Notes under the pieces: generated by a model
Databases searched by the model: none
What the model saw: only the letters and a program-made list of their open reading frames with translations
What the model was told of the DNA's origin: nothing
Translations under genes and position numbers: made by a program
Assembly: GCA_944325575.1 (NCBI GenBank)
Contig: CALVAR010000001.1
Span: 1 to 64,000 of the forward strand
Reading direction: 5' to 3'
DNA length: 64,000 bases
Origin: Candidatus Gastranaerophilales bacterium
Lineage (GTDB): Bacteria; Cyanobacteriota; Vampirovibrionia; Gastranaerophilales; Gastranaerophilaceae
Shown here: piece after piece, positions 1 through 64,000 of the stretch
Numbering within the stretch: the first letter of the stretch is position 1
How the letters are laid out: every line of letters begins with the position of its first letter

Positions 1-180
1 CTTCGCCAACGTCAGCCTATCATCCCGATTTTTGTTTTTGTTAGTAAATCAAGGACAAGATTACATCTTGTCACAACTTGCAAAAGATAACGCTTACGCT
101 ATCTTTTAGCAGTTCTGATTCGCTGCCGTAGGGCTCATACTTCGCCAACGTCAGCCTATCATCCCGATTTTTTGTTTTGT
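1..180. repeat. direct repeat pair with tRNA-3'-end-like motif
   Basis: A segment of about 40 bases at 1-40 recurs at 140-180 (period 139), each copy ending in CATCCCGA followed by a T-run. Between the copies lie two hairpins: GACAAGAT/ATCTTGTC (about 52-71) and AAAAGATA/TATCTTTT (about 85-110). CATCCCGA plus T-run resembles the 3' acceptor strand and trailer of a plus-strand tRNA such as tRNA-Pro. By analogy with the tRNA-end duplications elsewhere in this window, the parent tRNA may lie just left of the window. That is inference; the duplication itself is directly visible. Confidence 0.6.
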
Positions 181-425
181 TTAAATATCAAGGGTGTTGC
201 TTACTGTAAATTTAAATTGCTCATATTTTGCTCACATTCGATTTTTTGAACAAACCCATTGCTTCATTTTTTATATTAGTCATTACTTGATTGTATATGT
301 TTAATGTAGTTTTTAATGTTGCATGTTCCAATTTCCTTTACAACTTTGGAAGCTAGACAATTTTTATGTCCAAATTGTTTTTATATATATGTGAAGGTAT
401 AAATAGTGTGAAAGGATTATTTATT

Positions 426-695
426 ATGGCTGAAACATCTGGATCTTGCGGTATTGCTCCGTACAGAAAAAATCCCGGAATTTATCATCAGGAATTAAAA
501 TTTTTTGATAAAATCAAAAAAGATTATGAGTTACAACAGGCTGCTAAAGTGGAAAGAGAATATGAAAGAATTATGCAGATTCCGCCTCAGGAACGAACAT
601 TTTCTGAAAAAATGCTGGTTGCTCAGGTAAACGCAGCTAAGGCAGCTGATTTTCTTAATTCTGTTTTAGAACCAAGCATAAAATATATGGCTTAA
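426..695 (+). CDS. small hypothetical protein (89 aa)
   Basis: A short, Lys/Glu-rich soluble protein with no signal peptide or membrane segment. An ATG 60 bases upstream is in frame, but the ATG at 426 is preceded by AAAGGA at 411-416 with a 9-base spacing, so I chose the inner start (MAETSG). The middle (about residues 25-70) is charged and likely helical, with a YELQQAAKVEREYERI stretch. I do not recognise a family. It converges on the alpha-mannosidase gene, whose stop is one base away. It could be a lineage-specific protein of unknown role. Confidence 0.6.
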   Translation: MAETSGSCGIAPYRKNPGIYHQELKFFDKIKKDYELQQAAKVEREYERIMQIPPQERTFSEKMLVAQVNAAKAADFLNSVLEPSIKYMA

Positions 696-696
696 G

Positions 697-3156
697 CTAT
701 TTTTCAATTTTAATTGTTATAAAAGAATTTGCATCGATTTTTATCGGTTCAAGTTCTTTTACTATGGATAAATTTTTATTTTCCATTGCATCTGTTAAAT
801 AAATGGCTTTATAAGGCAGCTGTGTAGAGAATTTCATCGTTTCAGCCCTATCAGATTTATTTACAAATCTGACAATAAGATTTCCTTTTTTGTCCAGCTT
901 TGCAGTGCTTAATAAGATATTTGTATTCCCGCTGTCAAAAAGTTTGTAATTCCCAAAGTCAGCTTGCAGAAGCTTTGCTGTATTATAAAATTTTTCTGCA
1001 GCTTTTTGCATATCTTTAATATTTTTTGTAAAGCAAATTGCAAATTTTGCGTTGTTTTCTCCTGTCATTTGTAAATCAGGTGTCGGCAAAGGCGGTCCAG
1101 CCGGTGTTCCTCTTGTCGGATTGTGAGGGTTTGAAATTGTTCCGGTTGCTCTTAACAGTGTGAGTCTTAAGTTATTTTTATAAACTTCATACTCTTGTAA
1201 ACCTTCTGTGATAAATCCGGTATCCTGCGCCCACAGACATTTTTGTATCGGTGCAGTGTTGTGTTTTAGTTCTATACCTCTTTGTGCCGGTATGTATTGA
1301 TAAATATCATACTCTGCATCAAATTTTCTTGTGACATATCCTGCCAGATCATCAGAGACGGTTTTTTCTATACAATTTTCCATATTAAATTGAACTTGCA
1401 GTATATGATCTTTTGATTTGTTATTCCAATTTATATCAAATTCCAGATAATCATTCCTGTTTTCCAAAATAACATCAGTTTTTATTATATGTCTTTTCTT
1501 TTTCAAAGAACGGCCTTTTGTAGAAGATTGCTGCGGTATAAACAGCTCGAATTGAAGTTCCAGTATACTTCTTATTCTGCCTTTTTCTTTTATTCTTGTT
1601 TTTCTTATATCCGCTTTAAGCGGTGCATCATTTTTTAATGCGCCGAAATTGTAGCTGTCGCCTATGTCTGCTCTGTCTATGAATTGTATAAAATCATTGT
1701 ATGTCTTTCCGGATTTTTTATCCGTAACAAATATTTTCCCTTTTTCTACAGCAAGTTTTATAAAACTGTTTTCTATTGAGTTGTTTTTTATGCTCAAAGT
1801 GCCGGAGTTATTTATATCCTCCGGTTCAATTGTTTTTGTTGAAAGAGCTTTTATGTTCTTTACGTCAATAAGGTATTCATAAAGCCTTGTATAATCTTCT
1901 GTAACCGGTATTTTGTTTATGGGGTATACTTTGCTGTCAGGGAATCCTTTAAGAGTTTGAATAAGCTGTGCATTATATGCTGCTGGCAGCTTTTTATCCG
2001 TTATAATTTTCAATGCTCCGTCAAAATCAAAATTCGAAAGATTTATAACAGACAGCTTGTTATCTTTATATAAATCTCTTTCAATACTTTTAGAAACCGC
2101 ATGTAAGGTCTCTGCAAGCTTTAAGAAGCGGCTTTTGTTTTCTTTGTGTACATTATCTATACTGCAGCCGTATATGCTGTCATGAGGCTGATTTTGAAGA
2201 AGCAGGTCGTATGCATAGTCTATTTGCGGCTGATAAGAGTTTGTTTTGTTTAAATATGCAGTTACTGCCTGCAAAGGCTGGTATACCCTTGAAAGCTGCC
2301 ACTGGTATCTGCTGTTTAATTGTTTTAAATCTATTCTTGAAGATAATACTCCGGGAAGAATAAAGTTTCTTTTTGTACTTCTGAATTCTTGTTTTATATT
2401 TTTCTTAAAATTATTTTTAACCTTTTTAAGGTATTCAAAAGGTGTTGTCAGAATAATTTTGTAATCATCAAGAAGCTTGTTTACTTCTTTAATTTGCTCT
2501 TTTATATTGTCTGCCGCTGCCAGATGGTCAGCTCCAAGCGGCAAAAGAATTGCATCAGACGAGTATTTTGCAATTCTGTCGAGGGTTCTTTTGAGCATTT
2601 GTACTTTTTTGTCGTATGTAGTATCTATGCTGAAATAGTCATGAAAGTATCCTTCTATTAAATATACGGAATCAGTTCCGTTAAATTTAAATTCCGAGTC
2701 AAGCTCTCCCAATCCTCTCCAGAACATTGCATACGGTATTTCAAAATATTTTATTATGGACGGAATATGTGCACTGTGACCGAAAGTATCCGCATGATAT
2801 GCAATAAAATCACTGCAACCGTATTCTTTTGAATAAGCTATGCCTTTTTGTAAATTCTTTATCAGTGACTCCGCATCAACGAGAAAACTGTCTGTCGAGC
2901 AATAGTAGGGGCCTATAAAAAGTCTTTTTTCTTTAATAAATTTTTTAACTGTGTCTTTTTTCTCAGGACGAAGCTCAAAATAGTCCTCCAATGCCAGAGT
3001 CTGTCCGTCAAAGTAAAAAGACGGAAGTTCGTTTTTGTCGAGTTTGTTTAATATGTCATCAAAAACTTCTACGAGTCGTATTCTAAATTCTTCAAACTCT
3101 CTGTACCATTCTCTGTCCCAGTGAGTATGGATATATGCATAAACTTTTTTCTTCAT
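697..3156 (-). CDS. alpha-mannosidase, glycoside hydrolase family 38
   Basis: 819 residues, the usual size for a bacterial GH38 enzyme that removes alpha-linked mannose from glycans. The N-terminus has HTHWDREW at residues 10-17, giving the zinc ligands H12 and D14. ADTFGHS at about 122-128 supplies the catalytic nucleophile Asp (D123) and matches the family DxFGHS signature. The middle helical domain and C-terminal beta domains follow. There is no signal peptide, so it is probably cytoplasmic. The neighbours (a small unknown and a divergent phospholipase-D-like gene) do not indicate an operon. The start is preceded by TATAAT four bases upstream and lacks a Shine-Dalgarno, suggesting a leaderless transcript. 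Family assignment is firm; exact linkage specificity is not. Confidence 0.93.
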   Translation of the reverse strand: MKKKVYAYIHTHWDREWYREFEEFRIRLVEVFDDILNKLDKNELPSFYFDGQTLALEDYFELRPEKKDTVKKFIKEKRLFIGPYYCSTDSFLVDAESLIKNLQKGIAYSKEYGCSDFIAYHADTFGHSAHIPSIIKYFEIPYAMFWRGLGELDSEFKFNGTDSVYLIEGYFHDYFSIDTTYDKKVQMLKRTLDRIAKYSSDAILLPLGADHLAAADNIKEQIKEVNKLLDDYKIILTTPFEYLKKVKNNFKKNIKQEFRSTKRNFILPGVLSSRIDLKQLNSRYQWQLSRVYQPLQAVTAYLNKTNSYQPQIDYAYDLLLQNQPHDSIYGCSIDNVHKENKSRFLKLAETLHAVSKSIERDLYKDNKLSVINLSNFDFDGALKIITDKKLPAAYNAQLIQTLKGFPDSKVYPINKIPVTEDYTRLYEYLIDVKNIKALSTKTIEPEDINNSGTLSIKNNSIENSFIKLAVEKGKIFVTDKKSGKTYNDFIQFIDRADIGDSYNFGALKNDAPLKADIRKTRIKEKGRIRSILELQFELFIPQQSSTKGRSLKKKRHIIKTDVILENRNDYLEFDINWNNKSKDHILQVQFNMENCIEKTVSDDLAGYVTRKFDAEYDIYQYIPAQRGIELKHNTAPIQKCLWAQDTGFITEGLQEYEVYKNNLRLTLLRATGTISNPHNPTRGTPAGPPLPTPDLQMTGENNAKFAICFTKNIKDMQKAAEKFYNTAKLLQADFGNYKLFDSGNTNILLSTAKLDKKGNLIVRFVNKSDRAETMKFSTQLPYKAIYLTDAMENKNLSIVKELEPIKIDANSFITIKIEK

Positions 3157-3230
3157 AGTTATTATATTAAACCATCTGTCTTATCCTGCCAAAATATTAA
3201 AGTATCTTTACCCGTTTTTCATACAATTGT

Positions 3231-3258
3231 TTTACATATATGTAATATAAATTATAAT
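3231..3258 (+). promoter_or_regulatory. sigma-70-type promoter of the phospholipase-D-like gene
   Basis: TTTACA at 3231-3236 and TATAAT at 3253-3258 are separated by 16 bases. The ATG at 3265 lies six bases after the -10 box, so transcription would start at or beside the start codon. There is no Shine-Dalgarno. Confidence 0.55.
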
Positions 3259-3264
3259 TCTGTT

Positions 3265-5058
3265 ATGAAAAAAATTATTACTATAATCATTCTAGTTGTT
3301 ATATTTTTGATAATTGCATTTTGCTTTTTTAAAAGACCTTCTTCGCACAAGGTTCTAAAAGTTATTTCGCAAAATGAATTTTATATTGATTTTAATGATA
3401 ATAACACAGCTGACACAGAAGAACTCGTAATACTTACTGATATTGATATCGAACCGGAATCTCTTAATAAAATCGATATTGCACGTCTTAATTATCTGGG
3501 GAAAAGGTATGCCGAAAATGTTTTGCTAAATAAATATGTTTTTTATGAAAAGAATAAAATTGTATTGCCTGACGGTTCTGATTATAAAACTTTACTTGAA
3601 AACAAAGGGTATTTTTTGTCTTCAAAAAACGCACTACTTGTAAATAATAATATAAATAGTGCCAAAAAATTAAATCTTATAGTTTATAACAAGAACACAA
3701 ATAAATATCATAAATTGGACTGTAAATACGCACTGAATTCACCTGTAATAGAAATAATTGAGTTATCAAATCTGCCGGACAAAGCAGTGCCGTGTAAACT
3801 TTGTATCTTAAATAATGTTGATAAGAAATTGCAAAATAAAACGGCAAATACACGTATTGCCGTATATCCGAGGGATGTATATGAAAAATATTCTCCCGTA
3901 TACAGGGATTCTGGTATAGAATTTTACGTTACAGATTATACAAAGTATTTTTACCCTTCTCAAAAATGTTTAACTACTGCCTGTATGTCTCTTGTAAAAG
4001 AAATTAATAATGCAAAAAATACCATTGATTTTGCAATATACGGAATAGATAAGCAGCCTGCCGTAATAAATGCTTTAATTAATGCTAAAAAGCGGGGTGT
4101 AAAAATACGATGGGTTTATGATACGGATAGTAAAGGTTCTACAATATATAATGACTCACTTAAACTTGCAAAGCACCTTTCATCGGCAAAAACAGATTCT
4201 TCGGCTGCGGGGGCTCTTTTACCTGACGGAAAGAAGATGCGAGATTCCATAATGCATAATAAATTTTTTATATTCGACAATCAAAGAGTCTGGACGGGCT
4301 CCGCCAATATTTCTCATACGGATCTGGCCGGCTTTAATGCAAATTCTGCTGTACTTATTAATTCAAAGGCTGTTGCATCTATTTTTGAAAAGGAATTTGA
4401 GCAAATGTTTGCCGGTAAATTTCATCAGCTTAAACAATCAACGGATAAGAACATTGCAACAGTTGCAAAATCGGAAATTTCCGTATATTTTTCTCCTCAG
4501 GATAATGTTATTACACAGCATATAATTCCTTTGATAAATTCTGCGCAAAAATATATTTACGTGCCCGTGTTTGTTGTTACACACAGAGATTTTAACAACG
4601 CGTTGATTAATGCAAAAAACAGAGGCGTTGATGTGAGGATGATTGTTGATGCTACATCTGCTTCTTCGAAATACTCTTCAGTAAAATTTTTGCGCTCAAG
4701 CGGTATAAAAGTAAAAACAGAAAATCGTGCCGGCAAAATGCATATGAAGTCCATAATTATTGACGGAAAATACGTTGTACTTGGTTCTATGAATTACACA
4801 AAAAGCGGAGAGAAATATAATGATGAAAATGTTTTGATAATAAAAAATACGGAACTTGCTTCCAAATTTAGAGAAAAATTCTTGTATTTTTATAATGATA
4901 TTCCTGACAAATGGTTATATAAAAATCCCGGTGCCGAATCACATAATTCGATTAATTCTTGTAACGACGGTATTGATAATGATTTTGACGACAAAATCGA
5001 TTTAAATGATGATTCCTGCAATTTTAAACTAAAAAAGCAGGAATCAATAAAAAACTAA
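3265..5058 (+). CDS. membrane-anchored phospholipase D family protein
   Basis: 597 residues from the ATG at 3265. I rejected an in-frame upstream start because it lies inside the divergent gene and lacks the hydrophobic N-terminus directly at the start. Residues 3-22 form a transmembrane anchor, so the rest is probably extracytoplasmic. Two complete HxKxxxxD motifs are visible: H331/K333/D338 followed by GSAN, and H493/K495/D500 followed by GSMN, the paired active site of the PLD superfamily. Residues 35-185 form an extra N-terminal region, with DC at 152-153 and PCKLC at 176-180, loosely reminiscent of thermonuclease/metal-binding modules of secreted nucleases. The C-terminus carries CNDGIDNDFDDKIDLNDDSC, a Cys-bracketed Asp-rich probable calcium-binding motif. 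It may be a nuclease or a phospholipase. Confidence 0.85.
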   Translation: MKKIITIIILVVIFLIIAFCFFKRPSSHKVLKVISQNEFYIDFNDNNTADTEELVILTDIDIEPESLNKIDIARLNYLGKRYAENVLLNKYVFYEKNKIVLPDGSDYKTLLENKGYFLSSKNALLVNNNINSAKKLNLIVYNKNTNKYHKLDCKYALNSPVIEIIELSNLPDKAVPCKLCILNNVDKKLQNKTANTRIAVYPRDVYEKYSPVYRDSGIEFYVTDYTKYFYPSQKCLTTACMSLVKEINNAKNTIDFAIYGIDKQPAVINALINAKKRGVKIRWVYDTDSKGSTIYNDSLKLAKHLSSAKTDSSAAGALLPDGKKMRDSIMHNKFFIFDNQRVWTGSANISHTDLAGFNANSAVLINSKAVASIFEKEFEQMFAGKFHQLKQSTDKNIATVAKSEISVYFSPQDNVITQHIIPLINSAQKYIYVPVFVVTHRDFNNALINAKNRGVDVRMIVDATSASSKYSSVKFLRSSGIKVKTENRAGKMHMKSIIIDGKYVVLGSMNYTKSGEKYNDENVLIIKNTELASKFREKFLYFYNDIPDKWLYKNPGAESHNSINSCNDGIDNDFDDKIDLNDDSCNFKLKKQESIKN

Positions 5059-5414
5059 TTTATTTCATATTGTCTACTGACTCCTCTATTTTTTGAACCT
5101 GTGCGATAAAACAAGTCCGTTTTTATCAACAAGTCCGGCACAGGCAACAGCGAAATCGGACGGGGCTGACTGAAACGAACGCCCCTTGTGAGGGAAAACC
5201 ACGCTTTTCCCGAACGTCTGATTTCAAGACAGTGCATGGGGGCACTTTAGCTATATCTATGCTTATGCGTCCTCGCTACTTCTCATAAATATGCCACCGG
5301 CATATTTATTCGACAGAGTGTGTACCACTTTTAGCTTGAGATGCAGGCGAGTTTACAAGCCGTACATATCAGGATGCTCTTGAGTACAAGCGAGGCCGCC
5401 TCTGATTAATGTGA
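5059..5414. ncRNA. unidentified structured intergenic segment, possible non-coding RNA
   Basis: 356 bases without a convincing gene, between two convergent genes, with visibly higher GC than its surroundings. Successive hairpins: CCTGTGC/GCACAGG (5098-5104/5138-5144) enclosing GATAAAA/TTTTATC; GGGGC/GCCCC (5162-5166/5181-5185); GGGAAAA/TTTTCCC (5192-5198/5205-5211); AGTGC/GCACT (5231-5235/5242-5246); ATAAATATGCC/GGCATATTTAT (5285-5295/5299-5309). CAAGTCCG occurs twice (5112-5119, 5130-5137). I looked for tmRNA, RNase P, SRP and 6S signatures on both strands and found none. GC excess plus nested stems suggests a structured RNA, but part of it is a dispersed stem-loop repeat. The strand is not determined. 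Confidence 0.4.
5278..5319. repeat. dispersed stem-loop repeat, copy 1
   Basis: Consists of CTTCTC, then an 11-bp perfect stem ATAAATATGCC / GGCATATTTAT with loop ACC, then TCGACAGAGTG. The flanks match copies at 10895-10938 and 60765-60806 while the stem sequence differs. Confidence 0.6.
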
Positions 5415-7322
5415 TTAATATGTACCGGGTATCAATTTATCGTAATCTTCCACTGTACCGTTATCCATACAGCACAGTATTATTGCTTTGCCAAGCGGGT
5501 GTAAATCTGATTTAAGGTACAATTTGAGTTCTTCCTTAAAGAAGTCTTCAAGCATTTTTGCACCTTTATCATAACCTTCGTCCTCAATTTGCGGCTGTTT
5601 TGTAACATCAAAGAATTTCTTTGATATCGGAGTACCTTCAATATGAATATTTTCCGGAATATATCCGCCAAGCGGGTGGCGTGCAGGCTTTAGGTTTAAT
5701 TTTTTAAATGAAGCCTGTCCTCTTCTTGCCAGATATTCTCTTATAACCCATTCTCCCATAAAACCGACTTCCCAGGCACCTATGTGCTGATTTGGGATCA
5801 GGATATTTCTGGTTTTTGTTGTTCTCATAAATTGTTCAAGCAGGATATTGGCCAGGTCTACTCTTTTGCCGGTTGCAAAAGGCCAGAAGGAGCCGACACC
5901 TTCGCTTTGGAGTTTAAAAGAGTCTTTCCCTTCTCCTGTAATACTCGGGTTGCCGAATCCTCTCGGTGCAACAAGTCTCCACAGCCATGCAAGCGCAGGC
6001 GGAAGTATATGCAGCATTCCGAAAATACCGTAGGACGGATTTTCTTTTGTACAAGGCGGTGTTCTTAGCCCGAAACTTCTGTAATCTATTTCAATAGGAC
6101 CGTCCTGTATATTTTTCATCTGTTCTCTGGGAATAATAATTCTCGGATTAGGACATTTTTTGCCGGGAGAATCTTCAACGTGTTCCCATATCAGGCATGT
6201 TGCATCCGGATGTGCTTCGAGATTAAAAAATATAAGCGGTTCTTTGGGGTTAGTGGTTACAGATTCAAGATTTGGGTCTGTTCCGTATTTTTTTATGTGA
6301 TCTATTCTCACAAACCAGGAACGCTCTGCATCTGCTACACACAGACGCCCGTTGTCCCTGTAAAAACTAGGGTGGCACAATGCCATGTCATCGGTAACGG
6401 GTTTTAGTTTACAACCCTGAGGAAGTGCAAGATATTTTTCTTCACCTGTGACAACATTTTTTCCGAGTAAAAGACGTCCGTCTTCTTCACGATGTGCGTA
6501 TTCAAGCATTTCGCTCTTGCCGCTTCCCGATGCCCCTTCATGGAGTATACTGATATCATTGTCATACGGGGTTGTAATATTTACAGTAGATGCGTGTACT
6601 GTTACAAAGTCTTCTTTCAACCCAAGCGCAAGAAGTACTCCGTATACGCCTTTTTTTGCACTCGGACCGGGGTAGAGGTTGTATGAAAATACCTCGTGTA
6701 CTTTCCCATGCTGGTTGTGTACAACAACCTGTTTTCCTTCAAAATGAGAATGTCTGAATGGCGGGGCTACGTATATTATAGCTTTGGGTTCAAAGTCTTT
6801 CTCCAGCTTATCCGGTGGTATCATTCCCTGTAAGTCATAGATGCTTGCTGCGAAAAATGCTGCATTTTTTGGAGCTACCATAAGTGCAGGATAACCGTAC
6901 TCTGTTCCTCCTGCCATAAAAGGTACTAAGATTAACTCGTTTGATGCCAGCCAGTCAAAGGTTTCCTGTCTTATAGGTGCAAAATCTTTTTTAAAACGTT
7001 CATTAAACGTTATTTTATCTGTCATTTCTATATTGTTTACTACCATACAATTGGGGTCTCTTCGTCTCATGTATGGATCTGTATAGTTTATTGCAATGCC
7101 GTTTTTGCATCTTACAACAGTCGCTTCTACAATGTTTCCTTTCTCAGGTACATTGTAGCTTACATCATAGGTTAAATTGCCAGCACCGTTTGTCGCCAGA
7201 TCTATTAATTCGCTTCGCTTTTCCGGAAGTATAACATTTTTCGATTTTTCAAAAACTTTTTTTAAGTCGCTTCCTATGTTCCAATGCTGCCAAACCTTAT
7301 TTGATGTTAATAAATTTTCCAT
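5415..7322 (-). CDS. DUF4914-type P-loop protein, PEP-carboxykinase-like
   Basis: 635 residues, cytoplasmic. A Walker A motif GASGSGKS lies at residues 263-270 after HEG, in the position and style of the kinase loop of ATP-dependent PEP carboxykinases and HPr kinases. The sequence matches my recollection of the DUF4914 family found in anaerobic bacteria, whose members are described as PEPCK-like. No reaction is established. The N-terminal half (1-250) is family-specific; the C-terminal half contains several conserved Pro/Gly-rich loops (PSITGEGKDSF near residue 475, LIPNQHIGAWEVGFMGEW near 525). AAGGGA precedes the start. It is transcribed alone. A function in phosphoryl transfer is inference from the P-loop. 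Confidence 0.7.
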   Translation of the reverse strand: MENLLTSNKVWQHWNIGSDLKKVFEKSKNVILPEKRSELIDLATNGAGNLTYDVSYNVPEKGNIVEATVVRCKNGIAINYTDPYMRRRDPNCMVVNNIEMTDKITFNERFKKDFAPIRQETFDWLASNELILVPFMAGGTEYGYPALMVAPKNAAFFAASIYDLQGMIPPDKLEKDFEPKAIIYVAPPFRHSHFEGKQVVVHNQHGKVHEVFSYNLYPGPSAKKGVYGVLLALGLKEDFVTVHASTVNITTPYDNDISILHEGASGSGKSEMLEYAHREEDGRLLLGKNVVTGEEKYLALPQGCKLKPVTDDMALCHPSFYRDNGRLCVADAERSWFVRIDHIKKYGTDPNLESVTTNPKEPLIFFNLEAHPDATCLIWEHVEDSPGKKCPNPRIIIPREQMKNIQDGPIEIDYRSFGLRTPPCTKENPSYGIFGMLHILPPALAWLWRLVAPRGFGNPSITGEGKDSFKLQSEGVGSFWPFATGKRVDLANILLEQFMRTTKTRNILIPNQHIGAWEVGFMGEWVIREYLARRGQASFKKLNLKPARHPLGGYIPENIHIEGTPISKKFFDVTKQPQIEDEGYDKGAKMLEDFFKEELKLYLKSDLHPLGKAIILCCMDNGTVEDYDKLIPGTY

Positions 7323-7522
7323 TTTTATCCCTTAACTGCTAATCTTTATTCGATTATATTATAAATTTGACCTTTAATCTAAAAAATATAGAAATATGTA
7401 AATTAATTTCAATATTTGTTTAAAATATTACTGATAAATTAGGCTCTAAAGAGCTAGTGTAAGGTATATTCTGAAGGGAATATTATAAATATAAAGGTTA
7501 ATTTGCAAAGGAGTCGAAAGAA

Positions 7523-7873
7523 ATGGTTAATTCAGTAAATTCAATTTCCACATCAAGTGTTCAATCTACAAGTACCAGCGGTTTGTCTGAAGAAGAAAAA
7601 AAGAAAAAAGCCGAAGAAGAAGGCTTGCTTTCTATGGATAACAATCAAGAAACTTTGACAAATACTGCTCAAACAACAACTCTTACAGAAGATACTGCTA
7701 AATCTGAGGCTTTATCTTATATTAATACTTTAAAAGCACAGTATCCGCAGCTTGCTGCAAAATTGGATTCATACTATTCAAATCTTGATTTTGCAACGCT
7801 TTGCTCGAAAGCTGCTTCCACTACTGACATACGCGCATACATATATAGTGAAACACAAAGCTTTTTAAATTAA
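7523..7873 (+). CDS. small hypothetical protein (116 aa)
   Basis: Ser/Thr-rich N-terminus (residues 1-20), a Lys/Glu run at 25-33, then a helical C-terminal region with KAQYPQLAAKLDSYYSNLDF at about 71-90. No signal peptide or membrane segment. A strong Shine-Dalgarno (AAAGGAG, about 7507-7513) supports the ATG at 7523, and a terminator follows at 7889-7922. The low-complexity N-terminus without a signal peptide resembles other short proteins of this window. I do not recognise a family. Confidence 0.65.
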   Translation: MVNSVNSISTSSVQSTSTSGLSEEEKKKKAEEEGLLSMDNNQETLTNTAQTTTLTEDTAKSEALSYINTLKAQYPQLAAKLDSYYSNLDFATLCSKAASTTDIRAYIYSETQSFLN

Positions 7874-7888
7874 CTTGTGTTTCAACAA

Positions 7889-7922
7889 TAAAAGGCTCTG
7901 CTAATTTTAGCCGGGCCTTTTA
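7889..7922. terminator. bidirectional terminator
   Basis: AAAGGCTC (7891-7898) pairs with GGGCCTTT (7913-7920) with flanking A and T runs. It serves the plus-strand gene ending at 7873 and may also end the minus-strand bcp pair. Confidence 0.7.
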
Positions 7923-8108
7923 TTCTTCTGCTTTTTCAAATTTTTTATAAAACTCTTCTTTTTCCCTTACAAACAATAAATCAGGATAACCTTCACGCTT
8001 GTACAGAACCATTATCTGTTTGTCATTGGCATTTGTACAGTTTTTGACATCGTCTCTTATCATATAGTAGGTGTCTCCTGTTTTCAGGTGTTTAAATTTT
8101 GTGGTCAT
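7920..8108 (-). CDS. DUF1653-like small protein
   Basis: 62 residues. The pattern FKHLKTGDTYYMI at the N-terminus, a central MVLYK and a C-terminal LFVREKEEFYKKF match the DUF1653 layout (a compact domain of about 60 residues with a late conserved R-x-x-x-F/M-F). The start codon overlaps the stop of the upstream bcp gene (TAATG), so the two are translationally coupled. The domain is of unknown function; co-transcription with a peroxiredoxin is the only hint to a role. Confidence 0.7.
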   Translation of the reverse strand: MTTKFKHLKTGDTYYMIRDDVKNCTNANDKQIMVLYKREGYPDLLFVREKEEFYKKFEKAEE

Positions 8109-8566
8109 TATGATTCCAATGCCTCCAGCACTTCATCTATATGACCTTTTACTTTAACTTTGCGCCATTCTTTTATAACCTCTCCGCTTTTATCAATCAG
8201 AAATGTTGAGCGGATAATTCCCATATATTTTCTGCCGTACATGGATTTTTCGCCCCATGCTCCAAAAATTTCAGCCAGTTGGTGTTCAGTATCTGACAGC
8301 AGAGGGAAATTTAGACTCTGTTTTTCTTTAAATGATTTATGGCTTTTTATACTATCAGGGCTGATGCCTATGACCTGGGCTTTTTGACACCATCTGTTTT
8401 TATTTTCTCTAAAGTCACAGGCTTCTTGGGTGCAGCCAGATGTATTATCTTTAGGGTAAAAATATAATATTGTTGTTTTGCCTGTCAGGTCAGATATTTT
8501 GTATTCTTTTTCTTCTCCGTTTTCATCTATGCCTGATAAAGTTATATTGATGTCTTTTATATTCAT
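8108..8566 (-). CDS. bcp: thioredoxin-dependent peroxiredoxin, BCP type
   Basis: 152 residues, a typical length. It reduces hydrogen peroxide and organic hydroperoxides using thioredoxin. The motif NTSGCTQEAC at residues 41-50 holds the peroxidatic Cys45 and the resolving Cys50, the atypical 2-Cys arrangement of BCP/PrxQ. YFYPKDNTSGCT is the family signature. The C-terminal FLIDKSGEVIKEWRKVKVKGH is also typical. No signal peptide; cytosolic. It forms a coupled pair with the DUF1653 gene. A thioredoxin gene lies 2.7 kb away in a separate unit and is a plausible electron donor. Confidence 0.95.
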   Translation of the reverse strand: MNIKDINITLSGIDENGEEKEYKISDLTGKTTILYFYPKDNTSGCTQEACDFRENKNRWCQKAQVIGISPDSIKSHKSFKEKQSLNFPLLSDTEHQLAEIFGAWGEKSMYGRKYMGIIRSTFLIDKSGEVIKEWRKVKVKGHIDEVLEALES

Positions 8567-8654
8567 AATCTGTCCGCTCTTTTTTATATCAAAACCATAT
8601 AAAGTTTACACTATGAGAACACTTATTACAATCTTTTATTCTTTTATAACTAAT

Positions 8655-8696
8655 AAAACAGAACACCTGTCAGATTATTTAAACAGGTGCTCTGTG
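8655..8696 (-). terminator. rho-independent terminator of the 159-aa gene
   Basis: On the minus strand AGAGCACCTGT pairs with ACAGGTGTTCTG and is followed by TTTTAT. It lies about 55 bases past the stop of the minus-strand gene that ends at 8750. Confidence 0.65.
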
Positions 8697-8749
8697 TTGA
8701 ATATTTGTATATGAATACAAACTGATTGCTGGTATAAATGGCTTAGTTA

Positions 8750-9229
8750 TTAATTCTGTCCGTTTATCTCTTGTTCCTTTTTATCTACTTCATCTTTTGT
8801 CATAGGATAAAGAGTCTGAGGAAGGTTTCCTTTATTGTCCAGCTGACATAAATAATAACAATCAAATTCTTTGTCATAAGATACATAATAATCACCAGCT
8901 TTTCCATAAAGTTTTAATTCTGTTAGACTATTCCATTTTTTCTCCCGCTCATTATTAACCTTGCCATCACCGGAATTAGAAGCAGGTTTTAAATTTGTAG
9001 AAGCAGGCTTCAAAGTAGCTCTTTTAGCAGTAGTGTTTACACTAACCATATTGTATCTGCCAAGAGCATTTAATCCTGAAGTCTGTATATTAAGTTTTAC
9101 CTCGGGCTTCTTTGTCTCTTTTTCAGCAGCCTTTGTTTCTTCCTGCTCATTCTTCTGATTGTTTACTGTAGCTCTCTGTAATTTTGTGTTTACTTGAAAA
9201 CTGCTTGTTCTAAAATTGATTCCTGACAT
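8750..9229 (-). CDS. hypothetical protein with N-terminal SFQ motif (159 aa)
   Basis: The N-terminus MSGINFRTSSFQV resembles the short SFxx N-termini of several other proteins here. Residues 20-45 are highly charged (Glu/Lys) and 60-95 are Ser/Thr/Asn-rich. The C-terminal 55 residues look folded, with YYVSYDKEFDCYYLCQLD at about 111-128, rich in aromatics. No signal peptide or membrane segment. AAGGAG precedes the start. Unknown family; probably lineage-specific. Confidence 0.6.
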   Translation of the reverse strand: MSGINFRTSSFQVNTKLQRATVNNQKNEQEETKAAEKETKKPEVKLNIQTSGLNALGRYNMVSVNTTAKRATLKPASTNLKPASNSGDGKVNNEREKKWNSLTELKLYGKAGDYYVSYDKEFDCYYLCQLDNKGNLPQTLYPMTKDEVDKKEQEINGQN

Positions 9230-9400
9230 ACACTATATCTCCTTTTTTATGTTAACAGTATCTTTATCGTGTTTTTTTTTTTTTCTTTAGGAAATATAAG
9301 GAACAATTTACATTTTGTTACATACTATGTATGTATAAAGTATATACAAATAAGTCGATATTCCCTCTGAGAGCGGTTAAATTTGTTAAATTAAGGTAAT

Positions 9401-9757
9401 AAAAGAAAACAAGCGGACGACGGGACTCGCAACGGCAATCTAGGCGAGGAACGAGCCGTAGAGAGCCGGAGTGCTGGCGATTTGCGGAGCAAATCGAACA
9501 CGTAAACCGCAGATGTAGCAAACTTGTTTTGCGTACAGATGCGTGGGAGAGGCAAAAAACAATGAAAAGAAAACAAGCGGACGACGGGACTCGCAACGGC
9601 AATCTAGGCGAGGAACGAGCCGTAGAGAGCCGGAGTGCTGGCGATTTGCGGAGCAAATCGAACACGTAAACCGCAGATGTAGCAAACTTGTTTTGCGTAC
9701 AGATGCGAGGGAGAGGCAAAAAACAATGAAAAGAAAACAAGCGGACGACGGGACTCG
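9401..9757. repeat. 164-bp tandem repeat carrying tRNA-Gly 3' ends
   Basis: Two direct copies, 9401-9564 and 9565-9728, have a 164-base period and at least one visible difference (T at 9544, A at 9708). A third partial copy is the 3' part of the genuine tRNA-Gly (9729-9757). Each copy starts with an A-rich lead, then the same 17 bases that form the tRNA-Gly 3' end (9413-9429, 9577-9593, 9741-9757). The rest is GC-rich and includes the hairpin CGATTTGC/GCAAATCG. On the tRNA strand these lie immediately downstream of the tRNA. Open frames here are repeat artefacts. Confidence 0.9.
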
Positions 9758-9811
9758 AACCCGCGGCGTCAACCTTGGGAAGGTTGCATTCTACCACTGA
9801 ATTACATCCGC
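9740..9811 (-). tRNA. tRNA-Gly (CCC)
   Basis: On the minus strand the molecule begins GCGGATG and ends CGTCCGC, forming a 7-bp acceptor stem with one G-U-type pair. The D arm contains TTCAGTGGTAGAA; the anticodon arm is CAACC-TTCCCAA-GGTTG, giving anticodon CCC; the T arm is GCGGG-TTCGAGT-CCCG(T). CCA is not encoded, in contrast to the other two tRNAs here. The 3' end is duplicated twice downstream. Confidence 0.9.
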
Positions 9812-9934
9812 AATTTATATATTTATTTTATCACTTAATTTTTAATGTTAACTATTTATTTTAATCTCGCATGTTGAGTATATTGTTTTTTGTTTTACTA
9901 TATGAATATACACTAGCTAAATTATGGTTTTAAT

Positions 9935-10183
9935 ATGCGTGTACAAAATGTTAGTTTTACACAAAGTTTTGTTTGTGCAAAAAATTCTAAAGTTAACTCA
10001 AATAAGTTGTCTATACAGCCGGCTGCTCAAACTGCCTTAGGGTGGTTCGCTTTTGGTGTAGGGCTTGATTTTGTAGGCCGTAAATGCAGTATTTTTAAAT
10101 CTCCTGCTAAGAATTCTTTATTTATAAATAGTGTATTAGCATTTATGGCCGGCAGTTATACATTTTTTAAAGCAAGAAAATAA
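9935..10183 (+). CDS. small hypothetical protein (82 aa), possible membrane segment
   Basis: Begins MRVQNVSFTQSF, with the SFxx pattern shared by several neighbours. Residues 31-47 (ALGWFAFGVGLDFVG) and 63-78 (INSVLAFMAGSYTFF) are hydrophobic and could be two short membrane passes. There is no clear Shine-Dalgarno, so the start is less certain. It lies alone between tRNA-Gly and a secreted-protein gene. Unknown function; a lineage-specific small membrane protein is the best description. Confidence 0.5.
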   Translation: MRVQNVSFTQSFVCAKNSKVNSNKLSIQPAAQTALGWFAFGVGLDFVGRKCSIFKSPAKNSLFINSVLAFMAGSYTFFKARK

Positions 10184-10198
10184 ATTTGATATATATCT

Positions 10199-10741
10199 TT
10201 AAAATGTTATTTTTAAATTATCTTTAAAAATGAATGTTACAGATTGTATTCTGTTTAAATCTAATCCCATAGCCAGAATTCTTAGAGATTCTCCTTTTTT
10301 TATTGTGTAATTCTTTGGAAAATCGTACAAGTAGGGATTCTTTTCTATATCTCCTTTAACGCCGTTGTATTCTCCAACCAGCGGTATATATGTTTGCCAA
10401 TATTTAAGATATCTTGCATTTACACGTGTCCAGTGGCTTTTTCTCGTAATATTCTTATTTGCGTGATACTCTGAGTCAACTCCTTTCAACAATAAATCCT
10501 GGTCTGTATTGTTGGTAATTATATATTCATAAGGATTACCTTCCTTGTATGAATATTCGAATTTGTACATGTTTTTTTCTATTTTTATACCGTCTTTGTC
10601 ATAAACATCACTATGTATCTTTTGAAGTTGTATTGATTTGTCGTATTTTTTGTAGGGATTTGTATTAAACCAGGTATCTACGGCAGCAAAAGCGGGTGCT
10701 GCTAATCCAATAAGCATGATTATGATAAGTATATTTTTCAT
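10199..10741 (-). CDS. secreted hypothetical protein (180 aa)
   Basis: The N-terminus MKNILIIIMLIGLAAPAFAA is a clear Sec signal peptide, with cleavage likely after AFA (about residue 19). The mature part is rich in Tyr, Asn and Lys, with beta-type segments (YEYIITNNTDQDLLLKGVD at about 72-90) resembling an exported beta-sandwich domain. AAAAGGAG precedes the start. No recognised family. It is monocistronic, probably periplasmic or surface-exposed. Confidence 0.7.
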   Translation of the reverse strand: MKNILIIIMLIGLAAPAFAAVDTWFNTNPYKKYDKSIQLQKIHSDVYDKDGIKIEKNMYKFEYSYKEGNPYEYIITNNTDQDLLLKGVDSEYHANKNITRKSHWTRVNARYLKYWQTYIPLVGEYNGVKGDIEKNPYLYDFPKNYTIKKGESLRILAMGLDLNRIQSVTFIFKDNLKITF

Positions 10742-10879
10742 TTTTTTCTCCTTTTTCTTTTTTATTATTTTTACATGTGTATTTAAAATCTGCTATATAA
10801 TAAAAAAATTTTTAACTAAACTTATCATTTTGTTCAAATTTATTTTAATATTTTGAATAGATTGCGTAAAACAGTTTTT

Positions 10880-10965
10880 AAGTGGTGCCACGTCTCACTC
10901 TGCCGAAATAAATGTGCCGGTGACACATTTATTGAGAGGTAACCAAGGGTTCGATTCCGAGGAAT
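10880..10965. repeat. tRNA-Phe end fragments around a stem-loop repeat
   Basis: Bases 10883-10896 repeat the 3' end of tRNA-Phe in the same orientation (TGGTGCCACGTCTC). Bases 10947-10961 carry its T-arm (GGTTCGATTCCGAG) in inverted orientation. Between them lies a dispersed stem-loop (10895-10938). The fragments sit downstream of the genuine tRNA-Phe and its terminator on the minus strand. Confidence 0.85.
10895..10938. repeat. dispersed stem-loop repeat, copy 2
   Basis: On the minus strand: CTCTCA, AATAAATGTG / CACATTTATT stem (10907-10916/10923-10932), then TCGGCAGAGTG. The flanks match copies 1 and 3; the stem sequence differs but remains paired. Confidence 0.65.
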
Positions 10966-10990
10966 AAAAAAACACCCGAAGGTGTTTTAA
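10966..10990 (-). terminator. terminator of tRNA-Phe
   Basis: AAAACACC (10969-10976) and GGTGTTTT (10981-10988) pair around loop CGAA; the A-run at 10966-10972 is the U-tract on the minus strand. Confidence 0.8.
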
Positions 10991-10994
10991 AAAG

Positions 10995-11070
10995 TGGTGC
11001 CACGTCTCGGAATCGAACCAAGGACACAGGGATTTTCAGTCCCTTGCTCTACCAACTGAGCTAACGTGGC
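10995..11070 (-). tRNA. tRNA-Phe (GAA)
   Basis: 76 bases with encoded CCA. The acceptor stem GCCACGT pairs with ACGTGGC. The anticodon arm carries CTGAAAA with anticodon GAA. The D arm contains GCTCAGTTGGTAGAGC and the T arm TTCGATT. Part of its 3' half is duplicated downstream at 10883-10961. Confidence 0.97.
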
Positions 11071-11226
11071 ATATAATATTCAATTTTTTAGAGTTGGTAG
11101 AGCAAGCTCTACTAATCTAATTAGATTTTATCTCTCAAACCGGAAAGTTAACCTGTTACTTAAGCATATCAAAAAAAGCTGCAGAGTCAATAATTTTTTT
11201 GTATTTATATATAACTAGCCTATTAA

Positions 11227-11255
11227 TTGACTTTTTGATAGAATTATCTTATACA
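11227..11255 (+). promoter_or_regulatory. sigma-70-type promoter of trxA
   Basis: TTGACT at 11227-11232 and TATACA at 11250-11255 are separated by 17 bases. This gives a 5' leader of about 28 bases containing the Shine-Dalgarno AAGGAGGAG (11272-11280). Confidence 0.65.
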
Positions 11256-11289
11256 TTATAGGATGTAATTTAAGGAGGAGATAGATATT

Positions 11290-11613
11290 ATGTCAAATGC
11301 TATGGATATTAATGATTCAACATTTGAACAGGAAGTTGTAAATTCATCAGAGCTTACTATAGTTGATTTTTGGGCGCCATGGTGCGGACCTTGCAGAAAA
11401 CTTGGACCTGTTTTGGATGAAGTAGCTCAAGAATATGAAGGCAAAGTAAAAATAGTAAAGCTGAATACCGATGAAAATCTTAAAACCGCTAAAGAATACT
11501 CTGTCAGCGGTTTGCCTACATTGCTTGTTTTTAAAGGCGGCAAAGCAGTAGAAAGACTTGTCGGCTTAATGCCCAAAACAACTATTGTTTCTAATATTGA
11601 AAAACATTTATAG
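11290..11613 (+). CDS. trxA: thioredoxin
   Basis: 107 residues, a classic single-domain thioredoxin, the cytoplasmic disulfide reductant. The active site WCGPC lies at residues 31-35 and the cis-proline is P76 in GLPTLLVF. Length and motif spacing match E. coli TrxA. A strong promoter, a strong Shine-Dalgarno and a terminator at 11627-11658 make it a well-defined monocistronic unit. It is a likely electron donor to the Bcp peroxiredoxin at 8108-8566. Confidence 0.97.
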   Translation: MSNAMDINDSTFEQEVVNSSELTIVDFWAPWCGPCRKLGPVLDEVAQEYEGKVKIVKLNTDENLKTAKEYSVSGLPTLLVFKGGKAVERLVGLMPKTTIVSNIEKHL

Positions 11614-11626
11614 GATATTTGAGAGA

Positions 11627-11658
11627 TAAAAAAGACCAACTTTAAGTTGGTCTTTTTT
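11627..11658 (+). terminator. terminator of trxA (bidirectional)
   Basis: AAAAGACCAACTT pairs with AAGTTGGTCTTTT around TA and is followed by a T-run. It may also serve the minus-strand gene that ends at 11658. Confidence 0.85.
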
Positions 11659-14432
11659 TATTTGTTATTTTGCTTTTGTTGAGCTTCATTCGGTGTTCTC
11701 TGTGAAAGAACTTTTTTGCCTGTCAGTCTCGACATAAATCTGAAGAATTTACCTTTTATGCCCGGGTCAGTAATATTATTGTATTCTTTATCGAGTATTT
11801 CTTTTCTGGACATTGGTGAGACAGGCATTCCTATGGCAGTTCTGTTTACATATTCTCCAACAAGCGTGGATGCAGTATTAACGGTTTGTGCTCCAAACAG
11901 GCTGGAATTGTACAAGCTTCTAAAAGTGTTGTTAAAGAGGTTTATAATCATTACATTAAAGAAGGTTCTTGATGTTTCTTGTACAAGTCTTTCTTTTGCT
12001 TTTGTAACAGCTTGCTCTTTGTTTTCACCGTTTGATTTTTGCATAACCATGTTGTGGTTATCTGTCATTAAGAACCAAAGTGTCGCTGCAGTTGATGTAT
12101 TTTTGGCAAGTGCTGACAAATCCGAATTGGAAATGCTCGACATTGTCGTTGTATTAAAGCCTTTATTGAACTGTTTGTTCATATAATCTGCAAAGTCATT
12201 TTTTGCGTAATCAATTTTTGCAATGCCTTTATGTTCACCAAATACTTTAGGCAACTTAATCATCGGCTCTTTAGTTATTCTGTCTATTGTTTTTGCAACA
12301 AGTTCTTGCTCTTTTATATATTCAGGAAGTTTAACTTCAGGTTTTATCCAGTTTGCAATGTACTTAGCAAAGTGTTTATATGGAAGGGTAATTGTACCCC
12401 AGATAAACTTAAATGGTTCTGTAACAAGATCTGCAAATTGTTTTGCACCGCTTATATCTCTCTTGCCCAAATTGATGAGCTCTGCATTAACTGAGTTCTC
12501 AACGAGATTTTTATATTTCTCCGCTGCTTCAGGATTTTTAGCCCTAAGCATTTTTATTGATTTTTCAAACAAGGATAGATTTTCTGCAGCATCATCAACT
12601 TTAAATCGGTTTTCAAATGTAAATTCATAATCTTTAGCTATTTTCTTAACAAGCTTTTTAGCCTTATTATAGTTATTTGTATCTACAATACCGTTTTTAT
12701 CAATGATTATTTCTTTAATTTGTCTTGCTTCATCAGATAAGTTATTATTCTCCATCAACTTAAATAAGTCATTTAAATTCTTAGTTATAATATCTTTTTT
12801 TCTGTTTTTAAGGAAGGCTTGAGCTTCATTGTATACGGGAATATCTTTAAAGTTCTTGTTCAATTTTGCATTTGCAATATGTTCAAACTTCTGTCCTAAT
12901 TCATTTAGTCCCGCTTCCTTTAACACCTGTGCAAATTCTCCGGACAGCGATTCTACCTTTTTGGTTTTTTGGTAGCGGTTTATTACCTGTTCAAAATATT
13001 CGCCTACAGTTGTGTCATATTCTTTAAGCTTGTTAATTATTCTCTGGTATTCATCTTTTGCCAGTGTGTAATCACGTCTTGTAATTGAATTAAATGCACT
13101 ATTATATTTTGCTGAAATGACTTTTAAATAGTCTCCGATTTTTGCACCATTTTGAAGTTTTATATTTTTTCCATGTTTAAGGGCAAAAGCAAGCACAATC
13201 GTTCCTACAAACCATTTAGCTATCGTTCCCGGCGAGAGCAAAGGTTTTGAGTCTGAAGAAATTACGGATTTTTTAGGAGAGTTCGCATCTGACATCTGAG
13301 CTAAAGGCATGTCGGAAGCTATTCCAAAACCCTGAAATACTTGAGAGCTTTTGAATGCCGGATTGGAGTTGTGCTTTATGTCATTGTTGGTTTCTTTTTC
13401 AGGTTGATAATCAGCAGGAAGTGTGCCTTCTTTCTTGTTCATTTCAATGGCTTCTTCCTTATTTATCATGTGAATCTTTTTGCCGTTTGATAATCTTGAA
13501 AATGCTTCAGTTATTAATACAGTTAAGGCTGTTACGCCAATGAATGTAGCTTTGCTCTTATTAATCCATTTAGACAGTGCACCCAGTGTAATAAGCTGCA
13601 GATATGCGTTTGATAATACACGTTTTGTTTCCTGATTGAAACGTAATTTTCTTTCCTTATCAGCTTTTTGCTGGTCATCATCACATATTCTTGAGAGGTT
13701 ATAAGCATCATTTGCAAGGAAAAATGCCGGAATAAACCCTGTAACTATTCTTGTCAGTGCTCTTTCATGTACTGCATTGTAATTTCCGGATTTTGGGTCA
13801 AACATTTTCAGTGCATTTGACATTAAGCCTGCTGATCTGATGTTATCTGCGTCATATTTATATTTTGATGCAGAATCCATATAGCCTATCAATGAATTAA
13901 CAATATCGGCATTATCAAGTGTGTCCATATGATTTTTTAAGATATTGCCTGAATGTTGTGCTGTTTTTTGGGCTGCACTGCTTTTACTGAAAAAAGATTT
14001 CTTTAGTGATGCCACAATGCGGAAAGGTATATCCGTTATAGGTGAAATAGCTGCATCAAATAACTGTTTTGTCCAGTTTTTTTCTTTTATTTTTACTTCC
14101 GAGCCGTCTGCTGTTTTTGTGATATATTTTTGTATTTCTTCCCAGCTGCTTGTATTTTCTTCTAACACTACTGGTGCTTTACCTATGTATTTTTTAAGAA
14201 AAGCAAGGCTGTCTCTTAGTCTGTATTCTTTGTTATTGTAAAGCGCGAGTGATTTTCTCAGCGTTGCCAAACCTTTAAAAGAAACGCCTCTAAAGGAAAT
14301 GTCATCTGATTCTCTCTTTAAAGGCGTTTCAACAAAATTATTATTTGAAAAGTGTTCTTTAGTCGCAAAAGCTTTTTTCTTGCGAATGTTCGGCTCTTTA
14401 TATAAAATGTTTGGTTTTTGATTAATTATCAT
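11658..14432 (-). CDS. large lineage-type protein with SFRG/SFKG motifs (924 aa)
   Basis: No recognised family. The N-terminal 45 residues are basic and polar, followed by SFRG (46-49) and SFKG (51-54), a doubled form of the motif seen singly in other proteins here. Several hydrophobic stretches are visible: RIVTGFIPAFFLAN (about 230-245), a pair around LQLITLGALSKW and FIGVTALTVLITEAF (about 275-310), KWFVGTIVLAFAL (about 408-420), and further ones near residues 790 and 835. A long charged helical region spans about 430-660. It therefore looks like a multi-pass or peripheral membrane protein with a large cytoplasmic segment. It stands alone between trxA and yajQ. Confidence 0.75.
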   Translation of the reverse strand: MIINQKPNILYKEPNIRKKKAFATKEHFSNNNFVETPLKRESDDISFRGVSFKGLATLRKSLALYNNKEYRLRDSLAFLKKYIGKAPVVLEENTSSWEEIQKYITKTADGSEVKIKEKNWTKQLFDAAISPITDIPFRIVASLKKSFFSKSSAAQKTAQHSGNILKNHMDTLDNADIVNSLIGYMDSASKYKYDADNIRSAGLMSNALKMFDPKSGNYNAVHERALTRIVTGFIPAFFLANDAYNLSRICDDDQQKADKERKLRFNQETKRVLSNAYLQLITLGALSKWINKSKATFIGVTALTVLITEAFSRLSNGKKIHMINKEEAIEMNKKEGTLPADYQPEKETNNDIKHNSNPAFKSSQVFQGFGIASDMPLAQMSDANSPKKSVISSDSKPLLSPGTIAKWFVGTIVLAFALKHGKNIKLQNGAKIGDYLKVISAKYNSAFNSITRRDYTLAKDEYQRIINKLKEYDTTVGEYFEQVINRYQKTKKVESLSGEFAQVLKEAGLNELGQKFEHIANAKLNKNFKDIPVYNEAQAFLKNRKKDIITKNLNDLFKLMENNNLSDEARQIKEIIIDKNGIVDTNNYNKAKKLVKKIAKDYEFTFENRFKVDDAAENLSLFEKSIKMLRAKNPEAAEKYKNLVENSVNAELINLGKRDISGAKQFADLVTEPFKFIWGTITLPYKHFAKYIANWIKPEVKLPEYIKEQELVAKTIDRITKEPMIKLPKVFGEHKGIAKIDYAKNDFADYMNKQFNKGFNTTTMSSISNSDLSALAKNTSTAATLWFLMTDNHNMVMQKSNGENKEQAVTKAKERLVQETSRTFFNVMIINLFNNTFRSLYNSSLFGAQTVNTASTLVGEYVNRTAIGMPVSPMSRKEILDKEYNNITDPGIKGKFFRFMSRLTGKKVLSQRTPNEAQQKQNNK

Positions 14433-14635
14433 TTTTTCCTGCCCATGTGTAATGTCTCATAAGCTATTTACTTTTGCAATAATTACACATAAAATTTTAA
14501 CTTTAATTAATATTAAATAGAAATCCTTACACTTCTATTGCTTTAATACTAATAAGAGTTTTTTTTTGCTAGTGCATGACAATAATGCAACATAAGTTAA
14601 CATATGTTGTGGGCAATGTAATGATAATGACAAAT

Positions 14636-15136
14636 CTACCTGTAATTTTGGAATTGTAGCGGTATGTCGTAAGAGTCTTCTTTTTCTTTTAAAAGTCTTA
14701 TTACATCCTGCAGGTCGTCTTTACTTTTGCCGGATACTCTTACCTGATCACCCTGGATAGAGGCTTGAACTTTTATTTTAGAAGCTTTTATATCAGCGAC
14801 TATTTTTTTACCAAGTTCTGTGCTCAATCCCTTTTTCAAATTAAACACCTGTCTTACATTTCCGCCGAGTGCATTTTCTATAGGCTGAGGATCCAGAATT
14901 TTTATGTTTATATTTCTCTTAACAAGTTTTGTCTGCAAAATATCCAGTATATTTCTCAACTTCATGTCATCGCTTGTTGTTATGGTAATTGCTTTGTCAG
15001 CTTCAAGATTTATATCAGAGTTAGTATTCTTTAAATCAAATCTTGAAGTCAATTCTCTTTTTGCTTGATCTACAGCATTTACCAACTCCTGTTTATCAAA
15101 TTCTGATACAACATCAAAACTGCATTCTTTTGCCAT
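14636..15136 (-). CDS. yajQ: YajQ family nucleotide-binding protein
   Basis: 166 residues, full length for the family (UPF0234/DUF520). The N-terminus ECSFDVVSEFDKQELVNAVD and C-terminal PLQFQNYR are hallmark sequences. YajQ proteins have two ferredoxin-like domains and bind nucleotides; some members bind cyclic di-GMP and modulate transcription. GGAGGAT precedes the start. It is monocistronic. Family membership is firm; the ligand in this organism is not shown. Confidence 0.95.
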   Translation of the reverse strand: MAKECSFDVVSEFDKQELVNAVDQAKRELTSRFDLKNTNSDINLEADKAITITTSDDMKLRNILDILQTKLVKRNINIKILDPQPIENALGGNVRQVFNLKKGLSTELGKKIVADIKASKIKVQASIQGDQVRVSGKSKDDLQDVIRLLKEKEDSYDIPLQFQNYR

Positions 15137-15199
15137 AATATCCTCCTGAACAATAAAACTGATAAGTCTTATTATATCAAAACAAGCAAAATCTGTCAG

Positions 15200-16015
15200 T
15201 TAGTCTAAAATTCTTACCGTAGAATGATTGCCTAAATTTCTGTTGAGCATATGTCCGCCATGTGTACCCATATAGTAGTCCTGTGAGCCTACACCATTAA
15301 TATACGGGTTGTATGGATCATATATAGGCGGAGTAAAGCCCGTTAATGACCCTGAGCCAAAGTTCCCGAAAACAACCCCAAGCAAGTTTTGAAGCATGCC
15401 GCTGACACCTCTGTTTATATTTGATCCGCTCCAGCTGCTATTAGGTGTATAGTATGGACTCATATTATTGTATTGCGGATATACGTTTTGGCTTTGAACA
15501 ATTTCGGGAAACGAGTTGTAATGTTTTGCTGCTGTTTTTACTGTATCAAATCTTTCCGAAAGATTTCCGCCTTGCATTGCTCCTAGCATTTCTTTTTCTA
15601 AACGTGTAATTCTTGAATCTGTATCATCATTGGGATAAGTACGCCCGAGTACCTTGGTCTCAAGTCTTGCAAGTTCTCGTGTTGATATATTGTACATTAC
15701 GCCGGGATCAATATTGGCCAATATATTGTCGACTCTTGTTGCAAGCGGCATCGAGTCAAAATTTCTTCGAAAAATTCTTTTTTCTATACGGCTTAACCTG
15801 TTATATATATTTTCTTTTTCGTATGTTTTTTTGAATAGATTAAATTCTATTTGCGTAATTTTGGGGTAATTTTCGTTGATTCCGGGTTCACTGTACGGCG
15901 CCGCCAGAGGCGCTATACTAAGCGGTTTAAAGGTCTTTACTTTATATGCGTTTGCCGGTAATGAAACAGCTGCTAATGATAGTAATAAAACAAACTGCAT
16001 AACATATTTACGCAT
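15200..16015 (-). CDS. secreted protein with RLxRLE repeats (271 aa)
   Basis: I start at 16015, where MRKYVMQFVLLLSLAAVSLPANA is a Sec signal peptide and AGAGGA lies eight bases upstream. The mature N-terminal half has repeated segments of the form RLSRIEKRIFRRNF, LARLETKVLGRTYPNDD and RITRLEKEMLG (about residues 75-150), each R-L-x-R-L/I-E followed by an aromatic/Gly and a Y-P-x-D loop, a repeat type seen in exported proteins of cyanobacteria and relatives. The C-terminal half is Gly/Asn/Ser/Tyr-rich and probably disordered. A cell-envelope role is inferred only from export. Confidence 0.7.
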   Translation of the reverse strand: MRKYVMQFVLLLSLAAVSLPANAYKVKTFKPLSIAPLAAPYSEPGINENYPKITQIEFNLFKKTYEKENIYNRLSRIEKRIFRRNFDSMPLATRVDNILANIDPGVMYNISTRELARLETKVLGRTYPNDDTDSRITRLEKEMLGAMQGGNLSERFDTVKTAAKHYNSFPEIVQSQNVYPQYNNMSPYYTPNSSWSGSNINRGVSGMLQNLLGVVFGNFGSGSLTGFTPPIYDPYNPYINGVGSQDYYMGTHGGHMLNRNLGNHSTVRILD

Positions 16016-16102
16016 AATAATATCCTCTGTCTTTTGCCTGAATATTTTAACAATATAGCTCATTGTTATTTGTTGCATTAGACAGACAAGTGCGTTTCGG
16101 GA

Positions 16103-16708
16103 TTATGTTGCATCTTTTAAAATATGAATAGTTATATCAAGCTGTTCTCTGAACAGTTCGATTTGTGCATTTATGCTGTTAGGACTGTATATCTGCCCTT
16201 CTCCCTGATATGTTAAGTATTTTAGGTAAACCTGAGACTCGCATCTTAGTGTTGCCAGCGTACGTGCTTCTGCAGCAATATTTTGAAGCTTTACGAATGA
16301 AATGTAGTATCTCTCAGGTCTGTTTGCGTATTTTTCAGCCATAAAGTCCGCATGATCTATTATTGAACTTGCTATTGCATTAAATTTTTGCACACTTCCG
16401 TTGTTATCTATACATTTTTTCATTTTTTCAAGCAGTGCAATAACGTCATTAAGATCATTTATATAAGGAGATGTCTTATCTCTTTTTAAAATAATATCAA
16501 TATACTGAGGGTTTTCTCTCGGCGCTTTTTTGTATTGAGGATTGCTGTAGGGACCGGAGGTATTAAATATAGGTTTGGTTTTCTGTGGAGTTGTCCTTAA
16601 TGTTTCAAACTGAGCATTTATATCAGGCAGGCTTCCTTTATATCCTGAGCCTGTACAGAATAATATTGTCAGTAAAAATATGGATAAACTTTTGAAAACC
16701 TTTTTCAT
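16103..16708 (-). CDS. secreted hypothetical protein (201 aa)
   Basis: The start at 16708 (MKKVFKSLSIFLLTILFCTG) gives a signal peptide. A longer frame would run into the divergent rarA promoter and start, so I rejected it. The Cys at residue 20 is not in a good lipobox. The mature protein is helical, with NDVIALLEKMKKCIDN at about 85-100 and ERYYISFVKLQNIAAEARTL at about 131-150. No family recognised. It is exported, and adjacent to another secreted protein, with only 87 bases between them, so the two may share a transcript. Confidence 0.65.
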   Translation of the reverse strand: MKKVFKSLSIFLLTILFCTGSGYKGSLPDINAQFETLRTTPQKTKPIFNTSGPYSNPQYKKAPRENPQYIDIILKRDKTSPYINDLNDVIALLEKMKKCIDNNGSVQKFNAIASSIIDHADFMAEKYANRPERYYISFVKLQNIAAEARTLATLRCESQVYLKYLTYQGEGQIYSPNSINAQIELFREQLDITIHILKDAT

Positions 16709-16747
16709 AGTAATAATTATAACTGAATTTTTTATGAAGTCATAATT

Positions 16748-16776
16748 TTGACTTTGCTCTATCAGGTGTTTATCAT
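16748..16776 (+). promoter_or_regulatory. promoter of rarA, leaderless arrangement
   Basis: TTGACT at 16748-16753 and TATCAT at 16771-16776, 17 bases apart. The ATG at 16783 is six bases after the -10 box and has no Shine-Dalgarno. Confidence 0.5.
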
Positions 16777-16782
16777 AATTGT

Positions 16783-18015
16783 ATGGATTTATTTGACTCA
16801 TACGCAAATCAAAATAAGCAAATACCCCTTGCGGAACAGCTGAGACCAAAGACCTTGGATGAGTTTTTGGGGCAAAATAATGTAGTGGGGCAAAATTCTG
16901 CTTTTATAAATCTTTTGCGCTCGGGACATTTGTTCTCCTGTATATTCTGGGGACCGCCCGGGTGCGGGAAAACTACACTTGCAAGACTTGTTGCTTCTAA
17001 TACTAACAGCTCTTTTATTGAATTGAGTGCGGTTAATTCAGGTATAAAGGATATAAAAGACTGTGTTGAAAAAGCTAAAGAAAATTTAAGATACAATAAA
17101 AAAACGATTATTTTTATTGATGAAATCCATAGATATTCAAAAACACAACAGGATGCTTTGCTTCCGTATCTGGAAAACGGCACGTTTTATCTTATAGGCT
17201 CTACTACGGAAAATCCATCTTTTCAGGTTGTTCCTGCTCTGATATCAAGGGTTCAGGTCCTTATGCTCCAGCCGATTGACGATGACAATCTATATTCTAT
17301 TGTTGAAAAAGGTTTTAAATATCTGTCTGATAAACACGGTCCTATTGTCCTTAAACAGCGAGTTATCGATTTTATTGTAAAATATGCCGGCGGAGATGCA
17401 AGACTTGCTTTAAATCTTGTTGAAAATGCATATTATGCGGCTGATTTAATTGATAACAAACGTAATCTTACTTTAGAGCTCTTAGAAACTCTTGCACAGG
17501 AAAAAAGAATCAAGTACTCAAGACAGGAGCATTACGATTGTGCGTCTGCTTTTCAAAAAAGTTTGAGAGGAAGCGATAAAAATGCTGCAATTTACTGGCT
17601 GGCTAAAATGATTGCAGGCGGTGAAGATCCTCGCTTTATTGCAAGACGTTTAATTGTTTGTGCCGCAGAAGATGTTGGGCTTGCTGATCCTAATGCACTA
17701 AATATTGCTGTTAATGCATATAAGGCCTCGGAGCTCCTCGGCCTTCCTGAAGCAAGAATACCCCTTGCACTGGCTGTTGCTTATGTCTCGGATGCTCCTA
17801 AATCAAATGAGGCTATTTGTGCTGTGGATGAAGCGTTATCTGATATCGGAAGCGGTTTGGATTTTCCTCCTCCGATGCATTTACGTGATGCTCATTATAA
17901 GGATGCAAAAAAATACGGCTTTGGCAAAGGGTATGTATACACGCATGATAATCCTGATTATGTACAGCAGTTTATGCCTGATGAGTTAAAAGATAAAAAA
18001 TATTTTAATCATTAA
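16783..18015 (+). CDS. rarA: replication-associated recombination protein A (AAA ATPase)
   Basis: 410 residues, typical of RarA/MgsA, an ATPase related to clamp loaders that acts at stalled replication forks. The N-terminus PLAEQLRPKTLDEFLGQ is the family signature. Walker A GPPGCGKT is at 57-64, Walker B FIDEIH at 111-116 and the sensor GSTTENPSF near 149-157. The C-terminal oligomerisation domain contains EDPRFIARRLIVCAAEDVGLA. The start is leaderless by position of the promoter. A strong terminator follows. Confidence 0.96.
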   Translation: MDLFDSYANQNKQIPLAEQLRPKTLDEFLGQNNVVGQNSAFINLLRSGHLFSCIFWGPPGCGKTTLARLVASNTNSSFIELSAVNSGIKDIKDCVEKAKENLRYNKKTIIFIDEIHRYSKTQQDALLPYLENGTFYLIGSTTENPSFQVVPALISRVQVLMLQPIDDDNLYSIVEKGFKYLSDKHGPIVLKQRVIDFIVKYAGGDARLALNLVENAYYAADLIDNKRNLTLELLETLAQEKRIKYSRQEHYDCASAFQKSLRGSDKNAAIYWLAKMIAGGEDPRFIARRLIVCAAEDVGLADPNALNIAVNAYKASELLGLPEARIPLALAVAYVSDAPKSNEAICAVDEALSDIGSGLDFPPPMHLRDAHYKDAKKYGFGKGYVYTHDNPDYVQQFMPDELKDKKYFNH

Positions 18016-18018
18016 AAC

Positions 18019-18049
18019 GAAAAACCGGATTCAATGAATCCGGTTTTTG
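18019..18049. terminator. terminator of rarA (bidirectional)
   Basis: A 13-bp stem AAAACCGGATTCA / TGAATCCGGTTTT with T-run on both strands, between convergent genes. Confidence 0.85.
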
Positions 18050-18081
18050 ATTGTGTAAATTTTTTATATCCCTTATATCGT

Positions 18082-18621
18082 TTATGCGAACTTCGGTGCG
18101 GAACTTTCGATTTGTTTTTCTTCCGCTTTTTCGACCGCCTTGAGTTCTTCTTGTGCTGCGGCAAGTTGGGTTTCCAACGACTTCCTTTGCAGTTCTATCT
18201 GATTTTCCATATCTTTTATCTGCTGCAGCTTTGTCTGGTTTACAGTTTCCATTGCTTGGTTCATTACCTGCAATTGCATACCTAAGCCCGTGGTGAAGAA
18301 GTTTGCACCTCCGCCCAGGCATGTACCAATCATTGACTTTAATCCGGCCTCAATTTCTGAATTTTTGAAATCACCGTTCGTACTTTGCAATTTTTGTATC
18401 AATGCATAACTTACAGCATTTTGCTGCATTGTCATGCCCATTTGGAATATATTACCGATGTTGCTAAACAGATTTTTCATGCTAGCCATAGAACGTTCCA
18501 TATTAGCCGCGTTGTTGGCTAAGGTCTGTTGCTGCTGGCTCAACTGCATTATCCTAAAGTTTAGCTGGTTAACGCGGTTGGTCAACATCAATTTTCGTGC
18601 TGTGAAAATTGCGTAGCCCAT
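18082..18621 (-). CDS. hypothetical coiled-coil protein (179 aa)
   Basis: No signal peptide. Residues 15-60 are Gln/Asn/Met-rich and helical, residues 100-118 contain a Gly-rich hydrophobic patch (IGTCLGGGANFFTTGLG), and residues 130-170 are a strong coiled coil (KDMENQIELQRKSLETQL and continuing). GAGAGGA precedes the start. The pattern of helical segments resembles secreted translocator-like or filament-like proteins only in a general way. No family recognised. It is monocistronic. Confidence 0.65.
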   Translation of the reverse strand: MGYAIFTARKLMLTNRVNQLNFRIMQLSQQQQTLANNAANMERSMASMKNLFSNIGNIFQMGMTMQQNAVSYALIQKLQSTNGDFKNSEIEAGLKSMIGTCLGGGANFFTTGLGMQLQVMNQAMETVNQTKLQQIKDMENQIELQRKSLETQLAAAQEELKAVEKAEEKQIESSAPKFA

Positions 18622-18745
18622 TGTTTGGTCGTCCTCTCGTGTTTGTAATTATTCCTCGTATATAAATAAAAACATTTAGTATTCAATAATTGCCTAAATA
18701 ATTTATTTTTTGTAAAGATTTTGTAACAATTGTAAATTTTATATA

Positions 18746-19150
18746 TTAATTAATATTGCTGCAAGGCTTCATCTGAAGCATATCTTGGGGTTCTATTGTC
18801 CAAATTCTTATATCGTATTTTTTTGCAACTTCTTGCAGCCTCAAAAGATATTTTTGGTCCTTTGGGGGATTTTCCATTATTAAAACAATGCCGGCTTTTT
18901 TATTTGTGCATAGTGCATAGTAGAGGGATTGACCTACTGATTCCGCCCATTTATTTGCAAAGTCAAATTCAATGGCATAATCTTCTGTAAGGCAATCAAC
19001 TCTCGTTTTATCGCTTAAAATGTATTCTGTCGTACCATTATTAGCTTTACACCATTTGTTCTGATATTCTTTTTCCAAATACTGGTGTGCAGCAAAGCAT
19101 TGTGATGTTGTTAATATAAATGTTAATAGAAGCAAAATTGATTTATGCAT
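18746..19150 (-). CDS. secreted nuclease-fold-like protein (134 aa)
   Basis: I start at 19150, where MHKSILLLLTFILTTSQCFA is a signal peptide; the ATG overlaps the stop of the upstream Cys-rich gene (TAATG), showing translational coupling. The mature domain has DCLTEDYAIEFDFANKWAES at about 53-72, followed by VGQSLYYAL and a beta strand GIVLIM. A D...E-x-D...K arrangement then GQ-x-L-x-Y resembles small PD-(D/E)XK-type restriction-endonuclease-fold proteins. The fold assignment is inference from this motif alone; catalytic activity is not shown. Confidence 0.65.
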   Translation of the reverse strand: MHKSILLLLTFILTTSQCFAAHQYLEKEYQNKWCKANNGTTEYILSDKTRVDCLTEDYAIEFDFANKWAESVGQSLYYALCTNKKAGIVLIMENPPKDQKYLLRLQEVAKKYDIRIWTIEPQDMLQMKPCSNIN

Positions 19151-19338
19151 TAATTGCACCCGCATGTCGGACTGTATGATCCGTCGCAGCATACAGCTCT
19201 CCCGCCGGAACAACCGCAGACTCCGCCATGGTGTGAGCAGCAGCCTCTTCTGTAATCAGTATTCAGATTATTTACAATTGCGTAGCAAGCACAGGAACAA
19301 AAGAGAAACAAAAACAAACCAATCAATATTTTTTTCAT
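19150..19338 (-). CDS. secreted Cys-rich micro-protein (62 aa)
   Basis: A signal peptide (MKKILIGLFLFLFCSCACYA) is followed by a mature part of about 40 residues with eight Cys and two His. The pattern RGCCSHHGGVCGCSGG, then CCDGSYSPTCGC, is a conserved Cys-rich motif that I recall as a stand-alone exported protein or as a C-terminal tail on nuclease-like proteins in diverse bacteria. The Cys spacing suggests metal binding or disulfides. It is coupled to the secreted nuclease-like gene. No experimental role is known to me. Confidence 0.8.
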   Translation of the reverse strand: MKKILIGLFLFLFCSCACYAIVNNLNTDYRRGCCSHHGGVCGCSGGRAVCCDGSYSPTCGCN

Positions 19339-19537
19339 AACGACCTCAATTTTTTAATTAAGGTTATTATAATGATTTACAAAAAGTTGATATTACGTTT
19401 ATGTAAATATGCGTTTTTTATGCTATGTATGGATTTTGTTATAACTTTAGCCTTAATTCAAATTTATAAACGGACACAGAATGGACACACTAAAAAACAA
19501 AAAAGCTAGAAACTCAATTGTTTCAAGGTTTATGTGG

Positions 19538-19632
19538 TGGTGGGCGTTGAGAAGAGCTCTTGTTCCAAAGCTGACTAAATGTCAGGTTTGGAATGAGAAG
19601 AGAACTCCGTCGGGAGTGAGATGCCTCTCAAC
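19538..19632. repeat. tRNA-Val end fragments in a fold-back
   Basis: Bases 19538-19552 repeat the 3' end of tRNA-Val directly (TGGTGGGCGTTGAGA). Bases 19609-19632 carry its T-arm/acceptor region inverted (GTCGGGAGT...GCCTCTCAAC). Between them is a hairpin TTCCAAA/TTTGGAA (19563-19569/19587-19593) with inner CTGAC/GTCAG. The arrangement is the same as downstream of tRNA-Phe. Confidence 0.85.
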
Positions 19633-19658
19633 AAAAAAAGACTACCGAAGTAGTCCTT
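19633..19658 (-). terminator. terminator of tRNA-Val
   Basis: GACTAC (19640-19645) and GTAGTC (19650-19655) pair around CGAA; the A-run before 19640 is the minus-strand U-tract. Confidence 0.8.
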
Positions 19659-19663
19659 TTTAA

Positions 19664-19739
19664 TGGTGGGCGTTGAGAGGCTCGAACTCCCGACATCTTC
19701 CTTGTAAGGGAAGCGCTCTACCAACTGAGCTAAACGCCC
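19664..19739 (-). tRNA. tRNA-Val (TAC)
   Basis: 76 bases with encoded CCA. Acceptor stem GGGCGTT/AACGCCC; D arm GCTCAGTTGGTAGAGC; anticodon arm CTTCC-CTTACAA-GGAAG, anticodon TAC; T arm GGGAG-TTCGAGC-CTCTC. Both of its ends are duplicated nearby: the 3' end at 19538-19632 and the 5' end in a tandem array at 19729-20017. Confidence 0.97.
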
Positions 19740-20017
19740 GCACCAGCTATTAAATTTTCATGCGCTTCCTTTGGGAAGCTTTATCTGTATACGTGAGGTA
19801 ACCCTCACTCGGCAACTGAGCTAAACGCCCGCACCGACTATTAAATTTTCATGCGCTTCCTTCGGGAAGCTTTATTTGTAAACGTGAGGTAACCCTCACT
19901 AGGCAACTGAGCTAAACGCCCGCACCAGCTATTAAATTTTCATGCGCTTCCTTTGGGAAGCTTTATCTGTATACGTGAGGTAACCCTCACTCGGCAACTG
20001 AGCTAAACGCCCGCACC
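19729..20017. repeat. 91-bp triple tandem repeat carrying the tRNA-Val 5' end
   Basis: Three direct copies start at 19729, 19820 and 19911, with a partial fourth at 20002; the period is exactly 91. On the minus strand each copy has the first 18 bases of tRNA-Val (GGGCGTTTAGCTCAGTTG), then a hairpin GTGAGG/CCTCAC, then GCTTCCCAAAGGAAGC, which resembles the tRNA anticodon stem with its loop removed. Copies 1 and 3 appear identical; copy 2 differs at several bases. The array lies immediately 5' of the tRNA in its direction of transcription. It has no spacers, so it is not a CRISPR. Confidence 0.95.
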
Positions 20018-20119
20018 CTTCATTATCTTGTCAAATGAGCTAAAAAACTGTGCCATGTTTGACTTGTGCTTTAGCCGTATAACTATATTACTAAATAAAT
20101 ATACTCTGTCAATATTTTG

Positions 20120-21535
20120 TTATTTTTTTGAGAAAAATCCCAGTATTCTATCCAAAAGTCCCTGCTCTTCTATCATTTCACCGTTAGCAAGAAGGTCGAC
20201 TTTTTTTCTGACTTCTTCTTTTTCGTCAGAATTCGGCGCAAATTTTAGATATTTTTGATAATAGTCAATTGCCTCATCTATGCGTCTGGATTCTTCAGAA
20301 TGTTTTGCAAGACGTAAAAGTGTTTCATAATCTTTTGGATTTATCTCCGCCAGAGCAAAGAGGTATTCGATTACCTTGTCCTCGTATCCCTGTTCTTCAT
20401 AAAATTTAACCAGTCTTTTTAATGTCGCAACGTCATCTTTTTCAATTGCCACAAGTTTTTCGCAAAATTCTGCACATGCAAAATGGTCATTGATAGATGA
20501 ATATAAATTTATTAGCTCTTTGATGACTTCCGGTTCTTTAGGATTGGCATTATATGCATTTAAATACTCATCAAGTGCCAGTTCGTAATTATTCTTTTTA
20601 ATATAGTATTTACCCCAGTTGAAATATGCATTGTAGTCATCATTTTGTTTTTCATACACAAGTGCAAGCATTTGGTACGGAAGCGGGTTGTCCGGATTCA
20701 TTTTTTCAAATGTATCAATCCATTTTACAGCATTTTCATTGTCATCAATATTATAGTAATATTCAGCCATTAGTGCACTGTAGCTTATATCCTGCTTATC
20801 TTTATCGGAAAGAGTTTGAAGTGCTTTGTAGGCTTCATCGTTTTTATTCTGCATAAGCATTGCTTTAATTTTATTAAATATGCTTACTGCATATTTTTCA
20901 GCGTTTTCGTAATCACCGAGAGCAAGATAAACTTTGCATAAAAATTCTTTCACTGCCTCACTTTCCGGATATTCGTTTATTGCTCTTTGGAGCATATCCA
21001 GTGCGGCATGTTTATCTTCTGCATAATAGAGTCCTGCTAGTGAAAGATATACATTTTCATTGTGGTCATAATCCAGTATTTTTAAATATTCGTCTATTGC
21101 TTGCATTGGCTTATTGAGGATTTCATAAGTCTGTGCAAGCAAATATCTTGCAGAAATTATTTCTTTTTCTTCTGTTGTATTATTAATAGCTTTTTTGTAA
21201 TCATCTGTTGCTTGTGCTAGCCTGCTTTCCAGAGTTTTTAGCTTTGCACGTGTCATATAGTATTGATATTTATCATCATGAAAATACAAATCAAGAAGTT
21301 GATTGTAAGAAATAGGATCTTCCGGCTTTAGTGCCATAAAATGTTTCCAGTATTCAATGGCTTCGTCATTATGCTGAAGCATCTGTGCTGAAACTGCAAG
21401 CTTTTGCAATACATCCGTATCATTTTTATCTAGCTCGTATGCATATTTATAGCATTCATAAGCTTGCTCAAATTTATCTTCTTCTTCAAATTGTTGTGCT
21501 TTTATCAATGCACCTGCAACAGTCTTATTTGTCAT
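20120..21535 (-). CDS. TPR repeat protein (471 aa)
   Basis: Soluble protein made of consecutive 34-residue tetratricopeptide repeats from about residue 15 to 440, recognisable by A-x-x-x-Y at helix ends (KAQQFEEEDKFEQAYECYKY; AEYYYNIDDNENAVKWIDTF; ALAEINPKDYETLLRLAKHS). The C-terminus (EEQGLLDRILGFFSKK) is an amphipathic tail that could contact the membrane. AAGGGA precedes the start. TPR proteins are scaffolds for protein-protein contacts; the partner is unknown. It is one of four TPR proteins in the window. Confidence 0.85.
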   Translation of the reverse strand: MTNKTVAGALIKAQQFEEEDKFEQAYECYKYAYELDKNDTDVLQKLAVSAQMLQHNDEAIEYWKHFMALKPEDPISYNQLLDLYFHDDKYQYYMTRAKLKTLESRLAQATDDYKKAINNTTEEKEIISARYLLAQTYEILNKPMQAIDEYLKILDYDHNENVYLSLAGLYYAEDKHAALDMLQRAINEYPESEAVKEFLCKVYLALGDYENAEKYAVSIFNKIKAMLMQNKNDEAYKALQTLSDKDKQDISYSALMAEYYYNIDDNENAVKWIDTFEKMNPDNPLPYQMLALVYEKQNDDYNAYFNWGKYYIKKNNYELALDEYLNAYNANPKEPEVIKELINLYSSINDHFACAEFCEKLVAIEKDDVATLKRLVKFYEEQGYEDKVIEYLFALAEINPKDYETLLRLAKHSEESRRIDEAIDYYQKYLKFAPNSDEKEEVRKKVDLLANGEMIEEQGLLDRILGFFSKK

Positions 21536-21641
21536 GGAATATCCCTTCGCTATTATTTTTTCTGATTATACAAAAGATACCAATCCGAAACAAGAACCGG
21601 AGATTTAATTTGCAGGTTTAATATTTATAGTTCTTAATTGG

Positions 21642-21650
21642 TGATAATAT
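21642..21650 (+). promoter_or_regulatory. extended -10 promoter directly before uvrB
   Basis: TGATAATAT lies six bases before the ATG at 21657. There is no Shine-Dalgarno, so a leaderless uvrB mRNA is likely. No LexA-type operator is evident to me. Confidence 0.4.
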
Positions 21651-21656
21651 ATTCTT

Positions 21657-23651
21657 ATGGAAAGAAAGTTTCAAATTGTATCACCTCATAAGCCTGCAGG
21701 AGATCAGCCCAAAGCAATAGACGCTCTTGTGGAAGGTCTGCAATCGGGCTGTGATGCACAGACATTGCTTGGCATCACAGGGTCGGGAAAAACTTTTACA
21801 ATAGCAAACGTAATAGAACGCATTCAAAAGCCTACACTGGTTATTGCTCATAATAAAACTCTTGCAGCACAGCTTTACAATGAGTTTAGAGAACTTTTTC
21901 CGAATAATGCTGTAGAATATTTCATAAGCTATTATGATTATTATCAGCCTGAAGCATATATACCGAGAACAGACACCTTTATAGAAAAGTCTGCAACAAT
22001 CAACGATGAAATAGACAGACTGCGTCACAATACAACAAGAAGTCTTTATACAAGAAATGATGTAATTGTAATTGCTTCTGTCAGCTGTATTTATGGCTTA
22101 GGGTCGCCGGAAAGTTATTATAAAGGTTCTGTAACACTAAAAGTCGGACAGCAGATGGAAAGAGATGAGCTATTGCATCATCTGGTTGCTGCTCAGTACA
22201 CAAGAAATGACCTTGAATTGGACAGAACAAATTTCAGAGCAAGAGGCGACTTTGTAGAAGTTATGCCTTCTTACGAAAAAGTTATTACAAGAGTAAGTTT
22301 TTTCGGTGATGAAATAGAAAAAATCACAAGAATTGATAACGTTACAGGTGAAATTCTGGAAACTCCGGATGAAGTTGTATTATTCCCTGCAGTTCACTAT
22401 TTGTCTGATGAAGATGATAAAGAAGAAACTATAAGGCTCATAAGAGAAGAATTAAAAGTAAGACTCGGTGAATTATATGCTCAGAATAAGCTTGTAGAAG
22501 CGCAGCGTCTGGAACAGCGTGTAAAATATGACATAGAAATGATTAAGGAAATGGGTTATTGTTCGGGAATTGAAAATTATTCCAGAATTATTGAAAGACG
22601 CGCTCCGGGAACCCCGCCTAAAACTCTTATAGATTATTTTAAGGGTGATTTTCTTCTTGTAATAGATGAGTCACATGTAACAATACCCCAATTGAAAGGT
22701 ATGTGCAGAGGTGATGCTGCCAGAAAAGATGTTTTGATTGATTACGGTTTTAGGCTTCCCTGTGCAAAAGATAACAGACCTTTAACAGACGAAGAATTTT
22801 GGGCAAGAGTACATCAGAAAATTTTCATTTCCGCTACACCTGCTGAATTTGAACGCAGTATATCGGATCAGATTGTGGAACAAATTATAAGACCGACAGG
22901 TCTTGTTGATCCGGAAATATCTGTCAGACCTACGGAAAATCAAGTTGATGATTTAATTGCCGAAATACAGAAAATTACCGAGAAAAATGAAAGAGTCCTT
23001 ATTACAACTCTTACCAAAAGAATGGCTGAGGACTTAACGGAATATATGAATCAGCTGGGTGTAAGGGTTAGATATTTGCACAGTGAAATTCAATCTCTGG
23101 AACGTGTGGAAATATTGAGGGACTTACGTCTGGGTGCATTTGATGTTCTTGTCGGGGTTAATCTTTTGAGAGAAGGTTTGGATATTCCGGAAGTATCCCT
23201 TGTAGCTATTATGGATGCTGATAAAGAAGGCTTTTTGCGTTCTGAAACAAGTTTGATTCAGACTATAGGACGTGCGGCAAGAAATTCTACCGGCAGGGTA
23301 ATTATGTATGCTGATAAGATTACTGACAGTATGGATGCTGCCATATCAGAAACAAACAGAAGACGTCAGATTCAAATGGCATACAATAAAGAACATCATA
23401 TCATCCCAAAAACAATTAAAAAGCCTGTTGAAAACAATCTTCTTCAGCTTGTATCCAGCTACAGAAATCTTGAAGATATTGTTGCGGAAGAGATGGTTGA
23501 GATGAATCTCAGTGTGAAAGATATACCAAAGCTTATTCAAAAGCTTGAAAAGGATATGCATTCTGCTGCTAAGGTTCTTGATTTTGAAAGAGCTGCGCAA
23601 ATAAGAGATCAGCTGAAGAAATTGAGGGAAATGGTAAAACAAAAGGGCTAA
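21657..23651 (+). CDS. uvrB: excinuclease ABC subunit B
   Basis: 664 residues, full length. UvrB verifies DNA damage handed over by UvrA and loads UvrC in nucleotide excision repair. Walker A GITGSGKT lies at 39-46, the damage-probing beta-hairpin [12 protein letters not shown] at about 92-103, the DEAH-like VIDESH near 338-343, helicase motif [11 protein letters not shown] near 542-550, and the C-terminal UVR domain ([15 protein letters not shown]... [14 protein letters not shown]) at about 625-660. It converges with, and overlaps by four bases, a minus-strand membrane protein gene. Confidence 0.98.
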
Positions 23652-24346
23652 TAATAGTTGTTTTTACTTTCGATATCAAAATGTAATTGCCCCCAGTAAT
23701 CTGACAAAAACGCAATATTCAGGGTTGTAAAGAATACAGCCGCATATTTGAATATCGGGCCTATGTCAAAGAATGAATAAATCAGGTATAGCGTGGGGGC
23801 AACTACAAAAAGGGAATATAACGCCACTAAAAGTAGGCTGACTATTGTAAAGACCAGAACATCTGCTAATCCTGACATTATTGATGAAACGTTTAAGCCG
23901 TCTTTTATATTATATTTACCCGAAAAATTTATTAGTGAAGTTACAAGTATAGACAGTATAAAAAACCTTATAAGCCAAATGGCTATTAATTGCGGCACAC
24001 CTTCAAAATTAAAAAGTCCGACCACAAAGTTTACAACAAAATATCCTATTATCAGATACGGAATAGCAAGTGAAAAGGCCTTTGTTGCAACAGAAAAAAA
24101 TTGCACCATATTAAATGTCGGAAGAGAACGGATTCTCTGGTTAATACGATTGCTTATTATTATACAGCAGAAACCAAGATATATATAAAATACAACAAGG
24201 TACATCATAAAGTTTACTATATTGAATGAATCGGATTGCACTGTAAGATTGTATATAAGATAAATCAGATAGCTGAATATACCCAGCTTTAGCAGGGCAT
24301 AATTATCCTGATATACTGATCTTATTGAATCAACTATTGACGCCAT
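23648..24346 (-). CDS. multi-pass membrane protein (232 aa)
   Basis: Five to six hydrophobic segments are visible: about residues 17-33, 42-67, 89-112, 121-142, 158-184 and 193-212. The layout (short N-terminus, pairs of helices, small loops) resembles DUF4013-type or glycerophosphoryl-diester-phosphodiesterase-associated membrane domains, but I cannot assign it. No catalytic motif is visible. It is transcribed alone, convergent with uvrB. Confidence 0.7.
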
Positions 24347-24544
24347 TAAGTTTCCCTTTGCGTCTTATTATAATATTTATATATTAAAGAGACAACTACA
24401 GCAGATGTGTGATTTTTAGCTATTGACGCCCTGTGTTTTATATTTTTTGAGTATCTATTAGCCATGTGGTTAATAAATATTAACCTGTTGATTGTGGAAA
24501 TTGGATTGAGAATATTAATAATATTATTATGAGGAGAGAAGTAT

Positions 24545-24883
24545 ATGTTAAACAGACTTTCCGGTCAGGATTTAATTAATAAAAACTTAATTCAAAACTC
24601 TAATGTTGAAAAATTAAGTACAGATAAAAAAAATCCTTATTCGGACGTAGATAAAAATCTTCTAATCGATGAAACAAACATTTCAAATGAGGCTTTGAAT
24701 TTATATCAAAGAGATCTTGATATAAAAAAATTCACGTCGCTTGCAATGTCGAACCCTGAGGACTTAAGCCATAATTCACTTGTACTGCAGAATGTTTTTG
24801 GTGTTCAGGACGACGCATTTGAAAATACTCTTATAGAGGGCATTTTTAATAACAATACTTTTTTAAAAGACTTGTTTGGTTAA
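24545..24883 (+). CDS. small hypothetical protein (112 aa)
   Basis: Soluble, Asn/Leu-rich and helical, beginning MLNRLSGQDLINKN. GAGGAGAG at about 24531-24538 is a strong Shine-Dalgarno. It sits 19 bases before a TPR gene on the same strand, so the two are probably co-transcribed. The C-terminus (FENTLIEGIFNNNTFLKDLFG) may be an interaction helix. No family recognised. The gene order with a TPR protein suggests a chaperone/client or scaffold pair, which is inference. Confidence 0.65.
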   Translation: MLNRLSGQDLINKNLIQNSNVEKLSTDKKNPYSDVDKNLLIDETNISNEALNLYQRDLDIKKFTSLAMSNPEDLSHNSLVLQNVFGVQDDAFENTLIEGIFNNNTFLKDLFG

Positions 24884-24902
24884 GTTTTTGATTAGGTAAT
24901 GT

Positions 24903-26153
24903 ATGGAAAATACAGATATAAATAATGTAATGGGGCTCTCTGCTGTTGAATTTAATGATGGCGAGAGTGTTTCTGCTGATAAGACAAAGCGTGCTTATGA
25001 GTTTTATGAAACAGGGCGTTATTCTGAAGCTCTTTCTCTTGCGGAAGCAGATTCTCAGATATCTTCTTCTTCTTTTGGTCAGGTTTTGATAGGGAATTGT
25101 TACAGGAGTTTAAATGATAAGGATAAGGCAATTGCTCACTGGAAAAAGGCAGTTGAAATTTCGCCTCTGGAGTATACTGCCTATATAAATATTGGCAATG
25201 AATTATATAAAGACGGAAATCTTAATGAGGCTATCTACAACTGGCATCTGGCCTGTACAATTATGCCTGAAAATCCTACAGTGAATTTAAATCTGGCAAA
25301 TGCATATAACAGAAAAAACAGCAGAATAAAGGCTACCAAATATTTTGAAAAGTATCTTTTGTATGAAAAAAGAACAACTTCTCCTGAATATTTTAAAATA
25401 AAACATGCTTTTGCCAATTTGACGGCAAAGGTGGATTTTTATGCTAAAAAAGTCGAAGAATTTAAGCTGCAGAAAGACCTTAAGTCAATAGCGGCACTTT
25501 ACTTAAAAATGATTGCTACATACGCTAATCTACCTGCTATATATGCAAATATTGCGGAAATTTTTTATTTTGATAAAAATTATCAGAAGGCACTCGAATT
25601 CTATTTGCTTGTGTATCTTTACTATCCTCATACTACAAAAATCCTTCTCGAAATAGCAAATCTCTATTTTATATTGGGTCAAAACTCGTATTCTTACGTG
25701 TATTACAAAAGAGCTATAGACCTTTTGCCGCAGGGAACTTCTTATTATTCTAAAGTAAAATTGAAGATAGCATCTTTATCCTTTGTTCTAAAGGATCCGG
25801 AACTTATTGATTCTCATCTTCAAAAAGCAAGAGATGCAGAAAAAGATAATGATTATGAACTGGCTATTGACGAATATGAAAATTACTTGCTGCTTTCCGA
25901 ATCGGAAAATCCTGACATACAACAGACGATTGATAAATATAAACTTTTTGCAAATCCGGAGCCTTTTGTAATTAATGTTTTATATAATCAGATTCCTGAT
26001 TTAATGAACAGAAAAAAACTGCATGCCTGTGTTGAAGTTTGTGATAGAATTATGTTGCTCGGACAGGGGCATACTAAAGAAGTAATGTATGCGATGAAAT
26101 GTAAAGCAGAGTGCAGGCGTATTATTGTTGCAAGAGAACAATTTGGTGTTTAA
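24903..26153 (+). CDS. TPR repeat protein (416 aa)
   Basis: Soluble protein with TPR motifs from about residue 24 (AYEFYETGRYSEALSLAE) through about residue 370, including ALEFYLLVYLYYPHTTKILL and AIDEYENYLLLSES. No signal peptide or membrane segment. It follows the 112-aa gene and overlaps the next gene, for a cysteine-cluster protein, so the three likely form one operon. The partner is unknown. Confidence 0.85.
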   Translation: MENTDINNVMGLSAVEFNDGESVSADKTKRAYEFYETGRYSEALSLAEADSQISSSSFGQVLIGNCYRSLNDKDKAIAHWKKAVEISPLEYTAYINIGNELYKDGNLNEAIYNWHLACTIMPENPTVNLNLANAYNRKNSRIKATKYFEKYLLYEKRTTSPEYFKIKHAFANLTAKVDFYAKKVEEFKLQKDLKSIAALYLKMIATYANLPAIYANIAEIFYFDKNYQKALEFYLLVYLYYPHTTKILLEIANLYFILGQNSYSYVYYKRAIDLLPQGTSYYSKVKLKIASLSFVLKDPELIDSHLQKARDAEKDNDYELAIDEYENYLLLSESENPDIQQTIDKYKLFANPEPFVINVLYNQIPDLMNRKKLHACVEVCDRIMLLGQGHTKEVMYAMKCKAECRRIIVAREQFGV

Positions 26154-26550
26154 ATATTTAAAAAAATTTTTTTATAAAAATATTCTCCGAAGAAAATACT
26201 ATAGAAGCGGACACTGTATAGGTTGCGGTGAATGCTGCAGACAGATTTATGTCAGGCATGTAAGAAATGTTGTACAAAGTGAAGAAGAATTTAATAAACT
26301 CAAGCTTTTACACCCGTTTTATACATATTTGAAGGTAATTGGAAAAGATGACATAGGTCTTATTTTTGAATGTCAAAATCTTGATAAAGAAACAAATAAG
26401 TGTAAAATTCATAGAAAAAGACCCGGTATTTGCCGCAGATATCCTGTTGAACAAATATTTATGATGGGTGGCGAGCTAGGACAAAACTGCGGTTATAAGT
26501 TTACACCCATTGAATCTTTTGATGAGGTGTTTAACAGTTTAAAAAAGTGA
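26125..26550 (+). CDS. YkgJ-family cysteine cluster protein
   Basis: Contains CIGCGECCR near residues 33-41, then CQNLDKETNKCKIHRKRPGICRRYP near 91-115 and a late Cys (QNCGYKF). This CxxCxxCC...C...C...C pattern defines the YkgJ/UPF0153 family, presumed to bind a metal or Fe-S cluster; the function is unknown. The start is uncertain: TTG at 26125 overlaps the TPR gene by 29 bases, while GTG at 26146 overlaps by 8 and gives the more natural MFKYLKKFF start. The C-terminus overlaps the convergent folP gene by 12 bases. Confidence 0.88.
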   Translation: MLQENNLVFKYLKKFFYKNILRRKYYRSGHCIGCGECCRQIYVRHVRNVVQSEEEFNKLKLLHPFYTYLKVIGKDDIGLIFECQNLDKETNKCKIHRKRPGICRRYPVEQIFMMGGELGQNCGYKFTPIESFDEVFNSLKK

Positions 26551-27723
26551 TTGACATATATTTAAAAGCATTCTGTGTTCTTTTACATTGTGCACTCTAA
26601 TTATATTTACTTTGTTTTCAATCAGTTTTTGCGAAACAACCATAGTCGCTGCATCAAGATCTTCTCTAATATCGCTTAAAATTGTTTCTTTTAGAAAGTT
26701 TTTTCGTGAATGTCCGACTAAAATAGGGCAATTCAGCGTTTTAAATTCCTGAAGCCTTTTTATAATTTCATAATTCTGTTGAGTGGTTTTACCGAATCCA
26801 ATACCCGGATCAATGATAACTTGTGATTTTTCTATACCATTTTCATATAATATATCTAATTTTTTTTGAAAATAATCGTAAATGTCATCCACAACATCCG
26901 TATATTGTGTATTGTCCTGCATAGTATCGGGGGCGGCACTCGAATGATTCAATATAACAGGACATTTAAGTTCTTTTACCAGCGGAAGCATATTATTATC
27001 CCATTCCATTGCAGATACATCATTTATAATATCTGCACCGGAATTGATTGCCTCTTTTGCTGTTTTGGAGTTTCTTGTATCAATGCTGATTATTGTTTGC
27101 TTATCATATTTTCTAATTTCTTTTATAACAGGTATAACTCTTTGTATTTCTTCTTCCGATGAGATTTTATTTGAATAGGGTCTTGTTGATTCTCCTCCTA
27201 TATCTATAATATCAGCCCCCTGTTCAATCATTTCTTTGTAATGTTTTAGAGCTTTTTCGATAGTGTTGTATTCTCCGCCATCTGAAAAAGAATCAGGCGT
27301 AACATTTAGAATACCCATTATACAAGGACGTTTTGTCCAATCAATAGCTATATCTCTTATGATTGTTACCGGTAAATTAGGGTATAGTGTCTCTTTAATT
27401 TGCTCCCCAAGAACGGATAACTTTAGCGGTTGAAATTTTAATTTTTCAGAAATTTTTTGAAATTGTGCAATTGTGGCGCTTAATATACAGTCTGATGTTT
27501 CTACTTTCCCTGTAATAACCTCTCTGTGGACTGCACAATCAGTGCCGGATGTCAGCGCTGTTTGTTTAAGAATATTCGCCTGTGCACAATTAAGTCCGCA
27601 TATCTTTAATGTTTTAAATCTATGCTTGTCTAATCCTTTGTATATATAAGATTTATCAAAGCCTATCGCTTTCAGGTCAGACTCTTGGCAATCAATAAGT
27701 TTTATTTTAAATGCTTGATTCAT
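26539..27723 (-). CDS. folP: dihydropteroate synthase
   Basis: 394 residues, against about 280 for the catalytic domain. It condenses p-aminobenzoate with dihydropterin pyrophosphate in folate synthesis. GILNVTPDSFSDGG at 137-150 is the pterin-site signature; DIIDIGGESTRP at about 171-182 and GHSRKNFL near 343-350 are the other conserved loops. Residues 1-130 form an N-terminal extension (AANILKQ-like segment, then VLGEQIKETL) also seen in some clostridial-type FolP proteins. No other folate gene is adjacent. The function is firm; the extension's role is unknown. Confidence 0.95.
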   Translation of the reverse strand: MNQAFKIKLIDCQESDLKAIGFDKSYIYKGLDKHRFKTLKICGLNCAQANILKQTALTSGTDCAVHREVITGKVETSDCILSATIAQFQKISEKLKFQPLKLSVLGEQIKETLYPNLPVTIIRDIAIDWTKRPCIMGILNVTPDSFSDGGEYNTIEKALKHYKEMIEQGADIIDIGGESTRPYSNKISSEEEIQRVIPVIKEIRKYDKQTIISIDTRNSKTAKEAINSGADIINDVSAMEWDNNMLPLVKELKCPVILNHSSAAPDTMQDNTQYTDVVDDIYDYFQKKLDILYENGIEKSQVIIDPGIGFGKTTQQNYEIIKRLQEFKTLNCPILVGHSRKNFLKETILSDIREDLDAATMVVSQKLIENKVNIIRVHNVKEHRMLLNICQSLF

Positions 27724-27737
27724 AGTTATAAATTAAC

Positions 27738-27778
27738 ATAAAAAAAGGCGGCACTGAATTTGTACCGCCTTTTTTTAT
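27738..27778. terminator. terminator of the 231-aa gene (bidirectional)
   Basis: AAAAAAGGCGG pairs with CCGCCTTTTTT (27741-27751/27765-27775) around a 13-base loop. It lies between the minus-strand gene ending at 27791 and folP. Confidence 0.85.
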
Positions 27779-27790
27779 ATTATTTGTTGA

Positions 27791-28486
27791 TTATAAAACA
27801 TCTAAAACTGCAGAAGCAAGGTCTATTACAGCTTTTTGTTCTTTTTTCTTTTCTCTGAATTCAAGCATATCGGATTTGCCGTTTTCATCTTTGTCTACTG
27901 AAAGGGCTGCACCTGTAGTTGTGAGACCTACTGCAGAACCAACAGCCTGAACTGTTTTTTTAGTAAGATTTTCTGCTTTTTGTGTAAGAAATTCTGCAGA
28001 ATCTTTAGCTGCCTTAACACCTTTTTCTGAGAATTTATTTGTTTGATTCATTAAATAGTTCAATGCTTTATAAGAATATTTTTTGAATCTGCCCATTGTT
28101 TCTGCTGCCGCAGCTTTACCTTCAATAAATTTTGTTGATTGTGCAAGTTTTGTGCCTAATTTTGAAAACATTTTTTGAGTAAAGGCTTTGTCTTTAATGA
28201 GATAAAAACCTTTGCTTGCTGTTCCTCTTGAAAGTAATGTACCTGTTGCAAGTGTGAATAGAGATAATACAAAAGTCTTGAGCGGTCCCTGAATTTTGCT
28301 TTCCGGATTAACTTCAATTCTTTCTACAATACCTTTTAAATTTTGTAATTTGTCTTCGTCAAGATTTTTTAAATCCGTTGATTTAATAATTTCTGCAGCA
28401 TCAGCCATCAATTCAGTATTATTGTTTCTTTGCTTGAAAGATGGTTTGATTGGTGAACAATTAATAGATGTAGTAGATTGTATCAT
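27791..28486 (-). CDS. lineage-type protein with SFKQ motif and EF-hand-like loop (231 aa)
   Basis: The N-terminus has KPSFKQR (SFKQ at 16-19), the motif shared with other proteins here. A hydrophobic segment TFVLSLFTLATGTLL lies at about 68-82. The middle is Lys/Ala-rich and helical. Near the C-terminus DKDENGKSDMLEF at about 198-210 matches a calcium-binding EF-hand/dockerin loop (D-x-D-x-N-G-x-S-D-x-x-E). TGTAATAAAATG-type spacing precedes the start and the Shine-Dalgarno is weak. No family recognised. Confidence 0.65.
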   Translation of the reverse strand: MIQSTTSINCSPIKPSFKQRNNNTELMADAAEIIKSTDLKNLDEDKLQNLKGIVERIEVNPESKIQGPLKTFVLSLFTLATGTLLSRGTASKGFYLIKDKAFTQKMFSKLGTKLAQSTKFIEGKAAAAETMGRFKKYSYKALNYLMNQTNKFSEKGVKAAKDSAEFLTQKAENLTKKTVQAVGSAVGLTTTGAALSVDKDENGKSDMLEFREKKKEQKAVIDLASAVLDVL

Positions 28487-28804
28487 TTTATTACACTCCG
28501 AGGAATTTCATTTACACTTAGTATAAGTCTCCTCAAAAATAAAATTGCCTAATTTTTATCAATTATTAAAAAATTGTAACAATTAGGTCTGCTTTCTAAC
28601 TTAACTATTATACAACACAAACTACAAAATTGCTACGGGTAAAAAAAAAGCTGCTTTGCAGCTTATACTTCATAATCTTGGGAGGAGATTTGGGGATTTG
28701 TACATGTATATTAATTCATTATTGAAAAAATGTTTACTATTTTAGTTATAAATTTAATAAAAATTTACAATCCCTTTAAAAGCATGTATGTTTTATGATA
28801 TTGG
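28487..28804. other. intergenic region with a terminator, otherwise empty
   Basis: 318 bases without a supported gene. It contains the 5' flank of the 231-aa gene and a minus-strand terminator at 28641-28665. A 13-codon frame after GGAGGAG (about 28704-28745) is too short and badly spaced to call. Confidence 0.6.
28641..28665 (-). terminator. terminator downstream of relA/spoT
   Basis: AAGCTGC/GCAGCTT (28649-28655/28659-28665) with loop TTT; the A-run at 28641-28649 is a U-tract on the minus strand. Confidence 0.7.
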
Positions 28805-31096
28805 CTATTTTTTCTTCTTAGGCATGGAAGCTTTTTCTGTCCTGATGTTAGCAGAAGCCTGAATGCGTTTTACTGAAATGACTTCTGGTATTGATTGAAG
28901 TTTTGCTATAACACTTTTTAATCTGTTGATATTATCAACTTCGATGCCCATTTCAATAATGCCGATTTTTTTAGCCGGATTAGATTTTATATTGGCGTAT
29001 GCAATGTTTGTGTTGCAATCAGTAAGTTCTATCATAATGTCTTTAAGGATACCCATTTTATCCTGAACATCTATTCTTATTGATGCAACATAAGTTTTAT
29101 TAAGACCTTTATCTGCCCATTTTATGTCGATCATTCTTTCTTCGGGCACATTGTCCAATGAAGCGCAATCGACACGGTGTATAGAAACGCCCTTGCTTCT
29201 AGTTACTACACCAACAATCGGTTCGCCGGGAACGGGTGTACAGCATTTTGCAAAGTAATAGAGCATTCCTTCAAGCCCTACAATATCATTTTTAGATTTT
29301 TTTGACTTAGTATGTGCAACTATAGGCTGTTCTTGTTCTTCGTCAGGTTTTTTAATTCTGTTGGTTATTTTATTTACTGTGGTTTCCCCATAGCCTAATG
29401 CGGCAAGAAGATCGTCCACACAGGAATAATTCATTGCTTCCGCAATTCGTTTTAGTTCCTGACTTTTGGTGATTTCTTCTAATTTTGTCTTGCCGATTTC
29501 AGCCTCGAGCATATTGTGTCCGATATTGATATGCTCTTCTCTTTTATTCTTTTTATACCATTGTTTGATTTTTGACTGTGCCAGCTTTGTTACAACAAAG
29601 TTTAGCCAGTCGAGCCTCGGTGCAGGTGTTTTTGATGTCATAATCTCGACAATATCGCCATTGTGAAGCTTTGTACTCAGCGGACATATTCGTCCGTTCA
29701 CCAGTGCGCCTGTTATTCTGAATCCTACATCAGTATGTATTCTGAATGCAAAGTCAACAGGTGTTGCATCTTTGGGTAAATCTATAACATCGCCCATCGG
29801 TGTAAATGCAAAAACCTGATCAGAAAATAAATCAAGCTTTACGCTTTCTACATATTCGCTTGCTGAAGAAACATCTTTTTCCATTTCTGCAAGTTTTCTC
29901 ATCCAGGAAAATTTGATATCAGTATCTGCGTTGGCTTTTTGTGAACCCTTTTCTTTATATTTCCAGTGTGCTGCAACACCATATTCCGCTACCTGATGCA
30001 TTTCGTGTGTTCTTATTTGAACTTCTATCGGCTTTGATTTCGGTCCAAGTACAGATGTGTGAAGCGACCTGTACATATTACTTTTGGGCATTGCTATATA
30101 GTCTTTAAAACGACCGGGTATCGGTTTAAACTGTGAATGTATTATACCTAGAACTTCATAGCATTCATTTACGCTGTCTACTATTACTCTTACTGCAGAA
30201 ATGTCGTATAGCTCGTGAAATGCAACATTTTGTCGTTTCATTTTTGCATAGATTGAATAGTAGTGTTTTGAACGTCCTGATATAGTAGCTTTAATTTTGT
30301 GCTGTTTCAGAAGCTGACCTATTTTATCTATTACAACCTGTATTGTTGCGTCTCTTTCTGCTTTTTTCAGTGCAACAAGCTGTGCTATTTCAAAATATTT
30401 TTCAGGGTTTAAATATCTTAATGACAAATCTTCAAGCTCTGCTTTAATTTTTCCGATACCGAGACGGTTGGCTAAAGGAGCAAAAATATCAAGAGTTTCC
30501 TGTGCAATTTTTTGCTGTTTTGCTGCTGCCATGTAGTTGAGAGTTCTCATGTTGTGAAGTCTGTCAGCAAGTTTAAGAAAAATAACTCTAACATCATTGG
30601 CCATTGCAATAAACATTCGTCTGAAGTTTTCTGCCTGTCTTTCTTCTTTAGATTTAAACTGGTATTTGCCAAGCTTTGTTACACCCTGTACAAGGTTAAG
30701 TACATCATCACCGAATTTTTCTTTAATAGTTTCTGGAGGCGTCCCCGTGTCTTCGATAATATCGTGCAGAAGAGCAGCAATTATAGTATGTTTGTCCATC
30801 ATAAGATCCGTAAGAATTTTTGCAACTTCTACGGGGTGTATTATGTATGGTTCTTCGCTTATTCTGTATTGTCCCGCATGTAATTTTGCAGCAAAGATAA
30901 AGGCGTCTTCTATTTCCTTGATGTCTGCGGCCGGTCTGTGCTGCGCTTTGAGCATTTCTTTTAGCGGTTCAAAAATGCTAAAATCCGGCTCCGGATCGCT
31001 CTGCTGCTCAATTGTTGTATTTTCTGCCTTGTCGTCAATAGGCTCATTTACTGGCAGATTTTCTTCTTCTTTGTTATTTTCACTATTGTCAGTCAT
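28805..31096 (-). CDS. relA/spoT: bifunctional (p)ppGpp synthetase/hydrolase, RelA/SpoT type
   Basis: 763 residues with the complete long-RSH layout. The hydrolase HD domain has IIHP near 85-88 and HDIIED at 111-116. The synthetase domain has RFKDYIAMPKSNMYRSLHT near 335-353 and VQIRT near 366-370. A TGS domain (VFAFTPMGDVIDLPKDATPVDFA, near 433-455) and a C-terminal ACT domain (VASIRIDVQDKMGILKDI, near 672-690) follow. As the intact HD motif is present, the enzyme probably both makes and degrades the alarmone. The N-terminal 50 residues are acidic and variable. The start is preceded by TACAAT within eight bases, again without a Shine-Dalgarno. Confidence 0.97.
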   Translation of the reverse strand: MTDNSENNKEEENLPVNEPIDDKAENTTIEQQSDPEPDFSIFEPLKEMLKAQHRPAADIKEIEDAFIFAAKLHAGQYRISEEPYIIHPVEVAKILTDLMMDKHTIIAALLHDIIEDTGTPPETIKEKFGDDVLNLVQGVTKLGKYQFKSKEERQAENFRRMFIAMANDVRVIFLKLADRLHNMRTLNYMAAAKQQKIAQETLDIFAPLANRLGIGKIKAELEDLSLRYLNPEKYFEIAQLVALKKAERDATIQVVIDKIGQLLKQHKIKATISGRSKHYYSIYAKMKRQNVAFHELYDISAVRVIVDSVNECYEVLGIIHSQFKPIPGRFKDYIAMPKSNMYRSLHTSVLGPKSKPIEVQIRTHEMHQVAEYGVAAHWKYKEKGSQKANADTDIKFSWMRKLAEMEKDVSSASEYVESVKLDLFSDQVFAFTPMGDVIDLPKDATPVDFAFRIHTDVGFRITGALVNGRICPLSTKLHNGDIVEIMTSKTPAPRLDWLNFVVTKLAQSKIKQWYKKNKREEHINIGHNMLEAEIGKTKLEEITKSQELKRIAEAMNYSCVDDLLAALGYGETTVNKITNRIKKPDEEQEQPIVAHTKSKKSKNDIVGLEGMLYYFAKCCTPVPGEPIVGVVTRSKGVSIHRVDCASLDNVPEERMIDIKWADKGLNKTYVASIRIDVQDKMGILKDIMIELTDCNTNIAYANIKSNPAKKIGIIEMGIEVDNINRLKSVIAKLQSIPEVISVKRIQASANIRTEKASMPKKKK

Positions 31097-31143
31097 AGTT
31101 AATTATTGTACACTTTTAAACAAGACTTAACAAGGGGTTTGCG

Positions 31144-31452
31144 ATGGATTCTTTTTACTGTGTACAAAATGACGGAATACTTTTGAAGGTTAAAGCTGTT
31201 CCTAATTCATCCAAAAATGAAATATGCGGCTTGAACGGCGATGTACTAAAAATTAAAATAAAAGCTCCGGCTGTTGAGAATAAAGCGAATGAAGAGCTTG
31301 TTAAATTTCTTTCAAAGCTTTTGAAAATCCCTAAATCTGCCATTACCATAAAATCGGGAGATACATCAAAGTTAAAAACTCTTTATATAAACGGTTGTAG
31401 TATTGATAAAATTAAAGATGTTTGTGCTAATATTGATATAGTTATTAGATAA
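31144..31452 (+). CDS. YggU/DUF167 family protein
   Basis: 102 residues. KVKAVPNSSKNEICG, LKIKIKAPAVENKANEELVKFLSK and SGDTSKLKTLYI are the three conserved blocks of the DUF167 family, a small alpha/beta protein of unknown function present in all domains of life. It is followed 10 bases later by secG on the same strand and divergent from relA/spoT. No catalytic residues are known. Confidence 0.93.
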   Translation: MDSFYCVQNDGILLKVKAVPNSSKNEICGLNGDVLKIKIKAPAVENKANEELVKFLSKLLKIPKSAITIKSGDTSKLKTLYINGCSIDKIKDVCANIDIVIR

Positions 31453-31462
31453 AGGATTGCAT

Positions 31463-31690
31463 ATGATTACAACAATATTCTGGATAATACAAATAATTTC
31501 ATCACTGTTGTTGATTTTGCTGGTTATGATTCATTCTCCGAAAGGTGATGGAATTGCCGGTATAGGCGGAGCTTCGCATGTGTTTGCATCACAAAAAAAT
31601 GCGGAATCCGGATTAAATAAGCTCACAATGTGGGTTGCAATTGTATTCTTTGTTTCCACATTTATTGCAGGATTTAATATTTTGGGTTAA
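31463..31690 (+). CDS. secG: preprotein translocase subunit SecG
   Basis: 75 residues from the ATG at 31463; AAAGGA at 31451-31456 supports this over a TTG six bases upstream. Two transmembrane helices (about 3-24 and 54-73) flank the conserved cytoplasmic loop with HSPKGDGIAGIGGAS and a later FASQKNAESGLNK, the SecG signature. SecG forms the SecYEG channel for export of the several signal-peptide proteins in this window. A strong terminator follows. Confidence 0.95.
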   Translation: MITTIFWIIQIISSLLLILLVMIHSPKGDGIAGIGGASHVFASQKNAESGLNKLTMWVAIVFFVSTFIAGFNILG

Positions 31691-31716
31691 AAAAACGGCT
31701 TATTAAGCCGTTTTTT
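31689..31716. terminator. terminator of secG (bidirectional)
   Basis: A perfect 13-bp stem AAAAAACGGCTTA / TAAGCCGTTTTTT, between the convergent secG and yqeG genes. Confidence 0.9.
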
Positions 31717-32191
31717 ATATATTAACTATTCTTTCAAGTTTTCTTACAAATCTTACTATCGGCTTTTCTTCCTGCCAGCTTATTGAATCTACCAGAATAG
31801 TTGTGCAGCCTAATAATTTGCCGAATAAAATATCCGTTAAAGGTCTGTCACCAACCATAACCATTTCTTTTGGGTTTATTCCGTGTTCTTTCAAAAATGC
31901 TTTTGAAATACCTGTAGTTGGCTTTTTAGCCGGCGCAATCATAGGAAAATCGATTTGCCCTACAGCTTTTGCAATATATTCGGGATTGTTATTGTTAGAT
32001 ATTATAATAAGAGAAAAATCTTTTTTTAGATTTTCAAACATTGACAGAATCTCTTTTGAAAATTCACCGGACTTTGATTTCATAACCGTGCTGTCAAGAT
32101 CAAAAGCAATAACTTTTATCCCGTCTTCTTTCAGTTTATCATAGTTAATTTCAAAAACCGTTTTTGCCTCATAATCTGCTTTTATCAACAT
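31715..32191 (-). CDS. yqeG: YqeG family HAD-IIIA phosphatase
   Basis: 158 residues. HAD motif I is FDLDST at residues 30-35 (nucleophile D31, acid/base D33); motif II SNNN and motif III/IV MVGDRPLTDILFG follow at the expected spacing. The YqeG family of Firmicutes and cyanobacteria includes phosphatidylglycerophosphate-phosphatase-like members, so lipid phosphate hydrolysis is plausible but not shown. It is four bases downstream of the U32 gene, so the two are co-transcribed. Confidence 0.92.
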   Translation of the reverse strand: MLIKADYEAKTVFEINYDKLKEDGIKVIAFDLDSTVMKSKSGEFSKEILSMFENLKKDFSLIIISNNNNPEYIAKAVGQIDFPMIAPAKKPTTGISKAFLKEHGINPKEMVMVGDRPLTDILFGKLLGCTTILVDSISWQEEKPIVRFVRKLERIVNI

Positions 32192-32194
32192 AAT

Positions 32195-33448
32195 TCACCT
32201 TGTATTTTTAATTCCTATAGTTCTTGCAAGTGCGTATTTATAACATTTTGGCTCTTTGGAAAGTTCAACCCATATTTCATCGTTTGTATTGCCGACTTCT
32301 TTTTCTTCCGTTAATTCAGTATTATATATTTTAAGAATTTTGGATTCAAACATTTCATCAGGTGTTATGACTTCAACATTGTCATTTAAGAGAATTTTAT
32401 TTTTAATTTTTATTTTGTATAAATTTTTGTTATCTTTTTGAGCTTTGTCCCAGAATTCAAAAAGAAAATCAGCGCCTGCAAGCCCTTTTGATACATCATA
32501 ACTGTATCCTTCGTGATCCTGTTCATCAAGGTAAAAGCCTGTAGTGTACCCCCTGTTGCCGATTTTTAACAACTCGTTAAACAGTTCTTCTTCACTAAGC
32601 TTTTCGCCTCTGTAATATGCGTCTATTGCTCTTCTGTATGCTTTTGCTACCGCAGATACATAATACAGGCTTTTTGTGCGGCCTTCTATCTTAAATGAGT
32701 CCATGCCTGCTTCTATAAGACGTGGTATGTAATTTATGAGAGCAAGGTCTTTTGTGCTTAATATATGAGTGCCTCTTGCTGTTTCTTCGATTTCATAGTA
32801 TTCTCCGGGGCGTGTTTCTTCTAAGAGTTTGTATTTCCATCTGCAAGGCTGTGAACATCCGCCGTGGTTGGCTTTTCTTTCTCCGTGAGTCATATAATCA
32901 CTTAACAGACAGCGTCCGGAAAGCGATACGCATTGCGCACCATGAACAAAAACTTCGAGTTCTATATCCGGTACATTTTTTCTTATTTCGCTAAGCTGTT
33001 TTATTGACAGCTCTCTTGCTAATATTACACGTGTTGCACCAAAATCTCTCCAGAATTTTACAGCTTCCGAATTTAGAGTATTTGTTTGTGTGCTTATGTG
33101 TATGTCTATATTAGGGAGTCTGTTTCTTAAAACATTCAAAATACCAAAATCACTGACAATCAATGCATCAGGATTTGCATCTTTTATTATTTCAATGTTT
33201 TCATAAAGATTTTTTATATCTTCATCATATGCATAAATATTAAGGGTCATATAGACCTTTTTGTCGTATGAATGTGCCAGTTCAATAGCTTTTTTTAAAT
33301 TATCCTGCGTGATAATTTCACCCTTTCTCATGGAACGCAGACTGAAATCAACCATACCCATATAAACCGCATCGGCACCGTAGTTTATAGCATAGTCGAG
33401 CTTTTCTATATTTCCCGCAGGTAAAAGAAGTTCTACTTTTTTATTCAT
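32195..33448 (-). CDS. U32-family peptidase-like protein, probable tRNA hydroxylation factor
   Basis: 417 residues. ELLLPAGNIEKLDYAINYGADAVYMG at the N-terminus and VFVHGAQCVSLSGRCLLS ... GGCSQPCRW (about 167-204) are the U32 signatures, with four Cys positioned like the Fe-S ligands known from this family. Annotated as collagenase-like peptidases for historical reasons, the U32 members TrhP/YegQ and RlhA are needed for tRNA or rRNA hydroxylation, so that is the more likely role. Co-transcribed with yqeG. The exact subgroup is not resolved. Confidence 0.9.
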   Translation of the reverse strand: MNKKVELLLPAGNIEKLDYAINYGADAVYMGMVDFSLRSMRKGEIITQDNLKKAIELAHSYDKKVYMTLNIYAYDEDIKNLYENIEIIKDANPDALIVSDFGILNVLRNRLPNIDIHISTQTNTLNSEAVKFWRDFGATRVILARELSIKQLSEIRKNVPDIELEVFVHGAQCVSLSGRCLLSDYMTHGERKANHGGCSQPCRWKYKLLEETRPGEYYEIEETARGTHILSTKDLALINYIPRLIEAGMDSFKIEGRTKSLYYVSAVAKAYRRAIDAYYRGEKLSEEELFNELLKIGNRGYTTGFYLDEQDHEGYSYDVSKGLAGADFLFEFWDKAQKDNKNLYKIKIKNKILLNDNVEVITPDEMFESKILKIYNTELTEEKEVGNTNDEIWVELSKEPKCYKYALARTIGIKNTR

Positions 33449-33477
33449 AGTATGACTATTTTATTACAAACAATTTG

Positions 33478-34176
33478 TTAGTCATAACCCAGATTTAAAA
33501 TTTCGTTTAAATTTTTGTTTTCTTTTGCACAAAGCGGCTTTAGCGTCATATATTCATCCAAATGTTTGCACGCTTGTATAAAGATATTTTGGTTTGCTAA
33601 TGTTGGATCTCTTAGCTCCATAATATTACCCAGAGGAGTATTTTTAAAACCTACAAACTTGTAAAAATCTTCGCAAGTTTTATTTCTTGGAGTAATTTTG
33701 CTGGGTATGACAAATGCACAGTTTTTATTTAGAGAACACATATTTTCAAAAAACATTCTCATCAGTGCTCTTCCGCTTCCTTTGGTTCCGTCAGAAGCTT
33801 TAATCGGCCAGCTTGCAAGATGCTCTATTGAACATATATTAGGCGCTCCTGAATCATTATAACTCATAATGCCACAAGGTTTATTTCTTCTTACGGCAAG
33901 TATTCCTTTGTAATCCGTGCTTATATCTGCAATAGCTTGAAATATAATGCTTTTCCAGTCGTCGAACCAAATTTTATCTTTTATTTGCGGATATAGGCTT
34001 TCAAGATTAATTTTTTTTATCATTTTTAATAAAAACGGTACATCTGTTTTGTCAAGCTGATAGAGTGTTATTTCGTCTTTAAACCGGATTCCGTTTAGCT
34101 TTACTCGGCCTATAGGTAGTCCTTTAAATGAGTTTTTGTGTAAATTTCTGCTGTTTTGTATGGAACTTATTTTCAT
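33478..34176 (-). CDS. GNAT-like acetyltransferase with N-terminal SFKG motif (232 aa)
   Basis: The N-terminus has KNSFKGLPIG (SFKG at 16-19). From about residue 30 the layout fits a GNAT fold: beta strand ILAVRRNKPCGIMSY (about 92-106), then the acetyl-CoA loop region KGSGRALMRMFFENM (about 133-147), then a strand and FYKFVGF near 172-178, a typical GNAT C-terminal element. The pyrophosphate-binding R/Q-x-x-G-x-G/A loop is partly present (G-S-G-R-A). The substrate is unknown. The combination of the lineage N-terminal motif with an enzyme domain is notable. Confidence 0.7.
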   Translation of the reverse strand: MKISSIQNSRNLHKNSFKGLPIGRVKLNGIRFKDEITLYQLDKTDVPFLLKMIKKINLESLYPQIKDKIWFDDWKSIIFQAIADISTDYKGILAVRRNKPCGIMSYNDSGAPNICSIEHLASWPIKASDGTKGSGRALMRMFFENMCSLNKNCAFVIPSKITPRNKTCEDFYKFVGFKNTPLGNIMELRDPTLANQNIFIQACKHLDEYMTLKPLCAKENKNLNEILNLGYD

Positions 34177-34364
34177 TATTTATGCCGCTATTTGTATCTA
34201 ACTACAATAAATCACTGAATAATATAAATTGTTATTATTATTTAAATCTTTACATCTTTTAATATTCTTAAATTTTAGTTTTCAGACCTCTTGAAAACTT
34301 TATTTATGCGTGTTAGGATGACTTTATAAAGAATAAATTTGTCCAAAGGTGGTGAAAACACAAG

Positions 34365-34538
34365 ATGCCAGAAGTTAAAGTCGGTGAAAACGAAAGTATC
34401 GAAAGCGCTTTAAAAAGATTTAAGAAAAAAATCCAAAAAGCAGGTATTTTATCTGAAATCAAAAGACGTGAAACTTACGAAAAACCAAGCATAAAAAGAA
34501 AACGTAAATCTGAAGCTGCACGCAAACGCAGAGTGTAG
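34365..34538 (+). CDS. rpsU: 30S ribosomal protein S21
   Basis: 57 residues, read directly: [19 protein letters not shown], then [20 protein letters not shown] and a basic tail [14 protein letters not shown]. This is the S21 signature and length. S21 sits at the 30S platform near the anti-Shine-Dalgarno and assists mRNA engagement. AAAGGTGG at about 34345-34352 precedes the start, and a strong terminator follows. It is monocistronic. Its basic tail and length leave no real alternative. Confidence 0.97.
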
Positions 34539-34565
34539 TTTATTTAGATTTACATTAAAATATTA

Positions 34566-34597
34566 AGGCCCTGTAAACTTATTTGCAGGGCTTTTTC
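34566..34597 (+). terminator. terminator of rpsU
   Basis: GCCCTGTAAA (34568-34577) pairs with TTTGCAGGGC (34582-34591) around CTTA, followed by TTTTT. Confidence 0.9.
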
Positions 34598-34619
34598 AAT
34601 GATGATTATATAAAGAAAA

Positions 34620-35477
34620 CTATAAGCTTACTTCTCTGCCTTTTGCAATATTGTCAATTGTTCTGAATATTTTTTCAGTCATTTCCTGAATATATGTGCT
34701 TGATACAACACCGTTCATAACAATATCAGCACATTGCATAGCGGGTCTTATGTATGTCTGTGCTGTTGTATTTACGTTTTCAAACTGCATATCCGCGGCA
34801 AGACCTGTTTTACCTCTTGATTCCGCTCTTCTGTACCATCTGTCTTTAATTATTTCAAACGGAGTAAATACATAGACTTTTATGTCCATGATATCTCTTA
34901 TGCCTTCGTTTAAGACATATAAACCTTCATTGACAATGATTTTTGCAGGCTTTTTCAAGACGCCGTGCGGGAAGCTTTCACAAGTTGTAAAATTGTAATC
35001 GGGACTTCTGACTGAAGAACCGTTTTTCAAAGAAACAAGGTGTTCTTTCATTAGCTTCAGGTTTATTGCTTTGGGTGTATCAAAGCTGTAGCCTTTTGCA
35101 AAAAACGCTTCATAACTACCGGCTTCTTTTAGCTCTTTTGACCAATCGTGATAGTAATCATCGCAGCATACAATTGTGTATAGATCCGTTCTTTCTTCTG
35201 CAATGCAGGAACGGATTGCATTTTGTACAAAAGTTGTTTTTCCTGATGCAGATTCACCGGCAATACCGATTAAAAATCTCGAGCCGGGTTCATTTAATGC
35301 ACGTCTTGCAATATTAAAAATGACAGACTCTTTTACATTGATAAAAAGCGGGTTTTTCTGCTTTTTATCTTCTTCCAGAATTTTTTTCAGACTTTCCACA
35401 ATTTTGACTACAATAGGGAATGTAGAAGCCTGATTCTGTAGAGCCGTATCATTTGTATTTTCTGTCATTAACTGCAT
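34620..35477 (-). CDS. uridine kinase / phosphoribulokinase family P-loop kinase
   Basis: 285 residues. Walker A GESASGKT lies at 74-81 within FLIGIAGESASGKTTF, typical of uridine kinase and phosphoribulokinase. CCDDYYHDW near 104-112 matches the substrate-binding DD/YY motif, and IIVNEGLYVLN near 176-186 the family Walker-B-like segment. The N-terminal 65 residues are an extension absent from short Udk proteins. A second ATG three codons in is possible. The substrate (uridine/cytidine or another hydroxyl-bearing metabolite) is not determined. Confidence 0.85.
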   Translation of the reverse strand: MQLMTENTNDTALQNQASTFPIVVKIVESLKKILEEDKKQKNPLFINVKESVIFNIARRALNEPGSRFLIGIAGESASGKTTFVQNAIRSCIAEERTDLYTIVCCDDYYHDWSKELKEAGSYEAFFAKGYSFDTPKAINLKLMKEHLVSLKNGSSVRSPDYNFTTCESFPHGVLKKPAKIIVNEGLYVLNEGIRDIMDIKVYVFTPFEIIKDRWYRRAESRGKTGLAADMQFENVNTTAQTYIRPAMQCADIVMNGVVSSTYIQEMTEKIFRTIDNIAKGREVSL

Positions 35478-35654
35478 GTCTTAGTCCCATTCAATAATAA
35501 ATATATTAGAATAAAATCATGTAAAATGCTTCTCAATTTTTTAAAATGTAAAAAAAATTAATGTTGCTAGTTAAAGCTCTATATATTAAGGAATTGTGAT
35601 AATTTTTGAGCCGGATTTGTTTCTTGAATGACAAATGATTGTAATTCTTAGTAC

Positions 35655-35807
35655 GTAGGTTGAGCATACATGCCCAATACAAAAATGTCATTCTGAAGCG
35701 TCAGACGTGCCTTGTGTAAAGAACGTTTGTGTTCAGAATCTTACACATCTGATATGTATTCAAAAAGCCTGTGAGATCCTTCGGTCGTTACACTCCCTCA
35801 GGATGAC
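35655..35807 (+). repeat. dispersed ~155-bp intergenic element, copy A
   Basis: Starts GTAGGTTGAGCATACATGCCC, continues with ATGTCATTCTGAAGC and GTGTTCAGAATCTTAC, and ends GATCCTTCGGTCG...CCCTCAGGATGAC. The same order of blocks occurs inverted at 60606-60761. The outer ends GTCAT/ATGAC-type are complementary, so the element is palindromic overall. Confidence 0.8.
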
Positions 35808-35818
35808 ACAATATCCCC

Positions 35819-35889
35819 GTCATTCTGAGGCGCAGCCGAAGAATCTATTGTGCAAAGATCCTTCGGTCACTTTGTTCCCTCAGGATGAC
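35819..35889. repeat. short palindromic repeat of the same family
   Basis: GTCATTCTGAGGCG...CCGAAGAATCT is followed by AGATCCTTCGG...TCCCTCAGGATGAC, forming an imperfect fold-back of about 70 bases. The GATCCTTCGG/CCTCAGGATGAC blocks are shared with copy A. Confidence 0.75.
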
Positions 35890-36011
35890 GGATGATGGTC
35901 AACCTGAAGCACATTTCCTCTGGATGACTGGAGTAATCGTGTGGATATCTGTGTATCATATGTGTTGCAGGTGGAAATATTTTAAGAAATTGTGATATTT
36001 TTTGAAAATAA

Positions 36012-36040
36012 TTAGAGTATGCTCTTATTCCTGATAATAT
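36012..36040 (+). promoter_or_regulatory. promoter of rlmN, leaderless arrangement
   Basis: TTAGAG at 36012-36017 and TAATAT at 36035-36040 (17-base spacer, preceded by TGA as an extended -10). The ATG at 36047 is six bases downstream with no Shine-Dalgarno. Confidence 0.4.
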
Positions 36041-36046
36041 ATATGT

Positions 36047-37078
36047 ATGACTAAACAAATATTATCAGGAATGAGTCTTGATGAATTAACCGCATTCACT
36101 GACTCTATAGACGAATCAAAATACAGAGCAAAACAGCTGCACAACTGGATTTATTTAAAATCAGTTTCTTCTTTTGATGAAATGACGGATATTTCAAAGA
36201 AGACACGTGAAAAAATTGCAGAGATTGCTCAGATTACTGATGTAAAAATAAAACATAAACAAATCAGCAAAGACGGTACTGTAAAATATCTGCTTGAATA
36301 CTCTGACGGCAACTGTGCTGAAACCGTTTTGATGCGTTTTGATAACAGAGCCAATCTCACTGCATGTGTTAGCTCTCAGGTCGGATGCGCCTGCAATTGC
36401 AAATTTTGCGCCACTGCAAAATTAGGATTTATAAGAAACCTTACACCCCGTGAAATCATTGAACAGGTACTGACCATACAGCGTGATACAGGGTTAAAGG
36501 TTACAAATATTGTTTTTATGGGTCAGGGTGAGCCGTTGCTTAATCTTGATAATGTCCTGAAAGCTATTGAAATCTTTAACAGAGATTTTGTTATAGGTAT
36601 ACGCCGCCTTACTGTTTCTACGTGCGGGATTATTCCACAGATAAACAAGCTTGCGGAAATGGATTTTCAGCCTACCCTTGCCATATCTTTGCATGCACCA
36701 AATCATGACTTGAGGCGTGAATTGATGCCCATAGAAAACAAATATCCGTTATCAGAGTTGATGCAGGCTTTAAAAAATTATGTTTCTGACACAGGAAGAC
36801 GTATAACTATAGAATATACGTTGATAAAAGGTTTTAATGATACAGTCTCATGCGCAAAGGAGCTGGCTAAGCTTTTAATAGGTTTAAAGGCAAATATTAA
36901 TCTTATTATTTACAATCCGAATGATAAAGATTCTTTTGAAAAGCCTGATAAGGAATCTGTACAAAAGTTCAAATACATACTGGAACAATCCGGTAAAAAG
37001 GTTACAATTAGACTCGAAAGAGGTTCTGATATAGATGCTGCTTGCGGCCAGTTGAGTAATAAAATGAAGGATATTTAA
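36047..37078 (+). CDS. rlmN: dual-specificity 23S rRNA/tRNA adenine-C2 methyltransferase
   Basis: 343 residues, a typical length. Radical-SAM enzyme that methylates A2503 of 23S rRNA and A37 of some tRNAs. The 4Fe-4S-binding C-x3-C-x2-C is C114, C118, C121. GQGEPLLN near 158-165 binds SAM, and the methyl-carrying cysteine is in the C-terminal region (RGSDIDAACGQL near 325-336). It is followed one base later by the next gene, so the two are translationally coupled. Confidence 0.97.
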   Translation: MTKQILSGMSLDELTAFTDSIDESKYRAKQLHNWIYLKSVSSFDEMTDISKKTREKIAEIAQITDVKIKHKQISKDGTVKYLLEYSDGNCAETVLMRFDNRANLTACVSSQVGCACNCKFCATAKLGFIRNLTPREIIEQVLTIQRDTGLKVTNIVFMGQGEPLLNLDNVLKAIEIFNRDFVIGIRRLTVSTCGIIPQINKLAEMDFQPTLAISLHAPNHDLRRELMPIENKYPLSELMQALKNYVSDTGRRITIEYTLIKGFNDTVSCAKELAKLLIGLKANINLIIYNPNDKDSFEKPDKESVQKFKYILEQSGKKVTIRLERGSDIDAACGQLSNKMKDI

Positions 37079-37079
37079 A

Positions 37080-38135
37080 ATGAAAATTTCTGCTGTTAGT
37101 TTTAGACATCAAAATATGCTTAAATACAATAATAATACAAATTTTCTTCCTGTTTACTCGAAAACAAGTGCGGATACGGTTTCTTTTTCTGCCCGAAAAA
37201 ATATTGTTGATATTAGCTTAGAAAATTTAGAAGATTCTTTTAATAATCAGGTTTTGCCTTTTATAAAGGACAGTAAGGATTTATATATCTCTGTGGCAAA
37301 AATCGGTTATGCCGCACAAGAAGCAATGAAACCGTATAAAAAATTAAGCAATGATTTGTTTCAATATCAGTTGGGTCTTTCGCTTTATAATACTCCTGAA
37401 AATTCTAAATATGGCAGGGCGCTAAAAATTGTATCGGATTATGATAAAAATATTGGAAATTATAACTATATTAAAAAATTGTCGCAAAGAGATGAATATA
37501 AAAATACAAGGCTTGTGGAAAAAGTAAATGCTGCGGAAAAACTATTCACTAACAACAAGGATATGGATAATTTAAGACTCTTTTATAATTTTTACCGTGA
37601 TTCTGCCGATGGGTTAAATAAAAAATTATATACGTTAACTTTTAAAAATGCTTCTAAAGAAAATTATGATAAGTATAGTCATTTAAAAGATAAGTTTGAC
37701 GAATGTATAGTATATGCAATGGCAATACCATACTCGGATTCAGTTGAAGTTCAAAAATCTATTGCTGATATAAAACGCTCTGCTTCGGATCCGACAGTGT
37801 CTGTGCTTGATAGATTAAAAAATATTGATAAAACACAGCGTCAGGTTGACTCTATTATTGAAAGAAAGAGCTGGTTTTATGAAAACGAATCTCAAATAAA
37901 AGAGTTTGTAGAAGATAATGCAGAGATAGAAAAATCTGTACCGGATAAGTATGAACTTATTCAGCTATATAAGGATTTAAAAGAAAAATCAGATGATATA
38001 TCAAAAAGATACAGAGAATTGATATCTAAATACTATAACGGCACTATGGAGCTTTATGCACCTGACTTGGACAAACTGGAAAAACTGACAGAAAACCAAA
38101 GGAAAGTTAATAAAGAGATGATAGCTATGTTATAG
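37080..38135 (+). CDS. lineage-type helical protein with SFRH motif (351 aa)
   Basis: Begins MKISAVSFRHQN (SFRH at 7-10), the shared N-terminal pattern; a second VSFSA lies near residue 38. The rest is a soluble, mostly helical protein rich in Lys, Asp, Asn and Tyr. No motif of a known enzyme is visible. The ATG lies one base after the rlmN stop, so translation is probably coupled. It converges tail to tail with a TPR gene with no gap. Confidence 0.7.
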   Translation: MKISAVSFRHQNMLKYNNNTNFLPVYSKTSADTVSFSARKNIVDISLENLEDSFNNQVLPFIKDSKDLYISVAKIGYAAQEAMKPYKKLSNDLFQYQLGLSLYNTPENSKYGRALKIVSDYDKNIGNYNYIKKLSQRDEYKNTRLVEKVNAAEKLFTNNKDMDNLRLFYNFYRDSADGLNKKLYTLTFKNASKENYDKYSHLKDKFDECIVYAMAIPYSDSVEVQKSIADIKRSASDPTVSVLDRLKNIDKTQRQVDSIIERKSWFYENESQIKEFVEDNAEIEKSVPDKYELIQLYKDLKEKSDDISKRYRELISKYYNGTMELYAPDLDKLEKLTENQRKVNKEMIAML

Positions 38136-38915
38136 CTATATTACGGCAAGTTTACTATCTTCATTTTGTCGGATTCTTAGATTTTTAAGTTTATCGATTC
38201 TTTTCTTTATTTTTTCACCGTGGTGAGAATGCGGTTTTTTATTAAGAAACAGTTTGTAATAGTGCATTGCTCTTTGTATATTTGACATTTTATCAAAACA
38301 TATTGCAAGACCCAGATATGCCTTATTAAAATTCGGATTTACTTTCAGAATCTGTGAAAAAATGCATCCTGCCGCTTTAAACTCACCAAGGTTCATGTAA
38401 AGTGCTGAAAGATGATTGTATGCAGTAAGATATTCAGGGTTATTTTCTATTATTGTATGGTATATCAGCATTGCCATGTCATATTCTTCAATAAATTCAT
38501 GTGCGACAGCAAGCTGCAGCTGGGCATTGATGTTACTTCTATCAAGTGAAATGGCATGATGAAAGCTTTTTATAGCTTCACAAAAGCGGCTTGTAAAAAG
38601 ATAACAAAGACCAAGCTCATAATGTATTTGTGAAGTAAAGAAAGACATATTGCGTGCTGTTTCCAGGGCCTTAATAGCTTTTTCATAATTCTGTTCCGCT
38701 TTATAAGAAATACCAAGTCCCATGTAGGATCTGTAGTTATTTCTATCTATCATAATTGCGCTAAGATAATGCTTAATAGATTCTTTAAAGTGGTTTGCAA
38801 GACGCAGTGCATCAGCTTTTACAAATAATTTATAAGCAGGTGTTGTTGTGTAGTTAAGCGGTCTAACTACAAATGAATCCAAACCATGCACAACACTTTG
38901 ATATTTTATCCCCAA
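38136..38915 (-). CDS. TPR repeat protein (259 aa)
   Basis: Soluble protein with about six TPR units from residue 28 to 235 (KHYLSAIMIDRNNYRSYMGL; AIKSFHHAISLDRSNINAQL; AMHYYKLFLNKKPHSHHGEK). A basic C-terminal tail (KKRIDKLKNLRIRQNE) follows. GGGGAAGAG precedes the start. Likely a protein-interaction scaffold of unknown partner. Confidence 0.85.
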   Translation of the reverse strand: MGIKYQSVVHGLDSFVVRPLNYTTTPAYKLFVKADALRLANHFKESIKHYLSAIMIDRNNYRSYMGLGISYKAEQNYEKAIKALETARNMSFFTSQIHYELGLCYLFTSRFCEAIKSFHHAISLDRSNINAQLQLAVAHEFIEEYDMAMLIYHTIIENNPEYLTAYNHLSALYMNLGEFKAAGCIFSQILKVNPNFNKAYLGLAICFDKMSNIQRAMHYYKLFLNKKPHSHHGEKIKKRIDKLKNLRIRQNEDSKLAVI

Positions 38916-39094
38916 TATCTCTTCCCCGTAAAATCATATTCCCTTTACTATATTCTAAATATTTATTTGTTTTTTGTTATTATCCCCGAGGTTTAAATTT
39001 GTAGACCATGCGGTTAGTTTTGTGTCTGTTGATACTGTATTTTTTATTAATAATATTTATAATATATCTTGTTGATATTATTATTGGGGGATTT

Positions 39095-41068
39095 ATGGAG
39101 GATGTACTGAAAAAGAATCTTGCTTTTATAGAAAGGTTCAATAAACCTCTATGCGATAAAATATTGTCGGTAACCTCTATAAACAAAAATTTGGAGTTAA
39201 ACACAAATCTTGCCGGCCAGTACAATCTTCTTATTGATAATAGGCCGGTGCATTCTATTACTGATGTTTATAAGGAAGCAAAAGATCTTTTAAACGATGT
39301 AAAAATAAAGGAAAATACTTCAATTCACTGTATTTACGGAATCGGACTCGGATATCATATTGATGAATATATCCAAAATGCAAAGGGGAAAATAATAGTT
39401 TACGAACCTGATATAGAGGCTATGTATTTTGTTTTTTCTGCAGTGGATTTTTCTGACAATTTTAAAAGCGGCAAACTGTATTTTGCCTCAGATTTGACAG
39501 AGCTTAACACGGTTTTATATTCTATTTACAGATACAAGTCAAATGTTACTTTTTCTTTTCTTGATTATTATAAGCTCTATCATAAGCCGGATATTGATGA
39601 GTTTCAAAAAAGTTTGCAGAGAATAGTTGATGTAGTAGATCATAATTATACTTTTCAGGTTAATAATATATGTGCATTTTTTAGATCTACTCTTATCGAT
39701 TCAGCACAAAAGTATAAAGCTCCTTTATTGACAGATTACAAGGATATATACAAAGATAGGCCGGCAATTATTGTTTCCGCAGGTCCGTCTTTGCATAAGA
39801 ATATTGATGTGCTGAAAAAATATCAAGATCATGCACTCATATTCTGTGTAGGTACAGCTTTACGTACTCTGTGCGGTAACGGTATTACTCCTGATTTTGT
39901 AAATGTCATAGAACGTAATAATACAAAAGTGCATTATGACGTGGAACAGGCAAAAGATATTATTTTTATTGCGGAAACCTTTACTGAGTCCAGTTATTTA
40001 AATATGGATTTTAAAAAATATCTTATAACAGCTTCTTTAGAAACTGATGCTGCAAGATGGTTTCTCGAAATGGCAGATAAAGAGCTTGTCGATTTCGAAA
40101 CCAAGGGAACTGTTGCATATCATGCTATATACAGTGCATACTATTTGGGCTGTAATCCGATAATTCTTGTCGGACAGGATCTTGCTTATTCTGACGGCGA
40201 TTGTTATTGTAAAGGCTCAAAATTCGATGGTCTGCAGTGTGTTTTTGATGAAGATCTGAAAAAATATAAAGTAATATTTAAAGATTTTGAAAAGTTTAAA
40301 GAGGCTTATTGCCAGTCTGTAAAAGATATTTATTCCGAAGAAAAACAGAATATAATTGTTGAGCATAGACTGAAAGAATTAAACAAAAATTTGTGTTCTG
40401 TCGAGGGACAAAACGGCAATATGCTGCCTACTGATTCTGTGTATTCTTTATTTATTGAATATATTCAGGATTTTGCAAAACGTCATAAAGATGAGCGGAC
40501 TTTGATAAATTCTTCTATAGGCGGAGCTAAGATTGAAGGGTTTAGTCTTTTGCCCTTAGAAACTGCAATTTTTGAGCATGCACCTGTTCAACTTAATAAA
40601 AATGGTATTATTGATTCATCAGCATTTAAGACCAGTGTTGATTATGAGATTATTCTTAATAATTTAAAAAATGAAAATAATTTGTTGAGATCAATATTAC
40701 CGGAGTTGCATAATGGACTTTCTCTTGTTCAGAATTTAGATAAGGAGCTTGAACGAGCAAAAATCTACAGTTCAAAAGCTTCTTCATTAGGAGCAAAATT
40801 AATTAAAATATATTCTCATCTTACAAATGATATTATGCTAAAACATAGAATTTTTAAAATGATTGCACTTGAACAATATAGTGAAATAAGCTATTTAATG
40901 CGCCTCGATAAAAAGATTTCTTCTTATGATGATGCAAAAGAATTTTTTCAAACATTTTTTGATTACTTCAATAAGGTTTCAATAAAGACAGAGAAGATTA
41001 TTTCATACATGGAAACAGAGATTGCAAAACTTGAGGAAATTTATGAAAATAGTTGTGCAAAGAGTTAA
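39095..41068 (+). CDS. DUF115 / Maf-like protein, probable flagellin-modification factor
   Basis: 657 residues from ATG 39095. A hydrophobic upstream extension from 39008 is possible in frame, but GGGGGA precedes 39095 and MEDVLKKNLAFIERFNKP is the usual family N-terminus. The central domain has RPAIIVSAGPSLHKNID (GPSL motif, about 221-236) and ITPDFVNVIERNN then GQDLAYSDG, the DUF115 (MptE-like 6-hydroxymethylpterin pyrophosphokinase fold) signature. In flagellated bacteria these Maf proteins transfer nonulosonic acids to flagellin. The FliS/FliT-like genes at 50.8-51.7 kb make that role plausible, though they are 10 kb away. Confidence 0.85.
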   Translation: MEDVLKKNLAFIERFNKPLCDKILSVTSINKNLELNTNLAGQYNLLIDNRPVHSITDVYKEAKDLLNDVKIKENTSIHCIYGIGLGYHIDEYIQNAKGKIIVYEPDIEAMYFVFSAVDFSDNFKSGKLYFASDLTELNTVLYSIYRYKSNVTFSFLDYYKLYHKPDIDEFQKSLQRIVDVVDHNYTFQVNNICAFFRSTLIDSAQKYKAPLLTDYKDIYKDRPAIIVSAGPSLHKNIDVLKKYQDHALIFCVGTALRTLCGNGITPDFVNVIERNNTKVHYDVEQAKDIIFIAETFTESSYLNMDFKKYLITASLETDAARWFLEMADKELVDFETKGTVAYHAIYSAYYLGCNPIILVGQDLAYSDGDCYCKGSKFDGLQCVFDEDLKKYKVIFKDFEKFKEAYCQSVKDIYSEEKQNIIVEHRLKELNKNLCSVEGQNGNMLPTDSVYSLFIEYIQDFAKRHKDERTLINSSIGGAKIEGFSLLPLETAIFEHAPVQLNKNGIIDSSAFKTSVDYEIILNNLKNENNLLRSILPELHNGLSLVQNLDKELERAKIYSSKASSLGAKLIKIYSHLTNDIMLKHRIFKMIALEQYSEISYLMRLDKKISSYDDAKEFFQTFFDYFNKVSIKTEKIISYMETEIAKLEEIYENSCAKS

Positions 41069-41480
41069 AAATGCTTCGGTTACAATTGACGATAAAATAT
41101 ATTCACATATAGATGCAGGCATGCTTATTCTTTTTTGTGCGGAAAAAGGTGATACGGAGGATAAACTAGATTGGATATCTAATAAGATTATCTCTTTGCG
41201 CTTTTTTGAAGATGAAAACGGTAAGATGAACAAATCAATACGTGATGTAAACGGAGATATTATGGTAGTATCTCAGTTTACACTGGCGGCTGACTGCAAA
41301 AAAGGTACAAGACCGAGTTTTGATAATGCAGAAAATCCGGAGGCCGCAAAGCAATTATATGAAAAATTTATAAGCATTTTAAAAGAGGAGGGGCTAAATG
41401 TACAAACCGGCGTTTTTGCTGCTATGATGCAGGTTTCTCTTATCAATGACGGACCTGTAACCTTTGTGATAGAGAAATAA
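41043..41480 (+). CDS. dtd: D-aminoacyl-tRNA deacylase
   Basis: 145 residues from the ATG at 41043 (MKIVVQRVKNASVTID), which is the canonical start; GAGGAAA precedes it within the upstream gene, which it overlaps by 26 bases. It removes D-amino acids from mischarged tRNA. SQFTLAAD and the C-terminal NDGPVTF (GP-motif) are the two catalytic signatures. Translationally coupled to the DUF115 gene, although no functional link is evident. Confidence 0.96.
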   Translation: MKIVVQRVKNASVTIDDKIYSHIDAGMLILFCAEKGDTEDKLDWISNKIISLRFFEDENGKMNKSIRDVNGDIMVVSQFTLAADCKKGTRPSFDNAENPEAAKQLYEKFISILKEEGLNVQTGVFAAMMQVSLINDGPVTFVIEK

Positions 41481-41624
41481 ACTAATATTTTTTTAAAAAA
41501 GCTTGCCTTATATTATGTTTGCATTTAAAATATAAGTTGATATTAGAATTATAGTTTATTAATAAGATGTCGAGGAGCTAAAGATAATAGCCTTTCGCCT
41601 TTTACTTTAAAAGGGTATTAAAAA

Positions 41625-42659
41625 ATGTATGTAAATAAGTGTACTAAATGTGGAGCGGAATTTGAAACTAAAAATCCGAAAAGGGTAATTTGTCCCAACT
41701 GTTTGTATCCTGATAAAAAGCCTGATCAAGAATCAGAAAATGGATCTGGTGATTTTTCTCAAAATCAATCCGGTCAGCAGAGTACTTCATATGAAAGACC
41801 TGCTGCATACAGTGCCGGCGGCTATTCTTCCGAAAATTACCAGAGAAGAGAAGAACGTTCGTATCAGCAAGACAGACCACGTTATGATTCTCAGAGAAAT
41901 TATAATCAAGGCTATCAGCGTCCGCAACAGGGCGGTTATCAACGTCCTCAACAGGGCGGCTATCAGCGTCCGCAGCAAGGCGGTTATCAAAGACAGCCCA
42001 GACCATATGACAGAGGCGGATATCAGCGTCCTCAGCAGGGCGGTTTTCAAAGACCTCAAAACAGAAGACCGCAGGGCGGTTTTAACAGACCGCAGGGCGG
42101 AAGAAAACCTATGGGCGGACGTCCTCAAAAGCCACCGAAACAGTTACTGGTTAATAAGGAGCAATTGGCACAAATTGAAGAATTATACAAAAAGATGCTC
42201 CCGCTTCCTAACCCTGATGCACATGAGGTTATCGGTGAACAGATAGGTTTAGAAGCAAGAAAAGTATTCTTCGGCATAAATCTTGTAAGACAAAAAATGA
42301 TGTTGCCAAAACTTCCTTTTCCGAAAAGAAAACTGGCAGTTTCTCCTGATCAATTGACTGCAATAAAAATGCTTTATGAACCTTTGCTTCCTTTACCGCC
42401 TATCGGTTGTCATAAGATTATTGCGGCGCAGTTAAAGATTGATGAGTGGCGTGTTCACGTAGGTATAGGTTTAATAAGAAAGCAGCTCGGTTTAGACAGA
42501 TGGAATCCTGAAAGACCGGATGCTCCTGAAGAATTTAAACAAACTAATAAGGATGCTCAGTCAGAGTCAACTGATGTTACAGCTGCTGAGGCACCTGCAG
42601 AAGAAAAACCTAAAAAAAGAGGCAGAAAAAAAGCTTCTGAAACTGCTGAAGAATCATAA
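41625..42659 (+). CDS. zinc-ribbon protein with RPQQGGYQ repeats and a duplicated domain (344 aa)
   Basis: Residues 1-30 form a zinc ribbon (C6-x2-C9, C23-x2-C26). Residues about 60-170 are low-complexity, rich in Arg, Gln, Gly and Tyr, with tandem YQRPQQGG units at about 97-140. Residues 174-228 and 238-290 are two copies of one domain: L-x-V-x-x-x-Q-L-x-x-I-x-x-L-Y, then LPLP, H-x-I-I, and V-x-x-G-I-x-L-I/V-R. The tail KKRGRKKA (near 330-338) is an AT-hook-like basic motif. Nucleic-acid binding is a reasonable inference. It lies five bases upstream of rimM-trmD, so it is probably co-transcribed with rRNA/tRNA modification genes. Confidence 0.75.
   Translation: MYVNKCTKCGAEFETKNPKRVICPNCLYPDKKPDQESENGSGDFSQNQSGQQSTSYERPAAYSAGGYSSENYQRREERSYQQDRPRYDSQRNYNQGYQRPQQGGYQRPQQGGYQRPQQGGYQRQPRPYDRGGYQRPQQGGFQRPQNRRPQGGFNRPQGGRKPMGGRPQKPPKQLLVNKEQLAQIEELYKKMLPLPNPDAHEVIGEQIGLEARKVFFGINLVRQKMMLPKLPFPKRKLAVSPDQLTAIKMLYEPLLPLPPIGCHKIIAAQLKIDEWRVHVGIGLIRKQLGLDRWNPERPDAPEEFKQTNKDAQSESTDVTAAEAPAEEKPKKRGRKKASETAEES
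41915..42053 (+). repeat. in-gene 24-bp repeat (YQRPQQGG)
   Basis: Consecutive and interrupted 24-base units encode the octapeptide YQRPQQGG, with synonymous codon differences between units. It expands the low-complexity region of the gene it lies in. Confidence 0.85.
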
Positions 42660-42664
42660 ATGCT

Positions 42665-43210
42665 ATGAGTAAATTAATTTCTGTTGGCAAAATTTTGAAT
42701 TTTCACGGGATTAAAGGCGAAGTCAAAATGGGATTTACTGCCGGCAGAGAAGATTTAATAAAAAATCTCAGAAAAGTTTTTATATTTATCAATAATGTAA
42801 AAACCGAATTTGATGTTCAATCTGTCAGGTTTCATAAAAACACTGCAATAATTAAATTTGCCCAGCTTAACTCTATAAATGATGTTATGAATGTAAAGGG
42901 GCTTCTTGTCCATATCAATGATGATGTTTTGAAAGCAGGGCTGCAAAAAGATGAATTTCTTATAAATGATTTAATTGGATTGAAAGTCTATGATACGGCA
43001 GGTATTGAAATTGGCAAAGTATCCGATGTTGGAGAGAATAAAGCATCAAATTTATTGGAAATTCAAAAAAATAACGGTTTAAAATTTATGGTGCCTTTTG
43101 TAAAAGAATGGGTGCCGAAGGTAGATATAGCCGATAATAAAATCGTTGTTAATTTGATTGACGGTATTGAGCCAAATTCTAATTCAGCGGAGATGGATAA
43201 TGAAGTTTGA
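42665..43210 (+). CDS. rimM: 16S rRNA maturation factor RimM
   Basis: 181 residues. Two domains are visible: the N-terminal beta-barrel (VGKILNFHGIKGEVKMGF) and the C-terminal PRC-barrel (DLIGLKVYDTAGIEIGKVSDV ... VPFVKEWVPKVD), the normal RimM arrangement that binds S19 during 30S assembly. It overlaps trmD by 11 bases, as in many bacteria. The canonical rpsP and rplS partners are missing here, replaced upstream by the zinc-ribbon gene. Confidence 0.95.
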   Translation: MSKLISVGKILNFHGIKGEVKMGFTAGREDLIKNLRKVFIFINNVKTEFDVQSVRFHKNTAIIKFAQLNSINDVMNVKGLLVHINDDVLKAGLQKDEFLINDLIGLKVYDTAGIEIGKVSDVGENKASNLLEIQKNNGLKFMVPFVKEWVPKVDIADNKIVVNLIDGIEPNSNSAEMDNEV

Positions 43211-43943
43211 TGTAATGACACTTTTCCCTGAAATGGTAAATCAGGCTTGCTCTCACAGTATTATTTCAAGAGGGATTGAAAAAGGGATTATAAGTGTAAA
43301 TACTATAAACCCGAGAGATTATACACTTGATAAACATAAAAAAGTTGATGATACGCCTTTTGGGGGCGGTGCAGGTATGGTTTTAATGTGCCAGCCATAT
43401 TTTGATTGTTTTGACAGCATCGACAAATCCGATGATACAGAAGTGATTTTATTGTCACCGCAGGGTGAAATATTTAATCATAGTATGTCCGTAGAACTCT
43501 CAAAAAAATCTCATATAATTTTAATCTGCGGGCATTATGAAGGATTTGACGAAAGAATAAAAGTGTATACAAAAGCAAGAGAAGTTTCTATAGGAGATTT
43601 TGTACTTACAGGCGGAGAATTGCCGGCTGTGTGTATAATAGATTCTGTTTCAAGAAATATAGACGGATTTTTAGGTAAAATTGATTCTGCACATTTTGAT
43701 TCTTTCTCTGACGGACTATTAGAGTATCCTCAGTATACAAAACCAAGAGATTATCAGGGAATGAAGGTTCCTGAGGTTTTGTTGAACGGTAATCATTCCG
43801 AGATATACAAATGGCGCCGCAAGCAGCAGTTGATAACTACATTAAAAAAAAGAAAAGATTTGTTTGATAAATTTCAAAAAAATTGCAATAATAAAGAAGA
43901 TTTAAAGCTTTTGAATGAGGTTTTGAATCATTATAAAGTGTAA
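43200..43943 (+). CDS. trmD: tRNA (guanine-37-N1)-methyltransferase
   Basis: 247 residues from the ATG at 43200 (MKFDVMTLFPEMV), the conserved start, overlapping rimM. It methylates G37 next to the anticodon and is essential for reading-frame maintenance. DDTPFGGGAGMVL, CGHYEGFDER and GDFVLTGGELPA are its signatures; the last two form the trefoil-knot SAM pocket. The C-terminal LNGNHSEIYKWRRKQQL is typical. Confidence 0.97.
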   Translation: MKFDVMTLFPEMVNQACSHSIISRGIEKGIISVNTINPRDYTLDKHKKVDDTPFGGGAGMVLMCQPYFDCFDSIDKSDDTEVILLSPQGEIFNHSMSVELSKKSHIILICGHYEGFDERIKVYTKAREVSIGDFVLTGGELPAVCIIDSVSRNIDGFLGKIDSAHFDSFSDGLLEYPQYTKPRDYQGMKVPEVLLNGNHSEIYKWRRKQQLITTLKKRKDLFDKFQKNCNNKEDLKLLNEVLNHYKV

Positions 43944-43976
43944 AATGTCTGGTGTTAGACAATTAGGGTTCGGCAT

Positions 43977-44852
43977 ATGGAAATTAATAACGAACAGTTA
44001 AAAAAACTATTTGATTTATCGGGTGCAAATGTAGATGTAGATTCTGCACAGCAAGATGATATTACAAAAGCATTAATATTAATCGAGCGCAAATTAAATT
44101 CTTTTGCTGTGGATACAATGACTGTTCCTGCGGAATTTAATATTCTCATAGTTGACGATTTGGAATTGTCTATATATCAATTTAACCAACTTTTAAAAAA
44201 GGTAGGGATTGTTCCTACAGTTGCAAGAAATAAAATAGAGGCTCTTGCAGAACTTAAAAAGAAAAAATTTGATTATATTGTTGTGGATTTATTTTTGCCT
44301 GACGCAGAAGACGGAATAGAGCTTATTGATGAGTGTATCAAGCTGCGAGAAGCTAAAAAAACTAACAAAATTATTGTTATGTCCGGCACTGATGATAAAA
44401 ATCTTATTGAAAAATGCTATAAGCTTGGTATAGATGAATTTGTACCAAAATCAAGCAACTGGCACGATCAGGTTTTGAAGTTTATAACAAGTTCTCTTAC
44501 ATCTAAGCAGCATGAAGATTTCTTTAAATATTCTATAAACGATAATATATGTTGCTATACTATCAATAAATTTAATAGCCCAAAACATATCGATGCATTG
44601 CTTAAAGATGTTACAACAAGCTTGTATACAGGTTATGTAAATATAATTTTTAATATGGAAAATGTTAAAATTTTTGATGACGAATATACAAGTACATTTA
44701 CTACTCTTTATAAAATGTGTAACGAAAAGGGCGGTAAGTTTATGCTTGTGAAGATTTCTGATTCTGTAAAAACCGCTCTTGCTGATGCATTTTTAGATAC
44801 ACTGATACCTACTTATACTACGGTAGATATGGCTGTAAGCAAGGTTGAGTAA
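43977..44852 (+). CDS. response regulator with C-terminal STAS-like domain (291 aa)
   Basis: An N-terminal helical stretch (1-50) precedes a receiver domain: acidic pair D60-D61 in ILIVDD, phospho-acceptor D104 in IVVDLFLPD, MSG near 135-137 and K158 in FVPKSS. Residues 185-291 lack a helix-turn-helix and look like a STAS/anti-anti-sigma domain (YTGYVNIIFNMENVKIFDDEYTS... GGKFMLVKIS). A phosphorelay output through protein partner-switching is plausible. No histidine kinase is adjacent. It lies 33 bases after trmD. Confidence 0.8.
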   Translation: MEINNEQLKKLFDLSGANVDVDSAQQDDITKALILIERKLNSFAVDTMTVPAEFNILIVDDLELSIYQFNQLLKKVGIVPTVARNKIEALAELKKKKFDYIVVDLFLPDAEDGIELIDECIKLREAKKTNKIIVMSGTDDKNLIEKCYKLGIDEFVPKSSNWHDQVLKFITSSLTSKQHEDFFKYSINDNICCYTINKFNSPKHIDALLKDVTTSLYTGYVNIIFNMENVKIFDDEYTSTFTTLYKMCNEKGGKFMLVKISDSVKTALADAFLDTLIPTYTTVDMAVSKVE

Positions 44853-44854
44853 TA

Positions 44855-45286
44855 CTATTCAATCATTGCTATTCTTTTGGCGTGTCTGTCACCAAGGAAT
44901 TCTGACATAAGCCATATATCTACTATATCTTTGGCAAGTTCTTCGCCTACAATGCGTTCTCCAAGGCAGAGAATGTTGCTGTTGTTGTGTAATCTGGACA
45001 TCTTAGCAGAGCATGTATCTGATACTACAGCTGCTCTTATTCCTTTTATTTTATTTGCAGCTATAGACATACCTATACCGGTACCGCAGATAAGAATGCC
45101 TTTTTCATATTCAGCTGAAGCAACTTTATTTGCAACTTTTTTTGCTATAAGCGGATAATCGCAAGAATCTGTATTGTATGTCCCTGCGTCATATAAATCA
45201 TACCCTTTATTTGTCAGATATTCTGAGATTTTTGTTTTTAGACGATATCCTGCGTGGTCACTGCCTATTACAATTTTTATTGTCAT
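44855..45286 (-). CDS. rpiB: ribose-5-phosphate isomerase B
   Basis: 143 residues. SDHAGYRLK, the catalytic segment GILICGTGIGMSIAANKIKGIRAA, and NNSNILCLGERIVG are the RpiB/LacAB signatures. The Cys in ICGTG (proton acceptor) marks it as RpiB-like. It interconverts ribose-5-phosphate and ribulose-5-phosphate. It converges closely with the response-regulator gene. Confidence 0.95.
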   Translation of the reverse strand: MTIKIVIGSDHAGYRLKTKISEYLTNKGYDLYDAGTYNTDSCDYPLIAKKVANKVASAEYEKGILICGTGIGMSIAANKIKGIRAAVVSDTCSAKMSRLHNNSNILCLGERIVGEELAKDIVDIWLMSEFLGDRHAKRIAMIE

Positions 45287-45390
45287 ATTTTTCTCCGTTT
45301 ACTTAATAATAGCATATTTTTTGTAAATAAATGTTAACGATTTTGGTTTAAATACTAAAGTTTAGTTTATATTATGCCGATATTTATTAT

Positions 45391-45621
45391 GTGAAATTTA
45401 ATGGGATGTGCGAAGTGCTTAATAAGATTGTTGATGGTGTAAATGAACTTGAAGAATTGATGTGCGAGTATTCAGAAATGAACTCTTTCTTATTTGCGAA
45501 TAATAAGATTTTTATGATTGCAAGTAATTCTATCTATAATACGCCTGAATACAATCATCAGCCTTATACATTCAAATACGGTGATTATACATTATCTGAT
45601 TATATAAATAATTATGTATAA
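45391..45621 (+). CDS. small hypothetical protein (76 aa)
   Basis: The frame opens with GTG at 45391 (or ATG at 45406) and has no clear Shine-Dalgarno. It is acidic, with N-terminal helix EVLNKIVDGVNELEELMCEYSE and a Tyr-rich C-terminus (YNHQPYTFKYGDYTLSDY). No family recognised. Amino-acid usage resembles neighbouring real genes, which is the main support. Confidence 0.4.
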   Translation: MKFNGMCEVLNKIVDGVNELEELMCEYSEMNSFLFANNKIFMIASNSIYNTPEYNHQPYTFKYGDYTLSDYINNYV

Positions 45622-45638
45622 GTTTTACCCCTAAGACC

Positions 45639-46169
45639 TTATTTCCCAACCAAAAAACTCTTTATTTCTTTTGCAAGCTTGATTGATTCTGCTTGCAAAT
45701 TTTCATATGTAGAGTCATTTGAGATAACATAATCCCAGTCCTTTATATTATCAAGATCAATTTCTGTTACGTCATTTTCTCCTACAAGGTTGCCTCTGGC
45801 ACTTCTTGTCTCTCTTGATGCTTCAACTCTTATTGTGTAGGCATTTGCCTGTTTAAAATATTCCAGCTCTCTTTTAACTCGAACATCCGGAACAATTATG
45901 TTACCTGGCATTTTTATAACTTTTTTTATCCAGTAATCTTTGTCTTCACTTCTTCTTTTATTACCTAAATTTATTAAATCCTGTCTGTAAAGGTGTTTAT
46001 TTTTTTCTATTTCTTCAAATGGAATTCCTGTTTTTTCCGAATATTCTATCTTTATTGCATCGCCTAAACCTATTCTTTTAAAATCTGTTAAGTTTTCTAA
46101 CAAAATTTTTGCGACTGTATCCTTGCCGCTGTACTGTTTTCCGGAAAGTATTATAATTTTGTCTGCCAT
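45639..46169 (-). CDS. P-loop nucleotide/phospho-acceptor kinase-like protein (176 aa)
   Basis: I start at 46169 (MADKIIILSGKQYSGKDTVA) because GGGAG lies about ten bases upstream; the longer frame adds no plausible domain. Walker A G10-K-Q-Y-S-G-K-D-T18 and a later VPDVRVKRELEYFKQ (LID/Walker-B-like region, about 92-107) match dNMP-kinase/dephospho-CoA-kinase-like P-loop kinases. The specific substrate is not clear from sequence. Confidence 0.8.
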   Translation of the reverse strand: MADKIIILSGKQYSGKDTVAKILLENLTDFKRIGLGDAIKIEYSEKTGIPFEEIEKNKHLYRQDLINLGNKRRSEDKDYWIKKVIKMPGNIIVPDVRVKRELEYFKQANAYTIRVEASRETRSARGNLVGENDVTEIDLDNIKDWDYVISNDSTYENLQAESIKLAKEIKSFLVGK

Positions 46170-46270
46170 TTTTAGCAATTCTCCCACTTGAAATGTTTTA
46201 TTTATGATGTATATTATTATACACCAAAGTGTTTCCACTGTTAAAAAGTTCTAGAATTGGGCTACATTAA

Positions 46271-46459
46271 ATGAAAATCAACAATATTGACGTAAGTTTC
46301 CGCTTACGAAGCTTGTTACCTCGAAATAACGCAGAAAATTATGTAAGAGCAAAGCAGAAATATGCTGATGCTGAGTACATTGTACAGATGAAGGACTCTA
46401 TAAACAGTTCTTCTGCATCAAGATCTAATCAAGTGTTGAGAGATCTTGGACTGTTTTAA
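46271..46459 (+). CDS. small lineage-type protein with SFRL motif (62 aa)
   Basis: MKINNIDVSFRLRS begins the protein (SFRL at 9-12), the same start pattern as MKISAVSFRH at 37080. Most of it is a single predicted helix (ENYVRAKQKYADAEYIVQMK). Its 3' end overlaps the convergent recG by 35 bases. Short and without clear ribosome binding site, so the call rests mainly on the shared motif. Confidence 0.5.
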   Translation: MKINNIDVSFRLRSLLPRNNAENYVRAKQKYADAEYIVQMKDSINSSSASRSNQVLRDLGLF

Positions 46460-48833
46460 ATTTTTCCTGCAGCTCTTCTGATAGAGCTTTGCTTATTTTA
46501 TTTTGTTCTGTATTGTTGACTAAATCAAACGCTTCTTTGCGTGCTTTTTCTAGGATTTTTGTGTCCCTGATTATATCAGCAAGTGCAAAGTTAACCATAC
46601 CGCTTTGTCTGGTACCGAGAAATTCTCCGGGGCCTCTCAGCTCTAAATCTTTTTCCGAGATGATAAAACCGTTGTTTGTCTGCTCCATTATCTGAAGTCT
46701 TTCCATTGTTGTCTGGCTTGAATTGGCAGGGACAAGTATGCAGTATGATTGCAAATCTGAGCGCCCCACACGTCCCCTGAGCTGGTGCAGCTGAGATAAG
46801 CCGAATCTTTCCGCATTTTCTATCATCATTACCGTAGAATTTGGCACATCAACGCCTACTTCTACTACTGTTGTGCTTACAAGTATGTCGTATTCTTTAT
46901 TTTTGAATTTTTCCATTACCTCATCTTTTTCGGTGTTGGAAAGTTTGCCGTGCAGCAATCCAATTTTTAAATCCGGGAATATTTCATTTTGTATCCTTTG
47001 CGCTTCTTTTGTAGCTGCTTTTGCTGATAAAGTCTCGCTTTCATCTATCAGCGGATAAACTATGTAGCATTGATGTCCGTTTGCTATTTCGGAGGCTAGC
47101 ATTTTGTATGCCTGATTTCTTTGAGACGGCTTTATCACAAATGTTTTTATAGGTTTTCTGTTTGCGGGCATTTCATCTATAACGGAAAAATCCAGGTCTC
47201 CCTGCGTAGTCAGTGCAAGCGTTCTCGGAATTGGTGTGGCAGTCATAGTCAATACCTGAGGATTTATGCCTTTTGTCATAAGTTGTGAGCGTTGTTTTAC
47301 CCCGAACCTGTGCTGTTCGTCTATGACAATTGCTCCCAGATTATTAAATTCAATGTTGTCTTGAATCAGAGCATGGGTTCCAATTGCAATATTAATTTGA
47401 CCGTTTTTAAGGTCGGTCTCGAGCTTTTTACGGACTTTTGTACTGTTTGTACCTGTAAACAATCCTACACTCAGCCCGAATGGCGTGAGCCAGCGTATAA
47501 AATTGTTAAAATGCTGCTGCGCTAATATCTCTGTAGGCGCCATTAAAACTCCCTGATAACCGTTTTCTACCGCTGATAATAGCATAGTGCAGGCTACAAC
47601 TGTTTTCCCGCTGCCGACATCACCCTGCAGCAGTCTTTGCATCGGAATATCCGAAGCTATATCCTTTAAAATTTCTTTGATTGCTTTGTCCTGTGCATTT
47701 GTCAATTTAAACGGAAGTGAGTTTATAAACTTGCTGACGAGACCGTCTTTTTTTATCTTTAGCGGCAATGCTTTTATTCTTTGTTGATTTTCTTCTCGCA
47801 TCATTGCAAGCTTAAGCTGCAGCAGGAAAAATTCTTCAAAAACAAGTGTGTATCTGGCTTTTTCAAGTGATTCTTCATTTTCAGGAAAATGTATTTGCCT
47901 TATGGCAATACGTCTGTCAAGAAGATTGTTCCTTTGCATAATATCCTGAGGTATGACGTTTGTTATTACTTCTTCATATTGTTCAATTGCATTGTATATC
48001 GCACGTCTTAGTGTCTTTATGCTCAAACCTTCTACAAGCTGATAAACAGGTACTATTCTTGCTATATTTAGATTTGTCTTACCTTCAAAATCTCCTGATA
48101 AAACCTGAAATTCAGGCTTGTCTATTGTATAAATCCCTGAATATTTATCTATCTTAGCCTTGCCGGAAATGATAATATTTGACCCTTTAATGAATTGCGA
48201 TTTATATCGTTCCAGCATAAAGCGGTTTGCTTTTGCGTAGAAAAAGTTAATTTTAATTATGCCTGTTTCATCCGCAATAGTTACTGATATAATCCCGAGA
48301 TTGTTTTTTGAATTGTAGGCGCTTATTGATTTTATTGTACCGATAATAGTTGCATCTGTGCCTTCTTTTAAATCTTTTATAAAACTTCTTGTTGAATAGT
48401 CAATATGGCGTTTAGGAAAGTAAAATAGCAGATCTCTTGCAGTATAGATGCCGAGTCTGTTTAAAAGATGACCTATTCTGGGACCCACTCCTTTTACGTA
48501 CATAACATCAGTTTCTTCGGGTTTCTTTTTTATTGTTGAAAGGTCTGTTTTTTTAACTTCACCCTGGGGATTGATTTCTTCTCTTATTGTTTTTACAAGC
48601 CGTTGAATAGCCTTTTTTCTAATAGTCATTGTCGACATTGAATAGGTTTCGAATTCTTTTATAAGAAGTATCCATTTGGGATTCTTTTTTGATTTTTTAT
48701 ATAATTTATGCAGCTGTTTCAATATAAAGCCGGAAAAATTATCTTCTTTTCCCCTGATGTCTATATATAAATTTTTTTGTTCAACTTCTATGGCCTGCCT
48801 TAGCTGCTTTATCAGTTCTGTATCTTCTATCAT
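46425..48833 (-). CDS. recG: ATP-dependent DNA helicase RecG
   Basis: 802 residues. RecG remodels stalled forks and Holliday junctions. GDVGSGKT (Walker A, about 395-402), VIDEQHRFGV (Walker B) and the C-terminal QLRGRVGRSDLQSYCIL helicase motif VI are present, plus the wedge OB-fold domain (DATIIGTIKSISAYN...). The first 110 residues are an extension as in cyanobacterial RecG proteins. The start overlaps the upstream cyclase gene stop by four bases (ATGA), so the genes are coupled. Confidence 0.97.
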   Translation of the reverse strand: MIEDTELIKQLRQAIEVEQKNLYIDIRGKEDNFSGFILKQLHKLYKKSKKNPKWILLIKEFETYSMSTMTIRKKAIQRLVKTIREEINPQGEVKKTDLSTIKKKPEETDVMYVKGVGPRIGHLLNRLGIYTARDLLFYFPKRHIDYSTRSFIKDLKEGTDATIIGTIKSISAYNSKNNLGIISVTIADETGIIKINFFYAKANRFMLERYKSQFIKGSNIIISGKAKIDKYSGIYTIDKPEFQVLSGDFEGKTNLNIARIVPVYQLVEGLSIKTLRRAIYNAIEQYEEVITNVIPQDIMQRNNLLDRRIAIRQIHFPENEESLEKARYTLVFEEFFLLQLKLAMMREENQQRIKALPLKIKKDGLVSKFINSLPFKLTNAQDKAIKEILKDIASDIPMQRLLQGDVGSGKTVVACTMLLSAVENGYQGVLMAPTEILAQQHFNNFIRWLTPFGLSVGLFTGTNSTKVRKKLETDLKNGQINIAIGTHALIQDNIEFNNLGAIVIDEQHRFGVKQRSQLMTKGINPQVLTMTATPIPRTLALTTQGDLDFSVIDEMPANRKPIKTFVIKPSQRNQAYKMLASEIANGHQCYIVYPLIDESETLSAKAATKEAQRIQNEIFPDLKIGLLHGKLSNTEKDEVMEKFKNKEYDILVSTTVVEVGVDVPNSTVMMIENAERFGLSQLHQLRGRVGRSDLQSYCILVPANSSQTTMERLQIMEQTNNGFIISEKDLELRGPGEFLGTRQSGMVNFALADIIRDTKILEKARKEAFDLVNNTEQNKISKALSEELQEKFKTVQDLSTLD

Positions 48834-49921
48834 TCTTCCGTAATTCTTAAAACTTCATAGATATTGATTTTATTGGCTTTCCCTTTAATATATACTTCTC
48901 TGATTTTTATAACATCTACTATTTGGGATATTTTGTTATAAGTATTTTCGCTTATCAGTACGTGTGTTTTGTATATTTTATTATAGTCTTCAATTCTGCT
49001 TGCTATGTTAACGGTGTCGCCTATTACAGTGTATTCAAAACGGTTCTTTGTTCCGACATTACCAATAAATGCTTCACCTGTGTTTATCCCTACTCCTATA
49101 TCAATTTTAGGCTTGCCTTCTTCTATCCAGCGTTGTTTAATCTGTTTTACTTTTTTTCTGAGTTCATAGGCACATTTTACAGCATTTTTTGCGTGGTTTT
49201 TATCCTGTTCGGGATCTCCGAAAACGACAAGCACAGCATCACCTATAAACTTATTAATTACACCGTTATATTTGTTTATTATGGGTTCGAGTTCAGAAAA
49301 ATATTCATTTAAAAGCTGTGAAACTTCTTCTGCTTTTCTTGTTTCTGAAAGAGAAGTAAAACCTCTTATATCTGCAAACATGACGGTTATTTCCGCTCTT
49401 TTCCCACCAAGACCGACATCAGCAGTGTTCTTTAGTATTTTATTTTTTATGTCTTTTGATATGTATTTCCCGAGAACCGTTTCTATTTTCTTGTTTACAT
49501 TTTCTTTGAATGTCTTTATATAAAAGTTTGCAAAGTATTTTGAAATTATCAAAGAAAGAAATACTGCCGTTATATTGATAAATACAAAGTGGTTGAGTGC
49601 TGTTTTATATGCCGCAAAATATGCAATTATAAAGAAAATACTGAATAAAATTGACTGCAAACCGCTAAAATATACGTAGATTATAAGAAATACCAGCGAC
49701 ATTCCAAGTGTTATACTTAGTCTTTGCGGTTCTGTCAGGATTCTTATTTGTTCTGCTTTGATTGATTTATTAATTATTGCGGTATTACTCGTATGATATT
49801 TTTGTTCAATAAACAGAGTATCTATTTTGTTATCAATATATTTGTAGCACAGATTGTTCAGTGTAAATATAACGCTGATAAATGACATTATGAACAATAA
49901 TACCAAACTTTTTTTATTCAT
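48830..49921 (-). CDS. membrane-anchored adenylate cyclase, class III
   Basis: 363 residues. TM1 at about 7-24, a short extracytoplasmic loop (25-68), then three helices (about 70-88, 90-107, 112-130), an arrangement like the end of a CHASE2 cyclase with the sensor trimmed. The catalytic domain has metal-binding D184 (VMFADIRGFTS) and D228 (FIGDAVLVVFG), substrate-specifying K224 (NKFIGD) and VIGDTVNIASRIE with the Asp and Asn/Arg residues. Lys plus Asp point to ATP as substrate. It is coupled to recG and lies in a run that includes flagellar chaperones. Confidence 0.92.
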   Translation of the reverse strand: MNKKSLVLLFIMSFISVIFTLNNLCYKYIDNKIDTLFIEQKYHTSNTAIINKSIKAEQIRILTEPQRLSITLGMSLVFLIIYVYFSGLQSILFSIFFIIAYFAAYKTALNHFVFINITAVFLSLIISKYFANFYIKTFKENVNKKIETVLGKYISKDIKNKILKNTADVGLGGKRAEITVMFADIRGFTSLSETRKAEEVSQLLNEYFSELEPIINKYNGVINKFIGDAVLVVFGDPEQDKNHAKNAVKCAYELRKKVKQIKQRWIEEGKPKIDIGVGINTGEAFIGNVGTKNRFEYTVIGDTVNIASRIEDYNKIYKTHVLISENTYNKISQIVDVIKIREVYIKGKANKINIYEVLRITEE

Positions 49922-49934
49922 ATACTAATTTTAC

Positions 49935-50846
49935 TTATATATGAATATTTTGGCAACAAACGCAGTTACAGTCAGCAGGTTCTATATGAATAGTGACTTT
50001 TGTGTTGCCGAGTTTATTCTCTATTTCATTTTCCAGTTTATCGCACAGATTATGTGCGTCTCTTATCTTCATATTCCCGTCTACATACAGGGCGATAACT
50101 ATATCTTTGTCTTTTCCGGATTTTCTTGTCTTTATTTCTTTTATGCCGGATATTTCATTTTCTAAGTGATTTTTCAATATTATTTTAATTTTTTCAATGT
50201 CTTCTTCCGGTAATGACCCGTCCAATATATCGTTCATAGCTTCTTTACATATTTTGTATCCGGTATGCATTATTATCATTGCTACTATTACTGCTATTAC
50301 TGAATCTATTATATGTAAACCGGTGTAATAAATTATTATTAATCCTATAAATACAGTAAGGGACGAAAAGATGTCCGTTCTCAGATGTTGTGCGTCGGAA
50401 TAGAGCGCTATAGAGTCGGTTTTCTTTGCCACATACATTAAATATGAACTTACGGCAACATTGGTGATTACAGATATTAGCATAACTGCAATGCCGAGCA
50501 TTGAATTAGAAAAAGGTTCTATTTCTCCCGTCAATTTCTTTGATGCTTCAAAAATGATATACATTGCAGCCAGTATAATCAAGCAGCCTTCTATAAAACC
50601 TGCAACATCCTCATATTTTCCGTGGCCGAACTGGTGATCTCTGTCAGCAGGTGATTCTGACTTGTGTACAGCAAAAAATGTTATAACAGATGCCAGAAAA
50701 TCACTTCCCGAGTGGATGGCTTCTGATATAATACTGACGCTTCCAGAAATAAAACCTGTAATCAGTTTAATTACAATTAGTGTTAGATTTGACAGGACGG
50801 AAACGGACGCTGCAAATTTTTTATTTTCATAAAAGTTTGTTATCAT
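49935..50846 (-). CDS. cation diffusion facilitator (metal efflux) transporter
   Basis: 303 residues with six predicted membrane helices between about 14 and 205. The metal site is formed by HSGSD (about 46-50, TM2) and SDAQHLRTD (about 149-157, TM5), and a cytoplasmic domain follows. GHGKYEDVAGFIEG is the CDF signature. The C-terminus ends CNCVCCQNIHI, a Cys-rich tail that could bind metal and is unusual. The start overlaps the stop of the FliT-like gene by four bases, so the transporter is translationally coupled to flagellar chaperones. Confidence 0.94.
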   Translation of the reverse strand: MITNFYENKKFAASVSVLSNLTLIVIKLITGFISGSVSIISEAIHSGSDFLASVITFFAVHKSESPADRDHQFGHGKYEDVAGFIEGCLIILAAMYIIFEASKKLTGEIEPFSNSMLGIAVMLISVITNVAVSSYLMYVAKKTDSIALYSDAQHLRTDIFSSLTVFIGLIIIYYTGLHIIDSVIAVIVAMIIMHTGYKICKEAMNDILDGSLPEEDIEKIKIILKNHLENEISGIKEIKTRKSGKDKDIVIALYVDGNMKIRDAHNLCDKLENEIENKLGNTKVTIHIEPADCNCVCCQNIHI

Positions 50847-51211
50847 TGTCTGTAATCCAGAATATTGCCCTGTTTTAATTCTGTATTTGAATACGCACTG
50901 ATAAGTTTTGTATTTTTAGCAGCTTTGGACAATTCTTTTTTTATATTTTCTCGTACATCCGTAAGTGCAACGATATTAGCCTGCTCTTGTTTTTGTATTT
51001 TTAAGCAGATTTCTTCGAGTTTAGATGTATCCTCGCCGTTAGCAGTAACCCTTTCTAAAAGTTTACCAGCTTCTTTAAAAAGCTGTTCTTTTTTGTTTAA
51101 AAATGTAATCAGCTCAGTATAAATTTTACGATCAATTAACTGGGCTATTTGTACTGACACTTCATAAATCTTTTTATATGTTAATTCAAGATTATCTAAA
51201 TCACTGCTCAT
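50843..51211 (-). CDS. FliT/FlgN-like flagellar chaperone
   Basis: 122 residues, all-helical and charged, beginning LDNLELTYKKIYEVSVQIAQLIDRK with a central FLNKKEQLFKEAGKLLERV and a long C-terminal helix. Size, helical content and position three bases after fliS fit FliT (FliD chaperone) or FlgN (FlgK/FlgL chaperone). The family identity is inferred from context and style; sequence identity is weak by eye. It is translationally coupled to the CDF gene. Confidence 0.7.
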   Translation of the reverse strand: MSSDLDNLELTYKKIYEVSVQIAQLIDRKIYTELITFLNKKEQLFKEAGKLLERVTANGEDTSKLEEICLKIQKQEQANIVALTDVRENIKKELSKAAKNTKLISAYSNTELKQGNILDYRQ

Positions 51212-51213
51212 AT

Positions 51214-51723
51214 TTAAATATACTCTCCGATATTGTCCTCGTCATCATCTTCGTCGTCATCGTCATCGTCATCATCTTGATAAACTTTTGTACTTGATGA
51301 AGAGTTATATTTATCCATATCAGTTTCTGTCAGAGAATTTCCTTCTGCCTTGAATTTTTTTACAGCCTCTCTCCAGGTGTCACGTAATTCTGTCATATGT
51401 TTTATAACAACATCGAGTGCTGCTTCATCTTTTTTCATATTTGCTTTGACAAGTTGTCTGTTCATAAATTCATATAATGCAAAGAGATTTTTAGCAAAAT
51501 CACCGCCTGTTTCCAGATCCAGACTTGTCTCAAATTCAGTAATAATATTTTGAACTCTTACTAAATTATTATGTATTTTTTCAATATTTTTCTCTGCAAA
51601 TCCGGCTTTTGCCTGATGCAAAAATCGTACAGCACCATCATACAACATCAAGAGGATCTGTTCTTTTGGTGTTGTTTCAATTTGCGTTTTTTTGTATTGT
51701 TTTAGATATGGATTCATCGGCAT
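51214..51723 (-). CDS. fliS: flagellar export chaperone FliS with long acidic tail
   Basis: 169 residues, against about 125-135 for most FliS. MNPYLKQYKKTQIETTPKEQILLMLYDGAVRFLHQA is the FliS signature (YKKTQIETTP-x-x-x-I/L-x-x-M/L-L-Y-D-G-A). FliS binds unfolded flagellin for export. Residues about 147-163 are an almost pure Asp/Glu run. The DNA there is a (GAT/GAC)n-type triplet repeat (51236-51280), prone to length change. It is directly upstream of the FliT-like gene. Confidence 0.95.
   Translation of the reverse strand: MPMNPYLKQYKKTQIETTPKEQILLMLYDGAVRFLHQAKAGFAEKNIEKIHNNLVRVQNIITEFETSLDLETGGDFAKNLFALYEFMNRQLVKANMKKDEAALDVVIKHMTELRDTWREAVKKFKAEGNSLTETDMDKYNSSSSTKVYQDDDDDDDDEDDDEDNIGEYI
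51236..51280 (-). repeat. triplet repeat encoding the FliS acidic tail
   Basis: Consecutive TCA/TCG/TCT-type triplets on the plus strand, encoding Asp and Glu on the minus strand. It is a simple-sequence tract liable to slipped-strand length change. Confidence 0.7.
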
Positions 51724-51807
51724 AAGGCTAACTCTTTCAATATAAATTTAGCATAATACAAAAGAGAAGTCTACAAAATCCGTGGCAAATAGTTTGAATA
51801 TATTAGA

Positions 51808-53883
51808 TTACATCTGTTTTAATTCTGCAAGATTAGGATCCAGTAATCTTCTTCCTACGTTATCAAATTGTATTGAACAAAGAGTTCTTTTGCCGTAGTT
51901 AAAGAGTTCTTCCACAACTCCGCGTCCGTATTTTTCGTGATAGACTATATTTCCTTCTGAAATTTTGATTGAGTCGTCGTGACTTGTCTCTTCCGGCTCT
52001 GCACTATATACAGGTACCCCCGAAGGAGATGCATCCGTATTGACGGTTTCTGTTGTGTTTACCTCTGTAATAAAGTCATCTGCATCGGGTAATTCAGGAA
52101 GATCTTCAGAAAGAGCCAAGTCATTCAAGTCATTGTCTAATTGCAGACCATCCTCTTGATTGTTATTGAGTATTTCATCTTCCGGCGGATCTTCAAGCTG
52201 CAGAAGCTCTGATGTTTCGTCGCCGGTTTCTGAAATTTCCGGTTCTTGTGCCTGTACATTTATGTCATCAAGCAATTCCAGGTCAGATTCTGACAATGTA
52301 TTTTCTATATCAGATTCTGTTGGTTCCTGTTGTATCGGTGTAGATTCTGTTTCCTCAGGCTGTGGCTGTGTTTCCTGCTGCGTATTTGCAAAAAACATTT
52401 CATCTACATCTTTTGCTATTTCATTTTCCAATGATTCATCAAAAATATTCTTGATTTCATTAGGTTCTTCTTCAAGATTGTCAATTTCTTCAAGCGGCAG
52501 GAGTTCTTCACCGGCATCGAGAAGCTCTATTTCTTCAGTTTGAGGAATATCTTCTACGGTAACTGCTTCCGGTTCCGTAATAATTGTCTCATTTTCTTCT
52601 TGCTGGAGAGGCAGTACTTCAGATTGAACAGTATTCATTTCTTCTTGTTTTGGTATATTTTCATACACTTCTATATTTTCCGGAATATCTTTTATTATAA
52701 GAGGTGTATAATATGTTCCCTCTCCTGAGACAATAAATTCTTTTTGTGAAAGTTTTGTTAAAAATGAATTATATGTAGCAAAAGATTTCTGCTGCTCAAG
52801 AGGTCTAAACAGAATGAGATTCTTTGCAAAAGATTTTAATTGCTGGGCAAAAATACAGTCATATGACGATGAAAGTATGGGTTTGATATTTGTGGTTTTA
52901 TAAATTTTATTTAAAATATCTTTATCGGTATTTTCGTCATTTACCTGCATAATAAAGTAATAATTGTCTGATAAATTATTTATTATAAAGTCAGTAGTTT
53001 CTTTTTGCCAGTTTGAACTTGCTTTTGAAACATTTAAGACAGTAATTGTATTATTTTCTACAGATTCATTCAGTGCGTTTATTTCTTCATCTTTTGACGC
53101 AAATATACCAAATTGTTTATATTTAAGCAGTTTGTTTCTTAAAAGTATTACACCTACTGATTTGTCGGATTCATATACACTGTTTACTACATCTATTAAC
53201 GTATCAAAAGGTATGTAACCGGAATCAAGTGTACCTATATAATCCTGAATTTCCAACAGTATGTCCTGAACTATAGCCTTCTGTTCTACAGTCAGTCCTG
53301 TCAGGTCGTTTTCATATATGTAATTTAGTGTTTCAACTCCTATTGGCAGCTTAAATTCTTTGCCTAGTTCGAGTATATTGGCATTTTGGTATGTTGAAAG
53401 ATTATTAAAATCCAGCAAAAGAGTTTTTTGTCCGTTGCTGTAATTGCTTTCAAGAATTTTTGATAATATTGACTGCGAGTTTTCAGCAACGTCAGATTGT
53501 ATATAAAGAAAATTGTCTAATATTGATGCATTAAGGTCTAGATGAATATTGGAAGTATTTGATAATTCACCAATATTGATAGTTTGGGAACTGTTTGAAA
53601 AAATGTTTTTCAAAATTTGTTCATCTGTTTTTGATATATTTGCGTCCAAAGATGGTACATAACCGCTGTATGCTGTAAAAGTACCTGACTCATTTATATC
53701 AAGTGAAAATTTTAAAATAGCGCAATTTGTGTCATTTTTACTTGTAGATTCAATTGAAATGACTTGAGACAGCAATTTTTTATTACCGTCATCAACTGTC
53801 AAAAAGTCTGAAATGACCAGCTGATTTGCAGCAGGTTCATAGTATAATTTTGCCAAACTGTTTTTTATTTCAACTAATTTCAT
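51808..53883 (-). CDS. large protein with acidic middle and Tudor/CarD-like C-terminus (691 aa)
   Basis: Residues 1-400 form a beta- and alpha-rich region with repeated SNSSQTI/LNAS type strands and a C-terminal part, KNLILFRPLEQQKSFATYNSFLTKL, resembling the end of a HerA/VirB4-type ATPase domain but lacking a Walker A motif. Residues about 420-620 are dominated by Glu/Asp/Gln/Pro and probably disordered. Residues about 641-691 (GNIVYHEKYGRGVVEELFNY ... IQFDNVGRRLLDPNLAEL) match the small Tudor-like fold of UvrD/PcrA and CarD C-termini that bind RNA polymerase or nucleic acid. Unknown protein; a degenerate P-loop ATPase is one possibility. Confidence 0.7.
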   Translation of the reverse strand: MKLVEIKNSLAKLYYEPAANQLVISDFLTVDDGNKKLLSQVISIESTSKNDTNCAILKFSLDINESGTFTAYSGYVPSLDANISKTDEQILKNIFSNSSQTINIGELSNTSNIHLDLNASILDNFLYIQSDVAENSQSILSKILESNYSNGQKTLLLDFNNLSTYQNANILELGKEFKLPIGVETLNYIYENDLTGLTVEQKAIVQDILLEIQDYIGTLDSGYIPFDTLIDVVNSVYESDKSVGVILLRNKLLKYKQFGIFASKDEEINALNESVENNTITVLNVSKASSNWQKETTDFIINNLSDNYYFIMQVNDENTDKDILNKIYKTTNIKPILSSSYDCIFAQQLKSFAKNLILFRPLEQQKSFATYNSFLTKLSQKEFIVSGEGTYYTPLIIKDIPENIEVYENIPKQEEMNTVQSEVLPLQQEENETIITEPEAVTVEDIPQTEEIELLDAGEELLPLEEIDNLEEEPNEIKNIFDESLENEIAKDVDEMFFANTQQETQPQPEETESTPIQQEPTESDIENTLSESDLELLDDINVQAQEPEISETGDETSELLQLEDPPEDEILNNNQEDGLQLDNDLNDLALSEDLPELPDADDFITEVNTTETVNTDASPSGVPVYSAEPEETSHDDSIKISEGNIVYHEKYGRGVVEELFNYGKRTLCSIQFDNVGRRLLDPNLAELKQM

Positions 53884-53907
53884 TTTATACCGATTACTAT
53901 CCGTAAA

Positions 53908-54165
53908 TTATTGCTGACAAACCTCTTCCTGAAGAGCTATTGATGCTATTTGATTAGACATAATAGCAACTTTTTTGATTGGTCCTGTCGGTTCTTTTTC
54001 TATAAGTTTGCCGACTGTGCTCTGTGTTCTTATCAAAGGAAGAATTTCATCAAATACTGCTTTGGGATCATCAAAATAAAGAACCATAGGAGCTGAGGCA
54101 CCTTTTAAAAATATAAGTAATGCCAGTCTTGTTTTATATTGCTGGGGTGGAAATTGTTGTGCCAT
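53908..54165 (-). CDS. small conserved-looking hypothetical protein (85 aa)
   Basis: No signal peptide. PPQQYKTRLALLIFLKGASAPMVLYFDD, then FDEILPLIRTQSTVGKLIE, reads like a compact alpha/beta domain. GGAG precedes the start. It lies 24 bases upstream of the 691-aa gene on the same strand, so co-transcription is likely. No family recognised. Confidence 0.65.
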   Translation of the reverse strand: MAQQFPPQQYKTRLALLIFLKGASAPMVLYFDDPKAVFDEILPLIRTQSTVGKLIEKEPTGPIKKVAIMSNQIASIALQEEVCQQ

Positions 54166-54251
54166 AATTTATTTCTCCTTAAATCCTCTATATATTTATT
54201 AATTTATGTCAAATATTATAAAATAGCAATATTATTTGAAATTTTAATTTG

Positions 54252-54830
54252 CTAAAATTCAATACCTTTACGTGCCTTTATTCCCTTATCCCAATAGTGT
54301 TTTATTGGTTTTATTTCCGATACAAGGTCTGCTATTTCTATAATTTCCGGCTTTGCATTTCTTCCGGTCAAAACTATCTCCATATCATCAGGTTTGTCTT
54401 TCAGAACCTGAAGCATTTCCGATAAATCTATAAGGTTTAAATCTATTGCAATATTTGCTTCATCAAGAATTATAAGCTGGTATTCGTCATTTTTTATTGC
54501 TCTTTTTGCAATTTCCCATCCGAGCTGGGCTTGTTTTTTATCTTCTTCAGATATATTTGATGAATAAACAATCCTGTCCAATCCGGCCTGTACAATTTTT
54601 ACTTTCCCTTTAAAGTCGGGAGACAGTGAGGCAAAAGAAATGAGTTCACCGTAATCATTGCCTCCTTTTGTGAACATAACAATAAGAACTCTCCAGCCTC
54701 TGCCAAGAGCCCTCATTGCCAATCCGAGTGAAGCCGTGGTTTTACCTTTGCCGTTTCCTGTATAAATCTGTATATAACCATGTTGTAAAAATTCGGGATT
54801 ATACAGTTTATTGTTGTCAGGTATGTGCAT
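54252..54830 (-). CDS. cobO: cob(I)yrinic acid a,c-diamide adenosyltransferase
   Basis: 192 residues. Walker A TGNGKGKTT (24-32) and RGWRVLIVMFTKGG are the CobO/BtuR/CobA signature. It transfers the adenosyl group from ATP to cobalt in corrinoids, making adenosylcobalamin. EANIAIDLNLI and LTGRNAKPEIIEIADLVSE are further family segments. It overlaps the start/stop junction of the XRE regulator gene by one base. No other corrin genes are adjacent, which suggests salvage more than full synthesis. Confidence 0.95.
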   Translation of the reverse strand: MHIPDNNKLYNPEFLQHGYIQIYTGNGKGKTTASLGLAMRALGRGWRVLIVMFTKGGNDYGELISFASLSPDFKGKVKIVQAGLDRIVYSSNISEEDKKQAQLGWEIAKRAIKNDEYQLIILDEANIAIDLNLIDLSEMLQVLKDKPDDMEIVLTGRNAKPEIIEIADLVSEIKPIKHYWDKGIKARKGIEF

Positions 54831-55180
54831 TATTTAATCAGTCCGCTTTCTTTCAAGAATCCTATTATTGCACAAGCACAGCTTTTTTGATACTTAATCG
54901 GTGCTTTTTGAAGAAGATTAATTGCTTCGGATAATTTTGCATCCTTGTCATACCAGCGTCTGCTGTCTTTCTGGTTGTCGTCATAGAAAAACCATTCAAC
55001 AGGCTTGTTGTAATATTGTGCAAATTTTATGAGCTCTATTACATCGACTTTCCTTTTTCCTTTTTCAATAACTGAAATGCCGGAAATAGGAAGATGCATA
55101 AGTTCTGCAATTTCTTCTTGTTTTAACCCTGACTCAATTCTAGCTATTTTTAATTTTTTACTTAATTCTTTTCTATTCAT
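54830..55180 (-). CDS. XRE-family transcriptional regulator
   Basis: 116 residues. A helix-turn-helix spans about 5-60, with the typical LKIARIESGLKQEEIAELMHLPISGISVIEKGKRK. The C-terminal half (about 65-116) is a short helical domain with YQKSCACAIIGFLKES. It overlaps cobO by one base and probably controls this transcript; the effector is unknown. Confidence 0.92.
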   Translation of the reverse strand: MNRKELSKKLKIARIESGLKQEEIAELMHLPISGISVIEKGKRKVDVIELIKFAQYYNKPVEWFFYDDNQKDSRRWYDKDAKLSEAINLLQKAPIKYQKSCACAIIGFLKESGLIK

Positions 55181-55279
55181 TTGTTTTACGATATCCAGTT
55201 TATTTATTATAATGTTAAATTACATATGTGTAAAGAATTATATTCATTTGGCTGTATAGTAGTATAATTTTTATTTGTT

Positions 55280-55843
55280 ATGAAGAATATTAAAAATATC
55301 CTGAGAAATAATGCAAAGATAATCAGAAATAACATTGAAAAAGAAATATGTTCCGATCAAATTGTTAAATATATAAAGAGTTGGTACATATATAAATCTT
55401 CTCAAAATGTTATGCTCTTTTATCCTGTCGGTTCAGAATTTTCACTGCTGGAACTTCTTAAGGATACAGATAAAAATTTCTACTTTCCTGTCGTTGATGG
55501 AAATTCAATGTATCCGGTTTTGTACGATTCAAGAAAAGGTTTTAAAACAGGAAAATATAACATCATGGAGCCGGTAGGAGAAAAACTTTGCGATTATAGT
55601 ATTCTGGATTTGATTTTTGTTCCTGCTCTTGCTGTTGATATGGAGGGCTTTCGTCTTGGATACGGCAAAGGCTATTATGACAGATTTCTTGAGCATATTT
55701 CAGACTCATGTAATAAAGCTGTTCCGATATCATCAAAACTAATATTTGATAAGTTACCAAGAGAAAATCATGACAGGTCGGTTGATTATATAATTTCTGA
55801 TAAAGGGTTGACTATATTTAGTGCCCGCCTTTTAGGTGATTAG
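55280..55843 (+). CDS. 5-formyltetrahydrofolate cyclo-ligase
   Basis: 187 residues, typical of the family (YgfA/MTHFS). It converts 5-formyl-THF to 5,10-methenyl-THF with ATP. LIFVPALAVDMEGFRLGYGKGYYDRFL is the diagnostic active-site segment near 112-138, and the first helix RNNAKIIRNNIE is the nucleotide-binding region. It forms a folate pair with folP elsewhere in the window. TATAAT at 55263-55268 lies 11 bases before the ATG, without a Shine-Dalgarno. It overlaps the convergent next gene by 26 bases. Confidence 0.95.
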   Translation: MKNIKNILRNNAKIIRNNIEKEICSDQIVKYIKSWYIYKSSQNVMLFYPVGSEFSLLELLKDTDKNFYFPVVDGNSMYPVLYDSRKGFKTGKYNIMEPVGEKLCDYSILDLIFVPALAVDMEGFRLGYGKGYYDRFLEHISDSCNKAVPISSKLIFDKLPRENHDRSVDYIISDKGLTIFSARLLGD

Positions 55844-56258
55844 GCCGTCCTATATCTATTACATCAAAAATCAGATACTTTATACCGTATATTAAAAGTC
55901 CAATGCCAAAGAATTTTGAGCTTTTCTTACCTAGTAATGCTCCTGTTGCTAGCACAGCAGGCACAATGTCCGATGCCATTTGTTTGAATGCTCCCGAAAA
56001 ATAACCGGTTATTGCATTGATTTTATCGGGCAGATTCCAGTCAGCATTGCTTCTGAAATAAAAATCTTTAAGCTGGCTTGTTGTTTCGTTTAAATCTTCC
56101 ATTCGTCTGGATCTCATATAAATATCTGTCAGACGTTCAGATGATTTGTGTTTTATATGTTCGGCAGAAGTTTTTACACCAACGTCGTGTGCGTTATAAA
56201 GCACAGTTGCTGCCGTAAGTGCGCCTGCTATTTTTGCTGCTGCATTCCATTTATTCAT
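55818..56258 (-). CDS. hypothetical protein with hydrophobic segments (146 aa)
   Basis: Residues 5-20 (AAAKIAGALTAATVLYNA) and about 102-130 (VPAVLATGALLGKKSSKFFGIGLLIYGI) are hydrophobic; the middle is basic and helical (SERLTDIYMRSRRMED). A peripheral or bitopic membrane protein is likely. The start codon overlaps the upstream gene's end by eight bases, so the pair is co-translated. No family recognised. Confidence 0.65.
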   Translation of the reverse strand: MNKWNAAAKIAGALTAATVLYNAHDVGVKTSAEHIKHKSSERLTDIYMRSRRMEDLNETTSQLKDFYFRSNADWNLPDKINAITGYFSGAFKQMASDIVPAVLATGALLGKKSSKFFGIGLLIYGIKYLIFDVIDIGRPNHLKGGH

Positions 56259-57027
56259 ACTTTGTCCTGTCGAATTTTTCTGCTTTCTTTTCTGTTTTTT
56301 CTTTTTGTTTAGGCGGGTTTGGATCTACAACTTTTACAGTTTGTCCGGCTGTCTTTAATGTTGCTTGTGCTGCATCAAGTGCATCCAGTCCGTAGCCTGA
56401 TTTGCTCTGCTGGATTTGTGCAAGAAGCTGTTGAGTCAGAGCATCGCCTTGTGCCCATCCGTTTTGCAAAATACCCATACCAACCATTTTTACATTAGAG
56501 TATTTACTTTGCAATGTTAAGTTTAACAGAGCCGTTAATGCCGGATCATTTTTTCTTGATTCATCTTCACGGAAGCGTTTCATAAGTTCTTTTGCGCCCA
56601 TAAGTTTTATATCCGGATTGTCGTTTCTAATGTAGTTTTCAAGTGTTCTGATATAATCATCCGTTAACAATACAATATCTTTTTTAGGTAAATTTTTATC
56701 CTTGGTTTCATTATTTTGCGACAATTGTGATGCACCTACGGGAACAGTCGGCTGCTGGGGTAGTGTTTGCGGGGGCTGCATTGTATAGTAACTCTTGTCA
56801 TAGGCCTGTCCCGGTTGTGCTGTATTATAAGTATTGTTTATATTTGCACCGTTCGGGTTGACAGAGGCACCAAGAATATTTATCGTTACTCCGCTTGCAC
56901 CGTTTACAGGAATTGCTCCGGGGGTATTTGTCCCGATATTAAAAGTAGCACCTGTAGTGCCGCTGTTTTGTAGCGGCATTGCCTGAGATTGATTCTGCTG
57001 TGGATAACCTACAGGATAATTTTGCAT
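56251..57027 (-). CDS. hypothetical protein with Asn/Gln-rich N-terminus (258 aa)
   Basis: Residues 1-110 are low-complexity (Gln, Asn, Pro, Gly, Thr). Residues about 113-215 are helical and resemble HEAT-like repeats (LMGAKELMKRFREDESRKND; ALTALLNLTLQSKYSNVKM; GILQNGWAQGDALTQQL). The tail is Lys-rich. No signal peptide. Overlaps the downstream gene, so the two form an operon. Unknown function. Confidence 0.65.
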   Translation of the reverse strand: MQNYPVGYPQQNQSQAMPLQNSGTTGATFNIGTNTPGAIPVNGASGVTINILGASVNPNGANINNTYNTAQPGQAYDKSYYTMQPPQTLPQQPTVPVGASQLSQNNETKDKNLPKKDIVLLTDDYIRTLENYIRNDNPDIKLMGAKELMKRFREDESRKNDPALTALLNLTLQSKYSNVKMVGMGILQNGWAQGDALTQQLLAQIQQSKSGYGLDALDAAQATLKTAGQTVKVVDPNPPKQKEKTEKKAEKFDRTKYE

Positions 57028-57288
57028 ACTTTCACCTTACACATTTCCTTATATAAATAAACGTATTTTCTGTGAAATATGTGCTATATTTTGCTTTTTC
57101 TGTTAAGAAAAGTTAACAACATTATAGGGTGTTAAGAATTGTAAACTTATATTTTATCTTGAAATGCTGGTACTGCAAGTGTTTCAGAAATTATGTGAAA
57201 TCTTTTTAAAATAATTTTTAAATATTTCTAAAGTTATAAAAAAAAATGCCGTATTCCAAAATACAGGGAAAATAAAAGGAGTCTCAAA

Positions 57289-57498
57289 ATGACAGGACCA
57301 ATAAATTTTAATCCTTTCTTAGGCGTATCAGGAACAGAAAGCATTGAACAAATCCAAGACAGAAGACAAAGTCTCCGTTTCCCGGAATTGGATTTGTCTC
57401 CGGTTGAACTTAATATGGATCAGGGACAAGACGAAGAAGGCATTATGATGCTTGAAAATATGGATTTTGATTTCAACAAAAAAATGCCCAATCAATAA
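57289..57498 (+). CDS. small acidic protein with NFNPF N-terminus (69 aa)
   Basis: MTGPINFNPFLGVSG opens the protein. The rest is acidic and disordered-looking (ELNMDQGQDEEGIMMLEN). AAAAGGAG precedes the ATG by seven bases. It is 43 bases upstream of a 783-residue protein with a similar N-terminus, so they are co-transcribed and possibly partners. No family recognised. Confidence 0.7.
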   Translation: MTGPINFNPFLGVSGTESIEQIQDRRQSLRFPELDLSPVELNMDQGQDEEGIMMLENMDFDFNKKMPNQ

Positions 57499-57541
57499 AT
57501 CAAGTTAGAAAGTTTACATTAATAAAAAAGGAGTATTGAAC

Positions 57542-59893
57542 ATGGTAGACGGCGTAAATTTTAACCCCTTTACAAACAAGGTTTGGACTACAGAAGAAAT
57601 TGAAAAGATTGATACTGACAAAAATGGTACAGTTTCTTACGCAGAGATGCAGGCTAACATCTCATGGCTGACAGGAAGTGTAGATGAAGAAGGTGAGGTT
57701 TTAATCGGTGAAGAATCCTCTTCGTCTGTTACACTTTCTGACAATGAATCGAAAATTTATAATGCTGCAGCTAAAAATGGTGTAAAGGACTCAGCTGCAG
57801 ATGCATCTCAATTGCAGCAATATATGAATACAATTATTGACAGCTATATTGAACAATATATGCAAAAAAATCCGGGACTTGACCAAAATCAGAAAAGTTC
57901 TTTAATTACTTTTATAAAAACTCAAGGATCGAACTTTATTAATAACTATTTGAGCAACAATTCCGCTGTTCCTTATGATACACAATCTGTTGCACAATCT
58001 TTAATACAGACACTTGATACTGCTGTTCAACAGAGAAATGAAGCTGCGACAGAAGTTAATAATACAATAAATGACTATAAAAATAACGTAGATGCAAATT
58101 ATGAGAAACTTTCAGCAACTACTGACAAAGCTGATGATGATTATGTGACATCTGCAGAATTCCAGCAGATGAAAGAAGAGGCTATTGCATATCTCATGGG
58201 TACAATGTTAAACGGTGCTGAGGATTCCGAATTTTTAGCAGGTTTGAATCCGAACTACAAAAATGATGCTAATTATAAAATAGCAATGGCCGCAATTAAC
58301 TCTATAAATAATGAAACTGACCCAGCAAAAATTCAGGAATATCTTGAACAGGCCAAAAATGCTCTTAGTAATTTAATTGGTACGCAGAATGCTGACGGTA
58401 CATCTAAACTTAACAATACTGTAACTACATCTGATGCATCTAAAGCTGCAGCGGAAAAAGCTGAACAAACTGCTGAATACACTGAAACTTTGACTGCAAC
58501 TATTGATGAAATGGTTGAAAACTATTCAGTTGTTCTTGAAAACCAAATGAAATATGCCAATAGCGATGGCTCTCAAATTACAGATCAGATACAAGAATAT
58601 AAAGCACAACTCACAAATATTATGAATGAGTTTTTGGCATCATATGACGGTAGCGGTAAAAATATTGAAGCTGAATTTAAAGTTTTTGCCAATGATGTAA
58701 TGAGAGAATCTCAAAAAGTACAAAATGAACTTGCTGGTATAACTTCTACGGATTCCGCAGATGCAATTGAAAAATTGGAAAATGTTGTAGACGGTATGGG
58801 TAGTTATATTAGTGATGATGAAAAACAGGAAATCGTCGATGCGTCAGTTGACTTTATAATGAATCAGCTTGCTCAGGGTATAAGTGACATATCTCTTCTG
58901 GAGCAAATATCTCCTGCTTACGCAACAAACGATAAGTTTATAGAGGCACAAGCTTTGTTAAATGGTATTGAATCATCTGCAACACCAGAAGAAGATCTTG
59001 AAAAAGTTAAACAACTTCTTACTGAAATGATGACAGAAATTGGTGCTGATAAGATTGCAGACGGTGTAAAAAACAGACAAATGCCTGAAATCACATTCTC
59101 TGATGTTGAACGAGAACAGTTTACATCTTCAATCCCCGGATATGATAACAACGCAAACATTACTTCTGCTGAGTTCAAAGGAAACTCAGGCAAAACTCAG
59201 GCAAAAAATGACTTGCAAAATAAAGCAAAAGCAATGTTAGAAAACTTGAAACCTCAGCTTTTGCAAATGATTAAAGATAAGATGGGTGCAGATTATGATG
59301 AAGATACTGCCAACAAATTAATTGATGATGCTATATATCAAACTATAAATGATATTACTGATTCTATAAATGTTGAAAAAACAAATCGTAGATTGTTAAA
59401 TAAGAACAAAAAATATGAAGCTTCAATAAGTACTCAGCAGTTAATTGATACATTTATGAATAATCTGTTGGCTAACTCAGCAAAAGATGCTGCCGGTCCT
59501 GAAGAAGGCAAAAATCCTGTTGACCGTGAAAGCGTTATGAGAAATACTTCACTTGCGGATGCATATCAGGATAAGTCGCAAACTGTTATAAGAAATGATG
59601 CCGAAGCCGCTAAAAATATTGCCAAAGCACAATTACAAATAATTGCAGCACAACTCAAAGCTCAGTTGATGAGTGAACTCGGTTCAGAATACAACTCAAC
59701 AAAAATTAATTCAATGATAGATCAGGCAATTTTAAATACTGTTGAGTCACTTCCATCTGAAACAGCTCACCATGGATTCTGGTTCTTTGGTGGTAAACAT
59801 ACAGAATATACAATCAATACAAATTCTATTGCCAACACATTCTTTGATGAATTTGACAAACTGTATGAAGAAGCTAACAAATCAAGTTCATAA
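57542..59893 (+). CDS. large helical protein with NFNPF N-terminus and EF-hand-like loop (783 aa)
   Basis: Starts at the ATG at 57542, eight bases after AAAAGGAG; a TTG two codons earlier is less likely. MVDGVNFNPFTNKVW is followed by an EF-hand-like loop DTDKNGTVSYAEM (about 25-37). The remainder is long, Asn/Asp/Glu/Gln/Ala-rich and helical, with an internal repeat: about 560-620 (AMLENLKPQLLQMIKDKMGADYD...) and about 675-735 (IIAAQLKAQLMSELGSEYN...), both followed by D-x-x-I-x-x-T and an LLxK/FFGGK segment. No signal peptide. Possibly a secreted or surface structural protein; the role is unknown. Confidence 0.75.
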   Translation: MVDGVNFNPFTNKVWTTEEIEKIDTDKNGTVSYAEMQANISWLTGSVDEEGEVLIGEESSSSVTLSDNESKIYNAAAKNGVKDSAADASQLQQYMNTIIDSYIEQYMQKNPGLDQNQKSSLITFIKTQGSNFINNYLSNNSAVPYDTQSVAQSLIQTLDTAVQQRNEAATEVNNTINDYKNNVDANYEKLSATTDKADDDYVTSAEFQQMKEEAIAYLMGTMLNGAEDSEFLAGLNPNYKNDANYKIAMAAINSINNETDPAKIQEYLEQAKNALSNLIGTQNADGTSKLNNTVTTSDASKAAAEKAEQTAEYTETLTATIDEMVENYSVVLENQMKYANSDGSQITDQIQEYKAQLTNIMNEFLASYDGSGKNIEAEFKVFANDVMRESQKVQNELAGITSTDSADAIEKLENVVDGMGSYISDDEKQEIVDASVDFIMNQLAQGISDISLLEQISPAYATNDKFIEAQALLNGIESSATPEEDLEKVKQLLTEMMTEIGADKIADGVKNRQMPEITFSDVEREQFTSSIPGYDNNANITSAEFKGNSGKTQAKNDLQNKAKAMLENLKPQLLQMIKDKMGADYDEDTANKLIDDAIYQTINDITDSINVEKTNRRLLNKNKKYEASISTQQLIDTFMNNLLANSAKDAAGPEEGKNPVDRESVMRNTSLADAYQDKSQTVIRNDAEAAKNIAKAQLQIIAAQLKAQLMSELGSEYNSTKINSMIDQAILNTVESLPSETAHHGFWFFGGKHTEYTINTNSIANTFFDEFDKLYEEANKSSS

Positions 59894-59913
59894 TTTGACG
59901 ACATCTACCATTT

Positions 59914-59950
59914 TAAAAAGCAGGGATTTATCTTCCCTGCTTTTTATTTT
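59914..59950 (+). terminator. terminator of the NFNPF operon
   Basis: AAAAAGCAGGGA (59915-59926) and TCCCTGCTTTTT (59934-59945) pair around seven bases, then T-rich. Its T-run also contains the -10 box (TATAAT, 59950-59955) of the next gene, six bases before its ATG. Confidence 0.85.
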
Positions 59951-59961
59951 ATAATAAATTT

Positions 59962-60558
59962 ATGGATGTGGATATTTCAAATGAACCGGTGGCTTATACG
60001 AGTGATTTCCCCCAGCATTTATGCAACATGTGCGGTAAGTGCTGCAAGGCAATAACGACTCCATATACTTATGATGAACTTGTGGATTTGGCTAAGCAGG
60101 GGCAGGAAGAGGCAAGAGTTTTTGTTGAGGTTTTTGTAAGATATAACTCTGTAGACGAGGCAAGAGCTGCTGTGCCGGATCATGTAGAAAATATTTTGCA
60201 GCAGCTTAGAAAAAACAATCCCAATCTTGATGAAACTAAGGTTACGTTTTACCATTGTCCTCATCTTACAGAGGATAACAAATGTTCTATCCATGCTACA
60301 CGCCCTGACTGCTGCCGCAGGGCTCCAAGAAACGGTTGGTCCTTATTTCCTCCTGATTGCGGGTTTAAAGGATGGCAGTTTCAGCATAAAGAAAGAGTTA
60401 AAGCTTCTGTTCGGAAATTAAAAGAATATCTTCTTGAATTAGAGCTTTTGCCGGATGATTTTGTCCTTAAAGAAAGAAATAAAACAGTAAAAGAGATGAA
60501 GGATTTTATCAAAGAAAAAATTGCACCCTGGAGAAAATACGGCGCTGATTTATGGTAG
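59962..60558 (+). CDS. YkgJ-family cysteine cluster protein (198 aa)
   Basis: CNMCGKCCKA near 17-26, then HCPHLTEDNKCSIHATRPDCCRRAP near 95-115 and PPDCGFKGW near 121-129, the CxxCxxCC...C...C...CC pattern of YkgJ/UPF0153 proteins, presumed metal or Fe-S binding with unknown function. It is the second family member in the window; its insert between the first and second Cys groups is longer than in the 26125-26550 protein. The ATG at 59962 follows TATAAT by six bases with no Shine-Dalgarno. Confidence 0.9.
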   Translation: MDVDISNEPVAYTSDFPQHLCNMCGKCCKAITTPYTYDELVDLAKQGQEEARVFVEVFVRYNSVDEARAAVPDHVENILQQLRKNNPNLDETKVTFYHCPHLTEDNKCSIHATRPDCCRRAPRNGWSLFPPDCGFKGWQFQHKERVKASVRKLKEYLLELELLPDDFVLKERNKTVKEMKDFIKEKIAPWRKYGADLW

Positions 60559-60605
60559 ATACCTTATTGTTTTAATGCAGCGATGCTATTTATTATGTAA
60601 AAAGT

Positions 60606-60761
60606 TGTCATCCTGAGGAGCAAAGCGAGCTCAGGATCTTACCGGCTTTGAATTTGTGTATCAGACTGGTAAGATTCTGAACACAGCAATATTTTTGCAG
60701 CAAAGCACATTTAATGCTTCAGAATGACATTTGTTGAGTTGGGCAGGTATGCCCAACCTAC
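60606..60761 (-). repeat. dispersed ~155-bp intergenic element, copy B (inverted)
   Basis: Read on the minus strand it shows the same ordered blocks as copy A at 35655-35807: GTAGGTTGGGCATAC, ATGTCATTCTGAAGC, GTGTTCAGAATCTTAC and a terminal CTCAGGATGAC. Confidence 0.8.
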
Positions 60762-60764
60762 CTC

Positions 60765-60806
60765 CTCTCATAAAAGCAACATTTAGTTGCTTTTATTCGG
60801 CAGAGT
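60765..60806. repeat. dispersed stem-loop repeat, copy 3
   Basis: CTCTC, stem ATAAAAGCAAC / GTTGCTTTTAT (60770-60780/60786-60796), then TCGGCAGAGT. Same flanks as copies 1 and 2, different stem. Confidence 0.65.
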
Positions 60807-60839
60807 CTCTAAAAAATGATAATTAATCATTTTTTAGAG
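60807..60839. repeat. 14-bp perfect palindrome
   Basis: CTCTAAAAAATGAT (60807-60820) and ATCATTTTTTAGAG (60826-60839) with loop AATTA, abutting copy 3 of the stem-loop repeat. It could act as a terminator for the converging genes. Confidence 0.7.
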
Positions 60840-60924
60840 TTCTTGGAACGAAAAAATGAAATATCTGCTCTCTAATGCGAAATATTTGTTTTTACATAAT
60901 ACATATTATCAATATGACAATTTT

Positions 60925-62778
60925 TTATTTTTTAAAATTTTTTATAAAATTTTCCACTTTTTGCATAAACGGTTGTGCGTTTTCTGCTTTCAGTTCGTCA
61001 TATTTCTGCTGCAGGACTTTTGCTATATTGGGTGAATCAACTGTATCAATTTTGTTTTTCAACAAATTGAGAGCCTGTTTTAGCTTGTTATTCCTTTTCA
61101 GAAAATCCACATATTCATATATTATCAAGTTATTAAAAGGTTCCTGCCTCAATGCGTATGAATAGTAGTTTGCTGCATTAAAATAGTCTCCGGCCTTGTC
61201 TGCCGCCTGTGCTGCACTGTATAAATAGTCAACATTAAGCTCATCAAGCATAGAAGCTTCTTTGTAATACAAAAATGCAGTGTCGTATTCCTGTGCATCA
61301 AAATATAATTTTGCTAAAAATGCATAATATGTGTGGTCTGCAGGTTGAAGTGACACTGCGACTTTTGCACATTCAATAGAGCGATTTTTAAGCCCCTGTG
61401 CAGCATATATTTCTGCTTTGTATTTGTATGCTTCAGCACAGCTGTTATCAAGTTTGATTGCATTGTCAGCTATCTTTAATGCTTCAGAATATTTATGCTG
61501 CTTTATGTACAATTTTGCCTGCATAAGATGAGCAAAAATGAAATGTTTGTTTAGATATAAAACTTTTGTAATTATGTCCTGAGCAGTTTGGTATTGTTCC
61601 AGTTCACAGTAGCAATCTGCAAGTTCGCTTAGATACTCAAGCGATTCAGGCTTGATGTTAAGAGCATTTTGTAAACATTCAACAGCTTCTTTATAAAGAG
61701 GAAATTCTTTATATATTTTTGCCATTGCATAATACAAAAAGTCATTGTTTGTTATAGTTTGCGACAATTTTTGTAGTGAATTTTTTGCATCAATGATATT
61801 TCCGTTTCTCGCATTAATCATTGCTTTTAGTATAATCGCATCTGTATAGTTTGCATCAAGCTCAAGTATATGATCTGTGCTTTCCATGGCTTTTTTATAA
61901 TCATGCCTTTCATAATAGAGATATGCTAGGGCATAATTATAAACAAGATTTGTCGGCTCCAAAGATACTGCTTTTTTGAAGGATTGCTCCGCTTCCATCA
62001 GCCAGCCGTTTAATGAATATGCAGTACCAAGGTTGTAATGGTAGAATGCATTATTCTGTTCAATTTTTATTGCAAATTGGAAATAATTTATTGCATCACC
62101 AATTTTGTGCTGGTCAAGTTTTAAAAGCCCCAGATAATTATATGTTCTGTCGCATTGGATTTCATCCAATATGCTGTTAAAAAGCTTTTCTGCATCAGCA
62201 TCCTGATGTTTTTGATAATAAATTACACCAAGATAAAATCTTGCATCGGTGTTCTGCGGATAAAGTTTTATAATTTCCTGAAATATGCCGATAGCTTTAA
62301 AAATTTGATTTAACTTTAGTCTTGCATAGCCCTCAATCAATAAAAGAGTCTCATTTTTCCTCTCTTCATAATTAAATTTAGATGCTTCTATCTCTTCAAT
62401 AATTGTATTGTATTGATTGCATTCGTTTAGCATTTCTAAATATGTGACAAAGTTCTCTATTTCAGGGGAAAGTTTATAGAGCTTTTGTGCATATTCAAGA
62501 GCCTTTGCATATTTTTTATTGATTTTATTAATATTTACTACTATTTTGAGCGTATCTATGTGTTCAGGATCAATTTCAAGAATTTTTTCTGCATATTCAA
62601 GTGAACGCTCAAAATTATTCATTAAAAAGTAGAGCTGCGATATTTGTGATAATATTTCAATATTATCGCTGTCTATACAGAGCGCCTTATACAAAGCTTC
62701 TATAGCTTGTTTATAATGCTTTTCTTCCTGAAACTGAAAAGCCTGTTTTAAAAATTTTGCTGTTAACCCTTCACTCAT
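60925..62778 (-). CDS. large TPR repeat protein (617 aa)
   Basis: TPR units run almost end to end from about residue 10 to 590, for example YKQAIEALYKALCIDSDNIE, AINYFQFAIKIEQNNAFYHY and AVECLQNALNIKPESLEYLS. No signal peptide or membrane helix. The C-terminus is basic and hydrophobic (MQKVENFIKNFKK). It ends the operon that starts with the ExbB/ExbD genes, separated by 61 bases, so it may be part of that energy-transduction or envelope system. The role is unknown. Confidence 0.85.
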   Translation of the reverse strand: MSEGLTAKFLKQAFQFQEEKHYKQAIEALYKALCIDSDNIEILSQISQLYFLMNNFERSLEYAEKILEIDPEHIDTLKIVVNINKINKKYAKALEYAQKLYKLSPEIENFVTYLEMLNECNQYNTIIEEIEASKFNYEERKNETLLLIEGYARLKLNQIFKAIGIFQEIIKLYPQNTDARFYLGVIYYQKHQDADAEKLFNSILDEIQCDRTYNYLGLLKLDQHKIGDAINYFQFAIKIEQNNAFYHYNLGTAYSLNGWLMEAEQSFKKAVSLEPTNLVYNYALAYLYYERHDYKKAMESTDHILELDANYTDAIILKAMINARNGNIIDAKNSLQKLSQTITNNDFLYYAMAKIYKEFPLYKEAVECLQNALNIKPESLEYLSELADCYCELEQYQTAQDIITKVLYLNKHFIFAHLMQAKLYIKQHKYSEALKIADNAIKLDNSCAEAYKYKAEIYAAQGLKNRSIECAKVAVSLQPADHTYYAFLAKLYFDAQEYDTAFLYYKEASMLDELNVDYLYSAAQAADKAGDYFNAANYYSYALRQEPFNNLIIYEYVDFLKRNNKLKQALNLLKNKIDTVDSPNIAKVLQQKYDELKAENAQPFMQKVENFIKNFKK

Positions 62779-62839
62779 AAATCCATTATATTGTTATTCC
62801 TGACACTCGTAAAGTACTTTGCTTAAATATACTTTAATC

Positions 62840-63232
62840 TTATGATTCAGAAATAGAAATATTTGTTACTCCCGCATCTCTTGCTTTATCCATTAGTTTT
62901 ACTACAGCGCCGTGAGATGCATCCGGTTGCGCCAGTATCAATACACCTTCCGGAAATTCTTTTGATTTTTGTTTTATTATTCCTTCGAGTTGAGATACAG
63001 CCACTTCGTTTTCATCAATGTAGTATTTGTCATCATCTGTTACAGTGACTGAAATGAGTTTATTTTCCTGTTTTACATCCTGTACCTCAACGTTATTCGG
63101 TACAGCAAGATTTAGCCCCTGTTGGTCTAATAACGGTGCAATGACCATCATAATAATCAACAGAACAAGAAAAATATCCGTTAACGGTGTTATGTTTATT
63201 TCATTAAATGTATTTCGTTCTCTGCTTGCCAC
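62840..63232 (-). CDS. ExbD/TolR-type biopolymer transport protein, copy 1
   Basis: 130 residues. FNEINITPLTDIFLVLLIIMMVIAP (about 9-33) is the ExbD/TolR signature, with the conserved Asp in the membrane helix that couples proton flow; a periplasmic domain follows, with KYYIDENEVAVSQLEGII. It pairs with ExbB/TolQ to energise TonB or Tol partners. It lies ten bases after the second ExbD gene. Confidence 0.93.
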   Translation of the reverse strand: MASRERNTFNEINITPLTDIFLVLLIIMMVIAPLLDQQGLNLAVPNNVEVQDVKQENKLISVTVTDDDKYYIDENEVAVSQLEGIIKQKSKEFPEGVLILAQPDASHGAVVKLMDKARDAGVTNISISES

Positions 63233-63242
63233 TGTTATATCC

Positions 63243-63776
63243 TCATTCTTCAGCCGGAATTTCTCCGACTGTTCTTCTGTATTGATCGTCCGGTGCTGTA
63301 ACCGGAACAGTTGTGGTCTTTTGGCTTTTTTTCATACTGTTTTTTTGCAGTTTCTTCTGCTCTTTTTTAGAAAGCGGTTCACCGGCTACTATGAGCTTGT
63401 CAAACTCTGCATCTTGTGCTGCTTTCATTATTTTCATTATTTCTCTGCTTTTTACGCTTTCGTCAGCCTTTACAACAATTTCTTTTTTTTCAAGTTTTGG
63501 CTTTAGTGCAATAAGCTGGCTGTAAATATCATTTTCTTGAACAGCAGCTCCGTTTATATAAAATTTACCGTCTTTTGTTACGGAAATTGTTGCATTTTTC
63601 TGTTCTACAGTTAATCCGCTGTTAATTTCCGGCATTTTGATACTGCTGTCGTTTGATTGGAATGTCGGTGCAATAACCATCATAATAATCAACAAGACCA
63701 GAAAAATGTCTGTTAACGGTGTGATATTTATTTCTGTAAAAAGTGCTTCTTTTCCTTTTGCTGTTTTAAAAGCCAT
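63243..63776 (-). CDS. ExbD/TolR-type biopolymer transport protein, copy 2
   Basis: 177 residues. FTEINITPLTDIFLVLLIIMMVIAP (about 13-37) is nearly identical to the adjacent gene product, so the pair looks like a tandem duplication. The periplasmic domain (DGKFYINGAAVQENDIYSQL) has diverged, and a C-terminal extension after about residue 130 is rich in Lys, Gln, Thr and Pro. It is between exbB and the first ExbD gene. Confidence 0.93.
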   Translation of the reverse strand: MAFKTAKGKEALFTEINITPLTDIFLVLLIIMMVIAPTFQSNDSSIKMPEINSGLTVEQKNATISVTKDGKFYINGAAVQENDIYSQLIALKPKLEKKEIVVKADESVKSREIMKIMKAAQDAEFDKLIVAGEPLSKKEQKKLQKNSMKKSQKTTTVPVTAPDDQYRRTVGEIPAEE

Positions 63777-63815
63777 TTTTTTATCCTTATATGGAATTAT
63801 TTTCTTTATTAGTTA

Positions 63816-64000
63816 CTATAGTGCGATATTTGTAGGTTGATTCATTACAACTTCTTCGTTGCTGTCAACAAAGCTTAAGAAAAGCAGCTTGATAAGCTGA
63901 AAGTCATCTTCGAATCTTTTCACCATTGATTGAAAATAGTTGTATAGTACAACGGCTATGATAGCAACGCCAAGACCTAATGCTGTTGCTATCAATGCAG
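63816..64000 (-). CDS. ExbB/TolQ/MotA-family proton channel subunit, partial
   Basis: Only the C-terminal 61 codons are in the window; the N-terminus lies beyond the right edge. LIATALGLGVAIIAVVLYNYF is the ExbB/TolQ C-terminal helix signature (A-L-x-x-T-A-x-G-L-x-V-A-I). It precedes two ExbD genes on the same strand, the usual gene order of this proton-driven system. Confidence 0.9.
   Translation of the reverse strand, partial: ALIATALGLGVAIIAVVLYNYFQSMVKRFEDDFQLIKLLFLSFVDSNEEVVMNQPTNIAL

Follow-up and report, generated by a model that had tools for sequence, protein, structure and literature searches.

Tandem units copying the start of tRNA-Val(TAC) and carrying an antisense arm precede the gene in a Gastranaerophilales genome: a candidate competitor of pre-tRNA folding

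The repeats of the tRNA 3' end that lie behind Escherichia coli tyrT are an old oddity for which, to our knowledge, no role has been agreed. The tyrTV repeat is annotated as the rttR/RtT element, and the Rfam model RF00391 finds its matches in E. coli; the repeats of argVYZQ are presumably members of the same family. At both loci, a copied tRNA 3' end of 18-19 nt is combined with an adjacent antisense piece and with hairpins, the antisense beside the copied end measuring 10 nt in tyrTV (L299) and being only short in argVYZQ (L343). Integrative elements that encode tyrosine recombinases and use tRNA genes as attachment sites duplicate the tRNA end while keeping the gene intact. Small palindromic hairpin repeats are dispersed in the genomes of cyanobacteria, a sister lineage of the organism considered here, but we know of none that copies an adjacent tRNA gene. 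We likewise know of no described 5' version of RtT-type repeats, and no description of tRNA-end repeats on the 5' side was found in the open-access literature.

In the 64,000-nucleotide stretch analysed here (the window), from a Candidatus Gastranaerophilales genome (G000), the tRNA-Val(TAC) gene is preceded on the minus strand by three 91-bp units (19740-20012; Table 1), which abut the gene without any gap. Each unit runs from a sense copy of tRNA-Val(TAC) nt 1-18 (S5) through hairpin I, GTATACAGATAAA, a second hairpin with its antisense extension, and an A/T spacer to GCTGGTGC. Hairpin I takes the position of the D-loop, while the 3' arm of the second hairpin runs on into an exact antisense of tRNA-Val nt 24-31 (A5). 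The units lack the 3' half that a cloverleaf needs, and only the real tRNA is detected at the locus; a search of the window at Rfam gathering thresholds returned three tRNAs only and no RtT element. The original prediction, made from the letters of the window, had described three 91-bp repeats that open like the 5' half of tRNA-Val, and nt 1-18 indeed recur in each. Both hairpins are as it described them, except that the second reaches into the antisense. Its additional partial copy has a double answer: the 3.3 copies given by the repeat finder include the 5' end of the tRNA itself, but a decayed remnant does sit upstream of unit 1. Downstream of the gene, a mirror 3' cassette is closed by a sense copy of the tRNA-Val 3' end (19552-19538).

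Table 1. Positions in the window of the features of the tRNA-Val(TAC) locus, and locations of the dispersed palindrome.
Feature	Position	Strand	Remarks
Predicted promoter, TTGACA-N16-TAATAT	20085..20112	-	upstream of the array; promoter-like sequence similarly placed in relatives
Decayed partial unit (TTTTTTAGCTCATTTGAC...GGGTGC)	20013..20047	-	read from the sequence; weak 18-nt repeat match
Unit 1, 91 bp	19922..20012	-	
Unit 2, 91 bp	19831..19921	-	93% identical
Unit 3, 91 bp	19740..19830	-	identical to unit 1
S5 of unit 3	19813..19830	-	sense copy of tRNA-Val nt 1-18
Hairpin I of unit 3	19793..19808	-	GTGAGG-GTTA-CCTCAC; D-loop position
Second hairpin of unit 3	19764..19779	-	GCTTCC-CAAA-GGAAGC; anticodon-stem-like, without the anticodon
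A5 of unit 3	19762..19769	-	GGAAGCGC; antisense to nt 24-31 of tRNA-Val; changes together with the tRNA in relatives
boxA-like A/T spacer	19748..19760	-	TGAAAATTTAATA; enriched in tRNA leaders; motif shared with 16S rRNA leaders of relatives
tRNA-Val(TAC)	19664..19739	-	
Intrinsic terminator-like hairpin	19633..19655	-	GACTACTTCGGTAGTC then TTTTTTT; seen in the sequence; hairpin listed on the + strand
Mirror 3' cassette	19538..19632	-	T-arm antisense pieces GTTGAGAGGC and ACTCCCGAC; hairpin; then TCTCAACGCCCACCA
Palindrome CTCTGCCGA-stem-GAGAGGTA	10898-10941; L077-L104		

The Val array is one case of a genome-wide pattern. An exact copy of at least 10 nt of the tRNA's own 5' end occurs within 300 nt upstream of 13 of the 37 tRNA genes of this genome, and the own 3' end is copied within 300 nt downstream of 12 of the 37. 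With flanks exchanged among tRNAs, 0.02 (5') and 0.00 (3') such cases are expected, which excludes chance. Both flanks are likewise enriched in antisense copies of the own tRNA (all four measures reach the lowest p that the permutation test can give, ~5e-5; a repeat run agrees), and genome-wide the leader antisense fits its own tRNA more than other tRNAs. The 5' form is laid out as S5, hairpin, antisense, spacer and tRNA, and the 3' form is its mirror image, with tRNA, terminator, antisense, hairpin and 3'-end copy in that order. The original prediction saw a contrast between the 5' placement at tRNA-Val and a 3' array at tRNA-Gly; instead, the latter is the mirror form of the same cassette class. 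A species of the same genus (G005) carries 5' copies at 10/38 and 3' copies at 9/38 of its tRNA genes, a genome of another family of the order (G037) at 4/30 and 11/30, and one of a third family (G030) at 1/43 on either side, while two outgroup genomes of the phylum have none on either side (0/36 and 0/33). The G000 assembly breaks at several such loci, with contig ends beside tRNA genes, and copy numbers elsewhere are lower bounds.

The tRNA-Gly(CCC) array (9401-9757) consists of 164-bp units, each of which closes with the tRNA 3' end. At tRNA-Phe (10880-11140), the leader contains a hairpin with a 15-nt antisense to the gene's own D-arm (CTTGCTCTACCAACT), and a 3' cassette in the trailer includes the CTCTGCCGA palindrome. 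Positions 41913-42079 contain tandem repeats, of 24 and 60 bp, that look in-frame (TATCAGCGTCCGCAACAGGGCGGT). Several contigs stop at or near arrays (L245, L254 and the G000 ends beside tRNA genes), and MAG assemblies probably under-count the units.

Among relatives with a DNA match, the Val unit lies upstream of tRNA-Val(TAC) in 13 of 13, although in L014, whose contig ends at that point, the A5 hairpin is all that is present. The comparison of the locus that the original prediction had proposed, in which absence from relatives would have spoken against it, thus finds the units present. A covariance model of the unit matches 82 of 383 genomes, in 23 of the 52 genera of the order, and the loci fetched from the matching genomes carry 47 tRNA-Val(TAC) and seven tRNA-Ile(GAT). 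Contigs that carry the Val unit and have a name are mostly Candidatus Gastranaerophilales MAGs. Copy number ranges from 0 to 3 or more, several genomes of the same genus being without the unit. The promoter leader ...ATACAAACGGAA runs straight into the tRNA in G005 and into a unit in the sister L013. The pair looks like an empty and an occupied site, with the unit cleanly lost or gained and S5 standing in the original position of the tRNA. In 12 genomes of the genus, identity is 82% in the non-tRNA part of the unit, compared with 74% at the end of the upstream ORF, 59% in the promoter region, 30% in the leader ahead of the units and 31% in the DNA past the terminator. Gene conversion from the tRNA cannot explain such conservation outside the tRNA-derived part, which is therefore constrained or actively maintained. 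Hairpin I occurs as 14 different perfect stems among 36 Val leaders. Within the Val units of the genus, no informative covariation was found, as the helices hardly vary.

The antisense arm, by contrast, can be followed beyond the genus, where the anticodon stem of tRNA-Val varies and the leader antisense varies with it (GGGAAGCGC/GCGCTTCCC, GGGAGGCGC/GCGCCTCCC, GGGAGACGC/GCGTCTCCC); in some other genera the antisense is shifted to the D-arm, e.g. GACGCTCTACCAACTGA. In an alignment of 25 loci, picked because their antisense is of the anticodon-stem type, 98.2% of cells are paired in the leader-tRNA helix; the cells are not independent events. Two of its pairs have changed on both sides, from AU to GC in seven sequences and from GC to AU in two. 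The covariation score of this helix was reached by none of 500 shuffles and exceeds those of all slid versions.

The promoter-like site of Table 1 is the only one on this strand, and the array lies between it and tRNA-Val. Chance alone would give about one such site in the stretch, and so the weight of the promoter evidence rests on the relatives, where promoter-like sequence, units, tRNA and terminator follow one another in this order. The array and the gene being contiguous, there is no room for a promoter between them. The sole predicted promoter upstream, the lack of a gap and the like arrangement in relatives support the original suggestion that the units are part of the tRNA-Val precursor, and the array is probably transcribed with the gene. 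The A/T spacer of the unit is similar to a motif that relatives carry in their 16S rRNA leaders (CTTTGAAAATTGAATAACC, CCTTGAAAACTGAATAACTG); relatives served for the comparison because the assembly of this genome lacks a 16S rRNA gene. On the strength of this sequence likeness the spacer may be called boxA-like. The motif is enriched just upstream of tRNAs: it is present in 10/37 and 12/38 leaders, where chance predicts 0.012 per 60 nt. A TTGAAAAnTGAATA motif of tRNA leaders also appears in the 16S rRNA leaders of relatives (L211, L212, L213). The likeness would be to the boxA antitermination sites (NusB/S10) of rRNA operons, although the published gamma-proteobacterial consensus, GYTCTTTAANA, differs in form from the spacer here (PMC5725501).

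If the units are transcribed with the gene, they are predicted to compete with the folding of the real tRNA. With its own unit in front, the native acceptor stem has a mean probability of 0.08 in ViennaRNA calculations. The mean is 0.50 when the leader is exchanged for those of other isoacceptors (47 cases), and leaders free of units give 0.55 (105 cases). These values disregard co-transcriptional order, kinetics, processing, tertiary contacts and tRNA modification. The alternative fold is predicted to pair the sense copy of the unit with the 3' acceptor strand of the tRNA, the antisense holding the real 5' half. For the Val-tac gene of this genome the shift is smaller (0.22 vs 0.36), and the interaction energy was not more negative than that of the swapped control. 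Units without the acceptor/T-arm half are no obvious substrates of RNase P alone. The decoy role put forward in the original prediction is plausible, but RNase P as its target fits worse than the capture of the tRNA's own halves, since a unit has neither 3' half nor T-arm; its anatomy suits competition for the tRNA's own 3' half together with antisense capture of its own 5' half. Pairing of a unit with the tRNA 3' end could, however, create an RNase P substrate.

The preferred reading, to which we give a probability of roughly 0.4, is that the Val array is a duplicated tRNA end with an inserted hairpin, retained as a transcribed cis competitor of pre-tRNA folding. The first part of the tRNA gene would have been duplicated together with a short leader, a hairpin-forming insert would have taken the D-loop position in the outer copy, and this copy would have acquired an antisense strand to the tRNA 5' half; tandem copies may then have grown and shrunk through recombination between direct repeats. 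In the pre-tRNA leader, the units would compete in cis with the real 5' half: the sense copy would pair with the 3' acceptor strand of the tRNA while the antisense captured the real 5' half, and the precursor could then adopt either the native fold or a decoy of similar or greater stability. The native fold would gain from an early cut in the A/T spacer or from folding during transcription; failing these, maturation might be slowed or prevented. It is a tentative extension, held with somewhat less confidence, that the clade controls the maturation of many tRNAs in this way, through leader cassettes whose competing 5' half-tRNA and antisense set a native against a decoy fold around a shared 3' half. 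Counting against such competition, the units are dispensable, as the genomes of the same genus without them show. The palindrome module flips with the side of the tRNA on which it lies, and the 3' cassettes stand past terminators; these two features point to a DNA-level origin and perhaps to a DNA-level role.

The hairpins themselves bear on this point. RNA helices tolerate G-U pairs, and at one setting the terminators of these tRNAs contain G-U and A-C mismatches in a ratio of 45:6, compared with 55:68 in leader hairpins and 121:110 in 3' cassettes; at a stricter setting, the leader hairpins are almost free of G-U. Neither leader hairpins nor 3' cassettes thus show an excess of G-U over A-C, though terminators of the same genomes do; for the hairpins, this test gives no sign of selection at the RNA level. 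The palindrome is present in 28 copies in the genome with differing stem sequences (reversed-pattern control, 0), and it lies in opposite orientations in the cassettes at the two gene ends as well as within non-tRNA repeats. A large dispersed non-tRNA repeat that hosts it starts with TGTCTGAGGCGGCCTCGCTTG and often ends near CAGTTGACAATATGAAAT (L079, L081, L083-L085, L089, L091-L102). The missing G-U excess, the mirror symmetry and the dispersed palindrome together indicate that the cassettes arise, and are perhaps also maintained, through a process at the DNA level. A DNA-level origin is likely, and for the 5' form an RNA-level function in addition is somewhat more probable than its absence. 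A rival reading, which appears rather unlikely, would make leader transcription incidental: a hairpin-based mobile or recombination process would insert at the D-loop or T-loop of tRNA genes, carrying or copying the tRNA end and leaving the gene intact, as do elements that attack tRNA genes. Near-perfect complementarity (919 Watson-Crick pairs, 5 G-U, 1 A-C and 7 other) and presence or absence among species, including the apparent empty site, also speak for it. However, no recombinase linked to the cassettes was found, the Val cassette retains its own hairpin and spacer at one locus in many genera, as if inherited and constrained, and S5 and A5 are matched locus by locus, which is not the mark of one spreading sequence.

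Two further readings are less probable still. Hairpin units repeated with A/T spacers in a pre-tRNA leader might be processed into stable small RNAs, i.e. products of an external transcribed spacer with a function in trans, such as that of a sponge for tRNA-binding proteins or RNAs. In E. coli, the annotation of 3'ETS-leuZ is that of a regulatory RNA derived from a tRNA transcript. A role of this kind is improbable here, as units tailored to their own tRNA fit a role in cis better. That the array is a neutral relic, left by the duplication of tRNAs in tandem or by integrative elements since excised, is very improbable, although copy numbers from none to several, and direct repeats with the tRNA that ease gain and loss, are what such a history would leave. 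An A5 that covaries with the tRNA, in a unit whose non-tRNA part is more conserved than the neighbouring protein gene, argues that the unit is no relic, as does its spread over 23 genera. The recombination relic considered in the original prediction accordingly finds no support, the non-tRNA part being 82% identical in a genus where neighbouring non-coding DNA reaches ~30%; the same conservation led to the rejection of an integrative-element relic.

Compared with known systems, the locus resembles most closely the RtT repeats. Its elements are those of the RtT-type architecture, a sense copy of a tRNA end with antisense and hairpin beside the gene, and its 3' cassettes are laid out like the tyrTV and argVYZQ repeats. 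The RtT covariance model (RF00391) has no match above cut-off in this genome (best E 8.9), and the cassettes are of the RtT kind by layout, not by sequence. Whereas the repeats at the E. coli loci examined lie on the 3' side only and in two operons, those described here occur at both ends, at about one tRNA gene in three, the 5' form lying in the leader; relative to those loci, the 5' placement is new. Integrative elements at tRNA genes are alike in duplicating the tRNA end and preserving the gene, but the present units are 90-160 bp long, gene-free and tandem, carry matched antisense arms and also occur at the 5' end. Unlike the ends of a tRNA-borne attachment site, the copies at tRNA-Val lie 91 bp apart with nothing between them, and no integrase was recognised by eye among the ORFs of 8000-24000. 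The likeness to the hairpin repeats of cyanobacteria is that of small dispersed palindromic modules. As the same layout recurs at both ends of about one third of the tRNA genes in a single genome and elsewhere across its order, with species that have or lack the units and changes that track the tRNA, there is a natural comparative set in which the origin and function of tRNA-end repeats can be tested. Units that act in the precursor would represent a new way of controlling tRNA supply; if they act at the DNA level, they would point to a process, so far unrecognised, that copies tRNA ends.
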